From Candidatus Bathyarchaeota archaeon (GTDB taxonomy: Archaea; Thermoproteota; Bathyarchaeia; Bathyarchaeales; Bathyarchaeaceae), in the NCBI GenBank assembly GCA_004376295.1, contig SOJZ01000010.1, positions 1-64,000 of the forward strand: 64,000 nucleotides of DNA, read 5' to 3'. Below are positions 1 to 64,000 of this stretch, piece by piece. Positions within the stretch are counted from its first letter, which is position 1. Each line of letters starts with the position of its first letter. The position numbers and the translations under genes were made by a program. The notes beneath the pieces were generated by a model, which did not search any database, was not told the DNA's origin, and saw nothing but the letters and a program-made list of their open reading frames with translations.

Positions 1-1826
1 ATGATATAGCGATCCCAGGTGCCACATCATACAACTGGATTTTTACGCCAACATCCACAAGCTTTTACACCGTCTATGTTAATGTTATGGACTATGTTAG
101 TGTAACCACTAAATCTAACGTAGCCTCCATCACCGTGAGCCCTGAGCTTTCTGTTTCTATCAACCCAGTCTCTGCCGCTATGAACCTTGGCGATTCAAAA
201 ACGTTCACATCATCTGTCTCTGGCGGTACTCCACCATATACCTATCAGTGGTATCTTAATGGAACAGCAGTTCCTGGGGAAACATCTAGTAGTTGGACGT
301 TTACTCCAACATCTTCAGGCTTTTATCTAGTTCATCTGAGGGTGACAGATGATGTGGATATAAGCCGTGAGTCTGATTCCGCTTCGGTAACTGTCAGAGG
401 ACGTCTCAAGGCGTTGTTCACTTATTCGCCAGTTTATCCATACGTCAACGAAACCGTGACCTTCAACGCTTCAGCTTCAACCCCAAACGGAGGTGTCATC
501 TCCAATTATACTTGGTTTTTTGGCGACGGCAAATTCACCATCGTAACCGATCCCATTATAACTCATGCTTATACGGCTGAAGGAAACTACACGGTGACCC
601 TAGTAGTAACTGACAGTGAAGGGTTTTTAGACAACACATCCAAAACCATAACCGTTTGTTCGCCCGAGTTGCATTCTTCAGATTACACAGCACACTATTT
701 AGGCGAAGAGTTTCTCATTGATGTAGTTATCGTCAACGCCACCCATCTCTCCTCCTTCGAGTTCAAGCTAGGCTATAACACAACGCTCTTAGATGCCATC
801 AACATCACAGAAGGACCTTTCCTCAAGAGCTTTGGAAGTACCTCCACCACAATGGAAATACATGACCCAGAAGGCTACGTATTGATAAACATTGCACTCT
901 TAGCTTCTACACTTCCCGCTGAGGGCAATGGAATACTGGCAACCCTCAAGTTTAGAGTCACATACGCAACCGTTTACCCAGAGACCGTAGTATGCAATTT
1001 AGACCTGTACGATACAGAGCTTAATGATCCCCTAGGTCAACTAATTCTTCACACAGTGGTTGATGGTTGGTATGAGTTTGTTCCTCTGCCCCCGCAGCCA
1101 CCATGTATAGGCCCTGCGATTGACGTCTACACCCAGAAACTCGACCCTTACGGTGGGAAGGGACCAAACATGCCAAGCGATGCCTTCGGTCCTCAAGAGG
1201 AGGTCATCCTCTATGCTTACGTGTCATATGATTGCGAACCAGTACAAAACAAACTTGTGGTCTTCGAGGTGAAAAACCCCAGCGACGAACCTGTCATCTT
1301 CCGAACGGCCACCAGCAATGCGGAAGGCATCGCCACATCCAGCTTCAGAATACCTTGGGAAGCCAAAGAGGCGGAATCTCTCTTCGGTGAATGGACCATT
1401 TACGGTTCGGTTGAAATTGGCGAGACAAAAGTTAATGACACTTGTACATTCAAGTTTGGTTGGTTCATAGAAATAACCCAAGTAAAGACAGTCGATACAT
1501 ACGGTAGCCTTAAGAGCAGCTTCACAAAAGGCGAGCACATAAACTTCAACATAACCGTAAAGAACATAGCCTTCACCTCGAAAATCGCCACATTCACCCT
1601 CGCAGTTTACGACGAATGCGACGTACCCATCGGGCATGTCGTGTTGCACGACTGGCTCATTTCACCCAGTACAACCGAAATATTCATCATAGGCCTGCAG
1701 ATTCCAAAATGGGCATATGTTGGCATAGGAACCGTATATGCTAACGCCTACACTGATTTGCCTCAACTCTATGGAACGCCATACTGCCCTGAGACATCAA
1801 CAACATTTACGATTACGAAGCCGTAG
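1..1826 (+). CDS. Secreted Ig/PKD/cohesin-like surface protein, 5' truncated
   Basis: The reading frame is open to the left edge of the window (codons from base 3 read DIAIPGATSYNW...), so the N-terminus and any signal peptide lie outside. About 607 residues are visible. In order: an Ig-like segment with a QWYLNG motif, a PKD domain with the typical WFFGDG and NYTVTLVVTD motifs, a region resembling cohesin/dockerin-binding folds (FLIDVVIVNATHLSSFEF), and a C-terminal Ig-like part ending TFTITKP without a membrane anchor. PKD and Ig modules are typical of archaeal extracellular adhesion or S-layer-associated proteins. There is no catalytic motif. The specific role is unknown; the extracellular location is an inference. 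Confidence 0.85.
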   Translation, partial: DIAIPGATSYNWIFTPTSTSFYTVYVNVMDYVSVTTKSNVASITVSPELSVSINPVSAAMNLGDSKTFTSSVSGGTPPYTYQWYLNGTAVPGETSSSWTFTPTSSGFYLVHLRVTDDVDISRESDSASVTVRGRLKALFTYSPVYPYVNETVTFNASASTPNGGVISNYTWFFGDGKFTIVTDPIITHAYTAEGNYTVTLVVTDSEGFLDNTSKTITVCSPELHSSDYTAHYLGEEFLIDVVIVNATHLSSFEFKLGYNTTLLDAINITEGPFLKSFGSTSTTMEIHDPEGYVLINIALLASTLPAEGNGILATLKFRVTYATVYPETVVCNLDLYDTELNDPLGQLILHTVVDGWYEFVPLPPQPPCIGPAIDVYTQKLDPYGGKGPNMPSDAFGPQEEVILYAYVSYDCEPVQNKLVVFEVKNPSDEPVIFRTATSNAEGIATSSFRIPWEAKEAESLFGEWTIYGSVEIGETKVNDTCTFKFGWFIEITQVKTVDTYGSLKSSFTKGEHINFNITVKNIAFTSKIATFTLAVYDECDVPIGHVVLHDWLISPSTTEIFIIGLQIPKWAYVGIGTVYANAYTDLPQLYGTPYCPETSTTFTITKP

Positions 1827-1885
1827 AACGCCCTTTTCACCGAATCACAGCTCATTGCTAAGAGAGTTCGAAAAATAGGGGGCCA

Positions 1886-2317
1886 TTAGGAAGTTGAAGT
1901 TTTGCTCTGTCTCTTTGTATGTGTTGCTGAATTCACCAGATCTGCCACTTGCATCTGCGTGTGTTTCCAGAAGTCGTTTTCAAGCATGTCTAAGGCTTCT
2001 CGCTTCTTGGCTTCCCTAGATACGAGGTATCCTCCTCCGAACATCGTTGTTAAGTATCCTGCTATCATTGAGGGTGAAAAATATCCTCCTCTACTTCCAG
2101 CCGAAAACTCCACCGTAAAATCGTCTGGTTGACCTAGAATTTTTACGTCAATTTTTAACTTCAAGTTCGGAATTTTGCTGATTGCCTGAATCATAAATCC
2201 TTCTTGCATCTTTTCAACCATAGTTTCAAAATCTATTTCATGAAAAAATGGTCTTATGCGTTCAGCAAGCATATTCAAATCCACATTCTTTTCAAGCCAT
2301 TGTTTCTCCACTTTCAT
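1886..2317 (-). CDS. Conserved hypothetical protein, 143 aa
   Basis: I do not recognise this family. The N-terminal part is charged and helical, the middle has alternating hydrophobic residues like a small alpha/beta domain, and a Gly-rich patch (MFGGGYLVSREAKK) precedes an acidic/amphipathic C-terminal helix. No signal peptide or clear transmembrane helix is visible. It lies downstream of, and on the same strand as, the DNA ligase gene with a gap of about 100 bp, so co-transcription is possible but not evident. The start is ATG. Confidence 0.6.
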   Translation of the reverse strand: MKVEKQWLEKNVDLNMLAERIRPFFHEIDFETMVEKMQEGFMIQAISKIPNLKLKIDVKILGQPDDFTVEFSAGSRGGYFSPSMIAGYLTTMFGGGYLVSREAKKREALDMLENDFWKHTQMQVADLVNSATHTKRQSKTSTS

Positions 2318-2413
2318 CCCTCATATTAAATTAGAATAATTAACCCATTTATTTTTGTTATTGGATGCTTGATCTTTAACGCAGTTTGAGTTGGTAAGCA
2401 ACTGATCATTAGG

Positions 2414-4174
2414 TTAACCAGCCACTTTTTTCAGCTGACTCTTGTACATTTCAATGATCTCCTTAACAGATGTTGCGTCTTCAGCTGACTTGTCCAGCCG
2501 GTAATTTCCTGTAAACCGTGGGAACCTTATGGCCAGGCCACTTCCCTTTCTAATAGCGTTCATAGCGCATACGTGAATTGGACTGAGTGTTATTTCGGCG
2601 CCTAGGGTTTCGATGACGACTTTTGGTTCAAACCAGATGTCTGCATTAAGCGTTGAATTGACTCTTGGGTGTCGATGTGGTATCTGATGTTTTTCCATTA
2701 TTTTTGGGAGTTTTTTTAGGTCTTCGTCGGTGAATCCGGTTCCGCATTTGGTGACTGTTTCAAACATATCTATTTTGGGATTGTATGCAGCGAGGAGTAG
2801 GGCACCGTATGTTCCGGCTCTTTTGCCCCTTCCGTGGAATGCTCCTACTACCACTAGGTCGACGGTGTCGGTCATTTCGCTTTTGTAGTCGCGTTTGTAT
2901 TTTATCCAGAGCCAGCCTCTTGCTCCCGCCTGATATACAGCGTCTTTGGTTACTGATTTGCAAACCAGCCCTTCGCATCCGCTCTCCACTGCTTTTTCGA
3001 AGAACCGCTCCAGTTCGTCTAGATTATCTGTGACTATGTAGTCTGCTACCTTGATGTGATCGCTTTGTTCAATTATTTTTTCAAGATTTCGGCGTCGAAT
3101 TGGGTAGGGTTCTAGTGTCAAGTCTTTTCCGTCAACATACAAAGCGTCGAACATGAAAAGTGAAATGGGGTATTCTTCCATGGCTTCTTTGATGCCGTAT
3201 TTACGTCTTCGATGCATTAATTCTTGAAAGGGTCTCATTTCACCAGTGTCAGGATCAACTGCAACGCATTCTGCCTCAACGATTGCATTTTCTGCTCGAA
3301 CATAATTTTTAAGTAGTTCACAGCCGTCGGGGTATTGATCTGTGATGTTTTCTAGTCGTCGAGAAAAGAGAGTGACTTGATCTCCTTTTTTGTGGGCCTG
3401 TATTCTCTCTCCGTCATACTTGAATTCAGCTATGCATTTTCCTCCGAGTTTTTCAAGGATTTCAATGGGCGAGCTTAGTCGTTCAGCCTGCATGGGTCTA
3501 ATAGGTTCTCCGAGCGAAACTTCAAACTTTTTAACAGTTTCCATTCCTTGCTCTGCAACTGTTTTTGCTACTCTGCCCAAATCAGACGAAATGTTGTATG
3601 CCCGCTCCAAATATTTTCGAGCATCTTTTCCTCCGCCAAACGCAACAGCCAATGCATCAAGAACCGTCATGTCGGCAATTCCTAATCTCAGGCTGCCTGT
3701 GACTGTGCGAATGACATACTTTCCCTCTTTAGGAGTAGCATTTGCCAACAGACCGGCCAAAAGGCTTATCTTTAGTTCAATAGACCCCGGTCCTTCAGCT
3801 TTTGCCATTTTATCTAGGTTTGCATATACTATGTGAACGGTCAGTGGTTCTTGAAAAAATGTTCTTTGAGTTTTCTTTTCTAGAAATTTCTCGGTGGTCT
3901 CACCTAGGTCCCCTGTTTTTTTCACATTTTCTTCGATTTCTTTTTCGCTGTAACCCGTTGCTTTGGTGACTGCACGTATAGCTAACTTCTCTGCGATCCC
4001 TATCTCAATTCCAACAAAGTCGGGATAGAGCTTCCCTTGTGTCAAGTAGACAACTTTGTCGATTAGGTCTTTAGGGGTTTGTTTGAGGAGTTTTGCTAAG
4101 AGGTCTGTCATTTCCAGTCTTTTAGCTGTGGCTTCAATTTTTTCGTAGCCGTCTGCAATGAGTGAGTATCGCAA
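2414..4174 (-). CDS. lig: ATP-dependent DNA ligase
   Basis: This 586-residue protein has the normal length of archaeal DNA ligase I. It seals nicks by an AMP-lysine intermediate during replication and repair. The nucleotidyltransferase motif I KYDGER puts the adenylated lysine at about residue 252. Downstream are SRRLENIT, EAECVAVD, the GCEGLVCKS motif and the WIKYKRDY motif of the adenylation domain, followed by an OB-fold ending in the family-typical IRFPRF. The N-terminal helical DNA-binding domain (YSLIADGYEKIEAT...) is complete, which supports the start at 4174. The ligase is chromosomal housekeeping. The gene upstream on the same strand is a small membrane protein. Confidence 0.97.
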   Translation of the reverse strand: MRYSLIADGYEKIEATAKRLEMTDLLAKLLKQTPKDLIDKVVYLTQGKLYPDFVGIEIGIAEKLAIRAVTKATGYSEKEIEENVKKTGDLGETTEKFLEKKTQRTFFQEPLTVHIVYANLDKMAKAEGPGSIELKISLLAGLLANATPKEGKYVIRTVTGSLRLGIADMTVLDALAVAFGGGKDARKYLERAYNISSDLGRVAKTVAEQGMETVKKFEVSLGEPIRPMQAERLSSPIEILEKLGGKCIAEFKYDGERIQAHKKGDQVTLFSRRLENITDQYPDGCELLKNYVRAENAIVEAECVAVDPDTGEMRPFQELMHRRRKYGIKEAMEEYPISLFMFDALYVDGKDLTLEPYPIRRRNLEKIIEQSDHIKVADYIVTDNLDELERFFEKAVESGCEGLVCKSVTKDAVYQAGARGWLWIKYKRDYKSEMTDTVDLVVVGAFHGRGKRAGTYGALLLAAYNPKIDMFETVTKCGTGFTDEDLKKLPKIMEKHQIPHRHPRVNSTLNADIWFEPKVVIETLGAEITLSPIHVCAMNAIRKGSGLAIRFPRFTGNYRLDKSAEDATSVKEIIEMYKSQLKKVAG

Positions 4175-4248
4175 ACGTTATCCCGCGTTAATAAGAGTGC
4201 GGAGAGATATTAAAGTTGAATGTTGAGGTGTTTGGAAGAGATTATGGC

Positions 4249-4560
4249 CTATTCTTTTGCTAAGAGTAAAAGCCCGCCAAGGATGTTTATTGCACCAAGA
4301 AAACCTAGAAAAATGAAAAAGAGGACTTCAGAACCGAGAAACACGAATTGTGCACCAGTAGAAAGAATGTATAATGAGAGGATGAGAAATAGTATACCCA
4401 CAGCAGCTACTAAGCGACCTAAAAGTCGTCCAAATCTTGCGGAAATTTTGAAAACATCGTAGCTTTCCAGTCCTGTGGTGTCTTTAAGAAGTTCCTCTTC
4501 TCCGCGTTTCAGAAGGGAGGTGTCTACTAAAATTTCCTTTCTTTTTTTCTTCTTTGGCAT
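4249..4560 (-). CDS. Small two-helix membrane protein, 103 aa
   Basis: The N-terminus is strongly basic (MPKKKKRKE) and is followed by a soluble stretch of about 40 residues. Two hydrophobic segments come next (about residues 50-68 and 78-100), so the protein is probably anchored with the N-terminus inside. I do not recognise the family. It sits 74 bp upstream of the ligase gene on the same strand and could share its transcript. No catalytic residues are visible. Confidence 0.6.
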   Translation of the reverse strand: MPKKKKRKEILVDTSLLKRGEEELLKDTTGLESYDVFKISARFGRLLGRLVAAVGILFLILSLYILSTGAQFVFLGSEVLFFIFLGFLGAINILGGLLLLAKE

Positions 4561-4593
4561 TTAGGTCAAAATATGATTCTCTGAATTACAGTT

Positions 4594-4665
4594 AAAGTTT
4601 GCTTATCACCGATGTTCATTGAATATAAAATAATGGTTTTCAGAAAAGAATTCTTCGGTATTTCT
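4594..4665. repeat. Dispersed repeat, copy 1
   Basis: This intergenic segment beginning AAAGTTTGCTTATCACC and ending near AAGAATTCTTCGGTATTT closely matches 29579-29636, with a short insertion in the middle. Its 3' half also matches 7540-7580. It lies in the 195-bp gap between two minus-strand genes. No coding potential is seen. It could be a decayed mobile element or a conserved intergenic element. Confidence 0.6.
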
Positions 4666-4755
4666 GCTTTCCGTCGAGAACAAAGGTCTTAATGTACACA
4701 TACATGCTCACTTATCCTTAAAAGAACTAATAGAATTTGGGAAGAAACACCAGGC

Positions 4756-6330
4756 TTAGATGGACTTTCTCCGTTTCTTTACAATTATGAACACCGCAAC
4801 CGCTGCACATGCGATTGTGATAGGTAACAAGATCCATAGTTGAACAGGAAGTCTCTCAAGAAGAGGTGGTTCTATGACAGTAATACTTTGAGATGTGGTA
4901 GCGCTTGCCTCTCTGTCGTCTGCAACAACTAAGGTTACAACGTATGTTCCCTTTGCTTGGTATTGGTGAGTTGGATTCTGATCAGTTGATGTGTAGTCGT
5001 CACCGAAGTCCCAGTTCCAGGAAATGATGGTGCCATCGAGATCTTTAGATCCATCATAGAAGTGTACGCTGTCCGATATTCTTATGTTTTCGGTCGGTGA
5101 AAAGGCGAATGAAGCAGAGGGAAGTCTATTAAACTGTGAACTTAGCGTATGTGGAGAATCAATAGCTATGCTGTAGTCAGAGTCGCCACTGACTACAGAG
5201 CCATCTAATATCCAATTTTCGAATACATATCCTTCAGTTGGAATTGCAGACACAATGACGGAAGAACCTGCACTCTCCCAGTATACTCCAGTAATCGGAT
5301 TCGTTGAACCTCCTTGACTTGTCTGAATAGTAAGCAAATACTGGGTTTCCCAAAGAGCTGTTTCAGTAACTGGGGAGTTCATTGAGACTGTGGCTGGGTT
5401 TGATGAACCAGAGTACGAGTCTGTTCCCAAACCACTCCAACCTTGGAATACATGACGGGTATTAACACTTTCTTCAATAATAGGTGAGGTTATAGCAAAA
5501 GGCGCAACTGTTCCAGCATAATACCATCCCGATCCCGTAGCTGGGCTGTACTGTGAAGACACTACCAATCTGTAGTAGGTGGCCACATTGTTATCCTGAC
5601 GTGAATAAGAAACAACGTCAGCAACGGGAAATTCGTAAAGCGTGTAGGTTCCAAAAAGTGGAACAGAAATGCTAATTTTTCCTGTAACTTCATGTGACAC
5701 TTTTATTTCGCTTAAATAAACATTCGCTATACCCGAATTAATACCCTCTAACCTGAACACGGATTCTCTTGTACCGGATGAAGCCCAACGGAATTGTCCA
5801 TATGTTGGAAGGAAACCTGAGGCATAAATGTCAGTTGAAAGCTGGGAGCCAATGGTTAAATCAAAATTCAAGTGAATCGGAAGTGGAGGAAGACCTAAAA
5901 ACACCAACAATTCACCAACTGGAATCGGAATTGAAGTGACTGATCTAGTACCAGGCACCTGAATATCTCCAAGATCGTAATCAAAAGTGTATGCATTCCC
6001 CCCAAAATGGAAGGTAAGGAAAAACACAACATGCGCATCTTTGGGAGAAATTGATGTTGAGCACTCAACTTGATCGCCCATATTTAGAACGCTCTTATCT
6101 ATGTCATTCGAGAAACTAATGTCTTGTTTGTAGGTCAGATCGGCTGTGATAAAAATTTTGTAACCAAGTATGTCAAGCATTGGACTATTAAATAATCGCC
6201 ATGAACTATCAAAGTCAGCCACTTGTAAAGACGTAGCTTGCACCAAAACTGGAAATGCAAGTTGTGATGGCAGGAGAAAAGTTAAGCTTACAAGAAGAAT
6301 TATCGTTACAGATGCTAGCTTACGCTTCAT
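4756..6330 (-). CDS. Membrane-anchored PKD-domain surface protein, 524 aa
   Basis: The protein has an N-terminal signal peptide (MKRKLASVTIILLVSLTFLLP). A long beta-rich extracellular region follows. It contains an InlB/FIVAR-like repeat (about 330-400; GGSTNPITGVY, GYVFENWILDG) and a PKD domain (about 410-480; WNWDFGDDYTSTDQNP, GTYVVTLVVADD). A C-terminal transmembrane helix and the stop-transfer tail KKRRKSI complete it. This architecture is that of archaeal cell-surface anchored proteins. It is divergent to the transglutaminase-like gene at 6438, with which it may share a promoter region. Ligand or adhesion target is unknown. Confidence 0.85.
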   Translation of the reverse strand: MKRKLASVTIILLVSLTFLLPSQLAFPVLVQATSLQVADFDSSWRLFNSPMLDILGYKIFITADLTYKQDISFSNDIDKSVLNMGDQVECSTSISPKDAHVVFFLTFHFGGNAYTFDYDLGDIQVPGTRSVTSIPIPVGELLVFLGLPPLPIHLNFDLTIGSQLSTDIYASGFLPTYGQFRWASSGTRESVFRLEGINSGIANVYLSEIKVSHEVTGKISISVPLFGTYTLYEFPVADVVSYSRQDNNVATYYRLVVSSQYSPATGSGWYYAGTVAPFAITSPIIEESVNTRHVFQGWSGLGTDSYSGSSNPATVSMNSPVTETALWETQYLLTIQTSQGGSTNPITGVYWESAGSSVIVSAIPTEGYVFENWILDGSVVSGDSDYSIAIDSPHTLSSQFNRLPSASFAFSPTENIRISDSVHFYDGSKDLDGTIISWNWDFGDDYTSTDQNPTHQYQAKGTYVVTLVVADDREASATTSQSITVIEPPLLERLPVQLWILLPITIACAAVAVFIIVKKRRKSI

Positions 6331-6437
6331 TTTTGCTTTTCTCCTTTCCTACAAACATACAATAACAAATTTCTTCCTTAAATCTCTAGTACAAGTTGAA
6401 ACAATGTATAGATATAATGCTTAACCGAAGTGATGTT

Positions 6438-7262
6438 ATGATAAGGAAAAAACACATGTTGGCGATGATGAGGGTCTCGGAAGAGAAAGAACCTGTAGCC
6501 AAAGAGGGACCTATAACTACAGTGCCCAAAGAGGTTGTTTCAGTTCCTAAGCCTTCTAGGAAGGAACTCTACGCTGGAATTATAGTAGCTCTGATAATAG
6601 GGCTTGCTGTTGGATATGCAACAAATTATGCAAGTCAAGCAAGAGAATACCAAGGTGCTCTGAAAGTACCTTATACTACAATACAGGAGGGAGATGTTGT
6701 TTGGGCTTTCAGAACCCTTGATGAAACCATTCAGAAATGGTCTTTACCAATAGACACTTACACTTACTATGTAGATAAAGCAAAGCCTTTGGAATATCAT
6801 CATCTGACGACAGACGGAGACTCGTTTACCATGAGGAAAATGGAATTGTTTGTGCAACCAGAACTCTTCTCAAACGTAATTCATGATTTAACAGATGGAA
6901 ATACTGCTAAAGATTTCGTACAAGAAGTTTTCAATTTGAGAGTGCAAATGACACTATACAGTGACGATATAACAGACACACCACAATGGCCTGCAGAAAC
7001 CATGACAGAAGGAACAGGTGATTGTGAGGACTTTGCAATTCTAATGGGAAGTCTATTGGTGGCTGGAAATGAGCAAACCAACTATGGCATGACGGTTCAA
7101 ATGGTATACATGGACACAGATAATCCCGCAAATCCACAAACCGTCAACCATATCCTGTTATACATTATCTATGAAGATGAAACTGTAGAATTCGTTGATT
7201 CCACGTCAACTGATGTTCTGAGTCCCTGGTCCAGAGTTGTAGGATGGTACTACGACCTGTGA
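6438..7262 (+). CDS. Membrane-anchored transglutaminase-like cysteine hydrolase
   Basis: A short basic cytoplasmic N-terminus is followed by one transmembrane helix (ELYAGIIVALIIGLAVGYA) and an extracellular domain. The domain has a transglutaminase-like Cys-His-Asp triad: TGDCEDFAIL (Cys), VNHILLYI (His) and EFVDSTST (Asp). Such domains act as cysteine proteases or amide-bond transferases at the cell surface. Several in-frame starts exist (TTG 6396, ATG 6417, 6438, 6456). I chose ATG 6438 because an AGTGATG Shine-Dalgarno-like sequence lies just upstream. The next gene, a mini zinc ribbon, begins 13 bp downstream. The substrate is unknown. Confidence 0.8.
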   Translation: MIRKKHMLAMMRVSEEKEPVAKEGPITTVPKEVVSVPKPSRKELYAGIIVALIIGLAVGYATNYASQAREYQGALKVPYTTIQEGDVVWAFRTLDETIQKWSLPIDTYTYYVDKAKPLEYHHLTTDGDSFTMRKMELFVQPELFSNVIHDLTDGNTAKDFVQEVFNLRVQMTLYSDDITDTPQWPAETMTEGTGDCEDFAILMGSLLVAGNEQTNYGMTVQMVYMDTDNPANPQTVNHILLYIIYEDETVEFVDSTSTDVLSPWSRVVGWYYDL

Positions 7263-7275
7263 TTAGCTTTCGCCC

Positions 7276-7425
7276 ATGAAGACTTTAAAATTTGCCAAAA
7301 TCAAATGTCGATGTGGACATCTTAACCTCATTCCAGTCTATGAAGTATTCCACGTTTATGAACCTATTAGATGTGAGAAATGTGGAAGAGTTATTGCTGA
7401 AACTATACAAGCTCGAAAGCCATAA
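7276..7425 (+). CDS. Mini zinc-ribbon protein, 49 aa
   Basis: This short gene starts ATG AAG ACT. It has a CRCG motif (residues 11-14) and a CEKC motif (33-36), consistent with a four-cysteine (CxC...CxxC) zinc site. Between them is a VYEVFHVYEPIR strand-rich linker. It follows the transglutaminase-like gene by 13 bp on the same strand. A degenerate relative of the linker is found near 59.06 kb. Such mini ribbons are often nucleic-acid or protein-binding modules; the actual function is unknown. Confidence 0.7.
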   Translation: MKTLKFAKIKCRCGHLNLIPVYEVFHVYEPIRCEKCGRVIAETIQARKP

Positions 7426-7534
7426 ACTCCTCTGCATCTGGGTAAAGTTCTCTTGTTACCTTGACAGCTTCAAACACAGTTGAGGCTTCAGGAAATATTC
7501 GCTTATAATCAACGTCTTTGAATATTCTTGCATA
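7403..7534 (-). pseudogene. Possible decayed gene fragment (43 codons, no start)
   Basis: The minus strand reads a protein-like open frame (ARIFKDVDYKRIFPE... ending FMAFELV) bounded upstream by TAA. No ATG, GTG or TTG is near its beginning. It overlaps the end of the zinc-ribbon gene antisense by 23 bp. Its amino-acid composition looks coding, so it may be the C-terminal remnant of a lost gene. I cannot assign a family. Confidence 0.35.
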
Positions 7535-7548
7535 TTATGGTTTATGCT

Positions 7549-7576
7549 CATTAAATATAATCTAGACAAGAATTCT
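7549..7576. repeat. Dispersed repeat, copy 2 (28-bp core)
   Basis: The 28 bases beginning CATTAAATATAATCTAG and ending GAATTCT are identical to 29601-29628. They also resemble the 3' half of the copy at 4594. The copy lies between two small decayed or marginal reading frames. Confidence 0.75.
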
Positions 7577-7585
7577 ACGGGGCTT

Positions 7586-7714
7586 CTACATCTCTTCAGG
7601 AACATCCGTCTTAATGTGGAGCAGATAATTAACCTGTTCTTCAGGCTTTAGTTCGATGATTTCACCCTTCACGAATTCATCTGCATGCATTATGTAAGGA
7701 AATGCGTCGATCAC
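7586..7714 (-). CDS. Small protein overlapping the upstream gene by GTGA, 42 aa
   Basis: The GTG start overlaps the TGA stop of the 321-residue protein upstream (GTGA), a classic translational-coupling arrangement. The product reads MIDAFPYIMHADEFV...KTDVPEEM and is acidic, with no transmembrane segment. A TGCATGCAT palindrome lies inside it at 7682-7690, the only such motif I found inside a plausible gene. It may be a genuine small partner of the upstream protein or a fragment of a formerly longer reading frame. Confidence 0.45.
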   Translation of the reverse strand: MIDAFPYIMHADEFVKGEIIELKPEEQVNYLLHIKTDVPEEM

Positions 7715-8676
7715 CTACGGATCAATTCTAGAATCTGGGGCAAGACTGTCTGTAAAATCTTATGTTCATTTAAGAAAAAGACAAATTCCTTCACATATTC
7801 TGCGAATTGCACTACATCGCTAACAGTCGAAAGCTTTTCCATGATTTTCCAGAAACGACTCGCTCTCTTCTCACCAATCCTGTTTTCAAGCTCTACGCTA
7901 ATAGCGTCCTTAAGGTCGGTCATATCATGTTTCAAAATGCGTTGGAGGCTTTCCTGGTTATGAACTAACACGCTCTCGGTTTGTATCAAATCCTCTTTGG
8001 TGACAACATCCATTGACAATCCATACAACAGTTCTCTATTTTCTTCCATTGTGTCCTTAATATCTTCCAACAATTTGGTCGGTCGTAATGGTCTCTCAGC
8101 CTTTTGCCAACATACTTGAAACCCATTTCCAGGCATTAGTGCTCCTATCACCTCTTCTGAATATGTTGTCAAGGAATTCTCCAATACCCTTGTTTGTGAC
8201 AGACCAAACCAGTTTATTGTTATGATGAAGTTTGATGGTTTGTGAACAGTCACAATGGCACCTTTTACTTGATTACGTATCGTTCGTGAAATATAGTCGT
8301 TTTCGTTTTCAAGGTATTTTTGTGTATAAGAAATCTCATACGATTTGCCTGGGTCTGCAATTTTATTGCAGTGTACACAACTCTCAATTTTGCTTGGGCC
8401 TAGATAGCGACTGTCATTTGTGTACGGCGTGGATATGCCATCGACAGTCAAGTCTCCAAATGAAACGATTTCTTCGTTAGGGGTGGTTGTTCCTATTAAT
8501 TCCATGGGGACATCCGTTTTTCCTTTTGTTACAATTCCGTCAGTAAAGAGAGGTAGTTTCTTTCCAGAGTTATTGGTCATTCTCTCAATGAAGTGAAAGA
8601 TAACCCGAACAGTTCCTTCTTTAGCTGGTTCAAGAGAAATTACGTATCTTAAATTTGATGCCTTCATTTGAATCAT
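7711..8676 (-). CDS. Hypothetical protein with C-terminal coiled-coil/helical region, 321 aa
   Basis: I do not recognise the family. The N-terminal half (about 1-200) is beta-rich and contains an isolated CVHC pair. A segment VHKPSNFIITINWFG resembles the immunoglobulin-like sensor or effector domains seen in some stress or defence proteins, but this is only a visual impression. Residues about 205-300 are helical and charged (LLEDIKDTMEENRELL..., LKHDMTDLKDAISVELENR), consistent with a coiled coil. No enzyme motif is visible. The start could be ATG 8676 or the next ATG four codons in (MKASNLRYV). Confidence 0.6.
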   Translation of the reverse strand: MIQMKASNLRYVISLEPAKEGTVRVIFHFIERMTNNSGKKLPLFTDGIVTKGKTDVPMELIGTTTPNEEIVSFGDLTVDGISTPYTNDSRYLGPSKIESCVHCNKIADPGKSYEISYTQKYLENENDYISRTIRNQVKGAIVTVHKPSNFIITINWFGLSQTRVLENSLTTYSEEVIGALMPGNGFQVCWQKAERPLRPTKLLEDIKDTMEENRELLYGLSMDVVTKEDLIQTESVLVHNQESLQRILKHDMTDLKDAISVELENRIGEKRASRFWKIMEKLSTVSDVVQFAEYVKEFVFFLNEHKILQTVLPQILELIRR

Positions 8677-8776
8677 CGAAGAGCAAAGGGAGAATAAAAG
8701 CAGTATTCCTACAGAAGATATATTCCGAAAGCCATTAAAAAAGAGAAAGGGGAGTTTAATCGAGTTCTGCTAGGTT

Positions 8777-8983
8777 TTAGCTATGCACTTCATGATTGCC
8801 CAAAGGAGAAGGGTAGAGACCAGAGTATCCCTTTTGATTATGAAGAGCAATGGGAAAATTTGTCACGGAAGACCCTTCATCGGAAAACTGCAACTGCAGT
8901 TGCTCAGTTAGCGGTACAACCAAGAAAACTGCGAAGAATATGAGCACACATGTCATTCCTATGGCTGACGTTTTTCTATTCAA
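8777..8983 (-). CDS. Small exported or membrane-anchored protein, 68 aa
   Basis: It starts with TTG behind a strong GGGGGGAAG Shine-Dalgarno sequence at 8985-8995. The product has a basic N-terminus and one hydrophobic segment (MTCVLIFFAVFLVVPL), then a short polar tail ending NHEVHS. It could be a secreted peptide or a membrane-anchored micro-protein. No homologue is recognised. Confidence 0.4.
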   Translation of the reverse strand: MNRKTSAIGMTCVLIFFAVFLVVPLTEQLQLQFSDEGSSVTNFPIALHNQKGYSGLYPSPLGNHEVHS

Positions 8984-9060
8984 TCTTCCCCCCCACGGTA
9001 CTCATATGTAAACCGAGGTACTAAAACATAACTCTATAGAATAGATATAGAAGTTAGTTC

Positions 9061-9070
9061 CATGCATGCA
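9061..9070. repeat. CATGCATGCA palindromic motif
   Basis: This is a (GCAT)n-family motif in the gap between two minus-strand small genes. About 100 bp further on, at 9164-9180, is a 17-bp alternating purine-pyrimidine tract (TGCATGCGCGCGCGCAC). Confidence 0.6.
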
Positions 9071-9190
9071 CCTAAAACAACGTTGATCTTAGAAGATTAA
9101 CGTTAAACCAGGCTCTAAAGAACCTCCGAAGTGCCCTTTTCGGAAAGACAGCGAAAACTGTGTTGCATGCGCGCGCGCACTTTGTTTCCT

Positions 9191-9352
9191 TCACGATCCT
9201 GTTTTGGAAGCTCTTAAAGGGCGGAAATATGGACATGAACTGCATTTGATAACGTTATCAATCGTGTTTAGAATCACGTGCGATTCTTCGTTTTTCTCAC
9301 AGTAACCCAAAACGCTGTACTTCTTTTTGATTGCCCTATCTTTGCTACCCAT
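9191..9352 (-). CDS. Mini zinc-binding protein, 53 aa
   Basis: The frame is ATG GGT AGC AAA GAT AGG ... TCG TGA. The product has a basic N-terminus (MGSKDRAIKKKYSVLGYC), then IKCSSCPYFRP, giving one single cysteine and a CxxC pair. A GGTGATT Shine-Dalgarno sequence overlaps the stop codon of the upstream zinc-ribbon gene, only 7 bp away. That spacing indicates translation from one message with the two genes before it. The function is unknown, perhaps a nucleic-acid-binding accessory. Confidence 0.6.
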   Translation of the reverse strand: MGSKDRAIKKKYSVLGYCEKNEESHVILNTIDNVIKCSSCPYFRPLRASKTGS

Positions 9353-9359
9353 AAAATAA

Positions 9360-9566
9360 TCACCATATTGTCCCGTTCTCCGAAATTCTAAACGTTAAAC
9401 CACATTTATTGCACTCATATTCGTCAACTTCTTCTCTGTCAGTTTTACGAACATCACGACTTTTACATCGTGGACATCTCTTTCGTTGTGCAATTCGTTC
9501 TTCCGGTATGCCAAAATATTCTCGCGGACTTGTCATTTCATCCTTAGAAGAACTCAAATTATGCAC
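9360..9566 (-). CDS. Zinc-ribbon protein, 68 aa
   Basis: CPRCKSRDVRKTDREE and YECNKCGLTFRI form a complete CxxC-CxxC zinc ribbon resembling those of TFIIB/TFIIS-like or transposase-type ribbons. The first 25 residues are polar (PREYFGIPEERIAQRKR). It is the second of three adjacent minus-strand zinc-binding mini-genes (9902, 9566, 9352), with spacers of 27 and 7 bp. It may bind DNA or a transcription complex. Confidence 0.75.
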   Translation of the reverse strand: MHNLSSSKDEMTSPREYFGIPEERIAQRKRCPRCKSRDVRKTDREEVDEYECNKCGLTFRISENGTIW

Positions 9567-9593
9567 CTTCTTTCCGTCAGAAAAAAAGAGAGA

Positions 9594-9902
9594 TTACTTC
9601 GTTGTTTCCTTCTTCGTTTTCTTTGGAGGCACATATTTGCCCTTTTCAAAGCACGGTTTATCAGAGTCGTTTTTAACTAGATGATTTCTTGACTTACTCG
9701 TCGGTGAACGACAAACAGCTCTCGTTTCAACTAAACCCTTACGAATACCGTCACGATGAAACTCTCGTTGTGTTGAAAAGTCGTACGATTTACATTCATT
9801 GCATCGGTGTACTTCTTTTTTCTCCGTCCTTTTAGGTTTCTTATCTTCTGATTTAACTTCGGCCTTTCCAGTCGAAACTTCTTTTTCCGTATTTCCTTTC
9901 AC
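9594..9902 (-). CDS. Basic zinc-binding protein, 102 aa
   Basis: It starts with GTG. The N-terminus is a long lysine/glutamate-rich segment (about 1-30), followed by HRCNECKSYDFS. Two single cysteines (AVCRSP and DKPCFEKG) complete a four-cysteine set, and a lysine-rich tail follows. It is the first gene of the three-gene zinc mini-protein cluster. The composition suggests a nucleic-acid-binding protein. The function is unknown. Confidence 0.65.
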   Translation of the reverse strand: MKGNTEKEVSTGKAEVKSEDKKPKRTEKKEVHRCNECKSYDFSTQREFHRDGIRKGLVETRAVCRSPTSKSRNHLVKNDSDKPCFEKGKYVPPKKTKKETTK

Positions 9903-10198
9903 TTAAAGTCACCTACGTGAAAGGCGCGCGGATGTTTTCAGGTTATAACTTTTATCCGGGACATATCACTCGTCAAATATGAGAACAAACCGTGTGAACA
10001 ATAAGATGCGAAATTAATTCTGAAGAAAAGAACATCTCATATGTGTTTATGCATGCATAATAGTTGAATTGTTCTAACCTCCTTTTCAATAAATTATCGA
10101 TTGGATTTCCGTAGGAAATTGGTTGTGTAGTTAATAGACGCAAGTTAACCGAGGGTTTATTAAGTGCCACTACGTACACTATTCGGAAATGAAACAAA
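9903..10198. other. Divergent intergenic region with 14-bp palindrome
   Basis: The region separates the minus-strand zinc cluster from the plus-strand winged-helix gene. It contains TTATGCATGCATAA at 10047-10060, a perfect 14-bp palindrome of the (GCAT)n family, roughly 140 bp upstream of each gene start. No coding frame convinced me here. Confidence 0.5.
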
Positions 10199-11071
10199 AT
10201 GAAACAAAGCCTTCTAACCATAGAACAATTGAATAAAATGGATGCAATGGAGAAGTATATCGAAGTCCTATTAGACAAATTCCCAGTACCAATAACCCAG
10301 ACTGAATTGGCTGAAGAGGCCTCTGTAACCAAGTCAGCTGTAAGCAAGATCAGAGAGAGACTTGTGGCTATTTGTGATATAAACATCTTGGCATACGAAA
10401 AGAAACTTCTCCTAAGTTCAGACTCGAGAATATTTACCCAGTTGTTCTTCTTCCTCTTTTTCAACAGATTGAAGCCCGAAATCATCCTGAAAGGCAACTA
10501 TCTAAAATCGATTGTGAAGAGTTGGAATATTCATGGAAAGCTTTCCAAAAATCTCGAAGGTTTATCATACGATAAGTTTTTTGAAGAAGCAGACACAGAC
10601 AAATTCATAGAGATCGTTTTGTATAACCTTTCAAAAATTAAAGTACGACAAAAACCCCTTCATAGCGAACTCCAAAAAAAGAAGATGAATGAACTCGGTT
10701 TGCTCCTGCGGATTTTTGCATATTTCCCTATTCTTGAGGATCCATTCTCCGAAATTGATATGGCACTATTTAATGATGAAGAAGAAATGATCCATTTGCT
10801 ACGGTTAAGAGATAAAATCTTCCAATTCATTATGCACAATTCCGAGAAAGTGCTGCGAAATTGGGAAGTCTTGCAAAATATTGACGGAAAGAAGAAGGAC
10901 GTATACCTCGAGGCATATCTTAAAGCTGTTGAACACTATGTTCGCAAATATATTAATCAGTTCACTTCCAAAGTACAGAAAAAAGCTGAAATGAAGAGAA
11001 TAGGTTTCAAAATCCAATATTCTGAAATCGGAAATTTCTATAGATTATTGACAGATGTAAAGGTGACCTAG
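10199..11071 (+). CDS. Winged-helix DNA-binding protein, 290 aa
   Basis: Residues about 20-60 form a winged helix-turn-helix (ITQTELAEEASVTKSAVSKIRERL), similar to MarR/ArsR-type helices. The remaining 230 residues are mostly helical with no recognised domain and could be a ligand- or protein-binding part. It is transcribed away from the zinc mini-protein operon at 9191-9902, which it might regulate. The stop codon lies within a perfect 14-bp palindrome (11063-11076) followed by a hairpin. Confidence 0.7.
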   Translation: MKQSLLTIEQLNKMDAMEKYIEVLLDKFPVPITQTELAEEASVTKSAVSKIRERLVAICDINILAYEKKLLLSSDSRIFTQLFFFLFFNRLKPEIILKGNYLKSIVKSWNIHGKLSKNLEGLSYDKFFEEADTDKFIEIVLYNLSKIKVRQKPLHSELQKKKMNELGLLLRIFAYFPILEDPFSEIDMALFNDEEEMIHLLRLRDKIFQFIMHNSEKVLRNWEVLQNIDGKKKDVYLEAYLKAVEHYVRKYINQFTSKVQKKAEMKRIGFKIQYSEIGNFYRLLTDVKVT

Positions 11072-11125
11072 GTCACAACGGAAAAAAAAAGGAGTCTCAT
11101 CTACCCAATCCAGGGATAGGTGAGA
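11063..11125 (+). terminator. Palindrome plus hairpin after the winged-helix gene
   Basis: GTGACCTAGGTCAC at 11063-11076 is a perfect palindrome spanning the stop codon. At 11095-11125 a 12-bp stem (TCTCATCTA-CCC against GGG-A-TAGGTGAGA, one bulge and one G-T pair) encloses a 6-base loop and is followed by TTTCCTTTT. The hairpin plus T-rich run looks like a 3' end signal. The palindrome could be an autoregulatory operator. Confidence 0.5.
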
Positions 11126-11279
11126 TTTCCTTTTCCAGTTATGTTATTGAATGATTTCGTTTAATATTAAGCTTCGTGAAGCATGCATGTATGGGAAAAG
11201 GAAAAAATGAATGAGGTAAGGACAGCTTTCCAGTTCAGTTAAACTGGAGCATTTATGCACGCATGTTTTTCTTATATGT

Positions 11280-11402
11280 TCATTCTATCATTCTCGTATC
11301 TTCAGCAAACTTTCTTTGTGAGACAGTGAAACCCTTATACTGGATTGTACTCAGCGTATCCCTTTCCAATGTGTTCGGATAGTGTTTAAGAATCCTCTTC
11401 AA
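11280..11402 (-). CDS. Possible small protein, 40 aa
   Basis: A TTG-start frame reads MKRILKHYPNTLERDTL... ending AEDTRMIE. The residue usage looks protein-like and an AAGGGTAG purine-rich stretch precedes the start. No homologue is recognised; it could equally be a remnant. Confidence 0.3.
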   Translation of the reverse strand: MKRILKHYPNTLERDTLSTIQYKGFTVSQRKFAEDTRMIE

Positions 11403-11480
11403 TTCTACCCTTTTTAGTCATTGCAGAAGTCTTTTCGTTTGCAATTGTGTGTTATTTGGAGCGAATTTTCCATCATCTCA

Positions 11481-11519
11481 GGTCGATTTTATACTATGAA
11501 AAGAAGTATTAAATCGACC
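11481..11519. other. Strong inverted repeat (15-bp arms)
   Basis: GGTCGATTTTATACT and AGTATTAAATCGACC are inverted copies with one mismatch, separated by 9 bases. The predicted hairpin is very stable relative to the AT-rich surroundings. It is not next to a gene end, so it may be a small RNA, a protein-binding site or the end of a decayed mobile element. Confidence 0.6.
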
Positions 11520-11801
11520 CTTTCTGACGTGCAAATGAAGGAGAAAAATGGAAAAAATGGATCCTTTACATATATCGATTGTAAGCCAAAATATCGATTT
11601 GTATTCAAATAGTCATAATCTTGTACTATGTAGGTATTATGATCACGTTAAAACATATCACTATATAGTGACTCTTCGAATATGAAATTTATATCACTAT
11701 CTGAATATGTAACGGTATGTGGAAGACAAGCGTTCATGCATACATGCATCAACCAGAACTCTTTTGTGGCTGAAAAGCATTCTATATGATAGGCAAGATT
11801 C

Positions 11802-12197
11802 ATGAAGAAACGAAATCTTATTGTAATAGTATCCGTTGTAGTTGTTTCAGCCATTCTTGCTTCATGTGGAGCTTATCTCCTTTATGACTTGTATAGACCA
11901 AGAACCTTCTATGATACGGGGATTAGCGATGAAGAGTATATAGAGATAACAAGTCAAACATTGGAAGCTCAGAAGTTTCTGGAAAAATATCCCAATGCAA
12001 CTATTTATGTTGAGAGAAGTGGTGCCTTAGCAGTAGATTACAGTGTGACCAACAATATCAAAAATAGGCGTTTAAGACTGCGAATTTTTATAGATTGGAG
12101 AACTAATCAGCCTTCAGACAAGTTTATTGATTGTTCGGGAACCTACATCAGAAAGAATCTATTAGAATATTTAGAAACTGAAAGATGTTTTGAATAA
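11802..12197 (+). CDS. Putative lipoprotein or signal-anchored extracellular protein, 131 aa
   Basis: MKKRNLIVIVSVVVVSAILASCGAYLL is a signal sequence with a lipobox-like LASC. The rest is a small soluble extracytoplasmic domain with no recognised family (NATIYVERSGALAVDYS...). Two cysteines near the C-terminus (IDCSG, ERCFE) could form a disulfide. A (GCAT)n motif lies about 60 bp upstream and another 14 bp after the stop. Confidence 0.6.
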   Translation: MKKRNLIVIVSVVVVSAILASCGAYLLYDLYRPRTFYDTGISDEEYIEITSQTLEAQKFLEKYPNATIYVERSGALAVDYSVTNNIKNRRLRLRIFIDWRTNQPSDKFIDCSGTYIRKNLLEYLETERCFE

Positions 12198-12211
12198 ATC
12201 TCAAACGACAT

Positions 12212-12223
12212 TGCATGCATGCA
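12212..12223. repeat. TGCATGCATGCA motif between convergent genes
   Basis: A perfect 12-bp palindrome lies 14 bp after the stop of the plus-strand lipoprotein gene and about 20 bp from the stop of the minus-strand zinc gene. It belongs to the (GCAT)n family. Confidence 0.7.
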
Positions 12224-12245
12224 TTCGTTTCAGTCTCCCTCTTTT

Positions 12246-12500
12246 TTACCCCACTCTTCCAACCCACTTACTGAACTCCTCGTCACCTATCTCTTCTTTC
12301 TCGGTTTTCCCATAACTCTTACGCCACTTCAATTCTTTGATGATATCGTCTTCCCTATAACCTCTTATAGTGTAATCGTGACTACATTCTGAACATATTA
12401 TGTAGTTACCTACCTGTTCAGGTTCATCCTCTATCACACGATTACACGAGTCACATTTTATAGTAGAGATAACGTTGCTTTTATAAAAATAGCTCTCCAC
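12246..12500 (-). CDS. Small zinc-ribbon protein, 84 aa
   Basis: It starts with GTG. CDSCNRVI and ICSECSHD are two CxxC pairs about 20 residues apart, forming a zinc ribbon, followed by a charged helical tail. It begins 15 bp after the stop of the APC permease gene and may be the last gene of that operon. The function is unknown. Confidence 0.65.
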   Translation of the reverse strand: MESYFYKSNVISTIKCDSCNRVIEDEPEQVGNYIICSECSHDYTIRGYREDDIIKELKWRKSYGKTEKEEIGDEEFSKWVGRVG

Positions 12501-12515
12501 GTGTTTGGATATGCC

Positions 12516-14003
12516 TTAACCTTTGAATACAATATTAAAGATGCCAGCTAAAATGGAAATTATGCTGACAAAGATTAAAACATAAAAGAGACCGGTTGTC
12601 AATTGTGGGGAGAGAGCTAATGGCAACGTAAATTCCGTTCCTACCAGATATGCCAAGAGTGCTGCAAAGCATCCTATGCCTAGGCTCATTCCCCCAAATG
12701 CAATGCGAATACGATGATATCCTACCATTTTAATATAGTATGCCAGCAGGCCTAAAGCTATGAATCCGATGCCTAATGAAAATGCTCTTGGCTCGATAAA
12801 TATGAGAAGGATGAGTGATACTAGGATTCCAGCGATAGGAGTGTATGGATACAATGGAACCTTAAATGGTCGCTGCAGATACGGCTTTTTCACTCTAAGT
12901 TTCATAAGAGAAAGATTGACTAATGCAAACCCTAAAAGAAAAGCGAATACCGCAACAGAACCTACGAATTCTATAACTCCGGTTGCAGCAAATAAAATGT
13001 AGAAAATTGAACCGAAAATTATTGCTATGTGAGGGGTTTTGAAACGTCTGTGAGTGGATAACAGAAATTTGGGTAGATATCCATCTCTACTTAATCCTCT
13101 GGTAATGCTTGATTGAACCATAATGGCTGTGCTTAAAGAAGATAACGCCGCAACTATTCCAGCAATCGTCAGTATTATTGCTCCAGCCTCTCCAAGAATC
13201 TTCTCCGCTGCTATGGACAAAGGCAAAGCCGTTGGCGCAGCAATTTCTTCTAATGAAACAACGCTGATAGTCACGTATGCAATGCCGCAGTAAAGCACCA
13301 TCAGCAAGACAGCTGAGAGAATTATAGCCCTAGGAATGTTTTTTCCAGGCTTCTTTACAACAGCACCTCCCGCTGCTATTGCCCTCATCCCAAAAAACAT
13401 AAGAAAAGTGTAGGTAACTGCTGCGACAAAATTCGATGACTCCCCTAGAGTGGTTGGATAGGATAACTTCAGCTCTAAGCCATGCAAGATTCCAGCTGCG
13501 ATGAATACTAGGAATACAGCTATGAACACTATAACTATTATAGCTCCCATCTGCCTTGTTCCTCGAACGCTCAACACTGTGAGAACAGCAATTATTGCAA
13601 CAGCCACCAAGGCTACGAGCAGAGATTCATCAACTGGAATAATGGCGGTTGGAACAAAATACAAAAAGTGATAAGCGAAGCCTAAGGCGGCCAATGCTGC
13701 GCCGAACACGTTGCTTATCCACATGAGCCAGCCTGTTAGAAATGCTAGGAAACCTCCAAATGCTGCCTTTGCGTAGGAATATTCTCCCCCAACTTCAGGA
13801 ATGGCTGCTCCAAGTTCACAAAAACTGAGCATAGTCAACAGATTAATTATTCCACATACGAGAAGCACTAGGACTATGCGCGGCCCCGCAAGATAAGTTG
13901 CGTAATTAAGGAGTACGAAGATTTCAATTCCTATAGCGCCACCTAACCCAATAATCACCGCTTGGAAGAGTCCTAGTTCCCTCGGCGCCTTGGATTTATT
14001 CAT
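12516..14003 (-). CDS. APC-family amino acid/amine permease
   Basis: The 495-residue protein has about 12 hydrophobic helices. It opens with the APC signature (LGLFQAVIIGLGGAIGIEIF), has ELGAAIPEVGGEYSYAKAAFG in helix 2-3, and VKKPGKNIPRAII before a later helix. It should import or exchange an amino acid or related amine across the membrane. Its start overlaps the stop of the small membrane protein upstream (ATGA), so it is translationally coupled and is the downstream transporter of the creatininase operon. That context suggests a nitrogen-containing substrate related to the hydrolase, which is an inference. Confidence 0.9.
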   Translation of the reverse strand: MNKSKAPRELGLFQAVIIGLGGAIGIEIFVLLNYATYLAGPRIVLVLLVCGIINLLTMLSFCELGAAIPEVGGEYSYAKAAFGGFLAFLTGWLMWISNVFGAALAALGFAYHFLYFVPTAIIPVDESLLVALVAVAIIAVLTVLSVRGTRQMGAIIVIVFIAVFLVFIAAGILHGLELKLSYPTTLGESSNFVAAVTYTFLMFFGMRAIAAGGAVVKKPGKNIPRAIILSAVLLMVLYCGIAYVTISVVSLEEIAAPTALPLSIAAEKILGEAGAIILTIAGIVAALSSLSTAIMVQSSITRGLSRDGYLPKFLLSTHRRFKTPHIAIIFGSIFYILFAATGVIEFVGSVAVFAFLLGFALVNLSLMKLRVKKPYLQRPFKVPLYPYTPIAGILVSLILLIFIEPRAFSLGIGFIALGLLAYYIKMVGYHRIRIAFGGMSLGIGCFAALLAYLVGTEFTLPLALSPQLTTGLFYVLIFVSIISILAGIFNIVFKG

Positions 14004-14245
14004 GAACCGCCTTCTCCTTCCAACTCTAGTCGTTCGCGTATGAGAAATAAGCCACTGAGAATGGAGACAGAACCAAAGACAAAAAGGAGAAGAAGGTAAA
14101 CAGAAACGTGTTCTAAGGGTATTTCTAAGTTGATGCGAATATCCAAAATGTTGTAGTAAAGGACATAGGCGAAAACAATAGCTAAAGCGCCTATTACCTC
14201 TTGTGTTACGCCGAAGAATGTAACAACAAATTTTGTAACTTTCAT
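14000..14245 (-). CDS. Small two-helix membrane protein, 81 aa
   Basis: Two transmembrane segments are visible (about 6-30 and 46-68), separated by an acidic loop (INLEIPLEHVS). The C-terminus is charged (RERLELEGEGGS). It overlaps the permease start by 4 bp and follows another small two-helix protein by 7 bp. The pair may be accessory subunits of the permease. No family is recognised. Confidence 0.7.
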   Translation of the reverse strand: MKVTKFVVTFFGVTQEVIGALAIVFAYVLYYNILDIRINLEIPLEHVSVYLLLLFVFGSVSILSGLFLIRERLELEGEGGS

Positions 14246-14252
14246 GACTAAA

Positions 14253-14483
14253 TCACTTGAAGAGAAGGATGACTCCCGCTACTATGTCACAAACGCTGAC
14301 CGCCAGCAATACCCACATAAACAGCGTTCCGTATTCAGACCCTACTGTAATGCCAGCCATGTTGAAAAGTAATGCAACACCTATCAGAAGCATCCCCACC
14401 ATTATGAGGAACCCACCTAAAGCTACAGCCGCCTTGCTGAGCCTTCGCGGTTTCGCAGTCAACTGGACATCAATCATCCTCAA
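14253..14483 (-). CDS. Small two-helix membrane protein, 76 aa
   Basis: Residues about 20-42 and 50-74 are hydrophobic helices. The N-terminus is basic (AKPRRLSKAA). The start overlaps the stop of the creatininase-family gene by 4 bp, so translation is coupled. It probably acts in the membrane with the neighbouring permease. No known family is recognised. Confidence 0.7.
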   Translation of the reverse strand: MRMIDVQLTAKPRRLSKAAVALGGFLIMVGMLLIGVALLFNMAGITVGSEYGTLFMWVLLAVSVCDIVAGVILLFK

Positions 14484-15256
14484 AGTTCGAGTTCCATTTT
14501 GTCTAGTTCGGTTAACAATTCTGCAAGTCGTTCAACAGCGAGTTTCCAAGCTTTCTCTCCCTTTTCTTTCGAAGCCTTTGTTGGATCGCCTATGACTCCT
14601 GTCTCGCTGATTTCTTTTGTTCGAAATCCCCAGTAAACCTGTGGACCTTTTTCTTTCAATCCAATTTTCGTGTACTTTGACTTTGGAAGCGTAATCGTCG
14701 GTTTTTTAATTCTTTCAGTTACTACGAGTTCTTCACGATTAGCAAGAGTTGTTGAAGTCTCGAATTCGCCAGCGTGTGCATCATACTGTGTTTCAATAAA
14801 TTTTTCAATGAAATCTGGGATCAAGCTTACCGTGTCAACAATCACGAAGGCGCCTGTATCCGCCTTAATACATTGAACTGCCGCGTGTAGTGCTGGTGTG
14901 TTGCCGCCGTGTCCATTTTCAAAAACGACTTTTTTAAACCCGTGCTTGATGAAGCTAACTGCAACTTCGTAGACCAGTTGTTCCAGAGTGTGAGGATGTA
15001 ACGTTGCTGTCCCCGGAAAGTCCATGTGATGAAACGAGATTCCATAATAGATTGGTGGCGCTACCAAGGCACAACCTGACTTCTCGGCTGCTCTCAGAGA
15101 TAGCCAAAAGGCATCGTAGGCATCTGTGTCTAAGGGCAGGTGCGGACCGTGTTGCTCGCAGCTTCCAACTGGAATCACCACTACGTCATGATTTGATAAG
15201 AAGTCTTTGATGTCCGGCCAGGTCAGTTCGCCTAGGTAAAACCTTTGCGTCTTCAT
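14480..15256 (-). CDS. Creatininase-family amidohydrolase
   Basis: The 258-residue protein matches the creatininase/ArfB/MftE fold. Visible metal-site motifs are VIPVGSCEQHGPHLPLDTD (Glu, His, Asp), YGISFHHMDFPGT, FENGHGGNTPA and DAHAGEFETS. Family members hydrolyse cyclic or formamide amide bonds, including creatinine and a formamidopyrimidine in archaeal flavin synthesis (ArfB), so the exact substrate is open. It lies in an operon between a nitroreductase (12 bp upstream) and two small membrane proteins plus an APC permease, which favours uptake and breakdown of a small amide. That context-based role is an inference. Confidence 0.9.
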   Translation of the reverse strand: MKTQRFYLGELTWPDIKDFLSNHDVVVIPVGSCEQHGPHLPLDTDAYDAFWLSLRAAEKSGCALVAPPIYYGISFHHMDFPGTATLHPHTLEQLVYEVAVSFIKHGFKKVVFENGHGGNTPALHAAVQCIKADTGAFVIVDTVSLIPDFIEKFIETQYDAHAGEFETSTTLANREELVVTERIKKPTITLPKSKYTKIGLKEKGPQVYWGFRTKEISETGVIGDPTKASKEKGEKAWKLAVERLAELLTELDKMELEL

Positions 15257-15268
15257 AAGTTTCTTCTC

Positions 15269-15790
15269 CTAGAAGGATTCATAATGGATTATTTCCCCCT
15301 TAGACCGTTTTGGTGGAGCCTGCGGTTTCTCAGCCGGGTGTCCAACCGGAATTATTGCGACAGGTCTCATACCAGTAGGCGTGTTCAACGCTTTTTTAAC
15401 TCCCTCCTCGTGGAATGCACCGATCCAGCAAGTTCCAAGCCCTAAGGCATAGGCGGTCAGCAAAATGTTTTGTGTGGCAGCTGCCGTGTCTTGTAGGCAA
15501 TAAAGGGTTCTTCCCCGTTGGTCGTATCTCCTGCCAGATCGCGCCTCATTGGCACAAACGACGATAACTACCGGCGCTTCTTCGATAAACCTTTGGTCCA
15601 GTGCAGCTGTTGATAACCTTCGCTTTGTCCCAGCATCTCTCACGATGACGAATTCCCAAGGTTGAATGTTTCCAGCCGACGGCGCCCACGTTGCAGCATC
15701 TATCAGTTTCTCAATATTCTCTTCTGAAACTTCCTCGTTTGTATAGGCTCTGATGCTCCTCCTCTGTCTAATCGCCTCAAGCACATCCAA
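15269..15790 (-). CDS. Nitroreductase-family FMN oxidoreductase
   Basis: This 173-residue protein has the N-terminal RQRRSIRAYT FMN-binding motif, the ATWAPSAGNIQPWEFVIV segment and the C-terminal YALGLGTCWIGAF and VAIIPVGHPAEKP motifs. It should be a homodimeric flavoprotein reducing quinone-, nitro- or ene-type substrates with NAD(P)H. The start is TTG (or the GTG two codons on). It lies 10 bp after the KaiC-like gene and 12 bp before the creatininase gene in the same operon. Confidence 0.9.
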   Translation of the reverse strand: MDVLEAIRQRRSIRAYTNEEVSEENIEKLIDAATWAPSAGNIQPWEFVIVRDAGTKRRLSTAALDQRFIEEAPVVIVVCANEARSGRRYDQRGRTLYCLQDTAAATQNILLTAYALGLGTCWIGAFHEEGVKKALNTPTGMRPVAIIPVGHPAEKPQAPPKRSKGEIIHYESF

Positions 15791-15800
15791 GATTTTTGCC

Positions 15801-16484
15801 TCATGCTATTCGAACCGCTGTTTCAACAACTATTCCGTTTTTCGTTATGTTGAAAGGAATCAGCTTCTGTACATAAACTGTCTTTCTCATGTTCTTTGTT
15901 CGTATTCGTCTGCTGGTCCCACGGGCAGTTTTTTGTGCGATTAATTCGATTACTCCATCGGCTAAGTGTTGCATGGTTATCTCCGTTTGCGGATCATGCA
16001 TCCCTTGTGTGAGTAGTAGAAAGTGAATTCCACCGTGTTTTCGTGCATTGTCTAAAAGCGACTCCACCATGTTAAGGACCAGATTGTGCTTTTGGGTCAA
16101 AAGAATGTAAGACAGCGAATCAATAACGGTCCAGCATCCCTGCCCGATTCTCATGCTTATTTCTTTTTGAAGAATTTGAAGAGCTTTCGAAGTGTGAATG
16201 TCGATAAAGGTCCAGTGGTCAGCCTTTAAGCGTGAAACGTCCCAGCCGAAGGTTTTGAAATCTTCTGTTGTGATTTCAGGCGGCCTAAAGGTTGTGAAAT
16301 ACGCAACCTTCCCTTCTTTCAGTGCATGTTGATACATAATTTGTTGGGTAAGGATGTCGTTTCCGGAGCCCGGTTCTCCCAGCATTAGGATGACGCTTTT
16401 GTCAGGAAGACCGCCTCCAAGCGTTTCATCTAACAGTTGTATCCGTGTTTTAATCAGTTTCATGGCATTTTCCAGCTTTATCAT
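15801..16484 (-). CDS. KaiC-like RecA-superfamily ATPase with altered Walker A
   Basis: A single RecA/KaiC-like domain of 227 residues. The P-loop reads LGEPGSGNDIL, so the canonical lysine and serine/threonine of GxxxxGK[ST] are replaced by Asn-Asp. The Walker B strand (WTVIDSLSYILL) is present, as is the QIMYQHALKEGKVAYF segment typical of GvpD/RadB-like proteins. ATP binding may therefore be lost or altered. It is the first gene of the six- or seven-gene minus-strand operon to 12246. A regulatory or assembly role is plausible. Confidence 0.8.
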   Translation of the reverse strand: MIKLENAMKLIKTRIQLLDETLGGGLPDKSVILMLGEPGSGNDILTQQIMYQHALKEGKVAYFTTFRPPEITTEDFKTFGWDVSRLKADHWTFIDIHTSKALQILQKEISMRIGQGCWTVIDSLSYILLTQKHNLVLNMVESLLDNARKHGGIHFLLLTQGMHDPQTEITMQHLADGVIELIAQKTARGTSRRIRTKNMRKTVYVQKLIPFNITKNGIVVETAVRIA

Positions 16485-16638
16485 GTGTTATAGTTATCAA
16501 GCAATATATTTTTTCCAAGCTAGGTACTCTCGCTATGATAAATCTGTGTCTTCCACAAACACGTTTGTCATAAACAAACAGCGATTGGTTGCGGAAGTAT
16601 GGAAGTCTTATTGCTACGAGTTTATGGTAGAAGTCTAA

Positions 16639-16810
16639 CTAGACTCATAACCAATTTGGCTCGGATGACTGATACGAGAATCTGTGGAGCCAAGGGCCGT
16701 GATACTTGACTGGCGATCGATTCTTGTTTTAAACGTAATACCAGCAAAAAAAGTTATCTATTTGGAGCTAATTTAAACAAAAGTGCTCATAATGTTTGGA
16801 GAGGTAAATC
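16639..16810. other. Intergenic region with 7-bp-stem hairpin upstream of purA
   Basis: TTGGCTC (16656-16662) pairs with GAGCCAA (16687-16693) around a 24-base loop containing GGATGACTGA. The loop resembles box motifs of guide RNAs but lacks a full C/D box set. A GGAGAGGT Shine-Dalgarno sequence precedes purA. Confidence 0.35.
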
Positions 16811-17812
16811 ATGTCTTGTACAGTTGTAGTTTGCGGTTTCTTCGGGGACACGGGTAAAGGAAAAGTCATTTCGTATCTTTCGTTGAAGGATAAAATAACA
16901 GTAACTGCCAGAGCAGGCGTTGGTCCCAACGCAGGTCACACAGTTGTCTATGAAGGAAAAGAGTACAAGCTAAGAATGCTTCCAAGCGCCTTCGTCTACA
17001 ATGAATGCCGATTATTAATTGGCCCAGGTGTCCTAGTAAACCCAGAAATTCTTCTAAACGAGATACAGCTAACCAAGTCCGAGGACAGAGTCGGCGTTGA
17101 CAGACAATGTGCAGTCATCGAATCAAGGCACATTGAAGCCGATAAAAAAGGGGAACTTGCTAAAAAAATAAAAACAACAGGGTCGGGATCAGGCCCATGC
17201 AACGCGGAGAGAGCGTTAAGAACCGTTAAATTAACTCGTGACTTGCCGGCGCTTGAGAGATTTTTGACAGATGTCCCTGCAGAAGTAAACCGTGCAATCG
17301 ACGAAGGAAAGAATGTTCTAATTGAAGGAACCCAGGGAACATATCTTTCCCTTTTTCATGGAACCTACCCTTACTGCACCTCCAAGGACGTAACGGCCTC
17401 AGCTGCGTGTTCAGATGTTGGCGTTGGACCAACGAAGGTTAACGATGTTATTCTTGTATTCAAAGCGTACACAACTAGGGTTGGGGCAGGTCCGCTTCAA
17501 GGCGAACTGTCATGGGAGGAAGCAGAGAAGAGAGGATGGGCTGAGGTTGCCACGGTGACTGGTAGACGGCGACGAGCAGCGCCATTCGATTATGAACTTG
17601 CAAAGAGGGCGGTGATGTTAAATGGAGCAACGCAAGCCGCCATAACGAAAATTGATATATTGTTTCCAGAGTGCAAAGGAGTTAAATCCTATGAAGAGCT
17701 TTCACAAAAATCAAAAAACTTCATCGAGAACGTTGAAAAGGAAATCAAAGTGCCGGTGACGCTTGTTGGAACGGGACCTGGCACTAGGGAAATCGTGGAT
17801 AGAAGGGCTTAG
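16811..17812 (+). CDS. purA: Adenylosuccinate synthetase (short archaeal type)
   Basis: It converts IMP, aspartate and GTP to adenylosuccinate in AMP synthesis. The 333-residue length fits the shorter archaeal form, about 100 residues less than bacterial PurA. GFFGDTGKGK is the P-loop-like GTP/IMP motif. ARAGVGPNAGHTVV, GTQGTYLSLFHG and TGRRRRAAPFDY match conserved IMP- and aspartate-binding segments. The start at ATG 16811 has a GGAGAGGT Shine-Dalgarno sequence. It is separated from the ABC transporter by 122 bp and is probably its own unit. Confidence 0.96.
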   Translation: MSCTVVVCGFFGDTGKGKVISYLSLKDKITVTARAGVGPNAGHTVVYEGKEYKLRMLPSAFVYNECRLLIGPGVLVNPEILLNEIQLTKSEDRVGVDRQCAVIESRHIEADKKGELAKKIKTTGSGSGPCNAERALRTVKLTRDLPALERFLTDVPAEVNRAIDEGKNVLIEGTQGTYLSLFHGTYPYCTSKDVTASAACSDVGVGPTKVNDVILVFKAYTTRVGAGPLQGELSWEEAEKRGWAEVATVTGRRRRAAPFDYELAKRAVMLNGATQAAITKIDILFPECKGVKSYEELSQKSKNFIENVEKEIKVPVTLVGTGPGTREIVDRRA

Positions 17813-17934
17813 CTCGATTACGTTTCAGTCAAGGTTCAAATTTAACAAAGATATAAAATGGCGTTGGAACACTAGAGAATATTCGACGATATCTGTTGAA
17901 ACCGAGGATTTCGTGACGGCGGAGGACTGTTTGA

Positions 17935-19617
17935 TTGAAAGTTGGGGAAAGGAAATCAGGCAGAAAAATCGATTTAGGCGATTCTGCTTTCACAAAATTT
18001 CTTGATTCTCTTTCTTCCAAGCCTATTATCCGATACATGGTTTACTCGTGCGCCGTGGTTTCATTTTTCGGGTTGATCTTAATTCCGCCGATTCTTGGTA
18101 TACTTCTCAAATGGAATACGATGGGACAAATTTTTGAAAATCCTGATTTGATGTCTAGAGCAACGACGGCAATTTCCTCGTCCTTTGCGATAGCTATCTT
18201 TGTTTCACTAATAGACTTGGCTGCTGGTTTGCCGCTGGCTTGGTTTATCACAAGAGGTAGATCCAGATGGCTAAATGTTCTCGATACATTCACGGACATT
18301 CCTTTTGTCGTACCTACAGTGACTCTTGGCTATTCGTTGCTGTTGTTCTGGAGTGGGCCAGAGGGTGTTTCTTCACTGTTTGAGGGTAGTCTTGTGTCAC
18401 CTGGTTGGTTGCTAATCATTTTGCTTCATTTCACGTTTTCTTTTCCCGTTGTAGTTAGGGTGATGGTAGGAGGGCTTCTTGATTATGAGCGAACGTATGA
18501 GGAAGCTGCTAGAACTCTGGGTGCAGCACCATTAACTGCCGATAGAACGATTACGCTTCCTATCCTAAAACCGTCATTAATAGCGTCCTTCACATTGGCG
18601 TTTGCAAGGTCGATTTCTGAAACGGGGGCTACTATGATGGTTGCGGGGGCATTTGAAAATGGGCCAGTTTTAATTAATAACCTTAAAACCGCCGGTGAAA
18701 CGGGTTATGAAGGAGCGTTGGTTTTCGTCAGCTTCATCTTAATAGCAGTTTCTTGCCTGATGTTTTTAGTTATTAGGCTACTGGGTACAAGACTAAAAAT
18801 ACCCCTTAAGACGATTCGACCGGCGATTGAGAGAAAACTGAGTGACCCTAGTGTAGTAACCTTGAGAAACGGCGTCACGCTTTTGATATTTCTTGTTCTT
18901 GTTCTCATTCCATCGCTTTTCGTGGCTCTTCCAGCGATACAAGCCATCTCAGACGGCACAATAAACCAAGCAATAACCGCTACAGGTGTGTGGGAAGGAT
19001 ACTGGCAAAGTCTTGGTTTATCCTATTTTGTAGGAACCGTCGCCACCATATTAAATGTTATACTTGGTTTGCCGATGGCAGTTCTCATCGCAAGAAGAAG
19101 AATTGGAACGTTATCTTCAACAATTCTAGACGTACTGGTCAACGTTCCCATGATAGTCCCCTCTATTGCACTCGGGATCTCTCTCAGCTTTTTCTGGAAA
19201 AACTTCGCCTTTTTCCCTGAAATTTGGCTACTGATTCTAGTACACATGTCGATTACTTATCCCTACTTCGTGAGGTCAGCAGCATCTGCGGTTGAAAGAA
19301 TTAGCATAGACCTCGAAGAAGCCGCCAGAACTCTTGGTAGCCGACCATTCACCGTGTTTAGGACAATCATTTTGCCTTTAACAAAATACTCTTTGTTGGC
19401 AGGTGCAATCATGGTGTTTACGAGGAGTATAAGCGAGACTGGCGCCACTTTGGCCGTGGTAACTGAGCTACAGACTGTTCCAGTTCTATTGGTTAGTTGG
19501 GTTAAGCTAGGAATGTCGCCTTCAGAAATCGGTCTAGGCTGTGGCTTTCTGATTGTGTTGTCATTCATAATCTTATTAATCTTAAGACTCGTAGCTAGAG
19601 GGCATCAGCATGCTTAA
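17935..19617 (+). CDS. ABC importer permease with two fused permease domains
   Basis: The 560-residue protein has two homologous halves, each with about six helices and an EAA loop: YEEAARTLGAAPLTADRTITLPIL in the first half and LEEAARTLGSRPFTVFRTIILPL in the second. This arrangement is that of FbpB/ThiP-type iron(III), thiamine or related importers. The start is TTG 17935 with GGAGG about 9 bases upstream. The ATPase follows 64 bp downstream. No substrate-binding protein is seen in the window, so the substrate cannot be assigned. Confidence 0.93.
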   Translation: MKVGERKSGRKIDLGDSAFTKFLDSLSSKPIIRYMVYSCAVVSFFGLILIPPILGILLKWNTMGQIFENPDLMSRATTAISSSFAIAIFVSLIDLAAGLPLAWFITRGRSRWLNVLDTFTDIPFVVPTVTLGYSLLLFWSGPEGVSSLFEGSLVSPGWLLIILLHFTFSFPVVVRVMVGGLLDYERTYEEAARTLGAAPLTADRTITLPILKPSLIASFTLAFARSISETGATMMVAGAFENGPVLINNLKTAGETGYEGALVFVSFILIAVSCLMFLVIRLLGTRLKIPLKTIRPAIERKLSDPSVVTLRNGVTLLIFLVLVLIPSLFVALPAIQAISDGTINQAITATGVWEGYWQSLGLSYFVGTVATILNVILGLPMAVLIARRRIGTLSSTILDVLVNVPMIVPSIALGISLSFFWKNFAFFPEIWLLILVHMSITYPYFVRSAASAVERISIDLEEAARTLGSRPFTVFRTIILPLTKYSLLAGAIMVFTRSISETGATLAVVTELQTVPVLLVSWVKLGMSPSEIGLGCGFLIVLSFIILLILRLVARGHQHA

Positions 19618-19681
19618 AATATCCAGCGTAGTTGAATCATACTACTATAATTACACACGAGCTTACGGAGGCTCAAGTTAG

Positions 19682-20791
19682 ATGCCAGAAGTTCAACTAG
19701 TGAACGTTACCAAGACGTTTGAAAAAGGCAAAATCGTTGCAGTGGATGACGTAAGCTTTCGTGTTCAAGATAAAGAATATTTTTCCCTTATTGGTCCAAG
19801 CGGATGTGGCAAGACCACTCTGCTCAGAATTGTTGCTGGTTTAGTTCAACCAGACGAAGGCGAAATTCACATTGAAAATAAGCTTGTAAACCCCATTCCG
19901 CCCGAAGACAGGTGTATTGGCTTCGTTTTCCAAACCTATGCACTCTTTCCTCACATGAATGTTTGGGACAACGTAACCTATGGCCCAAGAGTGAAGGCAT
20001 GGGGAAACAAAGAAAGAACAAGAATTGGACGCGAAATGTTGGAGATGGTTAGGCTCTATGAACGTTTGGATGCCTTACCGTCTGAGCTGAGCGGTGGAAT
20101 GATGCAGAGAGTTGCCTTGGCCAGAGCGTTGGCCGCAGGTGCTAAATTATTATTGTTAGATGAGCCACTAGGCGCCTTGGACGCTAAGATCAGGTTTGAG
20201 TTAAGGTACGAATTGAGAAAGTTTGTGAAAGACCTTGGATTGACTGCCATACACGTTACTCATGATCAAGGAGAGGCCATGGCCATTTCGGACAGAATCG
20301 CGGTGATGAGGAAGGGAAAGATTTTGCAGGTTGGAACCCCTCAAGAACTGTATATGAAGCCACAACATATTTTTGTAGCTCATTTCATCGGAGAATCAAA
20401 CTTCCTTGAAGGCTACATCACTGAGGTAGACAAGAATGGGTCACTTGTCAAGTTGCGGGGAAGATTAACCGTTCATGTTTCCGACAAGACGAAAAACAAG
20501 GGTGAAAGAGTTGTCTTGATGGTTAGGCCAGAAACGTTCAAGATGGAAGAAGGACGAAAAAAGAGAGTTAATTCGATGTTTGGTCACATTGAAAAGTTTA
20601 GGTTTGAAGGAACAAACATACGATATGAAGTCATACTTGAAAACGAAGACAGGATAGCAATCATCCGTCCTACGTTGATAGGAGAATGGTTCAACGTAGG
20701 TGACAAAGTTACTGTCAGTTTTTCCCCTAACAAAAGTTATATTTTCACCTATCCAAGCAAAGGGTTAAGGGAGGAGCTGACGCTTGAGTGA
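19682..20791 (+). CDS. ABC importer ATPase (PotA/FbpC type)
   Basis: It powers the permease encoded just upstream. Visible motifs are Walker A GPSGCGKTT, Q-loop FQTYALFP, signature LSGGMMQR, Walker B LLLLDEPLGALD and the switch His (IHVTHDQGEA). The C-terminal roughly 120 residues form a TOBE-like regulatory domain. At 369 residues it has the usual length. ATG 19682 has ACGGAGGCT upstream. Its end overlaps the DUF47 gene by 8 bp. Confidence 0.95.
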   Translation: MPEVQLVNVTKTFEKGKIVAVDDVSFRVQDKEYFSLIGPSGCGKTTLLRIVAGLVQPDEGEIHIENKLVNPIPPEDRCIGFVFQTYALFPHMNVWDNVTYGPRVKAWGNKERTRIGREMLEMVRLYERLDALPSELSGGMMQRVALARALAAGAKLLLLDEPLGALDAKIRFELRYELRKFVKDLGLTAIHVTHDQGEAMAISDRIAVMRKGKILQVGTPQELYMKPQHIFVAHFIGESNFLEGYITEVDKNGSLVKLRGRLTVHVSDKTKNKGERVVLMVRPETFKMEEGRKKRVNSMFGHIEKFRFEGTNIRYEVILENEDRIAIIRPTLIGEWFNVGDKVTVSFSPNKSYIFTYPSKGLREELTLE

Positions 20792-21356
20792 ACTACTAAA
20801 ATGGTTTGAAAAAAGAAGAGAAGAAAAGGTATTAACAATGACGCAGCAGCATCTGGCCATGACTATGAGCATTGCTGAAGACTTGGAAAGAGCTGTAAAA
20901 GCAGCAACAAGCAACGATGAAAAAAGAAAGAAACTATGCATAAATCGAGTGGCAGAGGCTGAAAAAGAAGCTGACAAGCTAAGAAGAGAAATAATGGACG
21001 AATTGGCCCGAGGAGAACTATCACCAACAGACAGAGAAGACCTCATGCACCTCGTGAAAAGAGTGGATATGGTAGCAGATTGGAGTCGCGAATCCACTCG
21101 CATACTCAACGTCATTCCAATGGAGAAAGTGCCAGAAAACCTGAAGAAAGCACTTGAGGCGGCAGATCAGGTTGAAAGACAAGAGGAGAAAGTAGACGAT
21201 CTCTATGAAAACGCTAGATTGCTGTTGGCTAAAGAAACAACTATGAGTGCAGGGGTCACTGTTTTAATAAGCCAACTTTTTGAAAGTATCGAGAGGATGG
21301 CTGACTGGTGTGAAGACGCTTGCGACCAGGTTAGAATAATTGTCGTTCGTCGATAA
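20784..21356 (+). CDS. DUF47 / PhoU-like protein
   Basis: The 190-residue all-helical protein has the repeated PhoU-like pattern (TMSIAEDLERAV, AEKEADKLRREIMDELARG, VKRVDMVADWSRES, LFESIERMADWCEDACDQV). DUF47 proteins usually accompany phosphate transporters of the PiT type and are thought to regulate them, binding metal clusters through acidic residues. Here the gene overlaps an ABC ATPase by 8 bp, so it is likely a regulatory partner of this importer. The start is TTG. Confidence 0.85.
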   Translation: MSELLKWFEKRREEKVLTMTQQHLAMTMSIAEDLERAVKAATSNDEKRKKLCINRVAEAEKEADKLRREIMDELARGELSPTDREDLMHLVKRVDMVADWSRESTRILNVIPMEKVPENLKKALEAADQVERQEEKVDDLYENARLLLAKETTMSAGVTVLISQLFESIERMADWCEDACDQVRIIVVRR

Positions 21357-21377
21357 CAGCATAGGAGGTGCAAGCAT

Positions 21378-21659
21378 ACGCCGAAAATTACAATTGAAGT
21401 GCGCGAGCTTCGCGATAAGGCCGACGGTGAAACGGTAAAGGATTTGATAAGTTTTCTGGAAAAAAGAATAGATGCAGAAGTGAAAGTTGCAGGTCGCGAG
21501 ATTACCATAGATGAAGAGAATGCTCCTTCCAAGGCATATTTGCGGGTGCTTATCAGAAAATTCCTGCATCAAATGGAGCTGAAAGAAGACTTCCGCGTGA
21601 TCTCAAGCAAAGAAAACGTTTTCACCATCAAAGAAAGGAAAGGAGCTAGAGAAGAATAG
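21378..21659 (+). CDS. eL22-like ribosomal protein candidate with non-canonical start
   Basis: The frame continues upstream of the GTG at 21399 with PKITIEV. That extends the resemblance to eukaryotic eL22 (FLEKRIDAEVKVAG, REITID, SKAYLRVLIRKFLHQMELKEDFRVIS against eL22 FLQERIKVNGK and the [22 protein letters not shown] region). A strong AGGAGGTG Shine-Dalgarno sequence (21363-21370) is 7 bases before an ACG codon at 21378, and no ATG/GTG/TTG lies there. So the start may be ACG, or GTG 21399 if the N-terminus is dispensable. The product is about 93 residues and ends KERKGAREE. The family call rests on motif pattern alone. Confidence 0.6.
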   Translation, partial: TPKITIEVRELRDKADGETVKDLISFLEKRIDAEVKVAGREITIDEENAPSKAYLRVLIRKFLHQMELKEDFRVISSKENVFTIKERKGAREE

Positions 21660-21691
21660 GCTTTATTATTGTTCAGCAGGCAGAATGGAAA

Positions 21692-22081
21692 TCATTTGAC
21701 TCTTCGTTGTTCTTTTCGCTTCTTTTCAAATGTATCATGGACCCTCAAGAGATATCCGCGTGCCGTCCACGTTTTCTTATGAGCGTCAAATAGTTCAGTT
21801 GCTTTCATATTGTCTTTTGCCTCTCGAAGCAGGTTCTGGACAGATGAAAGAATAGAGCTTATCTCAACTTGTTTTGAATGCGAGTCAATTTTCCATGAAG
21901 AACTTTCAGATTCGTTTTGATGCATGAGGGAAAAAAGAAAAAGGGCATATTCTAAATCGGCACCTGCTCGCCAAACGAGATTTACCAAGTTTTTTTCATC
22001 TTTTTTTGCGAGGGCCTTCATTGAACCCTCAAGGCGGTTTATCGCAGACGCTATGGACTCAACTATCTTCTCTTGCTTCAT
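21692..22081 (-). CDS. Conserved hypothetical helical protein, 129 aa
   Basis: This predominantly helical, charged protein (MKQEKIVESIASAINRLEGS..., RAGADLEYALFLFSLMHQN) has no metal or nucleotide motif and no membrane segment. The basic C-terminus ends EKKRKEQRRVK. It is convergent with the eL22-like gene. No family is recognised. Confidence 0.6.
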   Translation of the reverse strand: MKQEKIVESIASAINRLEGSMKALAKKDEKNLVNLVWRAGADLEYALFLFSLMHQNESESSSWKIDSHSKQVEISSILSSVQNLLREAKDNMKATELFDAHKKTWTARGYLLRVHDTFEKKRKEQRRVK

Positions 22082-22157
22082 CTTCTATCATCCAAATATC
22101 TCGAAAGTTTTAAGTGATGTGTGCTTTAAGCTTTTAGTTCAAGGAGGACGAGCACTC

Positions 22158-22430
22158 GTGCGTGATAAGACGTTAGGTGCGCTTATGTGTATTCTAGGCG
22201 TGCTTGCTATGACTGGATATTTTTGTTGGCTTTTCCTAGCGCCCCAAGATTTGGTTTTTTTGGGAAGACCGCTTAGCGATTGGGCGGTAATCGTTCCAGT
22301 CGTAATCATCGTTTACGTGTTTCTCTTCATTGTAGTGTGGATTGGTTGGACAATGGTTTCCACGCCGCCACCATTGCCAGTTGCTCCAAAAAGCTCTGAG
22401 GAGAAAAAAGAAACTGAAAAGAAAGAATAA
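22158..22430 (+). CDS. Two-helix membrane protein, 90 aa
   Basis: GTG 22158 is preceded by AAGGAGGA (22141-22148), which defines this start over more upstream in-frame codons. Residues about 7-28 and 46-70 are transmembrane helices. The tail is proline-rich then charged (STPPPLPVAPKSSEEKKE). No family is recognised. Confidence 0.6.
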   Translation: MRDKTLGALMCILGVLAMTGYFCWLFLAPQDLVFLGRPLSDWAVIVPVVIIVYVFLFIVVWIGWTMVSTPPPLPVAPKSSEEKKETEKKE

Positions 22431-22501
22431 CTGATCATCTAGAGTCAAAGGAAATAAGATTTATCATTTTGTTTCAACTTGTGATTTAGGAGGGTTCAAG
22501 G

Positions 22502-22645
22502 GTGGTCGGTCGACGTTGTCCAAAGTGTGGGGGACGACTGCGTTATCTAACGGGCTTGTGGTACTGCGGTAATTGTGACAAATGTTTTGATGTACGTCAG
22601 ACAAAGCTTAGTGCCCGAGCAAAAGCAGAATGCGTGAGACCGTAG
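22502..22645 (+). CDS. Mini zinc-ribbon protein, 47 aa
   Basis: It starts with GTG behind AGGAGGG (22488-22494). CPKCGGRLRYL and YCGNCDKCFDV give a four- or five-cysteine ribbon with the family-typical aromatic LTGLWYCGNC segment. A basic tail ends CVRP. It ends 40 bp from the stop of the convergent rad50 gene. It is one of a set of very small zinc proteins in this window. Confidence 0.75.
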   Translation: MVGRRCPKCGGRLRYLTGLWYCGNCDKCFDVRQTKLSARAKAECVRP

Positions 22646-22684
22646 CCAACAGCAAATTTTAGAGATGAAGCTCTCTCTATGTGA

Positions 22685-24772
22685 TTACCTTTCCATAGAA
22701 GCTTTGCTTATGCCGGCTTCTTTCTCCACCCGTATAACGTGTTCTGCTTTCTCGGCAAACGCTTCACTGTGGGTCACAGCGATTATTTGTTCGATGGCTT
22801 TTAGGCGGGAAATGGCTTCAGCTAACCTGTCAACTGAACCGTCTTCTCTCCCTAAACTCTCTGTCGGTTCATCTAAGAGAAGTAGATAAAGCCCATGACC
22901 AGTTCTTGACTGCATAATTAGTTGGCCGAGGCCGAGGCGATATGCGAATGCAAGTAGCGTTCGTTCTCCGCCTGAGAGGTTAGAAACTTCTCGTTCATAC
23001 CCCTCCTCGCTCTTAATAATAGGCGTGTATGTTTCATCAATCTTAACGGTTAAAATTGGGCCTTCCGGCCCGCTGAGATCGTCTAATACGTGTTGAACCA
23101 TTCGTTCTAGGTAAGTGACGAACTCGCTTCGCAGTTTGGGTTGAATACTTCTGTAGGCGCCTCGTATATCGTCCATGACGCGGAGAAGCTTTTCGATATT
23201 CTCCATTCGTTTAATCTTTTGTTGTGCATGGTCTAAACGTTCTCTGAGGGTATCTATTCTCAACGCGATGTCTCTCTTTCGAGTTTCCTTTATTTCTAAC
23301 TTAGACTTCACCGCGGAATATTGCTCAAATGTTGTGTCACGAAGTTTTCGAGTAGATTCAAGTTCGTCGATGTCGAATTTGGTGATTTCTGCACGCGCGG
23401 CGTCAAGTTGACTTCGAAGCGATTTTTCTTTCTGTTGTTTGTCTTCAAAGTCTGTGGAAAGTTTGTTTAAGGATCCATGTTCCTCTTGGATTCGCTCTTT
23501 TGTTTCTTCAATTCGAGGGGTAAGTAGCTGTAAGTTTGAGACAACAAAGTTGACGACGCTGCGTAATCCTTCCAGTTCGTCAAAGTTCTTCTGAAGTTCA
23601 ACAAGTCTGTTTTCACGTTCAGCGTTTTCTTTATCAAGTCGTTCAAGAAGGCTTTTCTTGTACTCTCCAGTGAGATTTTGAAGGCATAGTGGGCATTTGT
23701 TTTCGGTTGTTAAGCTTGAAATGCGCTTTTTAGAGGTTTGTGTTTCTTTTTTAGCAGCCTCCTGTTCGCCTCCAATGCTTGTCATCTGATTTTCAAGAGT
23801 CACAAGATATTTCCTGAGCTCTTTGATTGTTTGGTCAGGTTTTAGTCCCACTTCTTGGAGCTTTTTTCGATGCGACTTCTGTTGGGCTTCTATTGATGTT
23901 AGGCGTTCTTCAAGGTCGTGGATGAATGTTTTCTTCTTTTCGATTTCATCCGCTAACTTTGCACATGTGTCTTCAATGTTGGCAACGTTTGCTTGCAATT
24001 CTGCCTCTCTTCTACGCAACTTATCTGTTTGTTTCCTTAATTTCTCAAGGCTCTGAAGACGTGAAGTTGCTTCATTGAAGGCGGCTTCGGTTTGAACAAG
24101 CTTCTTTCTCAAGCCTTCAAGTTCATTTTCAATCAGCGAAAACTCTTCAACCGACTTGTTGTACTCGGTTTGAAGCTTTTCCATTCCAACTACGTCGAAG
24201 TCACGTTCGTAGGCTCTCTTTTCACCTTGATATTCTTTTTGAAATCCAGCTATACCGCTCCATGCGACTTCATAATCGGAAAGTCCAAACATTTGGTCCA
24301 TCTTTTTCTGTCGTTGCCGCGGGGTCATGTTCAGCATTTCTTTTAGATGCTCTTGACGCACCCATACAACCTCACGAAAGAGGTCTTTGTCAAGGCCGGT
24401 TAGTGCCTTCAATTGTTCAACGACAGCTTCTCCCTTTGAGCTTGCGATTAATTTGTCCTCTTCAAAGAATTTGAGCTGTTCCATGTCTTGGCTGATGCCT
24501 TTATCATGTCTTCGAAGACCTCTCAGAATCCTGTAATTTTTTCCGTTGTGAATAAAGTGCATAGTTACCTTGCCTACGTCTGCTCCTTCTCTGAGAATAT
24601 AGTCGTAGCTTCTTCCGAGTGGGTCTCCGAAAAGGGCAAAATCAATAGCGTAGAGAACGGTTGACTTGCCACGTCCCAAGCCGCCGACAAGACAGTTGAA
24701 ACCTCTGGCAAATGGAACCTCCGTTTTTACGTGAGATCGAATGTTTTCAAGCTGCACAGTTTTAATTCTCAT
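22685..24772 (-). CDS. rad50: DNA double-strand break repair ATPase Rad50
   Basis: An SMC-like ATPase that tethers and opens DNA ends with Mre11. The N-terminal Walker A is GGLGRGKST (30-38). Long coiled coils follow on each side of the zinc-hook CPLC (360-363). The signature LSGGER is near 600 and the Walker B LLLLDEPTES near 632. The length of 695 is shorter than the usual 850-900, so the coiled-coil arms are reduced; both ATPase halves are complete. The start overlaps the end of mre11 by 11 bp. The pair is one operon. Confidence 0.97.
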   Translation of the reverse strand: MRIKTVQLENIRSHVKTEVPFARGFNCLVGGLGRGKSTVLYAIDFALFGDPLGRSYDYILREGADVGKVTMHFIHNGKNYRILRGLRRHDKGISQDMEQLKFFEEDKLIASSKGEAVVEQLKALTGLDKDLFREVVWVRQEHLKEMLNMTPRQRQKKMDQMFGLSDYEVAWSGIAGFQKEYQGEKRAYERDFDVVGMEKLQTEYNKSVEEFSLIENELEGLRKKLVQTEAAFNEATSRLQSLEKLRKQTDKLRRREAELQANVANIEDTCAKLADEIEKKKTFIHDLEERLTSIEAQQKSHRKKLQEVGLKPDQTIKELRKYLVTLENQMTSIGGEQEAAKKETQTSKKRISSLTTENKCPLCLQNLTGEYKKSLLERLDKENAERENRLVELQKNFDELEGLRSVVNFVVSNLQLLTPRIEETKERIQEEHGSLNKLSTDFEDKQQKEKSLRSQLDAARAEITKFDIDELESTRKLRDTTFEQYSAVKSKLEIKETRKRDIALRIDTLRERLDHAQQKIKRMENIEKLLRVMDDIRGAYRSIQPKLRSEFVTYLERMVQHVLDDLSGPEGPILTVKIDETYTPIIKSEEGYEREVSNLSGGERTLLAFAYRLGLGQLIMQSRTGHGLYLLLLDEPTESLGREDGSVDRLAEAISRLKAIEQIIAVTHSEAFAEKAEHVIRVEKEAGISKASMER

Positions 24773-25994
24773 GAGAGAAAGCCTCCAACGTTTCCTTCAC
24801 CTTTTTTTCTTCTTTTCCCACTAACGGTTCAAGTAGGTCAACGGCGAGTCTTGCCGCTCTTTCAGCCTCTTCCTGAGCGTAGCGGTCACGGAAGATTTCG
24901 AAAAAGTATTCGAACGCCTTCGTTTTGAGGTCTTTCAATTCGCCTTCGAATATGGAGCGGATTAGCTCTTCAGTGATTTCTGTTTCTCTTAACCGAACAA
25001 GTGGGTGTACAGTGAGCGCCCTTCTCGCCGCATTTCTGATCTTGGTGATGTCAATCTCTCCGCGTCCAGCTTCGACTGGCAACGCTCCCTTCAATATAGG
25101 TACAATTACTGCTCCGGCTTCATCAGCCTCTTTTACTGCTTGTACCACCATCTTGGTTATTTTTTGCGGAGTTGAGCCCGTGTAGTCACGTTCCAAGACG
25201 ATGAATCGACGTGGGGTTTCAAGCTTGATGCGGTGGAGTTTAGCTACTCCTTTTTGGTTTACTTTGACATGATAGAAGCCCTTGTCAACCTTAGCGTCGT
25301 CGTGGTTGACCGTTTCTGTGCAGCCGCTGTAGACGAGAAGACCGTTTTTGAAGGAAATCTTAACTGGCTTGTGAATGTGACCGCCTGCATAATAGTTGAA
25401 GCCGTCGGGAAGCATTTCAGGTGAAGCTTCGGCTTCCATTTGCGGAGGGGTCAGGCGGGGGATGTCGAGAGCCATGTGGAAAACGAAGATGTTGAATATG
25501 GAGGGGTCAGGTGTGGGCTTGTTCTGTTCTAGAAAGGTGGGCAGTCGTTCCTCAGTTCTTCCTCTTGTTCGAAAATTAGGGATACCATATACGTAACAGT
25601 TCTTGTTTCGCCAAGAAGCGCCCTCATGACGGGGCAAATAACGAATCAAGCCTGCACTGTCCAACGGATTAAGAATTGTTCCTGTAATCACGTTTGGCGC
25701 CGAGTCGTGAGAGCCGTCTACTGCAAGCGCGGGTATTCTAGCCTCTTTTAGTCGCCTGAAATTGGTTATGACGTTTTCAAGGGTGATGTTGGAGGGACGA
25801 GCGCGATGGAATATGTCTCCTGCGATAATCATGAACTCAGGCTTTAACTCAATAGTTTTGTCAACCACTTCTCGAAATGCAGCGTTAAAATCTTCCCGTC
25901 GAGCATCCAGATTATACTGCGCATAGCCCAAATGTAGATCAGCCACGTGAACAAAACTGAAAGGCTTCATCTCTTTCTTTCGCTGCTTCACCAC
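24762..25994 (-). CDS. mre11: DNA repair nuclease Mre11
   Basis: A manganese-dependent 3'-5' exonuclease/endonuclease of the Mre11-Rad50 complex, acting in end resection. Phosphoesterase motifs are HVADLHLG (DxH), IAGDIFHRARPS, VDGSHDSAPN (where GNHD is more common; here SHD) and GGHIHKP. The C-terminus carries the Rad50-binding helical part. The length is normal at 410. The true start may be GTG 25994, 25991 or ATG 25970 (MKPFSFVHVADLH). It is adjacent to nurA-herA with a NUDIX gene between. Confidence 0.97.
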   Translation of the reverse strand: MVKQRKKEMKPFSFVHVADLHLGYAQYNLDARREDFNAAFREVVDKTIELKPEFMIIAGDIFHRARPSNITLENVITNFRRLKEARIPALAVDGSHDSAPNVITGTILNPLDSAGLIRYLPRHEGASWRNKNCYVYGIPNFRTRGRTEERLPTFLEQNKPTPDPSIFNIFVFHMALDIPRLTPPQMEAEASPEMLPDGFNYYAGGHIHKPVKISFKNGLLVYSGCTETVNHDDAKVDKGFYHVKVNQKGVAKLHRIKLETPRRFIVLERDYTGSTPQKITKMVVQAVKEADEAGAVIVPILKGALPVEAGRGEIDITKIRNAARRALTVHPLVRLRETEITEELIRSIFEGELKDLKTKAFEYFFEIFRDRYAQEEAERAARLAVDLLEPLVGKEEKKVKETLEAFSHEN

Positions 25995-26069
25995 TAACTC
26001 TCCCGAACTTTAATTAGACAAATCGCTTTTTAAGTGTAAGAGATCGGTGAAGATATTGTTGTCGGAGGC

Positions 26070-26516
26070 TTGGATTTGAGACGTGAATATCCTACTCAGC
26101 CTATTGTAGGCGTTGGAGCGGTCATTGTGGACGAGGGTAAGCTTCTTCTGGTCAAGAGGGGAGTGGAGCCTGGAAAAGGCAAATGGAGTATTCCCGGCGG
26201 AGCGGTGGAACTTGGAGAAAAGGTTCGAGACGCCGTTGTACGGGAGGCTGAGGAAGAGAGCGGGTTGAAAGTTGAGATTGTAATTGATAGACCTTTGGAT
26301 ACGGTTGATAACATCATGATGGATGAAAACAAACGGCTTCAATACCACTACGTTCTGCTACAGTTTTTAATTCGCCCTAAAAGTGGGACTCCAAAGTCTG
26401 GAGGTGACGTATTAGACGCAAAATGGGTTTCCCTAGATGAAGTGGAAACCTATGACTTAACAACCTCCTTCCGTTCTTTCTTCAAAAGACATCGAAACGA
26501 GCTAGAAGGATTCTAA
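26070..26516 (+). CDS. NUDIX hydrolase
   Basis: The NUDIX box is complete: GGAVELGEKVRDAVVREAEEESGL matches Gx5Ex7REUxEExGU. The 148-residue protein hydrolyses a nucleoside diphosphate linked to X. Substrate candidates include oxidised nucleotides or ADP-ribose; the sequence alone does not decide. The start is TTG 26070 (LDLRREYPTQP) after GGAGGC. It lies between mre11 and herA on the opposite strand and overlaps herA's end by 4 bp. Confidence 0.92.
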   Translation: MDLRREYPTQPIVGVGAVIVDEGKLLLVKRGVEPGKGKWSIPGGAVELGEKVRDAVVREAEEESGLKVEIVIDRPLDTVDNIMMDENKRLQYHYVLLQFLIRPKSGTPKSGGDVLDAKWVSLDEVETYDLTTSFRSFFKRHRNELEGF

Positions 26517-27967
26517 TTATCATCTGTGAAAAATAGCCTTGTTTGCCCCATTGTTTGAATGTCAAGAGCTTTCACCTTCACTACGATAGGGAAGTCTTTT
26601 ACAACTTTTCCAAGAACGAGACAATGATGCGGCAATAGGTCTCGTGCAACCGACTTGACGGTTTCAGCGTCAACCTTGGCAGCTCTTGACACTGCCTCAA
26701 GGTCATGTTCGTTGGTGAAGTTGAAGAGGAATATATTGTCTGCTTGGCGATAGATGTTCTCCCGAATGGTGTTAGGCTGATTAGTCACAAAGGTTGTGAA
26801 AACTCCGAAGTGGCGCATCCTCGTAACAATGTCGTCCCAATAGGTTTCACGCAGGTAAAGATGAGCCTCCTCAGCAAACAAAAATACTGCCCTCAACTTC
26901 CGTTGAGTCAGAAGTTCCACAAGTTTTCCAAGCATAAACTCCACCACGACTTGCCGATCAATCGAAGAAATGTCTTGTAGGTTTATGATCAATGCTCCGC
27001 CACTCTGCATGCTGTGAAAGTTTTCCTCAAGACTTGTTGCTTCTGCATGGTTGTCGGTGAAAAACCCAGAGTTTAACAGGCTGTAGTAACGAGAATAAAG
27101 TGCATCTCGCACATGCAGGTTGCACTGTCGATTTCTAATAGTCTCGCCTAGTTCATGCATCGTAAGCGTGTCGCGGTTTTTTAGAAATCGCCATATGCGT
27201 CGAAACTCTCGTGCAGAAGTGCCTGGCAGGTCAAGCGCGTGGAAGAGGATGTTCATCATAACGCGCAGGTTCATCTGTGCCAATGTTATTTTGAAGTTGT
27301 CGCCTGGGGTGAGCACCCGAACCTTTTTGTGGTACTCGTTTTTTTCGTCGTTTGACGAGAAACCTAGGCGGGTGTATTCGCCGTTTAGGTCTAGAACAAC
27401 AACTGGGGCTCCGTAGTCTATGAGGCCGAGGACGAGGAGTTTGGCGAGGTGAGACTTTCCGGTTTCCTTCTTCCCTGTCACTATGTTGAGTTTGCCGTCA
27501 AGCATGTGAGCGTCAATTGTGATGGAAGATAATTCTCTCGTTTCGCCGAGGTTGATAGGACGGCTTTTGCTGATTTTTGCTTGTGCCAGCAGAGAAGCCA
27601 CGGGAAGTTTTTTGATGTTTGATTGGGAGCGTGAAGGGAGCCACGCTGTGTTTATGCTTAGTTTTCCGTTTTGTATGGTTCCTCGGATTTTGCAGACAAG
27701 CATTCGTGCGTCTTGGATGTAAGTTATGTGTGGAGCTACTTCCAGCGGATCAAGGTTTTCTCCATAGATGTGTTTGTCGTCTGTGGAGTTTCTTAAGAGT
27801 TCTTCTAGGATGCCGGGAATGTTAGCAAATTGGATGTCGATTACTTGTATGACGAGGCTTCGGTTGCGTTTAGAGTCTTGTATGAGGAGGTATTCTCCCT
27901 TTTCGATGTCCTCGGTTGGAAAGCTTAGGATTTGAATAGTGTTGCCTTCTTTTCTGTAAAGTCGCAT
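26513..27967 (-). CDS. herA: HerA DNA translocase/helicase
   Basis: A bipolar hexameric ATPase that feeds DNA ends to NurA for 5' strand resection. The N-terminal HAS-barrel (about 1-140) precedes the Walker A (TGKKETGKSH). The Walker B region reads FLFAEEAHLYL and an arginine-finger region lies at about 400. The length of 484 residues fits archaeal HerA. It is 3 bp from nurA (27971), one operon, and next to mre11-rad50, as in many archaea. Confidence 0.95.
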   Translation of the reverse strand: MRLYRKEGNTIQILSFPTEDIEKGEYLLIQDSKRNRSLVIQVIDIQFANIPGILEELLRNSTDDKHIYGENLDPLEVAPHITYIQDARMLVCKIRGTIQNGKLSINTAWLPSRSQSNIKKLPVASLLAQAKISKSRPINLGETRELSSITIDAHMLDGKLNIVTGKKETGKSHLAKLLVLGLIDYGAPVVVLDLNGEYTRLGFSSNDEKNEYHKKVRVLTPGDNFKITLAQMNLRVMMNILFHALDLPGTSAREFRRIWRFLKNRDTLTMHELGETIRNRQCNLHVRDALYSRYYSLLNSGFFTDNHAEATSLEENFHSMQSGGALIINLQDISSIDRQVVVEFMLGKLVELLTQRKLRAVFLFAEEAHLYLRETYWDDIVTRMRHFGVFTTFVTNQPNTIRENIYRQADNIFLFNFTNEHDLEAVSRAAKVDAETVKSVARDLLPHHCLVLGKVVKDFPIVVKVKALDIQTMGQTRLFFTDDN

Positions 27968-27970
27968 CGA

Positions 27971-29071
27971 CTAGGCCTCTGGGCCTTTTCCGTATGGTCC
28001 AAATAGTAGTCGGCGTAGATTGGGTCGTGTGACGATTTTTAGTCCGTATGTTTGGGCTATGAACCGTTGTATGCCTATGACTTCGTTGGCGGTGAATGTG
28101 GAGTATATGTGTGCCAAGCGTAGGGTTTCAGGGTAGCCTTGAAGGAGTAGGTCGTTTCCAAGAAGCTTCTGTGTCGCTGCTATTCCTTGTTCGCTGGGGA
28201 TGTTTTTGTCTATGTCTAGTCGAAATGAACAACCGCCGTTTGTGAGTTTTGCGATGTAGATGTTTCCTAGGAAGCGAATAGGAGTAGATGAATGAAGCGG
28301 GTAGTGATTGATTTGGATTAGGCGTGGCGGAGGAGTTTTTGTGGTTAGGTCTGTAAGTCTGTGACCGCCAAGTCTCAGCGTGGTGGTTTTTGTGAACGCC
28401 AGGACTGTGTTGAGGCGGTTTCTTGCAATTTCTAAGAGTTGTGAAAGAACTTTTGTTGGGTTGTCCGGAGTCCCTGCTGTTAGTGATCCGTCCCAGAGTA
28501 TGATGTTGTCGTGTGAGCTGGTGGATATGCTCATTTGTAGCCAGCGTTCGAGTAGGTTGCTTATCCGATTTTGCATGTTGAGTAGGTTCGGACCGACCAT
28601 GTCTTTTGGTGGTGTTTGAAAGTAGTATTGTCGGAATAGACAGTATATTTCCCGTCTGTTTTGTTCAGTTATGTGGAAAGGGAAAGGTCCGAGGCGGAGG
28701 TATCGGTATTGGCGACTCTGTCTCCAGACTATGGCAGCTCTTATGGCTGTGAGGATGCCTGTTTCGGTTTCGCCGAGTTTTATGTTTGACACGTCGATGG
28801 CGGTGATTGTTGTGGGTTGTGGGAGGGGTTTTAACGGGATTGACCGTAGAGTGGGTGGACTGTAATTCAAAAGAGTTGGCTCGGTTAAGTCAGTGTTTTC
28901 TGTTATTGAATTGAAAAGATTTGTTTCAATAGGGTGGAATTGTTCTAAGTTTAGGTTTTTCATGGATTTGAGGCTTAGCTCGATGAAATTTTGTGGTAGT
29001 TGCAAGTCTTGGACTGCGTTAGGAAAATTATATTTTGGTGTTGTTGCATATGGTAGTTGTTCAATCAACAA
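27971..29071 (-). CDS. nurA: NurA 5'-3' nuclease
   Basis: The 366-residue NurA-family protein cuts the 5' strand with HerA. The motif ITAIDVSNIKLG contains the metal-binding Asp where family members usually read DGS, so Val replaces Gly. Downstream ILWDGSLTAG and RLDIDKNIP supply further acidic residues. The C-terminal part is the RNase-H-like domain. It is co-transcribed with herA (3-bp gap). Divergent to the 29155 gene, it shares an 83-bp promoter region rich in TGT/ACA. Confidence 0.92.
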   Translation of the reverse strand: MLIEQLPYATTPKYNFPNAVQDLQLPQNFIELSLKSMKNLNLEQFHPIETNLFNSITENTDLTEPTLLNYSPPTLRSIPLKPLPQPTTITAIDVSNIKLGETETGILTAIRAAIVWRQSRQYRYLRLGPFPFHITEQNRREIYCLFRQYYFQTPPKDMVGPNLLNMQNRISNLLERWLQMSISTSSHDNIILWDGSLTAGTPDNPTKVLSQLLEIARNRLNTVLAFTKTTTLRLGGHRLTDLTTKTPPPRLIQINHYPLHSSTPIRFLGNIYIAKLTNGGCSFRLDIDKNIPSEQGIAATQKLLGNDLLLQGYPETLRLAHIYSTFTANEVIGIQRFIAQTYGLKIVTRPNLRRLLFGPYGKGPEA

Positions 29072-29154
29072 GATTCACCAATAACAATTGATAGAGGTAG
29101 AGAACATATTTAAGTGTTGTGCATGTGCATAATGTTCAATACAATAAACAATAA

Positions 29155-29574
29155 GTGAACGAGATGACAGAACCAGAAGAAGAGAAACGTACCATACGCG
29201 TGAAGATGAAAATTGGAGATTTAGAATTCGAGTTCGAAGGCAATCCAAATGAAGTACAAGCAACCATCGAAAACACTCTTTCTACAATAACAAAACATGA
29301 ATATGCAAAGAAGTTGGCTATAACACCAGAGCGGGCTGTTCCGCGAGCTGAAACTTGTAAGGGCGTTATTCACAGGCTTTGGAGTGAAGGATGGTTTGCT
29401 TCTACGCGTAGTCTAGGCGAGGTGCACAGTGAGATGGCACGGAAGGGTTTTCATTATGACCGTACTGCTGTAGCACATGCGTTGATTGACCTCGTTAAGG
29501 ACAATGTTTTGACTAGGGATGGCAGACCACGACGGTACAGGTATGCTCAGAAGAGACCGCCAACTATCAAGTAA
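29155..29574 (+). CDS. Winged-helix-like archaeal protein, 139 aa
   Basis: An N-terminal beta strand unit (IRVKMKIGDLEFEFEGNPNEVQ) is followed by a helical segment and a wHTH-like C-terminal half (ETCKGVIHRLWSEGWFAS, VAHALIDLVKDNVLTRDGRPRRYRY). The same N-terminal strand pattern occurs in the two adjacent minus-strand proteins at 31188 and 31685. Likely DNA-binding; targets unknown. Start GTG 29155 or ATG 29164. It is transcribed away from nurA. Confidence 0.65.
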   Translation: MNEMTEPEEEKRTIRVKMKIGDLEFEFEGNPNEVQATIENTLSTITKHEYAKKLAITPERAVPRAETCKGVIHRLWSEGWFASTRSLGEVHSEMARKGFHYDRTAVAHALIDLVKDNVLTRDGRPRRYRYAQKRPPTIK

Positions 29575-29578
29575 CCTA

Positions 29579-29645
29579 AAGTTTGCTTATTACCGTTGTT
29601 CATTAAATATAATCTAGACAAGAATTCTTCAGTATTTGCATGCAT
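29579..29645. repeat. Dispersed repeat copy 3 with TGCATGCATGCA end
   Basis: The copy begins AAAGTTTGCTTATTACCG and is followed by the same core as at 7549. It immediately precedes TGCATGCATGCA at 29637-29648, in the convergent gap between the 29155 and 29700 genes. A short related stretch AAAGTTTGCTTATT also follows the CATGCATGCA motif at 30324-30333. Confidence 0.7.
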
Positions 29646-29699
29646 GCATAACTAAGGAAAAGTAGAAGGTTATCCTCTCTGGCATGAACTCTGCAAAAA

Positions 29700-30227
29700 T
29701 CATGGGCTATTGGTATTTTTTATGTAATCTGCCAAATATTTGAGGGTTAACCGCCTCAGGACTTTGTCACTCTTAAGGCTGATAATGAAACTGTCATATT
29801 GCGCTGTATACTGCCCCCAATCCTTTTCGAAGTCCGTCCTGAAGTTTACAAAATCAGAATAGTCTCTGTGGACTGTAACAGTTATCCTACTAAAGCCGCA
29901 GCCCTGTCCAGAAGAGGCAAAGATGATGTTGGGATGTTTTGAAAGAAATTTATTCAGTTTTTTCATGAAATCGTTCATCTGACTGAGTGTTTCGTATCCT
30001 TCAGGCTTCCACTGGACAAAATGGAAAACCAAGATTTCCATCCCCAATTTCGAAAAGTTTGGAATCGCAGTGTAATCAATTGAAAGTTCCTTTTCCATTT
30101 TGGCTCTTCTTCTGGTGACAGTGGGCTGAGAAACTCCAATATTATCAGCCAGTTTCCTATCACTAATTTTTGAGTTTTTCATCAACCCAGAGAGAATCTT
30201 CAAGTCAATATCTTTTATTTTCGTCAT
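29700..30227 (-). CDS. Lrp/AsnC-family transcriptional regulator
   Basis: At 175 residues it has the Lrp-type N-terminal HTH (DLKILSGLMKNSKISDRKLADNIGVSQPTVTRR) and a C-terminal RAM-like sensing domain (about 80-165). Lrp-type regulators respond to amino acids and act on local metabolic or global targets. It lies between convergent and tandem genes with no obvious target; the (GCAT)n motif lies roughly 100 bp upstream of its start. Confidence 0.85.
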   Translation of the reverse strand: MTKIKDIDLKILSGLMKNSKISDRKLADNIGVSQPTVTRRRAKMEKELSIDYTAIPNFSKLGMEILVFHFVQWKPEGYETLSQMNDFMKKLNKFLSKHPNIIFASSGQGCGFSRITVTVHRDYSDFVNFRTDFEKDWGQYTAQYDSFIISLKSDKVLRRLTLKYLADYIKNTNSP

Positions 30228-30323
30228 ATCACTTCATTTATTATATCTTCTCTCAAGTGTTTTTATAACTTGTGGAAGCAACTTCTAATGTTGAAACCTC
30301 TAAAAATAATGTATATCTAAATC

Positions 30324-30333
30324 CATGCATGCA
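30324..30333. repeat. CATGCATGCA motif
   Basis: A (GCAT)n motif between the Lrp gene start and the glycosylase gene end. It is directly followed by AAAGTTTGCTTATT, the beginning of the dispersed repeat found at 4594 and 29579. Confidence 0.6.
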
Positions 30334-30353
30334 AAGTTTGCTTATTTCAACAT

Positions 30354-31172
30354 TTACAGTTTTTGGCATTTAGGACAGATATAGGATGAGGTGGGTCCTG
30401 TTCTGATTTTTTCTATAGGTGTAGAGCAGACTGGGCAAGGCTTTCCTGTTTTATATCCTACTTGAAAGTCTTCTGCCCCGAAGTTGCCTTTCTGGCCGTA
30501 GAAGTTCTTTTCGTAGGTGAGCCCTCCTTTTTCGATGCTGCTATTAAGAACGGTTTTTATTGCATCGTAGAGATTGCTGATTTCTTGGTCTGAAAGAGTG
30601 AAAGCCTTCCGGTTTGGGTGGAGTCTGGCGTTGAAGAGGATGTCTTGGATGTACACGTTGCCTATTCCAGCAATGTTTTTCTGATCAAGAAGAAGCGATT
30701 TTATGCGTGCCTTTCTCTTTTCTAAGAGTTTCTGTAAATATTCCTTTGTGAACTCTTTGTCTGAGGCGGATACTCCTAGTTTTGCTGTCAGTTTATGTTG
30801 GCTTAGTTCTTTTTGGGGTAGGAGATGGATATAGCCAAACCAGTAGAAGCGTATGGTAAAGCCGGAGTGATCTGTGAAGGTGAGTTTGAATTGGTATTTT
30901 TCTGGGAGTTTGCTGTTTGGTGTGAAGTAGAGGAGATTGGCACCCATCCCTAAATTGATTAGTAAGTAGTGATCTGGCTCTAGTTTTATGAAGAGCCATT
31001 TACCCCTACTGTATATTTGACCTATGGTTTTGCCTATAGCGGTTTCAACAAATCGTTCTGGCGGAGTGTTTAAGCATTTTGGCTGATGTGTTTCAACTTT
31101 GTGTATTTGTTTTCCAGTGATTTCTTTTGCCATTTGTTTGCTCAGGACAGTAATTTCTGGCAACTCGGGCAT
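30354..31172 (-). CDS. Fpg/Nei-family DNA glycosylase
   Basis: The N-terminus MPELPEITVLSK has the catalytic Pro2 and Glu3 of formamidopyrimidine/endonuclease VIII enzymes, which excise oxidised bases and nick the AP site. The helix-two-turn-helix (QKNIAGIGNVYIQDILF) and the zinc finger (CPVCSTPIEKI, YICPKCQKL) are complete. At 272 residues it is full-length. It is 15 bp from the upstream 31188 gene on the same strand, so it may be co-transcribed with the wHTH pair. Confidence 0.95.
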   Translation of the reverse strand: MPELPEITVLSKQMAKEITGKQIHKVETHQPKCLNTPPERFVETAIGKTIGQIYSRGKWLFIKLEPDHYLLINLGMGANLLYFTPNSKLPEKYQFKLTFTDHSGFTIRFYWFGYIHLLPQKELSQHKLTAKLGVSASDKEFTKEYLQKLLEKRKARIKSLLLDQKNIAGIGNVYIQDILFNARLHPNRKAFTLSDQEISNLYDAIKTVLNSSIEKGGLTYEKNFYGQKGNFGAEDFQVGYKTGKPCPVCSTPIEKIRTGPTSSYICPKCQKL

Positions 31173-31187
31173 AGTCTAGTTCGCACC

Positions 31188-31688
31188 TTAGATTTTTGCT
31201 CTAATTCTTGGCAGCACTTCTCTCTGCAGGCTTTTGATCCCGATGGTGGTTATTTTGTAATTGTCTTCGCTGGTTTTTGTTACCCATCCTTCTCGATTTA
31301 GTTCACCCAGTCGTGTGCTCGTTATTTTTCCGCTTTTCCCAAGTTTAACTCGCAACTCCTCCTTCGAAACAGCTCCATTATCTAGCAGTCCAAGTTTATA
31401 GCCAATGTGAGTAGCCAAAAGATGCAAACTCAAAGTTTCACTATCAGTAAGTTTTGCTCTAGGAACAAGCAAAGCCGCTCCTTCAGGTGCCACAGCAATA
31501 ATATCTTTACAGCCTTCAATGAGGCTTTGAAAATCAACGGTAAGAACAACTTTTCGTGCTACTTCTAAAGCAGGAATCATCTCACTAAAGAACTTGTTCA
31601 CGCTAACCCAAACATCATCCACGTTACCAGTGAAAGTCTGCTCTACATTCTTATACTTGATGTGCGCCGTAACTTTTCCTTCACTCAA
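31188..31688 (-). CDS. Winged-helix-like archaeal protein, paralogue A, 166 aa
   Basis: N-terminal strands (VTAHIKYKNVEQTFTGNVDDV) precede a mid-region IIAVAPEGAALLVPRAKLTDSETLSLHLLA and a C-terminal wHTH (KITSTRLGELNREGWVTK). Its layout parallels the next upstream protein (31685). The start overlaps that gene's stop by 4 bp, so the two are translated together. Likely a DNA- or RNA-binding regulator; function unknown. Confidence 0.7.
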   Translation of the reverse strand: MSEGKVTAHIKYKNVEQTFTGNVDDVWVSVNKFFSEMIPALEVARKVVLTVDFQSLIEGCKDIIAVAPEGAALLVPRAKLTDSETLSLHLLATHIGYKLGLLDNGAVSKEELRVKLGKSGKITSTRLGELNREGWVTKTSEDNYKITTIGIKSLQREVLPRIRAKI

Positions 31689-32158
31689 CCTCTTGCACCC
31701 TGTAGCTTCACCAAGACTTCATCTTCTATCCAACGTTCACCCTGTGTAGTCAACCTGAACTCCGGTCTACCAGGATCTGGCTTAAACACTAGTCCTCGCT
31801 TAGTCATCTCGTTCAAACGCGCAGGCACCATTGACTTGATCCCACCAGAAGCCATCAACCGTGCAATCTGTGTAGCCGTGTTAGACTTCCCTTCAGAAGC
31901 ATACAAGGTCAACCCAATCGCCTCATAATGAGTAAGCTTCTGCCGCGTAGTGACAATCGGCCCTTCAGTCGTCAGTTCAATAATTCCCTCCAACCGCGTC
32001 TTTAAAGGAGAAACCATCTTAGCAGACACTAGGCCGCTAACCTCACCCATAAACTCAGACGACATAGAACCCAACAAACCCAAAACCTCCTCCACACTCT
32101 CGCCTTCAACAACAACCTCGCCGAAACCAGTCTTAACCCTCACCTGAATCTTCCCCAT
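31685..32158 (-). CDS. Winged-helix-like archaeal protein, paralogue B, 157 aa
   Basis: A close structural parallel of the 31188 product: an N-terminal GKIQVRVKTGFGEVVVEGES unit, a GPIVTTRQKLTHYEAIGLTLYA mid segment, and RLNEMTKRGLVFKPDPG in the C-terminal winged helix. The tandem pair (4-bp overlap) may be a heterodimer. The gene to its right is a long intergenic gap with a (GCAT)n site at 32352. Confidence 0.7.
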   Translation of the reverse strand: MGKIQVRVKTGFGEVVVEGESVEEVLGLLGSMSSEFMGEVSGLVSAKMVSPLKTRLEGIIELTTEGPIVTTRQKLTHYEAIGLTLYASEGKSNTATQIARLMASGGIKSMVPARLNEMTKRGLVFKPDPGRPEFRLTTQGERWIEDEVLVKLQGARG

Positions 32159-32515
32159 AATGTTACACCTTCCTCAAAGCAACAAACAATTCTTACAAAC
32201 ACATACAACACATGCCTTTTTAGAATTTACCGCACAACCACGCAATAAAAACAAACAACACGTTAGAAACACAAAAAATCTTGCACTAGAAACCCTTTTC
32301 CTGTGTGTTCTGCGCGCGCATTACTCAGCTATTGCACGCTGAAGCTGAATTTGCATGCATGCATTTGGTTGTAGCATTGTCGTTATTGGGCACAAAGCAG
32401 AAAAGTTTCTTGCAAACAAACACATTTTGTCACAACTATGAGGCGCACGCATGCAAGGAATCTGGCCTTAATTGGATGGTTCTGAAGGCTTTTAAGAGTC
32501 ACATCTATTGGATAA
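32159..32515. other. Divergent intergenic region
   Basis: Between the minus-strand paralogue B and the plus-strand CBS gene. It contains TGCGCGCGCA at 32311-32320 (alternating purine-pyrimidine), TGCATGCATGCA at 32352-32363 and a CTTTTAAGAG TATA-like box ahead of the CBS gene. No convincing gene is seen. Confidence 0.5.
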
Positions 32516-32989
32516 TTGAGGATGGCTCGGGCTATGTGGAAGGTAAAGGATGTAATGATTACAGATGTAGTGACCGTTGACGCGGGTGTGAACATCAGGC
32601 AGGCGGTTGACCGAATGAATAATCATGAGATAGGTTGTCTGGTTGTACTGGAGAAAGGACACTTTGCTGGAATATTAACTGAACGTGACGTCTTGAGGAG
32701 AGTCGTAGCCAAAGCTCAGAACCCCGAAAAAACACTTGTAGGAGATGTTATGTCCAAACCTTTGATAGTTGTGGATCCTGAAGCAAGTCTGGAAGAAGCA
32801 GTCAAGCTAATGTTTGAAAAGCAAGTTAAGAAATTGACAGTTGTAAAGGACAAAAAGCTTGTAGGGCTTGTTACAATGACAGACATAGTACGTGCCCAAT
32901 CGGAAATGATCAAGTATATAGAAAGACTCGCCGCAAAATATGATCTACCGAAAAGAATGCAAAAAGTTGTTCGATACTATGTGGCGTGA
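32516..32989 (+). CDS. CBS-domain protein, 157 aa
   Basis: Two tandem CBS motifs are visible (MITDVVTVDAGVNIRQAVDRMNNHEIGCLVV and MSKPLIVVDPEASLEEAVKLMFEKQVKKLTVV, each followed by GLVT/ILTERDV-like segments). Such Bateman modules bind adenosine nucleotides and regulate partner enzymes or transporters. The start could be TTG 32516, ATG 32522 or ATG 32534 (MWKVKDVMITDVV, the best fit to family starts). Partner unknown. Confidence 0.88.
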   Translation: MRMARAMWKVKDVMITDVVTVDAGVNIRQAVDRMNNHEIGCLVVLEKGHFAGILTERDVLRRVVAKAQNPEKTLVGDVMSKPLIVVDPEASLEEAVKLMFEKQVKKLTVVKDKKLVGLVTMTDIVRAQSEMIKYIERLAAKYDLPKRMQKVVRYYVA

Positions 32990-33004
32990 CACGCAAGGAT
33001 CCAG

Positions 33005-33014
33005 ATGCATGCAT
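33005..33014. repeat. ATGCATGCAT motif between convergent stops
   Basis: This palindrome lies 15 bp after the CBS gene stop and 14 bp before the gatE stop. It is one of several (GCAT)n copies placed at gene ends. Confidence 0.7.
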
Positions 33015-33027
33015 GTTAGACTCTCAC

Positions 33028-34929
33028 TTACTCAACAAACTCTTCTAAACGCCTTCGCAAAACCTCACCCACCAATTCAGCCTTCACACGCCCTCTAAAC
33101 CTTTTCATAACCAAACCCATCAAAACACTATACGCACCCATCTGCCTCTCCTCCACAAACTTCTTATTCTCTTTAATCAACTCGCCGACAACAGTCTCAA
33201 GCTCTTCACAAGAAAGCATAACCAATCCAAGAGCCTTAACAGCATCCTCAACCCCAGCACCCTTATGTCCAGCCAACCAAGTCAAAACATTAGGAATAGC
33301 CTCCTTAGCCAAACGCCCAGAACTCACAAAGCCAAACAAACGCCTAAACTGCTCATCCGTAACCCTCTCAACCTCAACTCCGTCGCGCTTCAACGCCTTC
33401 AAAGTTTCAGTCAACGCAACAGCCACAACAGTGGCAGAAACCCCAGTCTCCTCAACAACAGCCTCAAAAAAGTCACTGTACTCTGAATCAAGAACCTGCC
33501 TCGCAAGCTTCGCGTTAAGCTTATACTCTCTCATCAGCCGACCCATCTTCTCCTCAGGCAACTCAGGAACACAAGCACGCAGCTTTTCAACATACTCATC
33601 CGACAACTGAATCGGAGGAACATCAGTCTCCGGATACATCCTAGCGGCACCAGGCCTCGGCCGCAAATACCGAGTAGTCCCGTCCGGGTTGGCCCCACGC
33701 GTCTCCTCAGGAATGGTTCTAAGAGCCTCTCGCGCCCTCCTAGTTACAGCTTTCAAAGCATCAGTCGCGTTCTCCAAAACGTCAGCAACAAACACAATGG
33801 CATCCTGCGGCTCTGCCTTCATATGCCGTCTAAGCTCGTTAACTTCCTCCACCGTAATCCTATACGCAGGTAACTCATCCGTGTGAAAGAGGCCGCCAAC
33901 CCTACCCCAGAAATGGGCGATACCAGCCATCTCAGATCCAAGCCTCATTCCAGGCGCAAGCTCTCTTTCAAGCAAACCAGCAAACTTGGGCAACCTAACA
34001 GCCAAAACCCGTTTACCCTGATCCAAAGCCTTTCGAATAACCCGACATTTCGTCTGCTCAAAAAAAGAAGAAACGTCGACAAACTCGTCCTTAACGTCCT
34101 TCTCCGCCACATTACGCTCTTTCAACTCGCCTCGTATTTTGAGAAGACCCAGTTGACGCTGAACTTCGTATTCAATGATTCTCGACACCAATTCAAGCTC
34201 TTGAACACCTTTTATCTCGATTAACGCTCCGTCTCGAATGGAAACGTTCAGGTCTTGACGAATGGTTCCTAAGCCTCGCTTAACCTTTCCCGTAGCCCTT
34301 AAAATTCGCCCGATGATTAGGGCGGTTTCTTTCGCCTCTTGAGGAGAATAAATAACCGGAGCCGTTGCAACCTCGACGAGGGGAATTCCGAGGCGGTCGA
34401 TGCGGTATCTAATGATGGAGCCGTCTTCTCCCATCTTTCTGGCGGCGTCTTCCTCTAGGCTTATGTGTTGAATTGGAATTTTTTTCCCTTTGATGTCTAT
34501 TTCTCCGTTTAAGGCTATGACGCATGTTCTCTGGAATCCTGTCGTGTTTGACCCGTCTATGACGGCTTTCCGCATCACATGGATTTCATCTACGGGTTTT
34601 GCTTTCATCATGAGAGCGGCGGTTAGAGCGATTTCAACTGCTTCTCGGTTAAGGTTGTGAGGTGGTTCTTCATCCATTTCTACGAGGCATGACGTTTCTT
34701 TGTTGGCTTCGTAGAGTATTTTTACGCCTTTCTGAAATTCGAAGAGGGCTGCTGGGTCTATTTGGCCTAGCTCGCTTTGGGTAGGTCTCAACCTTCTTAG
34801 AAACGTGATTTCTGGTTCTTCTTTGAAAAGTTGGGGCTTGCAGGGGCAGAATAATTTTGTTTTGGTGTCTAGTTGTTGATGCAGCTCAAGTCCGACTTTT
34901 AATCCGATTTTTGAATAGTCGATGGTCAT
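33028..34929 (-). CDS. gatE: Glu-tRNA(Gln) amidotransferase subunit E
   Basis: The tRNA-binding subunit of the archaeal GatDE complex, which converts Glu-tRNA(Gln) to Gln-tRNA(Gln). The 633-residue length is typical. Motifs are IGLKVGLELHQQLDT, YEANKETSCLVEMDEEPPHNLN, GFQRTCVIALNG, AspRS-like RYLRPRPGAARMYPETDVPPI, and a C-terminal YqeY-like helical region. The gatD start and gatE stop are arranged with a 4-bp overlap, so both come from one message. The presence of GatDE implies the organism lacks a GlnRS. Confidence 0.97.
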   Translation of the reverse strand: MTIDYSKIGLKVGLELHQQLDTKTKLFCPCKPQLFKEEPEITFLRRLRPTQSELGQIDPAALFEFQKGVKILYEANKETSCLVEMDEEPPHNLNREAVEIALTAALMMKAKPVDEIHVMRKAVIDGSNTTGFQRTCVIALNGEIDIKGKKIPIQHISLEEDAARKMGEDGSIIRYRIDRLGIPLVEVATAPVIYSPQEAKETALIIGRILRATGKVKRGLGTIRQDLNVSIRDGALIEIKGVQELELVSRIIEYEVQRQLGLLKIRGELKERNVAEKDVKDEFVDVSSFFEQTKCRVIRKALDQGKRVLAVRLPKFAGLLERELAPGMRLGSEMAGIAHFWGRVGGLFHTDELPAYRITVEEVNELRRHMKAEPQDAIVFVADVLENATDALKAVTRRAREALRTIPEETRGANPDGTTRYLRPRPGAARMYPETDVPPIQLSDEYVEKLRACVPELPEEKMGRLMREYKLNAKLARQVLDSEYSDFFEAVVEETGVSATVVAVALTETLKALKRDGVEVERVTDEQFRRLFGFVSSGRLAKEAIPNVLTWLAGHKGAGVEDAVKALGLVMLSCEELETVVGELIKENKKFVEERQMGAYSVLMGLVMKRFRGRVKAELVGEVLRRRLEEFVE

Positions 34930-36254
34930 GCTGTTTCCTCTGCTTGTGTTCTAGGTGAGATTTCGTATGCCACGTTTGTGGTGAGAAGGCTCTTAGCTTC
35001 CGCAATGTCTTTTGTTTGTCCTAGAACCCACATGAGCTTCACTAAGGCTGTTTCAGGCAGCATATCTTCGAGGGGAACTACTCCGATGGCTAGCAGGTCT
35101 CGGCCTTGATCGTAGACGTTCATTCCTAGGCGTCCCCAGATGCATTGAGAGGTCATGGCAACAATTACGTTGTTTTCGATGGCGTTTCGGATGGCTGAGA
35201 AGCAGTATTTGCTCACGTGGCCTAATCCTGTTCCCTCGAGGATTATGCCTCTGTAGCCTTCGTTAACGTACCATTCAACAATGTTAGGGTTTAGGCCTGG
35301 ATAGAATTTGACAAGTGCTGCTTTTTCGTTGAAGTTTGGTTTCAAGATGAGTTTCTGCGAAGAGCTTCGTTTGCGATAGTTTTTGATCAGCATTTCGATT
35401 TGTCCGTTTTTCATTCTGGCAAGTGGCGTGGTGTTGATTGATTTGAACGTGTCTCGGCGGCTTGTGTGGCATTTTCTAACTTTGGTTCCTCGGTGGAATA
35501 TGATGGTTTTGTCTGATTCTGTTTCGTGCATGGCGACGGCTACTTCTGCGAATGGTGCGTTGGCGGCTGCTTTGACTGCTCCTATAAGGTTGGTGGCTGC
35601 GTCTGAGCTGGGGCGGTCTGCGGATCGTTGGGAACCCACCATTATTACGGGTACGGGTGGGTTTTGTAGTGCGAAGCTTAACGCGGCGGCGGTGTAGCCC
35701 ATGGTGTCGGTTCCATGTGCGACTACAACTCCTGCTACGCCGTTTTCTATGTGTTTGGCTGTAACCTTTGCTGTTTTTGTCCAGTGTTTTGGGGTGATGT
35801 TTTCGCTGAATAGGCTGAAGATGATTTCAGCGTCTATTGTGGCGATTTCTGAGAGTTCTGGGACCACACTGTAGAGGTCGCTTGCCGTGAGTGCGGGTCT
35901 TACTCCACCTGTTCGGTAGTCCACTCGGCTGGCAATTGTGCCGCCTGTGCTCACGATTGCTACTTTGGGTAGATTTGGTTTTTGTTTTGGGAGTGGCGGT
36001 GGAGTGAAGGTGGGTTTGGCTCCTACTCCAATTTTTTTGATTTGGGTTGCAGGAGTTATCTCTACTCCGATATTGTAGCCACTTTTCAATTTGATTACGA
36101 CGTGTTTGTCGTCGCCGTATTCAGATCGGGGGATGAGAACACCTTCGTAAGTTTCTTTGTCTTTTTTGATGCGGATTACGTCGCCGATTTCCGCTTCTGC
36201 GTTCTTTAGAACCTTTAATGCTTTGCCTCTGTAGCCTAGGAACTCTTTACTCAA
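34926..36254 (-). CDS. gatD: Glu-tRNA(Gln) amidotransferase subunit D
   Basis: An L-asparaginase-like subunit that releases ammonia from glutamine for GatE. An N-terminal SH3-like domain (about 1-75; IRIKKDKETYEGVLIPRSEYGDD) precedes the asparaginase domain with catalytic threonines in VSTGGTIASRVDY and VVAHGTDTMGYTAAAL. The length of 442 is normal. It overlaps gatE by 4 bp. It is transcribed from 36254 towards gatE. Confidence 0.97.
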   Translation of the reverse strand: MSKEFLGYRGKALKVLKNAEAEIGDVIRIKKDKETYEGVLIPRSEYGDDKHVVIKLKSGYNIGVEITPATQIKKIGVGAKPTFTPPPLPKQKPNLPKVAIVSTGGTIASRVDYRTGGVRPALTASDLYSVVPELSEIATIDAEIIFSLFSENITPKHWTKTAKVTAKHIENGVAGVVVAHGTDTMGYTAAALSFALQNPPVPVIMVGSQRSADRPSSDAATNLIGAVKAAANAPFAEVAVAMHETESDKTIIFHRGTKVRKCHTSRRDTFKSINTTPLARMKNGQIEMLIKNYRKRSSSQKLILKPNFNEKAALVKFYPGLNPNIVEWYVNEGYRGIILEGTGLGHVSKYCFSAIRNAIENNVIVAMTSQCIWGRLGMNVYDQGRDLLAIGVVPLEDMLPETALVKLMWVLGQTKDIAEAKSLLTTNVAYEISPRTQAEETA

Positions 36255-36295
36255 ACTTTTATCTCTCCATTTACGAATGTAATGTAACTGTTATC

Positions 36296-36435
36296 CTAAT
36301 AATCTGTGTCTATGATATGAGATATATAAGATTCAATTTTTTCTTTTTCATCTTCGTTAAAAGCCGAAAGTAAGCAACTTCATTTAAAGTATCTCTGAGC
36401 GCATGGGCCAAGCGCCTCAAAGGTTTCTTCGCCAT
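36296..36435 (-). pseudogene. Possible frameshifted small gene upstream of gatD
   Basis: ATG 36435 opens a frame reading MAKKPLRRLAHALRDTLNEVAYF. Near base 36368 the protein-like signal moves to another frame (SAFNEDEKEKIESYIS ending DTDY, TAG at 36296). Together they look like one ~45-residue protein broken by an indel. It could be a small decayed gene or a sequence error; no family is recognised. Confidence 0.3.
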
Positions 36436-36517
36436 AGTCTTGCCTCTTTCAAAAGACTATTGTATCCGTGTATTATTTCAGTACTTTCTAGAGCAAATCA
36501 AGGCTATGTGAACTTTA

Positions 36518-37459
36518 ATGAGCGTCGCCACCTGCACCATTTGCAAACGTAGAAAAGCCTTTTTCTTTAGGCCATACTCTAGGGAGAAACTATGCAAAAG
36601 ATGCTTCATTGAATCCGTTGAGGAGAAGGTTAGGGCTACTATTGCCAGGTATCAGATGCTTGAATTCGACGATAGAATAGCTGTTGCGGTTTCTGGCGGG
36701 AAGGACAGCGTCAGCCTATTGCATATCTTGGCTAAAATGGAGCAGAATTATCCGAAAGCCTCGCTTGTGGCAATTACAGTAGATGAAGGAATTCGAAGAT
36801 ATCGAGATGAAGCCCTGAAAATAGCGGCTGAAAACTGCAAAAAACTCAACATAGAACACCATACAACCTCTTTCAAGGAACTTTATGGCTACACATTAGA
36901 TGAGATTATAAAGCATCTAAAAAAAGGAAAAAACAAACTAACACCATGCGCATACTGTGGCGTTTTACGAAGAAAAGCGTTAAACGTTGTTGCAAGAGAT
37001 GTCGAAGCGGATAAGCTTGCAACTGCCCACACATTGGATGATGAAACGCAAACAATCTTCTTGAACATTCTTCACGGCGCTCCCTTAAGGATAGCAAGGG
37101 TGAAACCGCTCACAGACAAGGTGCATCCGAAGCTCGTGCAGAGAATAAAACCCTTCTGCGAAATTCCAGAAAAAGAAACAACCCTGTACGCCTATGCCAA
37201 AAAAATAACGTTTCAAGGCATACCATGCCCATACGCCTCAGAAGCCTTAAGAAACGACATACGTCTTTTTCTGCAGGGAATGGAAGAGAAGCATGCTGGA
37301 ATAACATTCACAATATTCAAGTCAATAGCGAAAATCAGACCAGCAATAGCCAAGATTGCTAGAAAAGAAGAATTAAATGAGTGCAGCGAATGTGGGGAAC
37401 CAACAACTGGAAGGATATGCAAAGCTTGCCAAATGCTTCAGCAACTGGGAACGCGTTAG
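36518..37459 (+). CDS. tRNA 2-thiolation enzyme, TtuA/Ncs6/Ctu1-like
   Basis: The 313-residue PP-loop ATPase activates a tRNA uridine for sulfur insertion. A zinc finger at the N-terminus (CTICKRRKAFF, KLCKRCF) is followed by the PP-loop VSGGKDS. The catalytic/Fe-S cysteines are in TPCAYCGVLRRKALN and GIPCPYAS. A second zinc finger is at the C-terminus (CSECGEPTTG, CKACQML). It is 84 bp upstream of an E1-like enzyme on the same strand, consistent with ubiquitin-like sulfur carrier transfer to tRNA. Start GTG or ATG near 36518. Confidence 0.92.
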   Translation: MSVATCTICKRRKAFFFRPYSREKLCKRCFIESVEEKVRATIARYQMLEFDDRIAVAVSGGKDSVSLLHILAKMEQNYPKASLVAITVDEGIRRYRDEALKIAAENCKKLNIEHHTTSFKELYGYTLDEIIKHLKKGKNKLTPCAYCGVLRRKALNVVARDVEADKLATAHTLDDETQTIFLNILHGAPLRIARVKPLTDKVHPKLVQRIKPFCEIPEKETTLYAYAKKITFQGIPCPYASEALRNDIRLFLQGMEEKHAGITFTIFKSIAKIRPAIAKIARKEELNECSECGEPTTGRICKACQMLQQLGTR

Positions 37460-37543
37460 TGCCAGCTTCACGCTTAAACTCAAGGGGAAGAATATAAGAA
37501 GTGTGCTTCAACTTAGTTAATTTGGCATGTGGGGTGATCGAAA

Positions 37544-38584
37544 ATAATTCATTTTGATCCTGAAGAGTATTATAAGAGGCAGACTGTTCTGCATGAACTT
37601 GGATATGAAGGCCAAGAAAAACTGAGACATTCGAAAGTCGCAATTATAGGGCTAGGAGGACTTGGAAGCGCGGCAGCTCTCTACTTGGCTTTAGCAGGTG
37701 TGGGTCATTTACGTTTGGTAGATCAAGACACTGTGGAACTACACAATTTACATAGGCAAGTGCTCTACACTCTTCGCGATCTAAGATTTCCTAAAGTTGA
37801 AGCTGCCGCAAAGAGGGTTAAGCAAATAAATCCTGAAGTTAAGGTGGACCCTATACCCGAAAATGTGAGAGAGACTAACGTCGAAGAAATCATTGGTGAT
37901 ATGGATTGTGTTGTTGACGGACTAGATAATATACGTACGCGTCATCTTATAAACAGGGTATGCGTGAACAAGAAGGTTCCCTACGTTTATGGAGCTGCCA
38001 TAGGAATTGAGGGATACTTGTCTGTTTTTAACTCTCCAGAAACACCGTGCCTAGCGTGCGTTTTCCCAAACTTAGACGACCGTAACCTGCCCACATGCGA
38101 AACCCGCGGTGTTCTCGGTGTAACAACAGGGATCATAGGAACCATGGAAGCGATGGAAGCCGTAAAAATACTTGCAGGAATCGGAGATACACTCAAGAAT
38201 ACCCTATTAGTATGCGATTTTTACGACATGTACATGGCCAAAGTTGATATTTTCAAAAATCCGAAATGCCCAGTTTGCGGAGAAGCCAAGCCAGAGAAGG
38301 GTGTAGAAGTAACCGAACAGCTGGTTTGGTTGTGCGGCCAAAATACTGTAAACGTGAATCCTCGAAAGCCCTTAACACTAAGCATAAATGACGTGTGTAA
38401 TCGTTTAAGCAAGCGTTTTGAAGTGCTGTTGAAATCTTCTTTTGTTGTGGTGTTTGAACATAATGATGCGGAGGTTAGCCTCTTTAAGGGAGGTAGAGCG
38501 CTAATAAAGAATGTTAAGAGCGAAAAAGATGCTTTAGAGGTTTATAAGAGCGTTATGAAACATTTAGAAGCTGAGACGGAGTAA
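37544..38584 (+). CDS. MoeB/ThiF/UbaA-type E1 adenylyltransferase
   Basis: It adenylates the C-terminus of a ubiquitin-like sulfur carrier protein. The frame clearly extends upstream of TTG 37685 through IHFDPEEYYKRQTVLHELGYEGQEKL to the ATP-binding GLGGLGS. No ATG/GTG/TTG exists upstream; ATA 37544 or ATT 37547 lies 6-9 bases after GGGGTGA. Motifs are NLHRQ, DNIRTRH, the zinc pairs CLAC and CPVC, and the catalytic Cys in LPTCETRGVLG. A C-terminal ~90-residue beta domain (SFVVVFEHNDAEVSLFKGG) resembles the 40343 protein. It follows the TtuA-like gene. Confidence 0.9.
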   Translation: MIHFDPEEYYKRQTVLHELGYEGQEKLRHSKVAIIGLGGLGSAAALYLALAGVGHLRLVDQDTVELHNLHRQVLYTLRDLRFPKVEAAAKRVKQINPEVKVDPIPENVRETNVEEIIGDMDCVVDGLDNIRTRHLINRVCVNKKVPYVYGAAIGIEGYLSVFNSPETPCLACVFPNLDDRNLPTCETRGVLGVTTGIIGTMEAMEAVKILAGIGDTLKNTLLVCDFYDMYMAKVDIFKNPKCPVCGEAKPEKGVEVTEQLVWLCGQNTVNVNPRKPLTLSINDVCNRLSKRFEVLLKSSFVVVFEHNDAEVSLFKGGRALIKNVKSEKDALEVYKSVMKHLEAETE

Positions 38585-38588
38585 CGTT

Positions 38589-38726
38589 TTGTTTTTATTT
38601 GGCGTTTCAGCTTTGCTGAGCCGTTTTCGTAAACACGTCTCAGGAAAGAAAGCCGAATGGCGCATCTTTGAGAGCCGTGGTAACAAAGAACTGTGTAAAG
38701 TCTTCATTATGGCGTATGCTTTTTAG
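38589..38726 (+). CDS. Possible small protein after the E1 gene, 45 aa
   Basis: A TTG-start frame in the gap (MFLFGVSALLSRFRKHVSGK... ending VFIMAYAF) begins 4 bp after the E1 stop. Protein-like composition (KKAEWRIFESRGNKELCKVF) is the only support. It may be a small gene or the remnant of one. Confidence 0.3.
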   Translation: MFLFGVSALLSRFRKHVSGKKAEWRIFESRGNKELCKVFIMAYAF

Positions 38727-38756
38727 ACTCTTGAAAACTATTAGTTTGGGGATTAC

Positions 38757-39551
38757 ATGCTCTCATCCAGCGTTGAAGCGAAGATTAAGAAGATTAATTT
38801 ACGTGAGAAGAGTGTGAAATTTGTAGATGAGCTTATAGCAGTTGAGGCTCCAGTTAATATCTATGTGAATGATCAACATGTAGTTACTTTATTTTCTTTG
38901 CCGACACAATTGAAAGAGCTAGGTATTGGATGGCTTCTCAGCCAAGCCATAGTAAAATCGATTGACGAAATAATCAGTGTTCAAGTGAAAGAGAACAATG
39001 TAAGAATCAGTTGTAGCGGTAAGGTCGAAACTAGGATAAAAGCAGGTAAAACCATGAGAATAGTGGATTCCGCCTGCGGATCAACAATAGATAACTTTCT
39101 TTTCCTAATCGACCGAATGATCAAACCCTTTGCTGACTCAGATTATGGGGTTAAGGCGGAAAAAATTCTGCAATTCGTCAAAGTTCTTAACGAAAAATCT
39201 ACTTTATTCAAGTTGACTGGGGGCACGCATTCAGCCGCGATTTTTCATGAGGAAAAATTGGTTGCGTTCGCAGAGGATATTGGTAGGCATAATGCTGTAG
39301 ACAAAGTTATTGGTGCAGCTGCAATGAAAAAAGTTGAGTTTTCAAAGTGTGTCATAGTTAGTAGTGGCAGGCAGCCAGCCAATATGGTCCTGAAAGCTGC
39401 TCGGGTAGGAATACCAATTGTGGCTTCTATCGCAGGTCCAGTTTACTCCGGAGTGGATATTGCCATAAAAACTGGAGTCACGCTGATTTGTTTTGTTAGA
39501 GGGCAGAGGATGAATGTTTATAGTTATCCTGAAAGAGTGGAAGTAACGTGA
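38757..39551 (+). CDS. fdhD: FdhD-like sulfurtransferase for molybdo/tungsto-enzymes
   Basis: The 264-residue protein matches FdhD/NarQ, which transfers sulfur to the bis-pterin cofactor of formate dehydrogenase-type enzymes. Motifs are LKELGIGWLLSQ, FKLTGGTHSAAIF, AEDIGRHNAVDKVIGAA and SSGRQPANMVLKAARVGIPIVAS. The usual catalytic CxxC loop appears as SACGST, with a single cysteine, so the sulfur-transfer mechanism may differ. It lies in the sulfur cluster with TtuA-like, E1 and ThiI-like genes. A tungsten-type AOR gene lies nearby at 44285. Confidence 0.92.
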   Translation: MLSSSVEAKIKKINLREKSVKFVDELIAVEAPVNIYVNDQHVVTLFSLPTQLKELGIGWLLSQAIVKSIDEIISVQVKENNVRISCSGKVETRIKAGKTMRIVDSACGSTIDNFLFLIDRMIKPFADSDYGVKAEKILQFVKVLNEKSTLFKLTGGTHSAAIFHEEKLVAFAEDIGRHNAVDKVIGAAAMKKVEFSKCVIVSSGRQPANMVLKAARVGIPIVASIAGPVYSGVDIAIKTGVTLICFVRGQRMNVYSYPERVEVT

Positions 39552-39684
39552 GTTCGTAGCTTAGAAAGCGCGCTGGATAGAAGATTTTAATATTTTGGCT
39601 GCAATAATGGTGTTGTACACTTATAACCTAACATAATGACAACTGGTACCCCAAATATCAATCCATGATTGAGGGATAAAATCT

Positions 39685-40329
39685 TTGAGTAAAGAGAAGG
39701 TTGTATGCCTCGTTTCGGGCGGAATAGACTCTCCAGTAGCGGCTTGGCTAATCTTTGGTAAGGGGTATATTCCTATCTTTGTTTTTTACGACAACTATCC
39801 CTTCTCTGGTGAAACTACAAAGCAGAGGGCCATAAATGCGGTTAAGAAGTTAAGGGAATACATACTCACAAAACCAGTCAAGCTATACATAATTCCGCAT
39901 GGAGAAGACCTCGCAGACATTTTAAGAAACTGCCCGAGAAATTTGACATGTATCCTTTGCAGGAGAATGATGTATCGCTTAGGGAAAGAAATCGCGAAGG
40001 TGGAAGGCGCTGACGCCATTGTTACTGGCGAAATTATCGGAGAACATGCCAGCCAAACCTTACGGAACCTTCGCGTTGAAAATACGGCGGTGAAAGACAT
40101 TTGCGTGCTGCGTCCACTTATATGCTTCAACAAGCGTGAAGTTGAGAAGTTGGCGCGAAAAATTGGAACTTTCGAAATTTCCACGAGTACCGCACTTTGT
40201 TGCAGTGCCCCACCAAAACAACCGAGAACATTAGCAAGAACAGAGGAAGTGACTAGGGCCGAGAGAAACCTAGACATAGACCGCATGATTAAGCGGGATT
40301 TGAGGGAAGCCACTTCTATTAGCATTTAA
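39685..40329 (+). CDS. ThiI-like tRNA sulfurtransferase (PP-loop only)
   Basis: TTG-start protein of 214 residues with the PP-loop VSGGIDSPVAAWL, the CILCRRMMYR pair and GEIIGEHASQTL, as in the AANH domain of ThiI. The N-terminal THUMP/ferredoxin-like domain of full ThiI is missing, so it corresponds to the catalytic half, as in several archaeal proteins. It would form 4-thiouridine in tRNA or make thiamine-precursor sulfur. It continues the sulfur cluster. Confidence 0.88.
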   Translation: MSKEKVVCLVSGGIDSPVAAWLIFGKGYIPIFVFYDNYPFSGETTKQRAINAVKKLREYILTKPVKLYIIPHGEDLADILRNCPRNLTCILCRRMMYRLGKEIAKVEGADAIVTGEIIGEHASQTLRNLRVENTAVKDICVLRPLICFNKREVEKLARKIGTFEISTSTALCCSAPPKQPRTLARTEEVTRAERNLDIDRMIKRDLREATSISI

Positions 40330-40342
40330 AACTTTAACGCCA

Positions 40343-40681
40343 TCAAGGGTCTGTCATTTTTCTTCTTATAGAGCGTGTTTTCAAAGCGACTCGTAGTACA
40401 CTTTCTGCAATTGCTTCCGCTTGATCTTTGCTTGAAACATTTTTAATCAACATTCTTTCATCTTTGGAAAATGTTATTTCTGTCTCTTTTCCGCTTTTCA
40501 AAATCATTATGTAGGGAGTATACAATATTATTTCGTAACGCTTTGAGTCCTCAAACGCCTTCTTAACAGAAGGCATATCTAAACGAAGCTTCTGACTGAA
40601 CTTAACCTCAAAAGCAGCTTTATCTGAACATAGCTTTACAAAATAACGGGGAAAATATTCCTTTTTCTTCTTCACTCCCAT
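40343..40681 (-). CDS. Small protein similar to the E1 C-terminal domain, 112 aa
   Basis: A basic N-terminus (MGVKKKKEYFPRYF) precedes a beta-rich part. The segment YIMILKSGKETEITFSKDERMLIKNVSS closely parallels the C-terminal part of the E1-like protein (SFVVVFEHNDAEVSLFKGGRALIKNVKS). So it is probably a stand-alone copy of that domain, possibly a partner in sulfur transfer. Upstream on the same strand is a 50-residue gene. Confidence 0.6.
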   Translation of the reverse strand: MGVKKKKEYFPRYFVKLCSDKAAFEVKFSQKLRLDMPSVKKAFEDSKRYEIILYTPYIMILKSGKETEITFSKDERMLIKNVSSKDQAEAIAESVLRVALKTRSIRRKMTDP

Positions 40682-40730
40682 AGCTCCTCTGAAATTTCCT
40701 CTTCTTCTCTTTTACTCTTTTGATATTCCA

Positions 40731-40883
40731 TTAAGAGGAAGCAGAACCTATTCCGATCAAGATTGACACAAGTTTGACTTGATCGTAGTTTATTTGAGGA
40801 TGGCTAGCAGCTTCCGGCATCGCTGCTCCACCGAGACTAGTTATAAAAAGAAAGAATGACTCTAACGTTTCCTCAGGCTTCAT
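40731..40883 (-). CDS. Small protein upstream of the E1-domain-like gene, 50 aa
   Basis: ATG 40883 with GGAGTGA immediately upstream. The product (MKPEETLESFFLFITSLGGAAM... ending LIGIGSASS) has one hydrophobic stretch near the C-terminus and is followed, 49 bp on, by the 112-residue gene with its own GGAG sequence. Family unknown. Confidence 0.45.
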   Translation of the reverse strand: MKPEETLESFFLFITSLGGAAMPEAASHPQINYDQVKLVSILIGIGSASS

Positions 40884-40928
40884 TATTCACTCCTTCAAAC
40901 TCGTGTATCATAACACATTTCCTGTTCT

Positions 40929-41231
40929 TTAGTTTAGTGCCATACAGAAATGCTGCGCGCGGATGATTGGGAAGAGTGGGGTAGCCTGGTAGCCTACAGG
41001 CCTGTGGAGCTTGGCGCCCGGGTTCAAATCCCGGCCCCGGCCCTCAACTCGCGCTGGGCCGTTGAGGTCGGTTATTTGTTTCGGCTCCATTAGTAGTCTT
41101 ATCGCTTCAATCAAAGCGTTTTCTGAAATCCTTGACAGATTCAGACCCACTTTCCTTGCAGTCTGCACCACTTCCTTGCTAATATAAAGGCAAGTTGAAG
41201 CCTTGTCTCCCATCTTGCCACATGCTCCCAC
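40929..41231 (-). CDS. N-terminal fragment of an SSV/pNOB8-type integrase (IntN)
   Basis: Residues from the second methionine (MGDKASTCLYISKEVV, KVGLNLSRISENALIEAIRLL) match the N-terminal region of archaeal plasmid/virus integrases. The downstream stretch GRDLNPGAKLHRPVGYQATP is simply the antisense reading of the tRNA-His-like segment, as expected where the attachment site lies inside the integrase gene. The catalytic C-terminal part (R..HxxR..Y) is absent here. The start is GTG 41231 (or ATG 41213). It marks one end of an integrated element or a scar of one. Confidence 0.8.
   Translation of the reverse strand: MGACGKMGDKASTCLYISKEVVQTARKVGLNLSRISENALIEAIRLLMEPKQITDLNGPARVEGRGRDLNPGAKLHRPVGYQATPLFPIIRAQHFCMALN
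40977..41042 (+). tRNA. tRNA-His(GTG)-like sequence lacking its 5' acceptor strand
   Basis: From position 8 on, a tRNA-His folds: D stem GGGT/GCCT (40979-40982 with 40992-40995), anticodon stem CAGGC/GCTTG with anticodon GTG (41004-41006), T stem CCGGG/CCCGG with TTCAAAT loop (41023-41029), and 3' strand CCCCGGC plus C73 (41035-41042). The 5' strand should read GCCGGGG, but the upstream bases are GGAAGAG, so no acceptor stem forms, and the 3' end is CCT rather than CCA. It is best read as an attachment-site copy or disrupted tRNA, not a working tRNA. Confidence 0.75.
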
Positions 41232-41292
41232 ATGATTCCATGCGCGAACGGCTATTTATTGCCCCCTAAGGGAAAACCCGAGGTAGTTGCGT
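41209..41292 (-). repeat. Integrase upstream region, copy 1
   Basis: The 84 bases covering the integrase start codon and its upstream region are about 70% identical to 55931-56015. Both share CCCATCTTGCC, GTGGGAGCA (start codon) and GCGCGAAC. Confidence 0.7.
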
Positions 41293-41370
41293 TTGCGATA
41301 TGCTTGAGTACGCGGAAGCATACGCATAAGACTTAACAGCATATGAATCTAACTCTGTGGAGGTGTAAGC

Positions 41371-41778
41371 ATGAAGGGGAAAACTGGTAGAATAACTCGC
41401 CTTTGGCTAACCATGATCCGTGTTTCAGATATGGACAACGCCTTGCGTTTCTACAATGAAACTCTTGGCTTGCCCATAGCCCTTGACGCTAGAATGTTTA
41501 ACCATGCGGAAGTTGGTCCAGATGAGCCGTTGGCTAAGATCGGCTTGTATGCGACTGGTAAGAAATCTAGGAGGAAAAGGCGAACTGGGATAGTTTTCGA
41601 TACAGACGACATCTATGTACTCCATGAACGGCTCAAAAGGCAAGGGGTTAGATTCACTCTCAAGCCTACCAAGATGCCATGGGGTGGCATAGTTGCTGAC
41701 TTCTTGGACCCTGATAACAATGAACTTGAGGTCGTTCAAGACCCGGAACACTACAAAAGGACGCATGCACATCAATAA
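41371..41778 (+). CDS. VOC/glyoxalase-fold protein
   Basis: A 135-residue betaalpha-beta-beta-beta-fold protein with RLWLTMIRVSDMDNALRFYNETLGLP at the start and NNELEVVQDPE at the end, typical of vicinal oxygen chelate dioxygenases, glyoxalases and antibiotic-resistance proteins. A metal His-x-Glu arrangement is possible (FNHAEVG). ATG 41371 is preceded by GGAGGTG. It is the first gene after the integrase fragment. Confidence 0.85.
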   Translation: MKGKTGRITRLWLTMIRVSDMDNALRFYNETLGLPIALDARMFNHAEVGPDEPLAKIGLYATGKKSRRKRRTGIVFDTDDIYVLHERLKRQGVRFTLKPTKMPWGGIVADFLDPDNNELEVVQDPEHYKRTHAHQ

Positions 41779-42326
41779 TCATGCATACATGCGCCCTGCC
41801 CACAGCACATGCGCATGCATTCCAACTATTTTATAGAGGATTGTTTCACAAAGAACATAAGCGCGCGCATATGTTAAGTCCTATCTATTCTCTTGAATTA
41901 TTAGTGATTTAGTCTAGAGATTCGATTTTGTCTAAAAACCTTCACTCACTCGTTTGTCTCGATGTATGATGAACCTCTCTGACATTACTGAGTCATTGAC
42001 AAAGCAAGAACTTATTTGGGTCCTAATCTAAGGTAAAAACCTTTATTTGAGGTTCTACCACGGCTCTATTTGTTACAGTTCTTCTCAACCCTTTCAAAAA
42101 TCTTTGCTTATCATGCGCGCTAACCTTTTTTCGACAACATTAACTAATGGTCTTCTGTCGAAATCCCACACGCCATTTAAGGAAAATTCGCGTGTATTTG
42201 GGGTCCTTGAACCGATGATGCAGGGTAATCCCATGTTCTGCGGTTTGACCCTACACCTTGTCACCAGCGGATGAGCAATATACTAATAAGAACCCAGTTG
42301 GAAAGAGCCCAGTCTGGTTGATTGCT
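41779..42326. other. Intergenic region rich in alternating purine-pyrimidine tracts
   Basis: Between the VOC and M3 peptidase genes. It holds ATGCATACATGCGC after the stop codon, GCGCATGCAT (41811-41820) and GCGCGCGCATATG (41861-41873). I saw no gene in it apart from the ambiguous 5' extension of the peptidase. Confidence 0.5.
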
Positions 42327-44105
42327 ATGACTGAAGAGATGGTTTGGGATCTTTCGCAACTTGTTGAGAGCACTGATTCTGCTTGGATTCAAAAGCAATT
42401 GGAGTTGACGGTGGCTGAAGCCGAAAAATTTAGACATAAATATCGTGGCAAAATCGCTAGCCTTGAAGTGAAAAGCCTGGTTGAGATGTTGGAAGCGAAG
42501 GATGGTCATATCCTTAGATTTGAGGCGGCTGTGATGTATTGCCTCTTGATGTATTATGCCGATTCTACTGATGCGGTGGCTAAACAACTTAACGAAACTG
42601 CCCGTAAGACGATTACAAGGGTTAAGCAGGAGATGGCTTTTATAGATATTGAGTTAGGTAAACTGCTTTCCGAGAACCCGTCCTTGATCAATGAGCCGGC
42701 GTTGGCGGAGTACAAACACTATCTTGAGAGAATCTTGAGAAGGGTGCCTCACATGCTTTCTGAGATTGAGGAGCGTTTGATTATTCTCAAGGATAAGAAT
42801 GGTATTATGGCGTGGGCGATGTTCCAGAGCGATTGGCTTTCCACAAGGACTTTTGACATCGAAATTGAGGGGGAGATGAAGACTCTTCCTTATGGCAAGA
42901 TGGTGGGGTTGTATCAGAGTCCGGATCGAGATTTGCGAATGAGAGCCAATCAGACAGTTTATGAAAACTTGGGAAAGGATGAGATTGTATGGGCAAGTGC
43001 GGTTCGCTCGGTTTGCGAAGATCACATTCAAATGTGCAAGCTGCGCAAATATCCAGACCCTATGACTCAAAGCGTGATTGCCAATGATGTTGACAAGCAG
43101 GCTATTGAAAGCCTCATGAAGGTTATTGAGAAAAATGCGGGTTTGTATCAAAGGTATCTCAGGATAAAGGCCAAATTGATGGATCTGCCGAAGTTGGCAA
43201 ACTATGATTTGGCAGCTCCTCTGCCAAAGATGCCAGACAAAAAATACAGTTGGAGCGAAGCCCGAGAAGAAATAGTGGCGGCGTATAAGGGATTCGACGA
43301 GGAAATAGGAGGATGGATTGATGAGATGTTCGCTCGGCGTCATATTGACGGTGAGATTAGAAAGGGCAAAACTGCAGGAGCTTTTTGTGCATCATGGATT
43401 GCAGGAAAGAGCGCTTACGTTCTGCAGAGCTTCAACAATAGAATGGGAGACCTCTTCACCCAAGCCCACGAACTGGGACACGCCATCCATGCCTATCTTT
43501 ACTCGAGGGCACAGAAGCCTAGCAACTGTGAAATAGGGAGCTGTATCGCTGAGACTGGAAGCATCTTCGGTGAACTTCTCTTAGCTGAACACTTGCTTTC
43601 TAAGACTAAGACAAAGGAGGAAAGACAGGCAATTCTTGCGTATATATGGGACAGGTTTGGCGGAGTAGTGTTCCAGGTGTCTGCACGGTTCTTCCTCGAA
43701 AAAGAATTATACTCTTTCATTAAACAAGGCAAATTCCTGGACGGCGAAACTATCGCCAAGATGTGGGTGGAAGCAAGGGACAAAATCTGCGGTGACGCCA
43801 TTGATTGGTTGGACGTTATGAAGTGGCAATGGACAAAGCTCTCCCACTACTATATGGCTAACTATCGCTTTTACAACTATCCTTACGTTTTTGCCCAGCT
43901 TTACGTGTATGCTCTGTACAGGCTCTACAAGGAGCAGGGCAAAGACTTTGTGCCAAAGCTCAAGAGAATTTTGGCTGCAGGATCCAGCAAGTCACCAACG
44001 GAACTGAGCGCTGAATTGGGCTTTGACATCACTGCCGAAGCATTTTGGCAGAAGGGCATGAAGCAAGCAGGCCAATTCATTGACATGCTGGAAGAAACCG
44101 TTTAA
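42327..44105 (+). CDS. M3-family oligopeptidase (PepF-like)
   Basis: A zinc metallopeptidase that breaks down oligopeptides in the cytoplasm. The HELGHAIHAYL motif (HExxH) and a downstream glutamate in EIGSCIAETGSIFGE provide the zinc site. The C-terminal YRFYNYPYVFAQLYVYALY helix is typical of the family. The family N-terminus WDLSQLVES begins just after ATG 42327, so that start is preferred over TTG 42258. The length is about 592 residues. No operon partner. Confidence 0.93.
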   Translation: MTEEMVWDLSQLVESTDSAWIQKQLELTVAEAEKFRHKYRGKIASLEVKSLVEMLEAKDGHILRFEAAVMYCLLMYYADSTDAVAKQLNETARKTITRVKQEMAFIDIELGKLLSENPSLINEPALAEYKHYLERILRRVPHMLSEIEERLIILKDKNGIMAWAMFQSDWLSTRTFDIEIEGEMKTLPYGKMVGLYQSPDRDLRMRANQTVYENLGKDEIVWASAVRSVCEDHIQMCKLRKYPDPMTQSVIANDVDKQAIESLMKVIEKNAGLYQRYLRIKAKLMDLPKLANYDLAAPLPKMPDKKYSWSEAREEIVAAYKGFDEEIGGWIDEMFARRHIDGEIRKGKTAGAFCASWIAGKSAYVLQSFNNRMGDLFTQAHELGHAIHAYLYSRAQKPSNCEIGSCIAETGSIFGELLLAEHLLSKTKTKEERQAILAYIWDRFGGVVFQVSARFFLEKELYSFIKQGKFLDGETIAKMWVEARDKICGDAIDWLDVMKWQWTKLSHYYMANYRFYNYPYVFAQLYVYALYRLYKEQGKDFVPKLKRILAAGSSKSPTELSAELGFDITAEAFWQKGMKQAGQFIDMLEETV

Positions 44106-44174
44106 GAATGGTCCAAGACTTTAGGAATGTAATAGAAAAAGGGTAATTTAGTCACCAGATTTTTATCTATTTGT

Positions 44175-44190
44175 TATGCGCGCGCACATA
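44175..44190. other. 16-bp alternating purine-pyrimidine tract
   Basis: TATGCGCGCGCACATA alternates strictly; such tracts favour Z-DNA. It lies between the M3 peptidase and the AOR gene, in the convergent gap. Confidence 0.5.
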
Positions 44191-44284
44191 GAAAAGAATG
44201 TTTTGGAAAGCTCATGCTCTGTGCATGTAAACCCCGAATAACAAAAGACTGGGATTCTTTTATATTTTATAATATTAGGCTGAG

Positions 44285-46159
44285 CTACTTTATCAGACTT
44301 ACCTCCTTAAGCTTCGCTTCTACGTCTTCTAGGCCGAGTCTCCTTAGCGTTTCTGGTTTTGGCACTCCGTTCTCGTTCCAGCCAGCAGCCCTAAAGTATT
44401 CAAGCCTTGACTCCTCAAACATTTTTCTATCCAATGTTTTTCCTTTGTAGGGTCCTGAGGGCAGTGGCTCCCAGAACCTCGGTGGATTATCATCATCCGC
44501 TTTAGGTTTCCACTTAACGTCCGGACCGCCTAAAAGAAGCATGGCTCTTTGCAGGTGCAGTATTCTTAGGGCCTTTTCATTATACCATTCCTTTTTTGTT
44601 AGTTTCCATCCTGTTACTGCCTCGTAAAAGTTGAACATTTTTATGTCTTCAATTCCGAATGCGGCGAAGACGCAGAAGACAGCTGAGTCAGCCATTATTG
44701 TGGATAGTTCGCCACTTCCTTGGTCAAGCGGGAGAGAAGCCGTCGATGTGTGGTCTCCGCCTTGGACTGAGCACGCGTAGGCAATGTTTTTTGCAATGAA
44801 GTCTTTTCCGCTTCTAACCCCATGTGCTCCTATGGCTACGCCCTTCTCGTGAACAGCATACTTAAGCAGATCGACACCTTTCATTTCTCCAAGCTTTAAG
44901 GCGGCCCGATATACTCCCTCGGCTAGAATATCCCCGATTCCCTGCCTAAAGGCTACTTTCTCAGCTAGGGTTGTGAAGGCTTCGACATTCGCCCATTCAG
45001 GTTCTATTCCATCTAGATCTTCTTTTGTTAGTATTTCCTTCTCGTAGAGTTCTGCTGCGAGTCCTAGGACTGCTCCACCTTGAATTCCACATAAGCCAAG
45101 CTCGTTACTAACATAAGATAGGTAGATGTTCTCTTCAGGGGTGAATATTCCGAGGTTTGTTCCCAAATAGGCTTCAAGTTCGTAGTCTGGATTGTCGCAT
45201 ATTGCTCCCTTAAACCTTCCAGTTTTCAGCACTGCAAGCTTTAGGCACGTTGTTGGACAGCCAAAGTCTCCCCAGTTTTTCTTAACCCAGTATTTGTCAA
45301 ATTCTTCTCCCTTGTAACTTTCCTTGTTATGCCATTCATTCTGCCAGTTTCTGATAGGTTCAGAACTTGTTTCGGCTCCAAAGAAGTAGCCGCCTCCTCC
45401 AGTTCCCCAGCGTCTAAACCTTTCCATTTCAAAATTCAATTCAGAAAATCCTTTGGCTAAACTCAGCGTTTTTTCCTTATCATATACGTCTGGTACTGGG
45501 CCAAATCCCTTTGCGACTATTGCTTTCAGGTTTTTAGCTCCCATTACTCCACCGTATCCGCCGTAACCCGCTCCGTGTGCATACTTGGCGACGACAGCTG
45601 CAACCCTAGTTTTATTTTCTCCGGCTGGCCCAATATAGAGAATTGAGGGTTCCTTTACTTCTCCATAGTTTGGCCGAGCATCTTTAATTTCCTCGATTGA
45701 TTTTCTGACTAGAAAACGTAGGGTTTCCCTTGCTTTTTTGCCCCAGATAGGTGAGGCGTCTTTAATTTCGACTTGGTTGTCGCATATGAATACGTAGCAT
45801 GGCTTTTCTGCTTTTCCAGTTATTATTAAACCGTCATAACCTGCGCATTTCAAGTCTATTCCAAACTCGCCTGCAACTGTTGAGCCTATTACACCATTGC
45901 TTTGAGGCGACTTTCCAGAAACACAAACCTTTGTTCCTGGGAAATATCCCGTGAACGGGCCTGTAAGTACGAGTAGAATGTTTTCTGGGCCGAGTGGATC
46001 TACTGTTTCCCATTCTCTGCCAAGTCTATCCCATAGTACCTTTGTGGCTAAGCCTCTTCCGCCGATATAATCTCTTAGAACTTCGTCTGGAAACTTCGTT
46101 TCTTTGATGTTTCTGTTGGAAAGGTCTATTTCCAAGAATTTTCCGGCGTAGCCTCTCAT
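44285..46159 (-). CDS. Tungsten-type aldehyde:ferredoxin oxidoreductase (AOR family)
   Basis: At 624 residues it matches the AOR family, which oxidises aldehydes to acids with a bis-pterin tungsten cofactor and one 4Fe-4S cluster. It starts MRGYAGKFLEIDLSN and has YIGGRGLATKVLWDRLG and pterin-binding AHGAGYGGYGGVMGAKNLKAIV. The cluster motif reads WGDFGCPTTCLKLAV, where the first Cys of a CxxCxxxC appears to be Asp. The partner Fe-S protein overlaps its start by 1 bp upstream. FdhD at 38757 could supply cofactor sulfur. Confidence 0.93.
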   Translation of the reverse strand: MRGYAGKFLEIDLSNRNIKETKFPDEVLRDYIGGRGLATKVLWDRLGREWETVDPLGPENILLVLTGPFTGYFPGTKVCVSGKSPQSNGVIGSTVAGEFGIDLKCAGYDGLIITGKAEKPCYVFICDNQVEIKDASPIWGKKARETLRFLVRKSIEEIKDARPNYGEVKEPSILYIGPAGENKTRVAAVVAKYAHGAGYGGYGGVMGAKNLKAIVAKGFGPVPDVYDKEKTLSLAKGFSELNFEMERFRRWGTGGGGYFFGAETSSEPIRNWQNEWHNKESYKGEEFDKYWVKKNWGDFGCPTTCLKLAVLKTGRFKGAICDNPDYELEAYLGTNLGIFTPEENIYLSYVSNELGLCGIQGGAVLGLAAELYEKEILTKEDLDGIEPEWANVEAFTTLAEKVAFRQGIGDILAEGVYRAALKLGEMKGVDLLKYAVHEKGVAIGAHGVRSGKDFIAKNIAYACSVQGGDHTSTASLPLDQGSGELSTIMADSAVFCVFAAFGIEDIKMFNFYEAVTGWKLTKKEWYNEKALRILHLQRAMLLLGGPDVKWKPKADDDNPPRFWEPLPSGPYKGKTLDRKMFEESRLEYFRAAGWNENGVPKPETLRRLGLEDVEAKLKEVSLIK

Positions 46160-46692
46160 CAGTCTATAACCTCTTTTGCGGTTTCTTCTCCAAGAATTTG
46201 CTTGGCAACTTCATGTGTGAGTTCTTTGGGTGTTTTGGCTAAGGTCTTATAGGAGACTTCTTTTTCTCTTGGAACGGGCATTAAAGTGTTCCATCGGCCT
46301 TCTTGGCATGCTTTGACGCATTTTGGCTTTCCATCACATAAGTCGCAGATAACAATGTAGTTTCCTTCTGGATGGAGGTGTGGAACATTTCCCGGGCAAG
46401 CCTTTATGCATAGACCGCATGCAGTACACTTTGAAGCGTCTACGTTTACGGCCCTAGTTTGACTGTTTACGGATAGGGCCTCTGTTGGGCATGCTTCAAC
46501 ACATGGGTAATCATCGCATTGAAAGCATAAATGTGGAATCTCAACTCCTGGAACAAGCATGAAGACCCTTATTCTTGAAGCTTCAGGCCAAATTTTCCCT
46601 TCATGATAGAGCGCACAGGCAATTTCGCATCTTCTACATCCGCTACAATTCTCATAGTTTCGCTTAATCCAAACTTGGTCGTTTCGGCTCAT
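46159..46692 (-). CDS. Four-cluster ferredoxin-type electron-transfer protein
   Basis: Of 177 residues, four groups of cysteines are visible: CSGCRRCEIACALYH, CFQCDDYPCVEACP, CTACGLCIKACPGN and CDLCDGKPKCVKACQ. This is the HycB/DmsB-type arrangement for four 4Fe-4S clusters. Overlap with the AOR gene by one base indicates it carries electrons to or from that enzyme. The pair may form a larger AOR complex. Confidence 0.92.
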   Translation of the reverse strand: MSRNDQVWIKRNYENCSGCRRCEIACALYHEGKIWPEASRIRVFMLVPGVEIPHLCFQCDDYPCVEACPTEALSVNSQTRAVNVDASKCTACGLCIKACPGNVPHLHPEGNYIVICDLCDGKPKCVKACQEGRWNTLMPVPREKEVSYKTLAKTPKELTHEVAKQILGEETAKEVID

Positions 46693-46732
46693 ACTGCATC
46701 ACTTACTACATAACAAAAAAGTTTGGCCAGGT

Positions 46733-46834
46733 TTAACTGGTCTCCTTCAATTTCGAAATAGCTTCCTCAGCGCATTTGCTTTCGTTGTCTGACCATTCCT
46801 TGTATGCCTTAAGTTTTTCGATTTTTCCTCTGGC
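46733..46834 (-). pseudogene. C-terminal remnant of a small protein (33 codons)
   Basis: In the 480-bp gap upstream of the AOR operon the minus strand reads ARGKIEKLKAYKEWSD... ending LKETS and a TAA. It is a plausible protein fragment with a TAA just upstream and no start codon. A CATGCAT cluster follows at 46893-46900. No family assigned. Confidence 0.35.
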
Positions 46835-46888
46835 TTAAGAAACCTTTTTTCACGATATTTGCTGCACATAGTTTTTCATCTCCAAGAT

Positions 46889-47023
46889 GCACGCATGCAT
46901 GACTTTTTAATCAAGTCAAGATAATATAACCTTCTGAACAGTCTCGCGAGGAAGTTTGATATGGAGTAGAAGCTCCTACGTGTGCGCTTTGGTTTTCTGG
47001 CAAATTAACATTGCATGCATGCA
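46889..47023. repeat. Pair of (GCAT)n motifs upstream of the AOR operon
   Basis: GCATGCAT (46893-46900) and TGCATGCATGCA (47012-47023) flank otherwise featureless sequence between the AOR operon and arsR. Confidence 0.6.
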
Positions 47024-47174
47024 AAACGCAGAGGCTGGTTTCGCCCTGTCTATAGAATTTTGCTAGGTCCTCATGGCTATACTTTCTGCACTTGCAATCA
47101 AATATCTGGGTACTCCTGTACCTACGGGATACTAGAAATCTGGTTTTGGATAAGTTTCAAAATTGTTAACCGCT

Positions 47175-47570
47175 CTATTTTTCCATGAACACTCTCATGA
47201 GATTCGTAAAACGCTTGTCTCCTAAGCTATAAAAGACCCATTTCCCTTCATGCTTGTCCTCTACCAGATCCACTGCTTCTAGTATCCCTAAATGGTGTGA
47301 GGCTGTAGGCTGAGTCAAATCTAATGCAACCATAATCTCGCATACGCACATTTCGCGGATGCCTAGAAGCATCATAATTTTAAGTCTTGTTGTGTCAGCC
47401 AGTGCTTTGAACAATCGACTTTGCGTTTTCACCGTATTCTCATCTGTTATTTCATGAACGAGTTGTCTAAGCTCTGAAGCGTATTTTGAGACATCTTCAG
47501 CAGGACAGATTCCAGACCTTACCAAACGCTCAAGTCTTTTGCTTATCTTTGGTTTTTGTTCGAGAACCAT
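47175..47570 (-). CDS. arsR: ArsR/SmtB-family metalloregulator
   Basis: The 131-residue winged-helix repressor has the motif FKALADTTRLKIMMLL, the metal-sensing MCVCEIMVALDLTQPTASHHL helix (CxC at the DNA-recognition helix, as in As(III)/Sb(III) sensors) and YSLGDKRF in the wing. It is divergent from the acr3 gene, whose promoter it likely controls through the ATATTTAAATAT palindrome at 47602-47613. Confidence 0.92.
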   Translation of the reverse strand: MVLEQKPKISKRLERLVRSGICPAEDVSKYASELRQLVHEITDENTVKTQSRLFKALADTTRLKIMMLLGIREMCVCEIMVALDLTQPTASHHLGILEAVDLVEDKHEGKWVFYSLGDKRFTNLMRVFMEK

Positions 47571-47601
47571 AGCATCATCCTCATTTAAACTCTATACCAA
47601 A

Positions 47602-47613
47602 ATATTTAAATAT
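47602..47613. promoter_or_regulatory. Candidate ArsR operator / divergent promoter
   Basis: ATATTTAAATAT is a perfect 12-bp palindrome lying 32 bp before the arsR start and about 75 bp before acr3. A related ACTTAAATATGT half lies at 47641. The AT-rich steps could also be TATA boxes, so this may combine promoter and operator. Confidence 0.45.
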
Positions 47614-47688
47614 GTTTTGAGTGTTTTCTCAGATTAACGAACTTAAATATGTGACTCCACTCGCTTGAACTGATGGAGGGACCTAGGC

Positions 47689-48708
47689 TTGGTTGAAGAT
47701 AGCCGTAAGCTTGGTATCTTTGAAAAGTATCTAGCAGCATGGGTTGTTCTATGCATACTGTTGGGACTATTTCTAGCACAATATTTCCCAGTTCTCAGCA
47801 TCACGATCAACAACATGCAGATCGCAGGAATATCAATCCCTATCGGTATATGCCTGTTCTTAATGATGTATCCAGCTCTTCTAAATGTGCAGTTGGACGA
47901 ATTGAAGAAACTATTCCACAATCCTAAGCCAATTATCCTTACACTTGTTTCGAATTGGGTTTTGGCTCCATTGGTAACTGCATTTCTGGCCTATTATTTC
48001 TTGGCTGGACAGAATCAACTAATTGTATCCCTAATACTATTGGGCTCAAGTCCGTGTACAGCCATGGTTTTGGTGTGGGGAGTTCTCGCAGAGGGAAACC
48101 AAGAACAGAACATCATCAATACCAGCCTGAACACGATCACAATCTTGTTCCTGTATGCCCCAGTGGTCTCTCTATTGACTGGTATCCAGAATATTCCGAT
48201 TGACAGGATAGCCCTTGTCATAACCGTGTTTGTTTTTATCGGGATTCCATTGGTTTTAGGTTATTTCTCAAAGAAGTACATCACTGGTAGAAAGGGGGAG
48301 GATTGGTTCCGTAACATCTATAGACCAGCAGTGGGGAAAATAGCGATACTTGCTCTCTTGACCACACTAGTTGTATTATTTTCGTTGAATGGAAATGTGC
48401 TAATACAACATCCCGAGGAAATGATACTCGTTTCTATCCCGTTATTGTTAGGTTTCATCATAGTTGTCGGATTCAACCTATTCGTCACTAAATTTGCGGG
48501 TCTCAGATACGAAGAAGCAATAATATCCGTGATAATAGGTTCTTCCAGCCACTTTGAAATCGCAATTGCGACCGCTATCAGCCTTTATGGATTAGGCTCA
48601 CAAGCTGCACTAGGAACAACAATGGGCTTGTTCTGGGAGGTACCAATCATGCTTAGCCTAGTATATCTAGGCAAAACACTGAACCATAAAGGATTTTGGA
48701 AAAAATGA
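47689..48708 (+). CDS. acr3: Arsenite efflux permease Acr3
   Basis: The 339-residue membrane protein has about 10 helices and the family motifs PIGICLFLMMYPALLNVQLDEL, SNWVLAPLVTAFLAYYF, LLGSSPCTAMVLVWGVLAEGN (with the conserved Cys of Acr3) and GSSSHFEIAIATAISLYG. It extrudes arsenite (and possibly antimonite). TTG 47689 is preceded by GGAGGG. It is divergent from arsR. Together they form a minimal arsenic resistance locus. Confidence 0.93.
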   Translation: MVEDSRKLGIFEKYLAAWVVLCILLGLFLAQYFPVLSITINNMQIAGISIPIGICLFLMMYPALLNVQLDELKKLFHNPKPIILTLVSNWVLAPLVTAFLAYYFLAGQNQLIVSLILLGSSPCTAMVLVWGVLAEGNQEQNIINTSLNTITILFLYAPVVSLLTGIQNIPIDRIALVITVFVFIGIPLVLGYFSKKYITGRKGEDWFRNIYRPAVGKIAILALLTTLVVLFSLNGNVLIQHPEEMILVSIPLLLGFIIVVGFNLFVTKFAGLRYEEAIISVIIGSSSHFEIAIATAISLYGLGSQAALGTTMGLFWEVPIMLSLVYLGKTLNHKGFWKK

Positions 48709-49042
48709 ATGACAGAAGCCTACCTTTAAGAATTGGAGTCAGGAAAATACGCTGCTTTCTTGGTGATCTCAAGTGAGCAAGTTCCAGTTTTCTTACACCA
48801 ATCCTCTCACTTTTGAGCAGTTTCTCTACATGCGTAGCCGAAGCCGCATTCATGCATGCATGTTTTGTCATTACCCTGGAAGGGTATGTGTGGCCCCTCT
48901 CTTGAAGAAGGGAAGCACACATTTCGCGACATGCGCTTGTGTCTGACTGCTGGTCAAAAACTTATTAAAGTTATGAAGCCCGAATCGGTATTCAACATCA
49001 ATCTGTGCATGCATGCGCACGTCACGTATATATGAATGAAGC
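48709..49042. other. Intergenic region with two (GCAT)n motifs
   Basis: CATGCATGCATG at 48851-48862 and an 18-bp alternating tract GTGCATGCATGCGCACGT at 49005-49022, just upstream of the QueG-like reading frame. Otherwise no gene was seen. Confidence 0.5.
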
Positions 49043-49815
49043 TTGGTGTCTGAATGGTGGATAAATCCCGATGGGGGAAGTGTTGAGTTGTCTCACGGAA
49101 ATAGTTCAGTTAGGATGCTAGATCAACTCAAGCGCCTCATTGAAGAAAAATCCATCAAGTGGGGTGCTGACCTCGTCGGGTTTGCGAACTTTGAAAGATT
49201 CAATCGATACCCAGAGGAAAACCGTCCTCCAGAAGGAACTAGACGATCATTGTTTTAGCGATATGGATGGAAGATCCCATTTTGGATCTGTGGCTTCACA
49301 CCCCTTCTTGGAAGAATCAAGGTAAACCAGATCGTGCATTCGAAGATGAAATTCTGCGTGGTGTATCACTACGTCTTTCACTCTTGCTTGAACGAAAAGG
49401 GTATTGGGCCGAACCGGCACCTTATGAACCTGGGCTCTATCTAAAAGAGGCAGGGGCTCTCGCAGGTTTAGGCGTTATTGGCAGAAACAATCTCCTTATT
49501 ACAAAGGAATACGGTCCGCGAATACGCCTACGCGCCATTAATACCAGTGCATCACTGAAACCTGACCCGATTATTGAAAGCCATAGCTACTGCGGCGAAT
49601 GCAACGCATGTGTTGACGCTTGTCCCGCACACGCATTTGACACTGGGAAATATGATAAAGAGGCTTGCCTTAGCTATTGCGAAAACAACCTAATGGAGGT
49701 TTCAAAATACTCTGCGTTATGGTGCATGGAGTGTTCAGACGTCTGTCTCATTGGTGGAAGTAGAGCGCGTTTAAGCAATCCATCAAAGGATGGAGTTGGT
49801 CGAAGCCGGATATGA
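49043..49815 (+). pseudogene. QueG-like Fe-S epoxyqueuosine reductase-type gene, frameshifted
   Basis: The first part (49043-49258) encodes KWGADLVGFANFERFN..RPPEG. The next part continues in another frame: IIVLAIWMEDPILDLW, then LERKGYWAEPAPYEPGLYL and AGLGVIGRNNLLITKEYGPRIRL, and the ferredoxin-type CGECNACVDACPAHAF. The switch occurs close to 49243, where one or two bases seem lost or gained. The family reduces epoxyqueuosine or related substrates with B12 and Fe-S clusters. The sequence might be a true pseudogene, an assembly indel, or programmed frameshifting. It starts near ATG 49121 or TTG 49043. Confidence 0.7.
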
Positions 49816-49820
49816 ATATG

Positions 49821-49836
49821 AATGCATGCATGCATT
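49821..49836. repeat. 16-bp (GCAT)n perfect palindrome
   Basis: AATGCATGCATGCATT is a perfect palindrome starting 5 bp after the stop of the QueG-like gene. It is the longest uninterrupted member of the family. A second copy, TGCATGCATGCA, follows at 49910-49921. Confidence 0.8.
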
Positions 49837-50001
49837 ACAAACAATGTTGTTTTTAGTGGTTCAAAGTTTTAAGACTATGTTGTATGAATGTAGCAACCAC
49901 TAAAATCAATGCATGCATGCAAGTTTTCGACTCACAAGTGCGCTGCTAACTTAACGTTTATATCTGTAAAAGTGAATGGTCGGGCATAGGCAGAGAAGCA
50001 A

Positions 50002-50112
50002 ATGGATAACAAAAAACGCGTAGAAAAGGCCATTCAAAAAAGAGTCAAAACCAGACGATACACAGGCAAATATAAAGGAAGAGGAAAACACAAGCCAAAA
50101 GACCCAGCATAG
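50002..50112 (+). CDS. Small basic protein, 36 aa
   Basis: ATG 50002 reads MDNKKRVEKAIQKRVKTR then RYTGKYKGRGKHKPKDPA. The strongly basic, Gly/Lys/Arg-rich composition is like small nucleic-acid-binding or ribosome-associated peptides. A (GCAT)n motif (GCGCATGCAT, 50118-50127) follows the stop by 5 bp and two others lie within 60 bp. Confidence 0.45.
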   Translation: MDNKKRVEKAIQKRVKTRRYTGKYKGRGKHKPKDPA

Positions 50113-50199
50113 TAAAGCGCATGCATTGCTCTCCAATACAGCATTATACATGACCTTTATGCACATGCATGCTAATTATGAAACTCTATTCAAACTCAA

Positions 50200-50232
50200 T
50201 GTGGCGACATCCCCCACAAACCCCCCTTATTT
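50200..50232 (+). repeat. Hairpin/CCCCC element, copy A
   Basis: TGTGG-CGACATCC-(C)CCACA hairpin followed by AACCCCCC and TTATTTG. It aligns with the copy at 51045. A GCATGCAT motif follows at 50238-50245. Confidence 0.6.
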
Positions 50233-50281
50233 GTGTCGCATGCATCAAGCAACATGAAGCAAAGCTAAGAAATGCTGGTTC

Positions 50282-50392
50282 TTACCAGGTTTGTTTTTTC
50301 CAAACGTTGTATGGACATTGACGCCAACAGTAAGTGGAACCTTTGAAGCTACAACCTTTACATTGCACAGTAGAGAACATGCGAGATTTCAA
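50282..50392 (-). CDS. Mini zinc-finger protein, 36 aa
   Basis: The frame runs from TTG 50392 (or ATG 50380) through VQCKGCSFKGSTYCWRQCPYN to a stop at 50282. CxxC plus two further cysteines make a four-cysteine zinc site. AGGAG lies upstream of the TTG. A very small but protein-like frame in accessory DNA. Confidence 0.5.
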   Translation of the reverse strand: MKSRMFSTVQCKGCSFKGSTYCWRQCPYNVWKKQTW

Positions 50393-50470
50393 AAATCGTT
50401 GCTTCTCCTATGGAGTTCTAAGGTTAGCGGGCTATAAGAATCTTTCAATTTTCCTGTGAGCAATAGTAGA

Positions 50471-50482
50471 TGCATGCATGCA
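50471..50482. repeat. TGCATGCATGCA abutting a stop codon
   Basis: This palindrome ends directly at base 50483, the last base of the minus-strand zinc-ribbon gene's stop codon. Another copy (ATGCATGCATGC, 50781-50792) lies about 50 bp upstream of the same gene's start, so the gene is bracketed. Confidence 0.75.
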
Positions 50483-50728
50483 CTAACTCGATTTCTTCTT
50501 TCTTTTTGCTTTCTTAGTTGTGGTTTTCCCTTTCTCAGTCTTCTTCTGAGTTGTTTTCTTGGATTCTGCAGTTTTCTTTTTTATCGTTGTATCCATGCTT
50601 CTCTCTAGGCTTGCTATTTTGTAGCTATCCGCTGGAGTTCTATCCTTTGGACACATAGTTTTTCGAAGTCCTCTATCCCATACGATTTCTGTTCCACCGC
50701 AATCTGGGCATTGATATGTTTTCCCCAT
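50483..50728 (-). CDS. Zinc-ribbon protein with Lys-rich tail, 81 aa
   Basis: YQCPDCGGTEIVWDRGLRKTMCPKD is a zinc ribbon (three visible cysteines CxxC...C plus possibly a histidine elsewhere). A long basic Thr/Lys-rich tail follows (KKTAESKKTTQKK...KRKKKSS), typical of nucleic-acid-binding tails. Start ATG 50728. It is bracketed by (GCAT)n motifs. Confidence 0.65.
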   Translation of the reverse strand: MGKTYQCPDCGGTEIVWDRGLRKTMCPKDRTPADSYKIASLERSMDTTIKKKTAESKKTTQKKTEKGKTTTKKAKRKKKSS

Positions 50729-51172
50729 TTTCCATCACCTAGTTGATAGTATCGAGTTGTACTAAAGATTTAGGTCCCAAATGCATGCATGCTTTTCATT
50801 CCGAACCTGTTTATAAGTAGCTTGGGAATGGATTCTCAAAGGCTTCGTTCTAAGTTTCTCTAGCTCTTATGGTTAGCACACAATCCAGAGACTTTCGTAG
50901 CAATCCACATGATAGTAATGGATCCGTTTTGTCTGTATGCATGCTTCGATGAAATCAACGGTGTCCACCTGTATCGAAGACGGCGATAACCGCAAAAGTA
51001 CTAGGTTACATTAAAAAAACCAAGGCTTTATAAATAAGCTGTTAAGCGTGGTGACATCTCCACGCTCCCCGCAAAACCCCCTTTTTTCTACTAATGCATG
51101 CATTGAGCGCTGATCAGAGAGTAAAAGCGAAGAATTTATTTGACTGGCATGAGGCATGCATGCTGTTACGCA
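50729..51172. other. Intergenic region with three (GCAT)n motifs and element B
   Basis: Motifs at 50781-50792, 50935-50944 and 51093-51104. TTTATAAGTA near 50808 and TTTATAAATAA at 51027-51037 look like archaeal TATA boxes. The second lies just before the hairpin element at 51045. A small transcribed RNA starting around 51057 is possible. GCATGCATGC also lies 9 bp before the MFS gene start. Confidence 0.5.
51045..51087 (+). repeat. Hairpin/CCCCC-TTTTTT element, copy B
   Basis: Perfect 7-bp stem AGCGTGG/CCACGCT around TGACATCT (51045-51066), then CCCC, GCAAAA, CCCCC and TTTTTT. It is the best-preserved copy of the family and is followed by AATGCATGCATT at 51093-51104. Preceded by a strong TATA-like box at 51027. 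Confidence 0.7.
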
Positions 51173-52246
51173 ATGAAACCAAATTTAATTAGATTTCTCA
51201 CTTTTGCCGCGATCATGTCTTCTTGGATATACATGTCTATTTTTGCTAAGGGCTTGGGAATATCAGATCCGGAGATCGGTTTCATTGTAGCTGCTTATTC
51301 TTTGGCTTTATTCTTGTCCTCTTTTATTTTTGGTCGCGCGTCAGACAGGTATGGTAGGAAACTCTTTTTGGTAGTTGGCTTAGTGTTATCCAGTTTCACA
51401 TTCTTCTTGCAGATATTCGCTCACAATTTCTTAGGTATATTGCTGACTCGCGTTTTAGCCGGTTTTTGTGTAGGCATATTCCCCGCTTCGTTGATTGCAC
51501 ACGTTCAAGAGAACAAAAAGGACCTGTCTAAGTTTTCATCTTTCGGGTCGATGGGTTGGACTTTTGGATTGTTGATTGCAGGTTTGATAGCTTTCTATTT
51601 ATCCATTGAAGGCGTTTTCGTTTTCAGTTCCTTGCTATTCATCCCTGCATTTCTTGTAGCTTCTAAAATGAGGTTTGGTGAACACCATTCCGTAAATGTA
51701 CCTGTCTTGCCTATCAAGATCATAAAGAAGAATCTTCCCCTCTATCTATCTGTTCTTATTCGTCACAGTGGAGCGCATATGATATGGACTTTCTGGCCTC
51801 TTTTTCTGCAAACACTCGGTGCTGACCTGTTCTGGGTTGCTGTCATTCAAGCTATTAACGGTGCAACACAGTTTGTCTTTATGTATACGGTGAGCCAAAA
51901 AATTGGATATGTCTCTTCGATTGCTGGAGGTCTTATACTAGCAAGTGTCACTTTCTTTTCTTTTACTCTAGTAGCGAATTTCTGGCAAATAATGCCAGCA
52001 CAGGTTCTTCTGGGGGTTTCCTGGTCGCTCCTGTATGTAGGTGGATTAAGGTATCTAATGGACAGAAATGTTGAAAAAGCAACAGTCAGCGGTTTGTTCG
52101 ATTCTGCTTTAAGCCTGTCATCTATAATAGGGCCTCTCATTGGAGCTCTTGTAATATCATTCGGTAGCTACAGCACAACAATGTATCTTGCTTCAATACT
52201 AGCCTTCACGGGCTTTCTTTCGTTCAAATTCTCAAAACGAGAATAA
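51173..52246 (+). CDS. Major facilitator superfamily transporter
   Basis: The 357-residue protein has about 12 helices and the MFS motif A (GRASDRYGRKLFLVVGL) after helix 2, with a second symmetrical half. It exports or imports a small solute; substrate unknown. The start ATG 51173 (MKPNLIRFLTF) is preferred over TTG 51140, because it begins right at helix 1 and follows the (GCAT)n motif at 51154-51163. TGCATGCATGCA also follows the stop codon by 5 bp (52252-52263). Confidence 0.88.
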   Translation: MKPNLIRFLTFAAIMSSWIYMSIFAKGLGISDPEIGFIVAAYSLALFLSSFIFGRASDRYGRKLFLVVGLVLSSFTFFLQIFAHNFLGILLTRVLAGFCVGIFPASLIAHVQENKKDLSKFSSFGSMGWTFGLLIAGLIAFYLSIEGVFVFSSLLFIPAFLVASKMRFGEHHSVNVPVLPIKIIKKNLPLYLSVLIRHSGAHMIWTFWPLFLQTLGADLFWVAVIQAINGATQFVFMYTVSQKIGYVSSIAGGLILASVTFFSFTLVANFWQIMPAQVLLGVSWSLLYVGGLRYLMDRNVEKATVSGLFDSALSLSSIIGPLIGALVISFGSYSTTMYLASILAFTGFLSFKFSKRE

Positions 52247-52251
52247 CCACT

Positions 52252-52263
52252 TGCATGCATGCA
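52252..52263. repeat. TGCATGCATGCA motif after MFS stop
   Basis: Starts 5 bp after the stop codon and abuts the hairpin element copy C at 52262. It is a (GCAT)n copy at a gene end. Confidence 0.7.
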
Positions 52264-52300
52264 AAAAGTGGGATTTGCGGGAGTTATCACCAGCACTAAG
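52262..52300 (-). repeat. Hairpin/CCCCC element, copy C
   Basis: GCAAAAAGTGGGATTTGCGGG followed by AGTTATCACCAGCAC. On the minus strand it reads TGCTGG-TGATAACT-CCCGCA then AAATCCCAC, so TGC/GCA and GG/CC pair around a small loop as in copies B and E. Confidence 0.55.
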
Positions 52301-52362
52301 TGGGTTCGAATACTCCTAACAGATAACATTTAAGCGATAGTTTGGGTTAAGAATGCACCTTC

Positions 52363-53451
52363 TTGGAAGGAATCGATTTGACTTCAAAGGTAGCCATTGT
52401 CAAGTTTGATGAAAATGCAGAAGCGAGATCATTGAAGGAAGCTCTGCGTCTAATTGGTGGAATAGACGATTTGAACACTTCTAAGAGAACAATAGTTGTG
52501 AAAGTTGGAGTTTTTAGTCATAAAGCGGAAAACCATACATCGGTTAATGTGGTTGACGCTATTGTTAATAGCTTTGATAAAGCGCCAGAGATTTTTCTGG
52601 TCGAATCAGATAATTACCAAGGTAGGGGTTTGGAGAGACTTCAAGTTTGGAAGCAACTTTTCACTAATAGAGTGATGCCATTTAGCCTTTCAGACGACGC
52701 GAATGTTATGGACGTAAGGCTTGCTGGCCAAGAAATGAAGTTGTCACATATACTCTTCAAGCCCAACATCTTCCTTGACACGCACATTCTACGTTCTTTC
52801 GAGAGAGGAAGTATTCTGAAAAACCTTTTCGGATGTATTCCAACATCAAAGAAAGTTAAGTTTCATAAGATGGAGATCTTTTGCCCACTTCTCGCTGACA
52901 TTTTTGAGACAATAGGCGGAATAGATCTTGCAGTGACGGATGGCACTTACTTTTGGAGTGGAGCAGGCAACTTGCCCGTGCACATGAATACTCTCATAGT
53001 GGGTAGAGATGCCGTTGCTGTAGAGACGGTTGGAGCTGTACTTGCTGGATTAGAGCCTAAGAAGATGCCTGTTATACAAGAGTTCGTGAAAAGAGGTCTC
53101 GGAGAAGGTAATATAGAAAATATCCAGATCTTGGGGGCTTCTCTTGAAAGTCTCAAAGAGGAAATCATAACCGCTAAAAAGACTCAAAAGATGCGCACCC
53201 AAGCCCGTGCATTAGGACCTCAAACGTGGGGAGGAAAATCTTATCACGCACTTGAAAGCTTAATCCAAGACGGATTCTTCAAACTGCCTAACAAGAGAAC
53301 AAGAAAAGACGTATCTAAGGCATTAGAAGCTAGAGGTTTATCGACTGAAGGCAAGGAACAAAAAATTGCGAATTCTCTTTCTCGAAGAGTAAAGAAGGGA
53401 GTCTTGAAATCAGCCAAGGGTCCAGATGGATGGGTTTACTGGACAGAATAG
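52363..53451 (+). CDS. DUF362 domain protein, 362 aa
   Basis: The DUF362 core (about 10-240) has IVVKVGVFSHKAENHTSVNVVDA, EIFLVESDNYQGRG, LLADIFETIGGIDLAVTDGT and AVAVETVGAVLAGLEPKKMP. Family members are poorly characterised and often associated with Fe-S proteins or sulfur/carbon metabolism; no cysteine cluster is present here. The C-terminal ~90 residues look like a winged-helix (TRKDVSKALEARGLSTEG, GVLKSAKGPDGWVYW). Start TTG 52363. Function unknown. Confidence 0.8.
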   Translation: MEGIDLTSKVAIVKFDENAEARSLKEALRLIGGIDDLNTSKRTIVVKVGVFSHKAENHTSVNVVDAIVNSFDKAPEIFLVESDNYQGRGLERLQVWKQLFTNRVMPFSLSDDANVMDVRLAGQEMKLSHILFKPNIFLDTHILRSFERGSILKNLFGCIPTSKKVKFHKMEIFCPLLADIFETIGGIDLAVTDGTYFWSGAGNLPVHMNTLIVGRDAVAVETVGAVLAGLEPKKMPVIQEFVKRGLGEGNIENIQILGASLESLKEEIITAKKTQKMRTQARALGPQTWGGKSYHALESLIQDGFFKLPNKRTRKDVSKALEARGLSTEGKEQKIANSLSRRVKKGVLKSAKGPDGWVYWTE

Positions 53452-53466
53452 CAGCGTTAGCTTAAC

Positions 53467-53492
53467 GAAAAAAAGGGGGTTTGTCGGTGCTT
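53467..53492 (-). repeat. Hairpin/CCCCC-TTTTTT element, copy D (partial)
   Basis: GAAAAAAAGGGGGTTTGTCGGTGC lies between the stop of the DUF362 gene and the stop of the RAM-domain gene. It keeps the T run and CCCCC/GACAAAC part but not a full stem, so it is the weakest copy. Confidence 0.45.
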
Positions 53493-53503
53493 GTTGGAAA
53501 TGG

Positions 53504-53779
53504 CTATTTCCAGTTGATGTATTCTTTTATTGGGGTTGTTGGCACCGTATGTGCTTCGAGAACGCCTGGGATTGGGCGTATTTTGTCATTTACGAAATCG
53601 TGGGCGTAGTCTTGGTTTTCAGCTTCAAACCATATTGCTAGGTCCCAGTTTCCGAAACAGTTCATGGTGTAGTACAGCCTGACTCCATGGTAGGGTTGCT
53701 CTGGAAGTTTTCTCAGCTTCTGTGTGATGTCTTTGGTTCTCGTTGGATTCGTTTTCAGCAAAACGAAATATTTGTTCAT
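53504..53779 (-). CDS. Stand-alone Lrp/AsnC RAM-domain protein
   Basis: The 91-residue protein (MNKYFVLLKTNPTRTKDITQ, NWDLAIWFEAENQDYAHDFV) matches the ligand-binding RAM domain of Lrp regulators without the DNA-binding HTH. Such proteins bind amino acids and can modulate Lrp partners. Convergent with the DUF362 gene. No binding partner is obvious nearby. Confidence 0.7.
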   Translation of the reverse strand: MNKYFVLLKTNPTRTKDITQKLRKLPEQPYHGVRLYYTMNCFGNWDLAIWFEAENQDYAHDFVNDKIRPIPGVLEAHTVPTTPIKEYINWK

Positions 53780-54135
53780 GCTTTTTTTCTTCCTTTTACT
53801 GATGCAAACGGATAGGAGATTTAGCGTTCTTATCTCTTATGAAGTCTGAGTAACTATTCTGAATCATTTTGTAAGGCATGGATGCATGCATGAAAATGGT
53901 TAAGGAATATCTATGGAAGATGAAGGGATGAGGGCGTATACATGGTATGGGTTCTCATGGAAAATGGTGAACCATGCATGCGCATAGCTCTCTCCTCGCT
54001 CCCTCAGACATTTAATGATGAATGTTGATAGCTAAGAGTCTTGTGAATGATTCTTCTGGAGGATTCTTCTGGAAGATTTAACATGCATGCAGCATTCGCA
54101 AGGATAATTAAGGATTAGATACTTTTGAAGGTTAT
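53780..54135. other. Intergenic region with (GCAT)n motifs and tandem 12-mer
   Basis: ATGCATGCAT at 53882-53891, CATGCATGCGCAT at 53973-53985 and CATGCATGCA at 54083-54092. GATTCTTCTGGA occurs twice in tandem (54049-54060, 54062-54073). No gene supported. Confidence 0.5.
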
Positions 54136-54528
54136 GTGAAAACTGATATGATCTTTTCTATCAGTGAAGAGTTGCTCAAGGCGATTTTTGAAGGCGCAAG
54201 AAGGCTTTATCCAAGGGAAACAATTTTGCTTCTTCGAGGCGAAAAGAAGAAGAATTTGATTATGGTTTCCGAGCTTGTTGTTCCTCCACTCGCAACCTAT
54301 GGGCGAAGTTTCGCCAACATTCCTCTTCACATGTTACCCATGGATTTCTCCATCGTTGGAACTGTACATTCCCATCCATCTGGAAATCTAACACCTTCCA
54401 CAGCAGACCTCAACCATTTCTTTGGAAGTGCACTCATGATCGTAGGTTTTCCCTTTGCAGAAAAAAGAAACACTGCAGTATACAACCGGAATGGAGAGAA
54501 GTTAACATTACAAATAACGAAAGCGTAG
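54136..54528 (+). CDS. JAMM/MPN metalloprotease domain protein
   Basis: The zinc motif HSHPSGNLTPSTAD (HxHP-x7-D) at about residue 75-90 identifies a JAMM isopeptidase-type domain of about 130 residues, with an acidic residue earlier in RGEKKKNL. Such enzymes cleave ubiquitin-like modifiers from targets (as SAMP desampylases in haloarchaea). An E1-like enzyme is also in this window at 37544, so a small ubiquitin-like system may exist; the modifier itself was not seen. Start GTG 54136 or ATG 54148. Its end is antisense to a Cys-rich frame. Confidence 0.85.
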   Translation: MKTDMIFSISEELLKAIFEGARRLYPRETILLLRGEKKKNLIMVSELVVPPLATYGRSFANIPLHMLPMDFSIVGTVHSHPSGNLTPSTADLNHFFGSALMIVGFPFAEKRNTAVYNRNGEKLTLQITKA

Positions 54529-54638
54529 AGAAGATATCTTAGGTAGAAATGCGTGCATGTGGAACATAGTCCGGTGGTTCCGCATTCTTCGCAGAGTGAT
54601 GCTCTACAACACATGCAGATTCGGAATGTGTATTTCAT
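54526..54638 (-). CDS. Possible Cys-rich mini-protein antisense to the JAMM gene end
   Basis: MKYTFRICMCCRASLCEECG and then LCSTCTHFYLR contain seven cysteines in about 30 residues, spaced as in zinc fingers. The frame has no early stop and continues antisense across the end of the JAMM gene, which makes a true gene uncertain; only the first part is proposed. A TGCATGCATGCA motif overlaps the most upstream possible ATG (54651-54662). Confidence 0.35.
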
Positions 54639-54723
54639 ATAAATTGACAATGCATGCATGCAGAGAAAATTAATATCCCTTTTTGTTGTATTTTATGTTC
54701 CGATGCAGAGGAGTGAGTAAGAG

Positions 54724-55260
54724 GTGCCAAAGAAAGATAGTGACGTGCAAAAGGATGAACGTTCGAGAAAGAAAGCAGAGGAAGCGCTTGACGAAAAGAC
54801 TATGAAAAAATTGGGGAAATTGAGCCAAAAAACCATGAAAAAACTGGCAAAATTGGGTGAGCTTCCTCTTTTGTACGAAGACTATGTCAATATAGCTGTA
54901 CCACAATCACTCGCTAAGAAATCTGCGAAACATGAGAAAAGCAAAGGTGAAGATCTTCTGCGCAACTTTGAAGAGAACGTCTTTGATTGGGATGACGAAG
55001 CCACAAAGAAGCCAGCCTTTGACGCCTTCAAGAATGTATTTGAGGGTTTTGATAAGCTGCGGAGAACGTTCGACGCTAAGCAAAAAGAAATCGTTGGTGA
55101 AACTGACTTTGGGAGGAACATGGCAACGATGGTTGCATTGATGCGACAGCAGATTGAAGCTTCGGAGCGAGCAGCAAGGTCACAGAGTAAACGGTTCTAT
55201 ATTTCCCTGACGGTAGCTGCCATATCAGTGATAGCTGCGGTCATTAAGATCCTGCTCTGA
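54724..55260 (+). CDS. Charged coiled-coil protein with C-terminal membrane anchor, 178 aa
   Basis: N-terminal helices are charged (SDVQKDERSRKKAEEALDEK, KTMKKLGKLSQKTMKK). The middle is acidic (EENVFDWDDEATKKP) and the C-terminus has one transmembrane helix (FYISLTVAAISVIAAVIKILL). It likely sits on the membrane with its coiled coil in the cytoplasm. Start GTG 54724. No family recognised. Confidence 0.6.
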   Translation: MPKKDSDVQKDERSRKKAEEALDEKTMKKLGKLSQKTMKKLAKLGELPLLYEDYVNIAVPQSLAKKSAKHEKSKGEDLLRNFEENVFDWDDEATKKPAFDAFKNVFEGFDKLRRTFDAKQKEIVGETDFGRNMATMVALMRQQIEASERAARSQSKRFYISLTVAAISVIAAVIKILL

Positions 55261-55422
55261 TGTTTGCTGTTAGGAACATAGCTCATGCACACGCTCTTGT
55301 CTTCTATTATCTCTAAGATTTTTGGCGCGTGCGCAAAACTGCAGGCTCTTCTTTCCAAACCATGCTGTCATTACCGAAAATATATTAACTAAATGTTTGA
55401 ATAGCGACTCTAAGTGTTAGAA

Positions 55423-55614
55423 ATGAAATGCATGTTTAATCCAGGGATAGAGTGCACTGTTTACGGTGTCCTGAAAGAAGTAGTAGAGCGTCCTGATCCA
55501 TACCAGATTCTCCAGCATGCGTGTCCCCTGTGTCCAGATCGACCCTTTCCAGAAAGGCCCTTTCCAGATCGGCCTCTTCCGGAACGTCCAAGAAGACGCC
55601 TGCGGAAAAAATAG
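55423..55614 (+). CDS. Small protein with CxxC and Pro-Arg-rich tail, 63 aa
   Basis: ATG 55423 (MKCMFNPGIECTVYGVLKE) is preferred over an upstream TTG. ACPLCPDRP is followed by the imperfect repeats ERPFPDRPLPERP, an unusual [DE]RPxP repeat ending in a basic RRRLRKK. Four cysteines suggest zinc binding. Family unknown; the codon usage looks coding. Confidence 0.6.
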   Translation: MKCMFNPGIECTVYGVLKEVVERPDPYQILQHACPLCPDRPFPERPFPDRPLPERPRRRLRKK

Positions 55615-55652
55615 ATTCTTTTTTTTCGTGCGCGCATAAGTGAGCGTGAAAA

Positions 55653-55814
55653 TCAGTAGGTTGATCCGCGCGCTTGTTCAATCATCTGTTTTGCTAAGCA
55701 ACCTGGACATACCGGGAGTGGCACTATCTGCCATGACCCGTCCTCAAATTTCATTTTCATCACATCTTTATTGGTTAAGCGGGCACCACATTTTGCACAT
55801 TTTCTTCTTTTCAT
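55653..55814 (-). CDS. Mini zinc-ribbon protein, 53 aa
   Basis: The preferred start is ATG 55814 (MKRRKCAKCGARLTNKD). CAKCG and VCPGCLAKQM form two CxxC pairs. The middle is MKMKFEDGSWQIVPLP. One of several mini ribbons in this accessory region. A CGCGCG tract lies just downstream. Confidence 0.65.
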   Translation of the reverse strand: MKRRKCAKCGARLTNKDVMKMKFEDGSWQIVPLPVCPGCLAKQMIEQARGSTY

Positions 55815-55930
55815 CAGAAGTTTACTCCTTCCCGCACGAGGATATCTTAAAAAAGAAGATGTAAAAACTTTGTTGCACAAAATGAAGTCGGAAATTCGAT
55901 TCTAGCGCACGCAGGTCGATTTCTTGTTTT

Positions 55931-56015
55931 CCCATCTTGCCGCGTGCTCCCACATGAATTCACGCGCGAACCGTGTGTTTAATGGTCTCTAGGGAAAAAG
56001 TCGAGGCGGCTACGT
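55931..56015 (-). pseudogene. Second, truncated copy of the integrase start region
   Basis: About 85 bp match 41209-41292, including the start codon context GTGGGAGCACGCGGCAAG. After the first ~7 codons the reading frame diverges (GKQEIDLRALESNF) so nothing else of the integrase remains. It marks a second relic of an integrated element in the same orientation 14.7 kb from the first. Confidence 0.65.
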
Positions 56016-56040
56016 GAGCACTAAGTTCTTGTTATGGTCT

Positions 56041-56667
56041 TCATAGTCGCGGCATTAACATCGGCACGTTTTTCTTATAGTCTTCATATTCGTTGCCGAA
56101 TTCTTTGATTAATTCCTCTTCTTCCTTTTTTGAGATTAGATAAATGAGTGCCAACAGAATCGGAGTGAAAAGCATAGAATACGAAACAGAAAATAGGATT
56201 GATATTCCAATGTGCGCTAAAATCCATCCAAAATATTGAGGATGTCTCACAATCGAATAGGCTCCTGTAGTTTCCAATTTTCGTGGTGCACCATGAGTTT
56301 CAGCTACCTTTAATCCGGTTGCTCTCACAGCCCAAATGGCGATCCAAGCTCCCGGTATTATCAGGGATAAAGAGACCACCAAATTAAGAAAGGGGATCAA
56401 AATGCCAGCAACTGGAAAAGTTAAATTCGAAAAAATGGGAATAGTGAACTTTGGCTGAGGTGAAATCCACAACCCTACCAAAAATACGAACTCCATTGTC
56501 CCTGAAACTGCACCTAAGACTTCGCCGATTCTGGCACCTCTTTCCTTGCCGTACTTCTTCTGAAGTTTGACATGTTCGACTGATTTAAAATGAAGGATTA
56601 TTGCTATGAACATACATGTTGCACAGACAAAAAACCAAATGTACATTTCAATCACGTTTCGGTTCAA
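56041..56667 (-). CDS. Isoprenylcysteine/phospholipid methyltransferase-type membrane protein
   Basis: The 208-residue protein has about five membrane helices. The family signature (GAYSIVRHPQYFGWILAHIGISILF) and a C-terminal EELIKEFGNEYEDYKKNVP motif are those of ICMT/NnrU-like SAM-dependent methyltransferases. Substrate is unknown. Start TTG 56667 or ATG 56646. It stands alone, upstream of a (GCAT)n site at 56821-56832. Confidence 0.8.
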   Translation of the reverse strand: MNRNVIEMYIWFFVCATCMFIAIILHFKSVEHVKLQKKYGKERGARIGEVLGAVSGTMEFVFLVGLWISPQPKFTIPIFSNLTFPVAGILIPFLNLVVSLSLIIPGAWIAIWAVRATGLKVAETHGAPRKLETTGAYSIVRHPQYFGWILAHIGISILFSVSYSMLFTPILLALIYLISKKEEEELIKEFGNEYEDYKKNVPMLMPRL

Positions 56668-56820
56668 TTCTTCGTAAGATACATGTTTGGATATTTAACC
56701 TGATATGGCTACTTTTCACATTGATATCCCAACTTTTACTTGTGTTTTCTGAACACTGGGCACATTCTATGGTGGTGAAGTATTCAAAGCCGGCTTCTGT
56801 GAGTTCGCAAGCTTTTTCAA

Positions 56821-56832
56821 TGCATGCATGCA
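56821..56832. repeat. TGCATGCATGCA motif
   Basis: Perfect 12-bp palindrome between the methyltransferase gene and the SMP-like gene. Confidence 0.7.
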
Positions 56833-56950
56833 AAGGCTGTAAAAAATCGGTTGATGGGAACTAACTATCGTGGGAAATAGGCGAAATCATTATCTTCCTG
56901 TCTATCTCTATGTTATACTATGTTATAGATTGATTACGGAGGTGAACTTA

Positions 56951-57073
56951 ATGGGGAAAGAGTCAAAAATGGATGCAAAAGCTGCTGCAAGGGTTCAATC
57001 TCGTGCAGATAAAACGGGAAAACATCAGGATTTTAAGGCAAGAGCTCAGAGGGCTGCTGCCAAGAATAAATAG
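56951..57073 (+). CDS. Small SMP (seed-maturation-protein-like) motif protein, 40 aa
   Basis: ATG 56951 with GGAGGTGA 5 bases upstream defines the start. The product (MGKESKMDAKAAARVQSRAD and KARAQRAAAKNK) resembles the AARIQS...ARAQSAAARN pattern of the SMP motif, which is found in small stress-associated proteins. The stop codon TAG leads directly into GCATGCAT (57073-57080). Confidence 0.65.
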   Translation: MGKESKMDAKAAARVQSRADKTGKHQDFKARAQRAAAKNK

Positions 57074-57155
57074 CATGCATTCTCAGTTGAGTGCATATAA
57101 AAATATGTGTCCAGAAGAAACGATGCATGCATGTTTACCTATTTTCATCATGTGA

Positions 57156-57530
57156 TTAACAGGAAGCCTTTAATCTTATTTTTGCTGGACGATTTCTGTC
57201 AATCTTGGCAATTTCAGCTAACTCTAGTAATGGGGCTACATACGAAGCTAAACTTGTTCCATGAGAAAATCTCTTTAAAAAGGTATCAAGTGAAAGCTCA
57301 TCAGAAATCTCATGAACAGCTCCAATTCTAATCCAACCTTTTCCTCTCAGAAAATTGGGTGCTTCTTCAAGAGCTGAAACGGGAATTTTAAGTGTGGAAG
57401 GCTTTTTGCCAGTTTCGATTGAAACCCTTTCACTATCAATATGGAGGACTTTGAATTGTTTGCCCGATGAGGTTTCTAAGGTAAAGGGAAAACGAGGTAT
57501 CTTCAGGGTAATCTTAATCATTACCGACAT
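57156..57530 (-). CDS. Hypothetical protein, 124 aa
   Basis: An N-terminal beta segment (MIKITLKIPRFPFTLETSSGK) and a helical C-terminal half (GTSLASYVAPLLELAEIAKID) without recognised motifs. No membrane helix. Codon use appears coding. ATGCATGCAT lies at 57123-57132, 24 bp past its stop. Confidence 0.6.
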   Translation of the reverse strand: MSVMIKITLKIPRFPFTLETSSGKQFKVLHIDSERVSIETGKKPSTLKIPVSALEEAPNFLRGKGWIRIGAVHEISDELSLDTFLKRFSHGTSLASYVAPLLELAEIAKIDRNRPAKIRLKASC

Positions 57531-57888
57531 TTTGATCAGTCCATATTTTCACAATAAATCACTTAAGCTTTTACCGTTTCTGTGTATGCATGCTGAATGC
57601 GCGTACATGCGTTTGAACGCGACGTACATATCTGGAATGTGCTCCGCAAAATGGTTCGAGAAATCCTACAAAAAACAGAAAAAATGGGGGTTTGCGGGAG
57701 ATATCTCCACGCTCATGCATATCTAAACTTGCATGTATGCGTTTAATGCCCCTCTCTATATTACAGACCACATACGCATAGACAAACAACAAAATTCAAA
57801 GAACACATACACTGATGCTTTACCTACTAAGGGCCAGACGAAGAAAATGCATGATAGACAGAACGTTGTTATCGTTTTGTTTCAGCTT
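57531..57888. other. Intergenic region with hairpin element copy E
   Basis: GTATGCATGC at 57584-57593, AAAAAATGGGGG at 57679-57690 and the hairpin element at 57679-57716. No gene supported; a CCCCC-TTTTTT family copy and a (GCAT)n site lie on either side of a GAACGCGACG stretch. Confidence 0.5.
57679..57716 (-). repeat. Hairpin/CCCCC-TTTTTT element, copy E
   Basis: AAAAAATGGGGG TTTGCGGG AGATATCT CCACGCTC. On the minus strand GCGTGG-AGATATCT-CCCGC then AAACCCCCATTTTTT. GGAGATATCTCC is also palindromic. Nearly the same structure as copy B, with the T/C mismatch compensated. Confidence 0.6.
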
Positions 57889-58419
57889 TCAGTCAATGTT
57901 AAAAATCCTTTTGAAAACTTCTCTCTTCACAACCCTGTACGCGGGGCTATAGAATCTTCGATACCGTTCTGAGTGATGATAAAGAGGATAGTTTTCTTTC
58001 TCCACCTTTTTGTCAAAATCTTCAAGGCTAGACTCGTCAAAGTTTAACCTGCCAGCTTCGACCAGACTCTTAAACCGATTCCATAACTTTAAGAAAGCTT
58101 TTTGAGTTCCCTTTGGCTCCTTAGCCGAAGTTACCATAGCTGAAAACAGTTTGTCCGAAGACAACCCTCGCATCTTGAACGGCCTCAAATTAACCCTCAC
58201 CATCACATTGTCAACTGAAATGTTTTCAATCAAAGACTCATCAGAGAACTTCTGCATCTCCAACGTGGATAATTCCTCTTCAAGATACCGTTTAGCCTTA
58301 TCATGCAAAATATGTTGAATCCCAAAAACACTTTGAAAAAACATCTTATAGACATCAACCACTTCCAAATCAGGTCTCAACCTTTGATGCCACCTTACCA
58401 GTTCTTCCAAGCTGCCCAA
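57889..58419 (-). CDS. Conserved hypothetical protein, 176 aa
   Basis: Helical protein with the motif VFGIQHILHDKAKRYLEEEL, a central RPFKMRGLSSDKLFSAM and a C-terminal YPLYHHSERYRRFYSPAYRVV; the HHSExY...SPAYR pattern is shared with a widespread uncharacterised family. Start TTG 58419 (MGSLEELVRWH); the open frame extends further upstream without a canonical start. Function unknown. Confidence 0.65.
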   Translation of the reverse strand: MGSLEELVRWHQRLRPDLEVVDVYKMFFQSVFGIQHILHDKAKRYLEEELSTLEMQKFSDESLIENISVDNVMVRVNLRPFKMRGLSSDKLFSAMVTSAKEPKGTQKAFLKLWNRFKSLVEAGRLNFDESSLEDFDKKVEKENYPLYHHSERYRRFYSPAYRVVKREVFKRIFNID

Positions 58420-58534
58420 ACACTTCCCCGTTTTATCGGCAATATGGACGAAATCTCTTATTTTCCTATCCTTAGTTGAAATCAGTATTCAAACGTCATA
58501 AGACTTTTGCATAAGAACTAACCATCTTTTTTGT

Positions 58535-58906
58535 ATGACTCAGAAAAAGACGACTCCGAAACTTTACGAAGAGTACATGAGAGATAATGTTCAAGAGTAT
58601 CGACACAGAGAAGTCCTTGCATACTTGACAATTAACATGGGAATCGTTTTCTTGGTTGGAGGATTGCTGATATCAGTTACTTTGGCAGAGAACTTAAGCT
58701 GGCTTCTGATTTTCCCATATGAGCCAAACAGTTACACCACCAGTTTCATAGGAACCATTTTGTGCGTTTTCGGGTTTGTTTTGATATCAGGCGGATTCAT
58801 ATTAGCGTTCCATTATGACAGAGAAAAAATGTGGTTTTCAAAGAAGCTGAAAGAGTCCAACGTGGTGGTAGAGGAACTCCTGCGTAAAGGAAAGAAAAAC
58901 TATTAG
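58535..58906 (+). CDS. Two-helix membrane protein, 123 aa
   Basis: ATG 58535. A soluble charged N-terminus (MTQKKTTPKLYEEYMRDN) is followed by helices at about 33-53 and 68-92 and a C-terminal charged helix (KMWFSKKLKESNVVVEELLRKG). No family recognised. Confidence 0.6.
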   Translation: MTQKKTTPKLYEEYMRDNVQEYRHREVLAYLTINMGIVFLVGGLLISVTLAENLSWLLIFPYEPNSYTTSFIGTILCVFGFVLISGGFILAFHYDREKMWFSKKLKESNVVVEELLRKGKKNY

Positions 58907-59050
58907 AATAGAGAAGTTTCGTTTGCCGAAGAAGAATCATTTCGATGCAAATTGCAGATCGGCATAATCACAGTTTTCTCGGACTAATGTGTGCAGACAC
59001 TATTTTGGTGTATGGACAACCCGCTTTTGAGGCTTACCTATGTGAGTCTA

Positions 59051-59130
59051 TTCAGTCTTTGAGGTATTCCACGTTTATGGGCCCGTAAGACGTGAGCATG
59101 CATGCATCAGACGTAGAAACAAAATGCAGA
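59051..59130 (+). pseudogene. Degenerate mini zinc-ribbon fragment
   Basis: The codons VFEVFHVYGPVRREHACI match VYEVFHVYEPIRCEKCG of the 7276 protein over about 15 residues, at both DNA and protein level. The expected cysteines are replaced and no start or stop arrangement fits. It looks like a decayed paralogue. Confidence 0.55.
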
Positions 59131-59155
59131 CCACAAACAAAACGGACCACCCCCC

Positions 59156-59254
59156 TAGGTAGGGGGGTCTATAATAGAGAGAATGAGTAACTGCAAAAAA
59201 TTATAGGGAGGTCTAGAAAGAGAGAGACATACCCAAACAACGTGACAAACACAA
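59156..59254 (+). repeat. GGGTCTATAAGAGAG leader repeats R1 and R2
   Basis: R1 (59156-59185) and R2 (59201-59247) share TAGGG..GTCTA-TA...AGAGAG. R2 continues with ACATACCCAAACAACGTGACA, and the same order recurs at 59705-59754 (R3). R2 ends about 78 bp before the eL38 start. The TCTATAA box resembles a promoter element, so R2 may carry the eL38 promoter. Confidence 0.6.
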
Positions 59255-59324
59255 AAACCACAACAAATAAAACAAGCAAAACCACACAAATCACTGCAAC
59301 CTAGAAAAAGGAGAACAAGCACAT

Positions 59325-59519
59325 ATGCCGAAAGAAATTTTTGACATAGACGAATTCATAGAAATCTCCAGACGCGCAGAATACTGCGACATAAAAAGAC
59401 TAGAAACAATGGTGAAACTGAAACTTCGAACACCAAAAAAACTCTACACACTAAAAGTCGAACCAATAAAGGCAGAAGAAATCGTGAAAAAACTAAACTG
59501 CGAAATCCGCGAAATCTAG
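59325..59519 (+). CDS. eL38-like ribosomal protein, 64 aa
   Basis: MPKEIFDIDEFIEISRRAEY, MVKLKLRTPKKLYTLKV and KAEEIVKKL follow the eukaryotic eL38 pattern ([45 protein letters not shown]). It would be a small 50S-subunit protein found in some TACK archaea. An AAGGAGAAC Shine-Dalgarno sequence lies 10 bases before ATG 59325. The gene stands alone between the leader repeats and the 10-bp tandem array. Confidence 0.8.
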   Translation: MPKEIFDIDEFIEISRRAEYCDIKRLETMVKLKLRTPKKLYTLKVEPIKAEEIVKKLNCEIREI

Positions 59520-59540
59520 GTACATTTTGAAGAAGTCCGC

Positions 59541-59634
59541 ATCTTTCGCTATCTTTTCGTATCTTTTCCTATCTTTCTATATCTTTTCGTATCTTTCTGC
59601 ATCTTTTCCCATCTATTCCCATCTATTCCTATCG
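59541..59634. repeat. 10-bp tandem repeat (ATCTTTTCST), about nine units
   Basis: Consecutive ten-base units begin ATCTTTCGCT, ATCTTTTCGT, ATCTTTTCCT, ATCTTTCTAT and continue to ATCTATTCCT (59541-59630), with a last ATCG. The period matches one helical turn, so a curved-DNA or phased-site effect is possible. It follows the eL38 stop and precedes R3. Confidence 0.85.
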
Positions 59635-59704
59635 TGGGATAAACCGTTTTCAAGCTTATTTTCAAAAAACCAACGAAAAACAAGCTCTGTGAAAAACAAA
59701 AAAA

Positions 59705-59754
59705 ATATAGGGGGGGTCTATAAGAGAGAGATACACTTCAACAACGTGACAAAA
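59705..59754 (+). repeat. Leader repeat R3
   Basis: ATATAGGGGGGGTCTATAAG followed by AGAGAGATACACTTCAACAACGTGAC closely matches R2 (59201-59247). It flanks eL38 plus the tandem array on the other side, 30 bp from the 3' end of the minus-strand archaemetzincin gene. Confidence 0.65.
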
Positions 59755-59786
59755 CCTCAATCAACCACACAAAAGCATGCTAAGCG

Positions 59787-60332
59787 TCACAATCGTTTCA
59801 AACATTCTACAACCAAACCGCGACACCTTTCACAAAAAACAGATCTCTTACGGTCAGTATCATCAATGTTATTAGAAAAAAACATAACACACAACGGATC
59901 GTGACAATGCACTAACCCCAACGTATGCCCAACCTCATGAACAGCCTCCTTAACAGAACGCTCAACCAAAAGCCCACTATCCGGCAAGTCTCCATAAAAC
60001 TCAGATCTAAGCCTACACAACGATATTACCGCAGCTCTTCCAGGACATTCCGCTTCTCCAAAAACAAAATTCAACCGCGGCACATAAAGATCCACATCAG
60101 TCACCCCCAAAACTCTATCAACCCCAGACGATTCAACATACCTCCAGATCCTCGACAAAATACTACTAGAAAGAAACTGACCTCTCACCACATTATACGC
60201 ATCTCGAGGCATCACCATCATCCGCTCAAAAATATCACAAATAGTTCTAGGGAAAACCTCACACAAACCAACTTGAACGCTTCTTATGACTTCTACGTCT
60301 ACACACCCAACACGCAAAACCACTATTCTCAT
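59787..60332 (-). CDS. amzA: Archaemetzincin (zinc peptidase)
   Basis: HEVGHTLGLVHCHDPLCVM is the archaemetzincin motif (HExxHxxGxxHCx4CxM), followed by the CERC pair. The N-terminal half holds the conserved FPRTICD region. The start is best at ATG 60332 (MRIVVLRVGC), because the longer reading overlaps the nuclease gene. About 181 residues, a normal length. The cellular substrate is not known. Confidence 0.93.
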   Translation of the reverse strand: MRIVVLRVGCVDVEVIRSVQVGLCEVFPRTICDIFERMMVMPRDAYNVVRGQFLSSSILSRIWRYVESSGVDRVLGVTDVDLYVPRLNFVFGEAECPGRAAVISLCRLRSEFYGDLPDSGLLVERSVKEAVHEVGHTLGLVHCHDPLCVMFFSNNIDDTDRKRSVFCERCRGLVVECLKRL

Positions 60333-60342
60333 ACTTTCTCCC

Positions 60343-61614
60343 TTAAACGACGCAAGAATCCCCAGCCTTCGGCGCAACAGCCTCAAGTCCAGTTTCCTCT
60401 CTTACCCACCTCGCAAACCTTTCACAATTACCTTCAGCCCCATGCATCACATACACAACCGGATTCCCCTCCAACCCTCTCACCACCTCTTGAAGTTCAC
60501 CAGCACCACAATGAGAAGAAAAATCAAAATGCCCAACCCGCGCCTTCACCTTACGCATCTTCCCATCAATCACACACCTCCCCTTTTCAAGCAACTCACG
60601 ACCAGGCGTCCCAGGAATCTGATAACTCACAAGAAAAACCGCATTACGCTGTTTCTTCCCTATCTTCTGTATATAAAAAGCAGCCGGTCCACCCTTCAGC
60701 ATACCCGCCGGAGATATAATCGCACCAGGCCTTTTAGCAGCCACTCTCCGATCTTTCCACCCCCTACTCCAAGTAACAGCGTGCATCGCATTCATAAACA
60801 ATTGAGGATCACGCAGATACATTGTATGATTCATCATTATTCGATTAACCTTACGAGCCATACCATCCATCACAACAGAGTGCTCGAAATGATAAGCCGC
60901 AAACAAACAAGCAATTTCTTGTGAACGCCCTACACTAAACGCGGGAACCAGAACAGTTCCCCCATCTTCCACTACTTCAGTAACTTGCTCCACAAATTCC
61001 TTTTCTAATGCTACCCTATCAGAATGCACATCATCAGCATACGTGCTTTCAATGATCAACGCATCAAGCTTTCCGTACTCTCTATCCGCGCCATGAAGAA
61101 GACGCGTGTCTAAAGTGTTGAAATCACCAGTGCAGAGCACCCTCTTCCCATTCGCTTCCACCAAAACTTGGGCGCTTCCTGGGATGTGACCTGCATCTAA
61201 AAATTGGAAGTGAACATCTCCCAAGCTTTGTTCTTCTCGATAACCAAGATGAACACAGTTTCTCATCATAGACCGTAACTCAATATATTCAAAAGGAAGG
61301 TAGTAACCTGTCAGATGTATAAGATCGGAAATCAGCAGGTCAGTTAAATCAAAAGACAACGGTGTTCCATACACAGGCTTTTGCTCTCTAACGTGAAAAA
61401 TCGGAATTGCACCCGAGTGATCAAGGTGACAATGCGTTAAGACTACTGCGTCCACCTCTTTGGGCGGAACATGCATAGGAAAACCTGGTTCATGATTTAT
61501 CATGATGCCATAGTCCAGCAACAACTGAGTTCTATTCGTCTTAATGGCTACCGCTGCTCGTCCAATTTCTCTTGTGCCACCTAGGAACCTCATTTTCAAC
61601 GAAATTGTATTCAC
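60343..61614 (-). CDS. Beta-CASP metallo-beta-lactamase RNA nuclease (aCPSF2-like)
   Basis: The 423-residue protein has a full MBL motif (THCHLDHSG), the LCTGDFN and IESTYAD motifs and a beta-CASP part ending DFSSHCGAGEL and MHGAEGNCERFA. Archaeal beta-CASP enzymes act in mRNA 3'-end or 5' processing. No KH domain precedes the MBL fold, so it is the aCPSF2-like short type. It ends 10 bp before the archaemetzincin start. Confidence 0.92.
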   Translation of the reverse strand: MNTISLKMRFLGGTREIGRAAVAIKTNRTQLLLDYGIMINHEPGFPMHVPPKEVDAVVLTHCHLDHSGAIPIFHVREQKPVYGTPLSFDLTDLLISDLIHLTGYYLPFEYIELRSMMRNCVHLGYREEQSLGDVHFQFLDAGHIPGSAQVLVEANGKRVLCTGDFNTLDTRLLHGADREYGKLDALIIESTYADDVHSDRVALEKEFVEQVTEVVEDGGTVLVPAFSVGRSQEIACLFAAYHFEHSVVMDGMARKVNRIMMNHTMYLRDPQLFMNAMHAVTWSRGWKDRRVAAKRPGAIISPAGMLKGGPAAFYIQKIGKKQRNAVFLVSYQIPGTPGRELLEKGRCVIDGKMRKVKARVGHFDFSSHCGAGELQEVVRGLEGNPVVYVMHGAEGNCERFARWVREETGLEAVAPKAGDSCVV

Positions 61615-61952
61615 ATCCGTTTGTGTGTTTGAATTATATGTTCTTCTATTGGTTTATGAGTTTTAACTCTTAAATAATAGCTCTTTGTGTACGCATGGCA
61701 GTCTACAGAAATAGTCATGCACACACAAAACCCTCAAAACTAACTCTCACAAAGCAAAGTTTATAAATACCAAACGTGGTTTACGTTGATAGCACCTCCA
61801 AAACATGATAAAAGAAACACTACAGAGGCCCGCTTTTCGGGTCGGATGACTACCGGCCCACTGGAGGAATCTCCAAGTTTGGAAGAAACCCCACCAAACC
61901 GCCTAATACTTCACGTATTATTAAATGTAAATCTCGGAGGAAACTAACAAAT
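61615..61952 (+). promoter_or_regulatory. rpoB promoter and long structured leader
   Basis: TTTATAAATA at about 61757-61766 is a strong archaeal TATA box. The transcript would begin near 61790 and leave some 160 bases before rpoB. This leader has hairpins (CCCG-CTTTT-CGGG; TGGAG-GAAT-CTCCA) and CGGAGGAAAC before the start. It may be an autoregulatory leader or an independent small RNA. No rpoH gene lies here. Confidence 0.5.
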
Positions 61953-64000
61953 TTGGAAATTTCACAAGAGGACCTTCTACTTCTCAAAAAATCCTTTTTC
62001 AAAGAGAAAGGCCTAGTTAGGCAACACCTCGACTCCTATAACAAATTCATCGACAACGGCCTTCAAGAAATTGTCGATGGGGTCAACGAGATCCAAATCG
62101 AGATTCCAGAAAGCCCCTACAAAATAAAGCTTGGCCGACTGTGGATTGTTGATCCTCAATCAAGAATCACCGGACCTTACATCACCGAGGTTGACGGCAC
62201 AAACCATGAAATCTATCCTCTAGAAGCACGTTTCCGCAACTTAACCTACGCCGCACCCATGGCATTAGAGATGACCCCAATAGTTGATGACCGAGAACTG
62301 GAAACTGAACTCGTCTTAATAGGTAATCTTCCAGTGATGCTAAAGTCCAAGCTCTGCGTTCTATCTGAACTACTACCCGAAGAACTAATCGGATATGGAG
62401 AAGACCCAAACGACTCAGGCGGCTACTTTGTCATCAACGGTTCTGAACGAGTCATCGTTGCCCTAGAAGATCTAGCCGCAAACCGCATCCTTGTGGACAT
62501 CGACACACGCGGCACAAACCCCGTCTATCAGGCCAAAATATTCTCAACCACCTCTGGCTTCAGAGCAAGAATCGAGTTAAGAATGAAATCAGATGGTGCC
62601 ATCTACGTTTCAATGCCAGGAGTCCCCACCGAAGTACCCCTTGTTATTCTAATGCGAGGACTTGGATTAGAATCAGACAAAGAAGTTGCAGAGGCAGTTT
62701 CTCCGGAAAAAACTATACAAAATGAACTGGAAGCATCTTTTGAAAAAGTTATGGGCTTCAGCACAGTTAAAGAAGCCATAATGTACATTGGAAACCGTGT
62801 AGCACATGGGCAAGTGGAAGATTATAGACGCCAAAAAGCTGAAAGCATTCTTGATCGAAACTTTCTACCTCACATTGGCCGTACCAATGAAGAACGCGAA
62901 GAAAAAGCGCTATTCCTAGGCGAGATGGCTTGCCGGGCTATCGAATTAAAGCTTGGAAAACGAAAACCTGACGACAAAGACCACTTCAAAAACAAACGCT
63001 TGAAACTCGCTGGACCCTTGCTCGCCGACCTTTTCAGAATTGCCTTCAGAAACCTATACCGTGACATAAAATATCAACTCGAACGAATGGGCTTCAAACG
63101 GCCAACGATCACGGTTTCCGCCGCCGTCCGTCCAGGAATTATCACTCAACGACTCCGACATGCCCTCGCAACAGGCAACTGGGGAAGAGGACGAGTCGGC
63201 ATCACCCAGCTTCTTGATCGAACAAACCGTGTCTCCACATTAAGCCACCTACGGAGACTGCAATCCCCGCTCAGTCGTAGCCAGCCCAACTTTGAGGCGC
63301 GAGACCTACACCCAACCCATTGGGGAAGATTATGCCCTAATGAAACACCTGAAGGATCAAACTGTGGTCTTGTAAAGAACCTTGCTTTGTCCGCTTGCAT
63401 CTCTGTGAGTGTGAATGCTGAGAAAGTAAGACAGCTTCTCTACCGAATGGGCGTGATTCCTGTTCGGGAAGCGAACGAGACATTACGGTCCTCCGGTGCT
63501 AAAGTCTTTGTGGGCGGGCGTCTCATCGGCTATTGTATATCACCGCAGGAGCTGGTCACTGAATTAAGAAACAAACGTAGAAATGGGGAAATATCCTCTG
63601 AAGTCAACGTCGCCCATTTCACCAAACTTCGAGGGAAAAATGAAGAGGTTTATGTTAACTGTGATGAAGGACGTGTGCGCCGACCGCTGATAGTGATTGA
63701 AAACGGTACACCTAAACTTCAATTAGAGCATATTGAAAAAATTCGTTCTGGAGAATGGGCATGGGAGGAGCTTGTAAGGCGTGGCATCATCGAGTATATT
63801 GACGCTGAAGAAGAAGAAAACGCGTTTGTGGCCCTAAATTTTGAGCAAGTCACACCTCAACACACACATGTAGAAATTGTGCCTTACACCATTTTCGGAA
63901 TATGTGCTTCCATAATACCCTACGCTGAGCATAACCAGTCTCCACGTAACTCTTACGAGTCGGCTATGGCCAAACAAGCACTTGGGATCGAGGCAACCAA
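61953..64000 (+). CDS. rpoB: DNA-directed RNA polymerase subunit B, 3' truncated by window end
   Basis: TTG 61953 (MEISQEDLLLLKKSFF), GGAGG 12 bases upstream. The 682 visible residues run through the lobe and protrusion regions and reach the fork and catalytic regions: GGYFVINGSERVIVALEDLAANR, SAAVRPGIITQRLRHALATG, LCPNETPEGSNCGLVKNL and HNQSPRNSYESAM. The frame is open to the right edge. It is not interrupted into B'' and B' up to this point. Part of RNA polymerase, with no partner gene in the window. Confidence 0.97.
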   Translation, partial: MEISQEDLLLLKKSFFKEKGLVRQHLDSYNKFIDNGLQEIVDGVNEIQIEIPESPYKIKLGRLWIVDPQSRITGPYITEVDGTNHEIYPLEARFRNLTYAAPMALEMTPIVDDRELETELVLIGNLPVMLKSKLCVLSELLPEELIGYGEDPNDSGGYFVINGSERVIVALEDLAANRILVDIDTRGTNPVYQAKIFSTTSGFRARIELRMKSDGAIYVSMPGVPTEVPLVILMRGLGLESDKEVAEAVSPEKTIQNELEASFEKVMGFSTVKEAIMYIGNRVAHGQVEDYRRQKAESILDRNFLPHIGRTNEEREEKALFLGEMACRAIELKLGKRKPDDKDHFKNKRLKLAGPLLADLFRIAFRNLYRDIKYQLERMGFKRPTITVSAAVRPGIITQRLRHALATGNWGRGRVGITQLLDRTNRVSTLSHLRRLQSPLSRSQPNFEARDLHPTHWGRLCPNETPEGSNCGLVKNLALSACISVSVNAEKVRQLLYRMGVIPVREANETLRSSGAKVFVGGRLIGYCISPQELVTELRNKRRNGEISSEVNVAHFTKLRGKNEEVYVNCDEGRVRRPLIVIENGTPKLQLEHIEKIRSGEWAWEELVRRGIIEYIDAEEEENAFVALNFEQVTPQHTHVEIVPYTIFGICASIIPYAEHNQSPRNSYESAMAKQALGIEAT

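Follow-up and report, generated by a model that had tools for sequence, protein, structure and literature searches.

A partial tRNA-His copy joined to the N-terminal fragment of an SSV-type integrase gene: a probable attL away from the working tRNA gene in a Bathyarchaeota genome

In this study we describe a partial tRNA-His sequence that is joined to the antisense N-terminal fragment of an integrase gene (IntN) in a Bathyarchaeota MAG of an uncultured sediment archaeon (genome G000; 1.89 Mb, 44 contigs); this observation is confirmed. The analysed stretch of DNA (64,000 nucleotides, hereafter the window) lies within contig C10 (88,507 bases). The locus is probably the attL of an extinct element with an SSV-type integrase, which integrated at a partial tRNA-His away from the working gene (Table 1). 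The integrase gene would have contained a core with the same sequence as the 3' two-thirds of tRNA-His, and the target would have been a partial copy elsewhere in the chromosome, devoid of the 5' acceptor strand, instead of the working gene. Recombination at the core would have split the integrase gene, leaving IntN, with its ribbon-helix-helix (RHH) domain, downstream of the target tRNA and in antisense orientation to it. The partial tRNA may have been used as an attachment site at least twice, with different IntNs being exchanged at the core, and the C-terminal part of the gene (IntC) and the right junction were presumably deleted later, so that only attL is left in the window.

Table 1. Features of the partial tRNA-His locus and its surroundings (window coordinates)
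Feature	Position	Strand	Remarks
Left flank of the partial tRNA	40739..40975		Common to allelic contig SOJY01000129.1 (G026:C2), 90.5% identity
Partial tRNA-His(GTG), positions ~7/8 to 73, without 5' acceptor strand	40976..41042	+	
Attachment core, from anticodon stem 5' strand to tRNA 3' end	40999..41047		Delimited from core/IntC or isolated core copies in G026, G020 and G032
IntN, N-terminal fragment of SSV-type integrase	40929..41231	-	100 aa
IntN subpart: RHH domain	~41097-41204		
IntN subpart: tRNA-encoded peptide	~40979-41042		Followed by a short out-of-family tail up to the stop
Conserved upstream element of IntN with TATA-like box GGGGGCAATAAATAGCC	41239..41290	-	Sequence comparison; common to IntN copies
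Glyoxalase-family gene directly behind IntN	41371..41778	+	Within segment absent from G010:C105
615-aa ORF, putative peptidase	42258..44105	+	Within segment absent from G010:C105
Second trace of the integrase family: IntN upstream element and ~12 codons, then broken off	55930..56006	-	

The tRNA-like sequence, called by ARAGORN as tRNA-His(gtg) at 40975-41043, is 97% identical over 71 bases to the intact tRNA-His of the same genome, and its presence is therefore not due to chance. The window copy aligns only with positions 7-64 of the 71 positions of Rfam model RF00005 (31.6 bits), compared with positions 1-71 (56 bits) for the intact gene. The D, anticodon and T arms are kept, whereas the 5' strand of the acceptor stem (GGAAGAG) forms only three of seven pairs with the 3' strand (CCCCGGC), all seven being formed in the intact tRNA; the first-pass annotation of this DNA, which had noticed a tRNA-His(GTG)-like segment with an unpaired 5' acceptor strand, was thus correct on this point. 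The intact tRNA-His(GTG), which that annotation suggested looking for elsewhere in the assembly, was found on contig C23, where it adjoins tRNA-Ala, as in the sister genome G003, and has no integrase fragment beside it.

In the IntN reading frame, a match above cut-off to PF07362 (5.4e-6) marks a CcdA-type RHH domain; the tRNA-encoded peptide GRGRDLNPGAKLHRPVGYQAT comes after it, and the frame reads antisense through the 3' part of the tRNA. The identity of this ORF is revealed by an order-level relative (genome G050, locus L193), in which a 394-residue ORF (stop to stop) combines a CcdA-type RHH domain, the tRNA core and the recombinase domains PF00589 (Phage_integrase)/PF16795 (Phage_integr_3); the two RHH domains share 41% identity over 39 residues (BLASTP). 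This architecture shows that the window ORF is the N-terminus of an SSV-type integrase and not a free antitoxin, and bears out the earlier description of the tRNA segment as antisense to an integrase N-terminus. No toxin gene was recognised among the scanned neighbouring ORFs, namely the glyoxalase and one that matched no family. PF16795 is a domain of the suicidal integrases (PMC8371274). A tyrosine recombinase of this type, with the attP core inside its gene, is present in both L193 and G026:C2, its catalytic part being absent from the window contig; the catalytic parts of the RHH-bearing family weakly match the integrases of Sulfolobus spindle-shaped viruses. As in the split genes found at SSV-type attL sites, the N-terminal fragment in the window lies on the tRNA side, in antisense orientation, and runs into the 3' part of the tRNA. 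The conserved element upstream of IntN, recognised by sequence comparison, is a putative promoter of this gene. The dN/dS between IntN copies (0.15-0.35) is inseparable from selection acting inside active elements.

Integrases of the pNOB8 type (type II) stay intact and are not split on integration. The first-pass annotation had invoked SSV/pNOB8-type integration; its SSV part stands, while the pNOB8 part was rejected, since only IntN is present and the gene of this family contains the core. The window's own genome also carries an IntC of the same family (G000:C12:52070-52894, L191), with 48% identity to the G026 IntC and without a recognisable tRNA core in front of it. In other Bathyarchaeota, SSV-type IntC genes (L190, L192, L193, L194, L212, L213) are fused to the 3' parts of several different tRNAs, and the integrase family has therefore switched its targets repeatedly.

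The attP core of these integrases comprises ~45-48 bp, with the anticodon stem at one end and the tRNA 3' terminus at the other. The integrase of G026:C2, reading GRDLNLGARLHRP followed by GNCDNDRLLAGFYDF, continues across the core to give a complete IntC. In G026, G020 (where the core is joined to IntC) and G032, identity with the tRNA begins at one and the same anticodon-stem base (GGCCTGTGG), from which it follows that the D-arm of the window copy comes from the target and not from the element. At 15 other Bathyarchaeota loci the tRNA-His followed by the antisense IntN is intact, which is the arrangement to be expected of a normal attL and agrees with what the earlier annotation had stated for the IntN side of a normal integration; the window is without such an intact target. 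As a positive control, G020 keeps both ends of its element: at ~435 kb IntN adjoins an intact tRNA-His, and at ~504 kb an IntC-like sequence is fused to a 45-bp core. A second core joined to IntC is likewise present in the allelic contig G026:C2. The window's 88.5-kb contig contains no second core, and tblastn with the G026 IntC gave only matches with E > 1; the intC fragment and second repeat that were to be sought according to the first-pass annotation are both missing from it, and the rest of the element, including its other end, has therefore been lost. Among viral contigs, a search for intact elements gave one partial match and none with the window ORF.

IntN sequences joined to acceptor-less tRNA fragments were found at four loci (the window, G026:C2, G009 and G002), representing three separate sites. 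The window and G026:C2 share the same site (window 40713-41297 corresponds to C2 18255-17673, and window 44181-44267 to C2 88-3). The displaced copies G009:1462497 and G002:629250 have unrelated flanks, and each of these genomes also has an intact tRNA-His; no syntenic empty site was found for either copy from its flanks. In all four acceptor-less copies the tRNA is broken off near position 8-11. The proximity of three independent breaks hints at a common cause, although three cases prove nothing. A direct-repeat model, with GAGGTAG at both unit ends, was rejected, because the G002 copy is devoid of this motif. Of the three options put forward earlier to account for the disrupted tRNA end (a deletion, a second insertion or a misplaced copy), the last one fits best, because the intact tRNA-His of this genome is at another place and has no IntN, and the same acceptor-less fragment is found on the allelic contig.

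Comparison of the window with G026:C2 revealed a sharp change of identity at the core: 90.5% in the flank, 91% in the 5' part of the tRNA and 98% in the core, compared with 63% in the IntN coding sequence (flank versus IntN, p = 2e-11). The synonymous divergence of the two IntNs (~1.45) is far above that of the flank; fast protein evolution is thus no explanation, and this divergence cannot postdate the separation of the flanks. Judging by this comparison, the two IntNs have different histories and meet a common flank at the core. Approximately 14 kb from the first core, G026:C2 contains a second one, flanked by IntC at one end and by a different, decayed IntN at the opposite end, which would correspond to an element that entered a site consisting of the tRNA fragment and an older IntN, or to two tandem elements. 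The simplest reading is that elements used the displaced partial tRNA-His as an attachment site on more than one occasion. The switch of identity at the core could also have arisen without a second integration, if attL copies exchanged their IntN sequences by homologous recombination; the resolution of the IntN tree is poor. The contigs G026:C2 and G010:C105 are 83-97% and ~93% identical to the window, respectively, while other homologues in the same genomes show ~64% identity. Since their similarity to the window far exceeds that of the remainder of their genomes, these two contigs may come from close relatives of the window organism and have been mis-binned; even so they would still be valid alleles, with the host of G026:C2 being uncertain.

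The left flank of the partial tRNA is absent from the sister genome G003, which diverges from the window at position 40738, and among 162 genomes of the order it occurs in none besides the window genome and G026:C2. In the comparison with relatives lacking the insertion, which the first-pass annotation had proposed, both G003:C22 and G010:C105 are without the insert, but they have their own deletions at this locus, so that neither is ancestral, and no clean empty site was found.

Several other origins of the locus have to be weighed against integration at a partial tRNA copy. It is possible, if doubtful, that a second complete tRNA-His gene took up an ordinary integration and, freed from selection, subsequently lost its 5' acceptor strand through mutation or deletion. 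Second copies do exist, since one of the two intact tRNA-His genes of G139 has an IntN and the other has none, and the three of seven acceptor positions that still match in the window may do so by chance or by descent. However, the DNA upstream of the break in the window, G026, G009 and G002 is unrelated and contains no tRNA-His-like sequence; moreover, the break is nearly identical (position ~8-11) at three unrelated sites, with the remaining tRNA nearly intact.

A rather unlikely alternative is that an attL piece (tRNA ~8-73 and IntN) was moved here by rearrangement and that the allelic IntN was obtained by homologous exchange, no integration ever having occurred at this place. The region between 40.7 and 58 kb is heavily rearranged between relatives, the displaced IntN of G002 is 89% identical to the IntN at the intact tRNA-His of that genome, and homologous exchange of IntN/IntC between integrated elements has been described (PMC8371274). 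Against such a transfer, G026:C2 has IntC and a second core at the locus, at the distance of ~14 kb from the first, as predicted by integration.

Off-target integration is possible for SSV-type integrases (PMC8371274), and the attP of the element might itself have held a longer tRNA segment, including the D-arm, that was inserted at a non-tRNA site. The GAGCA found just before the break in both the G009 and G002 copies would be consistent with this origin, which we nevertheless regard as improbable: three core copies stop at the anticodon stem, and the reading frames beyond the break end after ~7-18 residues without IntC similarity. It is at least as doubtful, and in our opinion slightly more so, that acceptor-less tRNA-His fragments are standing decoy landing pads, which divert tRNA-His-specific elements away from the working gene and are reused by one element after another, and that the orphan RHH-containing IntN is under selection as a regulator or competitor of incoming integrases. 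Finally, although split and intron-containing tRNA genes are known from archaea (PMC3293823) and the D, anticodon and T arms are preserved, it is hardly credible that the tRNA-like piece belongs to a functional tRNA, which would need a complete acceptor stem or a spliceable 5' exon: the 5' exon GCCGGGG is absent from the + strand across the whole 64 kb, so that there is none to be joined through an intron, and the genome has an intact tRNA-His. Neither of the two results named beforehand as refuting a disrupted attachment site was obtained, i.e. no intron was found, and no ordinary tRNA gene is present at the locus in relatives.

SSV-type integrases are believed to endure because the tRNA genes that they use are conserved and stay undamaged. 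If the preferred reading, i.e. integration at a displaced partial tRNA-His, is true, a partial tRNA still taking up elements would mean that integration requires the core and the target-side arm alone and not a complete tRNA, and such a site would let elements accumulate without risk to the tRNA. To our knowledge, there are no cultured integrative-element models for Bathyarchaeota, and the present analysis documents a tRNA-His-specific family of SSV-type integrases with an RHH N-terminus across this group. The element is of a known kind at an unusual target; the new aspect, if it holds, is the repeated use of a partial tRNA gene as an attachment site.

The locus shares with the SSV-type (type I, "suicidal") integrases the core inside the integrase gene, antisense to the 3' part of the tRNA, and the splitting of the gene on integration, with IntN staying on the tRNA side (PMC8371274), and relatives of the window family carry PF16795. 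It differs from them in that the IntN side is without an intact tRNA, the target being an acceptor-less tRNA-His fragment away from the gene, and in that IntN has a CcdA-type RHH domain, a term absent from the review PMC8371274. In the model of chimeric suicidal integrases (pT26-2/TKV, PMC8371274), IntN and the other side also have differing histories and are joined at the att core; there the exchange takes place between elements at intact tRNA genes, whereas here it concerns one displaced fragment. Scattering of tRNA-Thr fragments by a mobile element in Caldiarchaeum (PMC3293823) is similar in that a tRNA fragment lies off its gene together with a recombinase element; that case involves a 5' fragment and intron gain, in contrast to the 3' fragment fused to IntN, without an intron, in the window.

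The genes behind IntN, including the glyoxalase gene and the 615-aa ORF (presumably an M3-like peptidase), may be left-over cargo of the element. A homologue of the latter (G013:C10:105901-107761, L099) is located ~24 bp behind the intact tRNA-His of G013, which suggests that this gene travels with tRNA-His-specific elements. The whole region 40738-58000 of the window is hypervariable, and G003, G010:C105 and G026:C2 differ in it by insertions, deletions and shuffled blocks; for example, the gene at G026:C2 2528-3106 recurs at differing places in G003 and G010. The second IntN trace in the window is broken off after GACCTGC, and similar broken IntN starts are present in G026:C2 (2379-2458, 11920-12001) and G009 (1116569-1116634), several of such starts running into alternating purine-pyrimidine sequence. 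Contig C10, mostly between window positions 46900 and 57800, contains 128 alternating purine-pyrimidine runs of at least 10 bases (e.g. ATGCATGCATGC, TGCGCGCGCA), compared with ~40 expected, at densities of 4.2 per kb in intergenic and 0.74 per kb in coding DNA. Some of the synteny breaks coincide with runs of this kind (44175-44190, 54650-54662).

What the first reader, a model, noticed from the sequence alone, without database searches (positions are those of the whole stretch)
50200..57716. Five-copy hairpin element with CAAACCCCC and, in most copies, a T run
Copies at 50200 and 51045 (plus) and 52262, 53467 and 57679 (minus) share a short stem around GACATC/GATATC followed by a CAAA-CCCCC tract, with a T run in copies B, C, D and E. 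Copies B and E show compensating pairs (GCGTGG/CCACGC and GCGtGG/CCcGC). This resembles a transcribed hairpin with a terminator-like tail, or a mobile non-coding element. All copies are confined to the accessory region, and most lie next to a (GCAT)n site.
Basis: seen in the sequence. Interest (0 to 1): 0.75.

Follow-up and report, generated by a model that had tools for sequence, protein, structure and literature searches.

The report
Boundary tag of archaeal mobile DNA
The repeated sequence is not a small RNA hairpin but a roughly 31-letter DNA tag that marks one end of mobile gene packages inserted beside tRNA and other essential genes across Bathyarchaeia, so it lets us find where such packages landed and piled up.

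Summary
Four of the five copies (A, B, C, E) are real members of one family, TGGNGATATCNCCCGCAAANCCCCYTTTTTT. D shares only the C-rich/T-run half. The host genome has about 25-30 copies. The family occurs, patchily, in 83 of 201 sampled genomes of the class; 22 of 23 exact matches in named genomes are Bathyarchaeia.

It is not an RNA hairpin: 103 aligned copies show no compensatory pairing, and the would-be loop GATATC is among the most conserved parts.

It is the inner boundary of integrated mobile DNA. Upstream lies a 15-30 bp fragment of a target gene (tRNA 3' or 5' end, mcm 3' end, rpl15e or tbp promoter). In the resolved cases an intact target lies 1.5-12 kb downstream in the same orientation, several times beside a tyrosine-integrase remnant. 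T-arm-to-palindrome spacing is 10-11 bp in 23 of 27 tRNA cases. Units stack head to tail. A relative has the empty rpl15e site, and synteny breaks fall on the element. In the window, copy B follows an integrase C-terminus plus tbp-promoter fragment; copy C follows a decayed T-arm.

Likely function: a shared att-proximal protein-binding site plus a terminator-like tail. Catalysis and both roles are inferred.

The parts
50202..50235 (+). Copy A of the element (tail with interrupted T run; no target fragment recognised upstream)
   Evidence: R1 match E = 6.8e-7 in the whole genome; member of the training set of R1
50945..50989 (+). C-terminal remnant of a tyrosine integrase (FDEINGVHLYRRRR, stop 50987-50989)
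   Evidence: 98% identical 93-bp repeat of C21:1910-2002, where it is the end of a longer integrase remnant (PF00589 match at C21:1649-1813)
51020..51037 (+). Fragment of the tbp promoter with TATA box (CCAAGGCTTTATAAATAA), read as the att segment of copy B
   Evidence: only other copy in the genome (2 mismatches over the 20-mer) is at C21:1985-2004, in front of the intact tbp gene (PF00352 E = 1e-61)
51049..51089 (+). Copy B of the element, insertion variant (palindrome 51049-51061, tail 51067-51087)
   Evidence: R1 match E = 3.1e-5; not in the training set
52260..52292 (-). Copy C of the element
   Evidence: R1 match E = 3.2e-7
52303..52312 (-). Decayed antisense tRNA T-arm (TATTCGAACC) 11 nt before the palindrome of copy C
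   Evidence: direct sequence; obeys the 10-11 nt rule
53468..53484 (-). D: C-run/T-run tail only, not a full copy; probably an ordinary gene-end tail
   Evidence: only model positions 17-33, E = 0.087; about 40 nt after a stop codon
57675..57709 (-). Copy E of the element
   Evidence: R1 match E = 1.2e-9; lies in 55883-57832, which does not align with same-genus genome G003 although both flanks do

Best explanation
The element is the att-proximal inner end of a large family of site-specifically integrated mobile DNA segments in Bathyarchaeia. In a circular segment the order would be: target-identical attP (15-30 bp), 10-11 bp, palindrome TGGNGATATCNCCCG, C-rich/T-run tail CCCGCAAANCCCCYTTTTTT, cargo genes and, in autonomous versions, a tyrosine integrase. 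Recombination at the target leaves [target fragment]-[element]-cargo-(integrase)-[restored intact target], and repeated events stack units head to tail. SHOWN: this order, the direct repeats, the fixed spacing, integrase remnants beside the intact target, one empty site, and synteny breaks at the element. INFERRED: that tyrosine integrases catalyse the event; that the palindrome is a protein-binding arm or half-site of attP used with many different targets; that the C-run/T-run half is a transcription terminator, originally of the integrase gene. Most copies are integrase-less units or scars.
For: 27 of 124 copies have an antisense tRNA T-arm within 60 nt upstream against 0.48 expected, 23 of them at 10-11 nt from the palindrome. 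Direct repeats with an intact target downstream: tRNA-Gly 26 nt, mcm 3' end 18 nt, tRNA 3' end in G009, tRNA-Pro 5' end, a tRNA 30 nt with an integrase remnant between cargo and tRNA. Head-to-tail array ending in integrase remnant and intact tRNA in L232; integrase remnant before the second att in L134. Empty rpl15e site in G001 and synteny blocks ending at elements. Presence/absence of a 2.9-kb segment with the switch inside the element. Window copy B preceded by integrase end plus tbp promoter, whose partner at C21 runs into the intact tbp gene. A viral contig carries T-arm att plus element at its integrase start. Patchy distribution inside genera.
Against: Most copies (97 of 124) have no recognisable T-arm and most have no detected second att, so they are read as scars or as untested targets. 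Integrase genes are fewer than elements (for example 2 in G001) and those beside arrays are mostly C-terminal remnants. No excised circle was seen. The G038/G050 switch lies inside the element, not in the att, so homologous recombination between copies also acts. All genomes are metagenome assemblies, and the copy set was gathered partly with the motif itself and contains some orthologous copies.
Confidence: 0.85

Rival explanations
1. It is only a lineage-specific transcription terminator, carried along because integrase and cargo genes need one next to att.
For: It ends in a C-run/T-run; several integrase genes end in such tails without the palindrome (L224, L221, L208, L209); C3-T5-type tails follow 4.1% of stops against 0.9% at random positions; some copies lie 10-40 nt after stops.
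Against: It does not explain the palindrome or its fixed 10-11 nt spacing to the target fragment; about 40% of copies follow a gene pointing the other way; the distribution is patchy within genera, unlike a housekeeping signal.
Confidence: 0.08
2. A transcribed small RNA or RNA hairpin.
For: Copy B folds well (z = -3.2).
Against: No covariation in 103 copies and the loop is among the most conserved parts; mean fold z about -0.5 (DNA parameters); no Rfam match in the window.
Confidence: 0.02
3. An integron: the element is an attC-like site of gene cassettes moved by an integron integrase.
For: Head-to-tail gene units separated by a conserved site and lacking a full-length integrase.
Against: Integron attC core boxes in 1 of 124 copies; no single-strand folding signal; integrases far below the integron-integrase cut-offs; targets are many host genes, not one attI.
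Confidence: 0.02
4. One end of a transposon or casposon with terminal inverted repeats; the direct repeats would be target-site duplications.
For: Direct repeats flank segments, and tRNA 3' ends are a known casposon target (own knowledge).
Against: No inverted copy at the far end of resolved units (L132, L137, L147, L060, L134); repeat length varies from 15 to 30 bp; tyrosine-integrase remnants sit at the far end. cas1 genes were not searched for.
Confidence: 0.03

Closest known systems
pNOB8-type and SSV-type archaeal tyrosine-integrase elements at tRNA genes (review PMC8371274; 1.8-kb recombinase element with tRNA fragments in Caldiarchaeum, PMC3293823)
   Same: Target fragment and restored target as direct repeats, integrase at one end, tandem integration and integrase loss.
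   Different: Here a common 31-bp tag sits 10-11 bp inside the element whatever the target (tRNA 3' or 5' ends, mcm, promoters), in a whole class; the passages of both papers that I searched do not mention it.
Integrons with gene-cassette arrays, including archaeal ones (PMC9668308)
   Same: Stacked gene units with a conserved site per unit, many arrays without a nearby intact integrase.
   Different: No attC boxes or attC fold, no IntI, sites aimed at several essential host genes.
Tycheposons and other cargo-only islands at tRNA genes; CIMEs and accretion (IMEs reviewed in PMC5704250; tycheposons cited from own knowledge, the original paper is not held)
   Same: Small cargo units at tRNA genes, integrase-less relatives, tandem accretion.
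   Different: Different domain of life; I know of no conserved att-proximal tag shared across targets.
Bathyarchaeia viruses and proviruses (PMC10848311, PMC11705971)
   Same: Same hosts; proviruses bounded by integrase, direct repeats and tRNA; one IMG/VR contig here carries the tag at its att site.
   Different: The passages I searched mention neither this motif nor integrase-less arrays.

Membership tests
Tyrosine-integrase integrative elements (pNOB8/SSV-like) | Direct repeat of a target end, with the intact target at one border | tested here: met
   L132, L147, L231, L232, L060, G009 tRNA cases; not detected for most single copies
Tyrosine-integrase integrative elements (pNOB8/SSV-like) | Tyrosine integrase encoded at a border | tested here: inconclusive
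   Remnants at the border in L231, L232, L134 and C21, intact next to att in a viral contig; many units have none
Tyrosine-integrase integrative elements (pNOB8/SSV-like) | Empty site in a relative | tested here: met
   rpl15e site in G001
Tyrosine-integrase integrative elements (pNOB8/SSV-like) | Excised circle and integrase-catalysed recombination | not testable with these tools
   needs reads or biochemistry
Integron | attC core boxes (GTTRRRY / RYYYAAC) and single-strand fold | tested here: not met
   1 of 124 copies; mean fold z -0.5 to -0.8
Integron | IntI-type integrase | tested here: not met
   TIGR02249 20-75 bits against a cut-off of 265 for three integrases
Structured RNA / Rfam family | Compensatory pairing or a family match | tested here: not met
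Hairpin (intrinsic) terminator | G+C-rich stem directly before a T run | tested here: not met
   terminator scan finds none at A, B, C or E; palindrome and T run are 12 or more nt apart
Casposon / TIR transposon | Inverted copy at the other end of the unit | tested here: not met
   both-strand model searches

The most novel reading that the evidence does not exclude
Bathyarchaeia have a non-integron gene-cassette system: a class-wide common half-site (the palindrome) is recognised by many related tyrosine integrases or by a shared partner protein, while only the other half-site is swapped to aim at different essential genes. Integrase-less gene units, satellites and viruses would all carry the same tag and be captured and stacked by enzymes supplied in trans.
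Probability: 0.35. Interest if true: 0.8.

Novelty: new variant of a known kind. Interest (0 to 1): 0.62.

Why it matters
Bathyarchaeia are abundant and mostly uncultured, and gene flow in them is hard to follow in draft genomes. A 31-bp tag at a fixed distance from the target fragment gives a way to map integration events, read out cargo and empty sites, and link viruses and integrase-less units to their targets from sequence alone. If the palindrome is a shared recombination half-site, it would explain how integrase-less gene units accumulate in arrays outside integrons, and that is directly testable.

Tried and rejected
RNA hairpin or small RNA: rejected. Guide RNA against tRNA, split or permuted tRNA, and a primer-binding-site idea (fragments begin at the CCA complement): dropped, because fragments occur in sense and antisense, come also from mcm and promoters, and resolved cases have an intact direct copy downstream. 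Plain terminator: kept only for the tail module. Integron attC: tested, not met. Casposon/TIR: no inverted partner found. Searches for att partners of A, C and E gave nothing convincing.

Full report
CHECK OF THE OBSERVATION. Copies A, B, C and E are real; D is not a full member. A sequence-only covariance model (R1, 16 copies; A, C and E of the window among them) finds 26 matches at E < 0.01 in the own 1.89-Mb draft genome, with same-orientation clusters on contigs C16, C19, C23 and C31. Of 61 genomes searched (own and relatives), 55 have matches at E <= 0.1, up to 47 per genome. Of 201 genomes drawn from the class, 83 have matches at E <= 0.001, with strong differences inside single genera. 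An exact pattern scanned over one genome each of 84,980 named species returned 23 stretches, 22 of them Bathyarchaeia (including one labelled miscellaneous Crenarchaeota group-6, an older name of that class); the one Oscillibacter hit is likely chance.

ANATOMY. In 103 copies of standard spacing the consensus is T-GG-N-GA[T/C][A/G]TC-N-CC-CGCAAA-N-[C/T]CCC-[C/T]-TTTTTT. The T before GG (93%) was not fixed by my scan and is conserved; flanks beyond are nearly random. Eleven further Bathyarchaeia copies, B among them, carry an insertion between the palindrome and CCCGCAAA. The list holds three more entries: two weak matches on the opposite strand of real copies, and the Oscillibacter record. The element thus has two modules: a palindrome TGGNGATATCNCCCG and a tail CCCGCAAANCCCCYTTTTTT.

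NOT AN RNA HAIRPIN. The only variable position inside the palindrome shows 34% Watson-Crick pairs against 32% expected, outer positions pair no more than expected, and the middle (GATATC), which would be the loop, is among the most conserved parts. Mean fold z-scores are -0.5 to -0.8. The B hairpin depends on its insertion. Invariance of positions used in the scan is partly selection by the scan; the free positions and flanks are not affected.

WHAT LIES UPSTREAM. Of 124 distinct copies (some orthologous), 27 have an antisense tRNA T-arm within 60 nt upstream (0.48 expected from shuffles), 23 of them at exactly 10 or 11 nt from the end of GAACC to the palindrome. Other copies follow a tRNA 5' end in sense, the 3' end of mcm, a promoter, or the 3' end of a tyrosine-integrase remnant. 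In window copy C the sequence TATTCGAACC lies 11 nt before the palindrome.

WHAT LIES DOWNSTREAM. In resolved cases the upstream fragment recurs as part of the intact target, in the same orientation, beyond the cargo: tRNA-Gly in L132 (26 nt, 2.7 kb), mcm in L147 (18 nt, 2.9 kb), a promoter in L137 (15 nt, 2 kb), tRNA 3' and 5' ends in G009, a tRNA in L231 (30 nt). Over 60 copies, repeats scoring 14 or more occur 7 times direct-downstream, against 3 direct-upstream, 0 inverted-downstream and 1 inverted-upstream; the direct-upstream ones are partly the same arrays seen from the second unit. In L231 the order is att fragment, element, two cargo genes, integrase remnant, intact tRNA with the same att. 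L232 holds three att-element units with tRNA fragments (one decayed) and a weaker fourth element, each followed by cargo, then an integrase remnant and the intact tRNA. L134 has five elements in one orientation, then an integrase remnant at 14772-14891 and a second att at 14909.

EMPTY SITE AND BREAKPOINTS. Own-genome stretch C31:136000-149500 (L060) has five elements between a diphthamide-synthase gene and rpl15e. In same-genus genome G001 the two flanks (query 1-1016 and 13126-13501) are adjacent: the empty site. In G003 the left block ends at 1089, three bases past the first element (1054-1086), and the aldo/keto-reductase gene near the right end aligns in G001 and G003 from 11842 or 11861, that is from the last element (11844-11877). 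The att GCTGAAAAGRTTTATT is present at left and right ends and, slightly diverged, before the third element, again about 11 nt from the palindrome. In another family of the order a 2.9-kb segment is present in G038 and absent in G050, and the change from left to right flank happens inside the 30-bp element; this may be site-specific or homologous recombination.

THE WINDOW. Copy B is the most telling. The 93 bp before it (50945-51037) recur at C21:1910-2002 with 98% identity. They hold the last 14 residues and stop of a tyrosine integrase (FDEINGVHLYRRRR) and then promoter sequence with a TATA box. At C21 the same integrase remnant runs into an intact tbp gene. Copy B thus reads as an internal junction of units once stacked at the tbp promoter. 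Copy E lies in a 1.95-kb stretch (55883-57832) that does not align with G003 although both flanks do. No att partner was found for A, C or E.

INTEGRASES AND VIRUSES. Three integrases from the set match Pfam PF00589 or the archaeal XerA model but score below the cut-offs of XerA and of the integron integrase. Several integrase genes end in C-run/T-run tails without the palindrome (L224, L221, L208, L209), which suggests that the tail module is a terminator; such tails are also enriched after stops in general. A 13.3-kb IMG/VR contig carries a T-arm att and the element next to the start of its integrase.

MECHANISM. Best reading: attP = target-identical core + 10-11 bp + palindrome + tail. Near-constant spacing across unrelated targets argues that the palindrome works with the recombination site as DNA, for instance as the mobile element's own half-site or arm site bound by the integrase or a partner. 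The variable distance of the tail argues that it does something separate, most likely transcription termination. The catalyst and both roles are inferred, not shown.

NOVELTY. Tyrosine-integrase elements at tRNA genes, their tandem integration and integrase loss are known in archaea (PMC8371274), and a recombinase-bearing 1.8-kb repeat with tRNA fragments is described in Caldiarchaeum (PMC3293823). Bathyarchaeia viruses and proviruses with integrases are described (PMC10848311, PMC11705971). In an open-access library that lacks most subscription journals, and reading passages rather than whole papers, I found no description of this tag or of these integrase-less arrays.

Noticed in passing
window 48000-60000: TGCATGCA-type 8-mers are strongly concentrated here (81 of 124 in the window); they are mildly enriched near the element but are a separate intergenic motif.
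   Followed up: partly
window 50471-50791: A small-gene region repeated at 98-99% identity on contigs C8 and C41 of the same genome and at 94% in G003: probably mobile cargo.
   Followed up: partly
window 49823-49922: A roughly 100-bp repeat found at many places in this genus (own contigs C16, C5, C19, C2; G003).
   Followed up: no
L224 1072-2103: An integrase frame in G009 runs into the antisense of a complete tRNA-Gly gene at its 5' end, so tRNA and integrase are directly adjacent.
   Followed up: partly
L274 3952-4940: 13.3-kb IMG/VR contig: integrase frame begins inside the tRNA-like att, with the element on the other side of the att.
   Followed up: partly
L138 9678-12650 versus L131 1292-1323: 2.9-kb segment present in one genome and absent in another, with the switch inside the element.
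   Followed up: yes
window 51140-52246: A transporter gene (MFS) is flanked by copies B (+) and C (-) in opposite orientation; its homologues in G001 and G002 had no reported element match nearby.
   Followed up: partly
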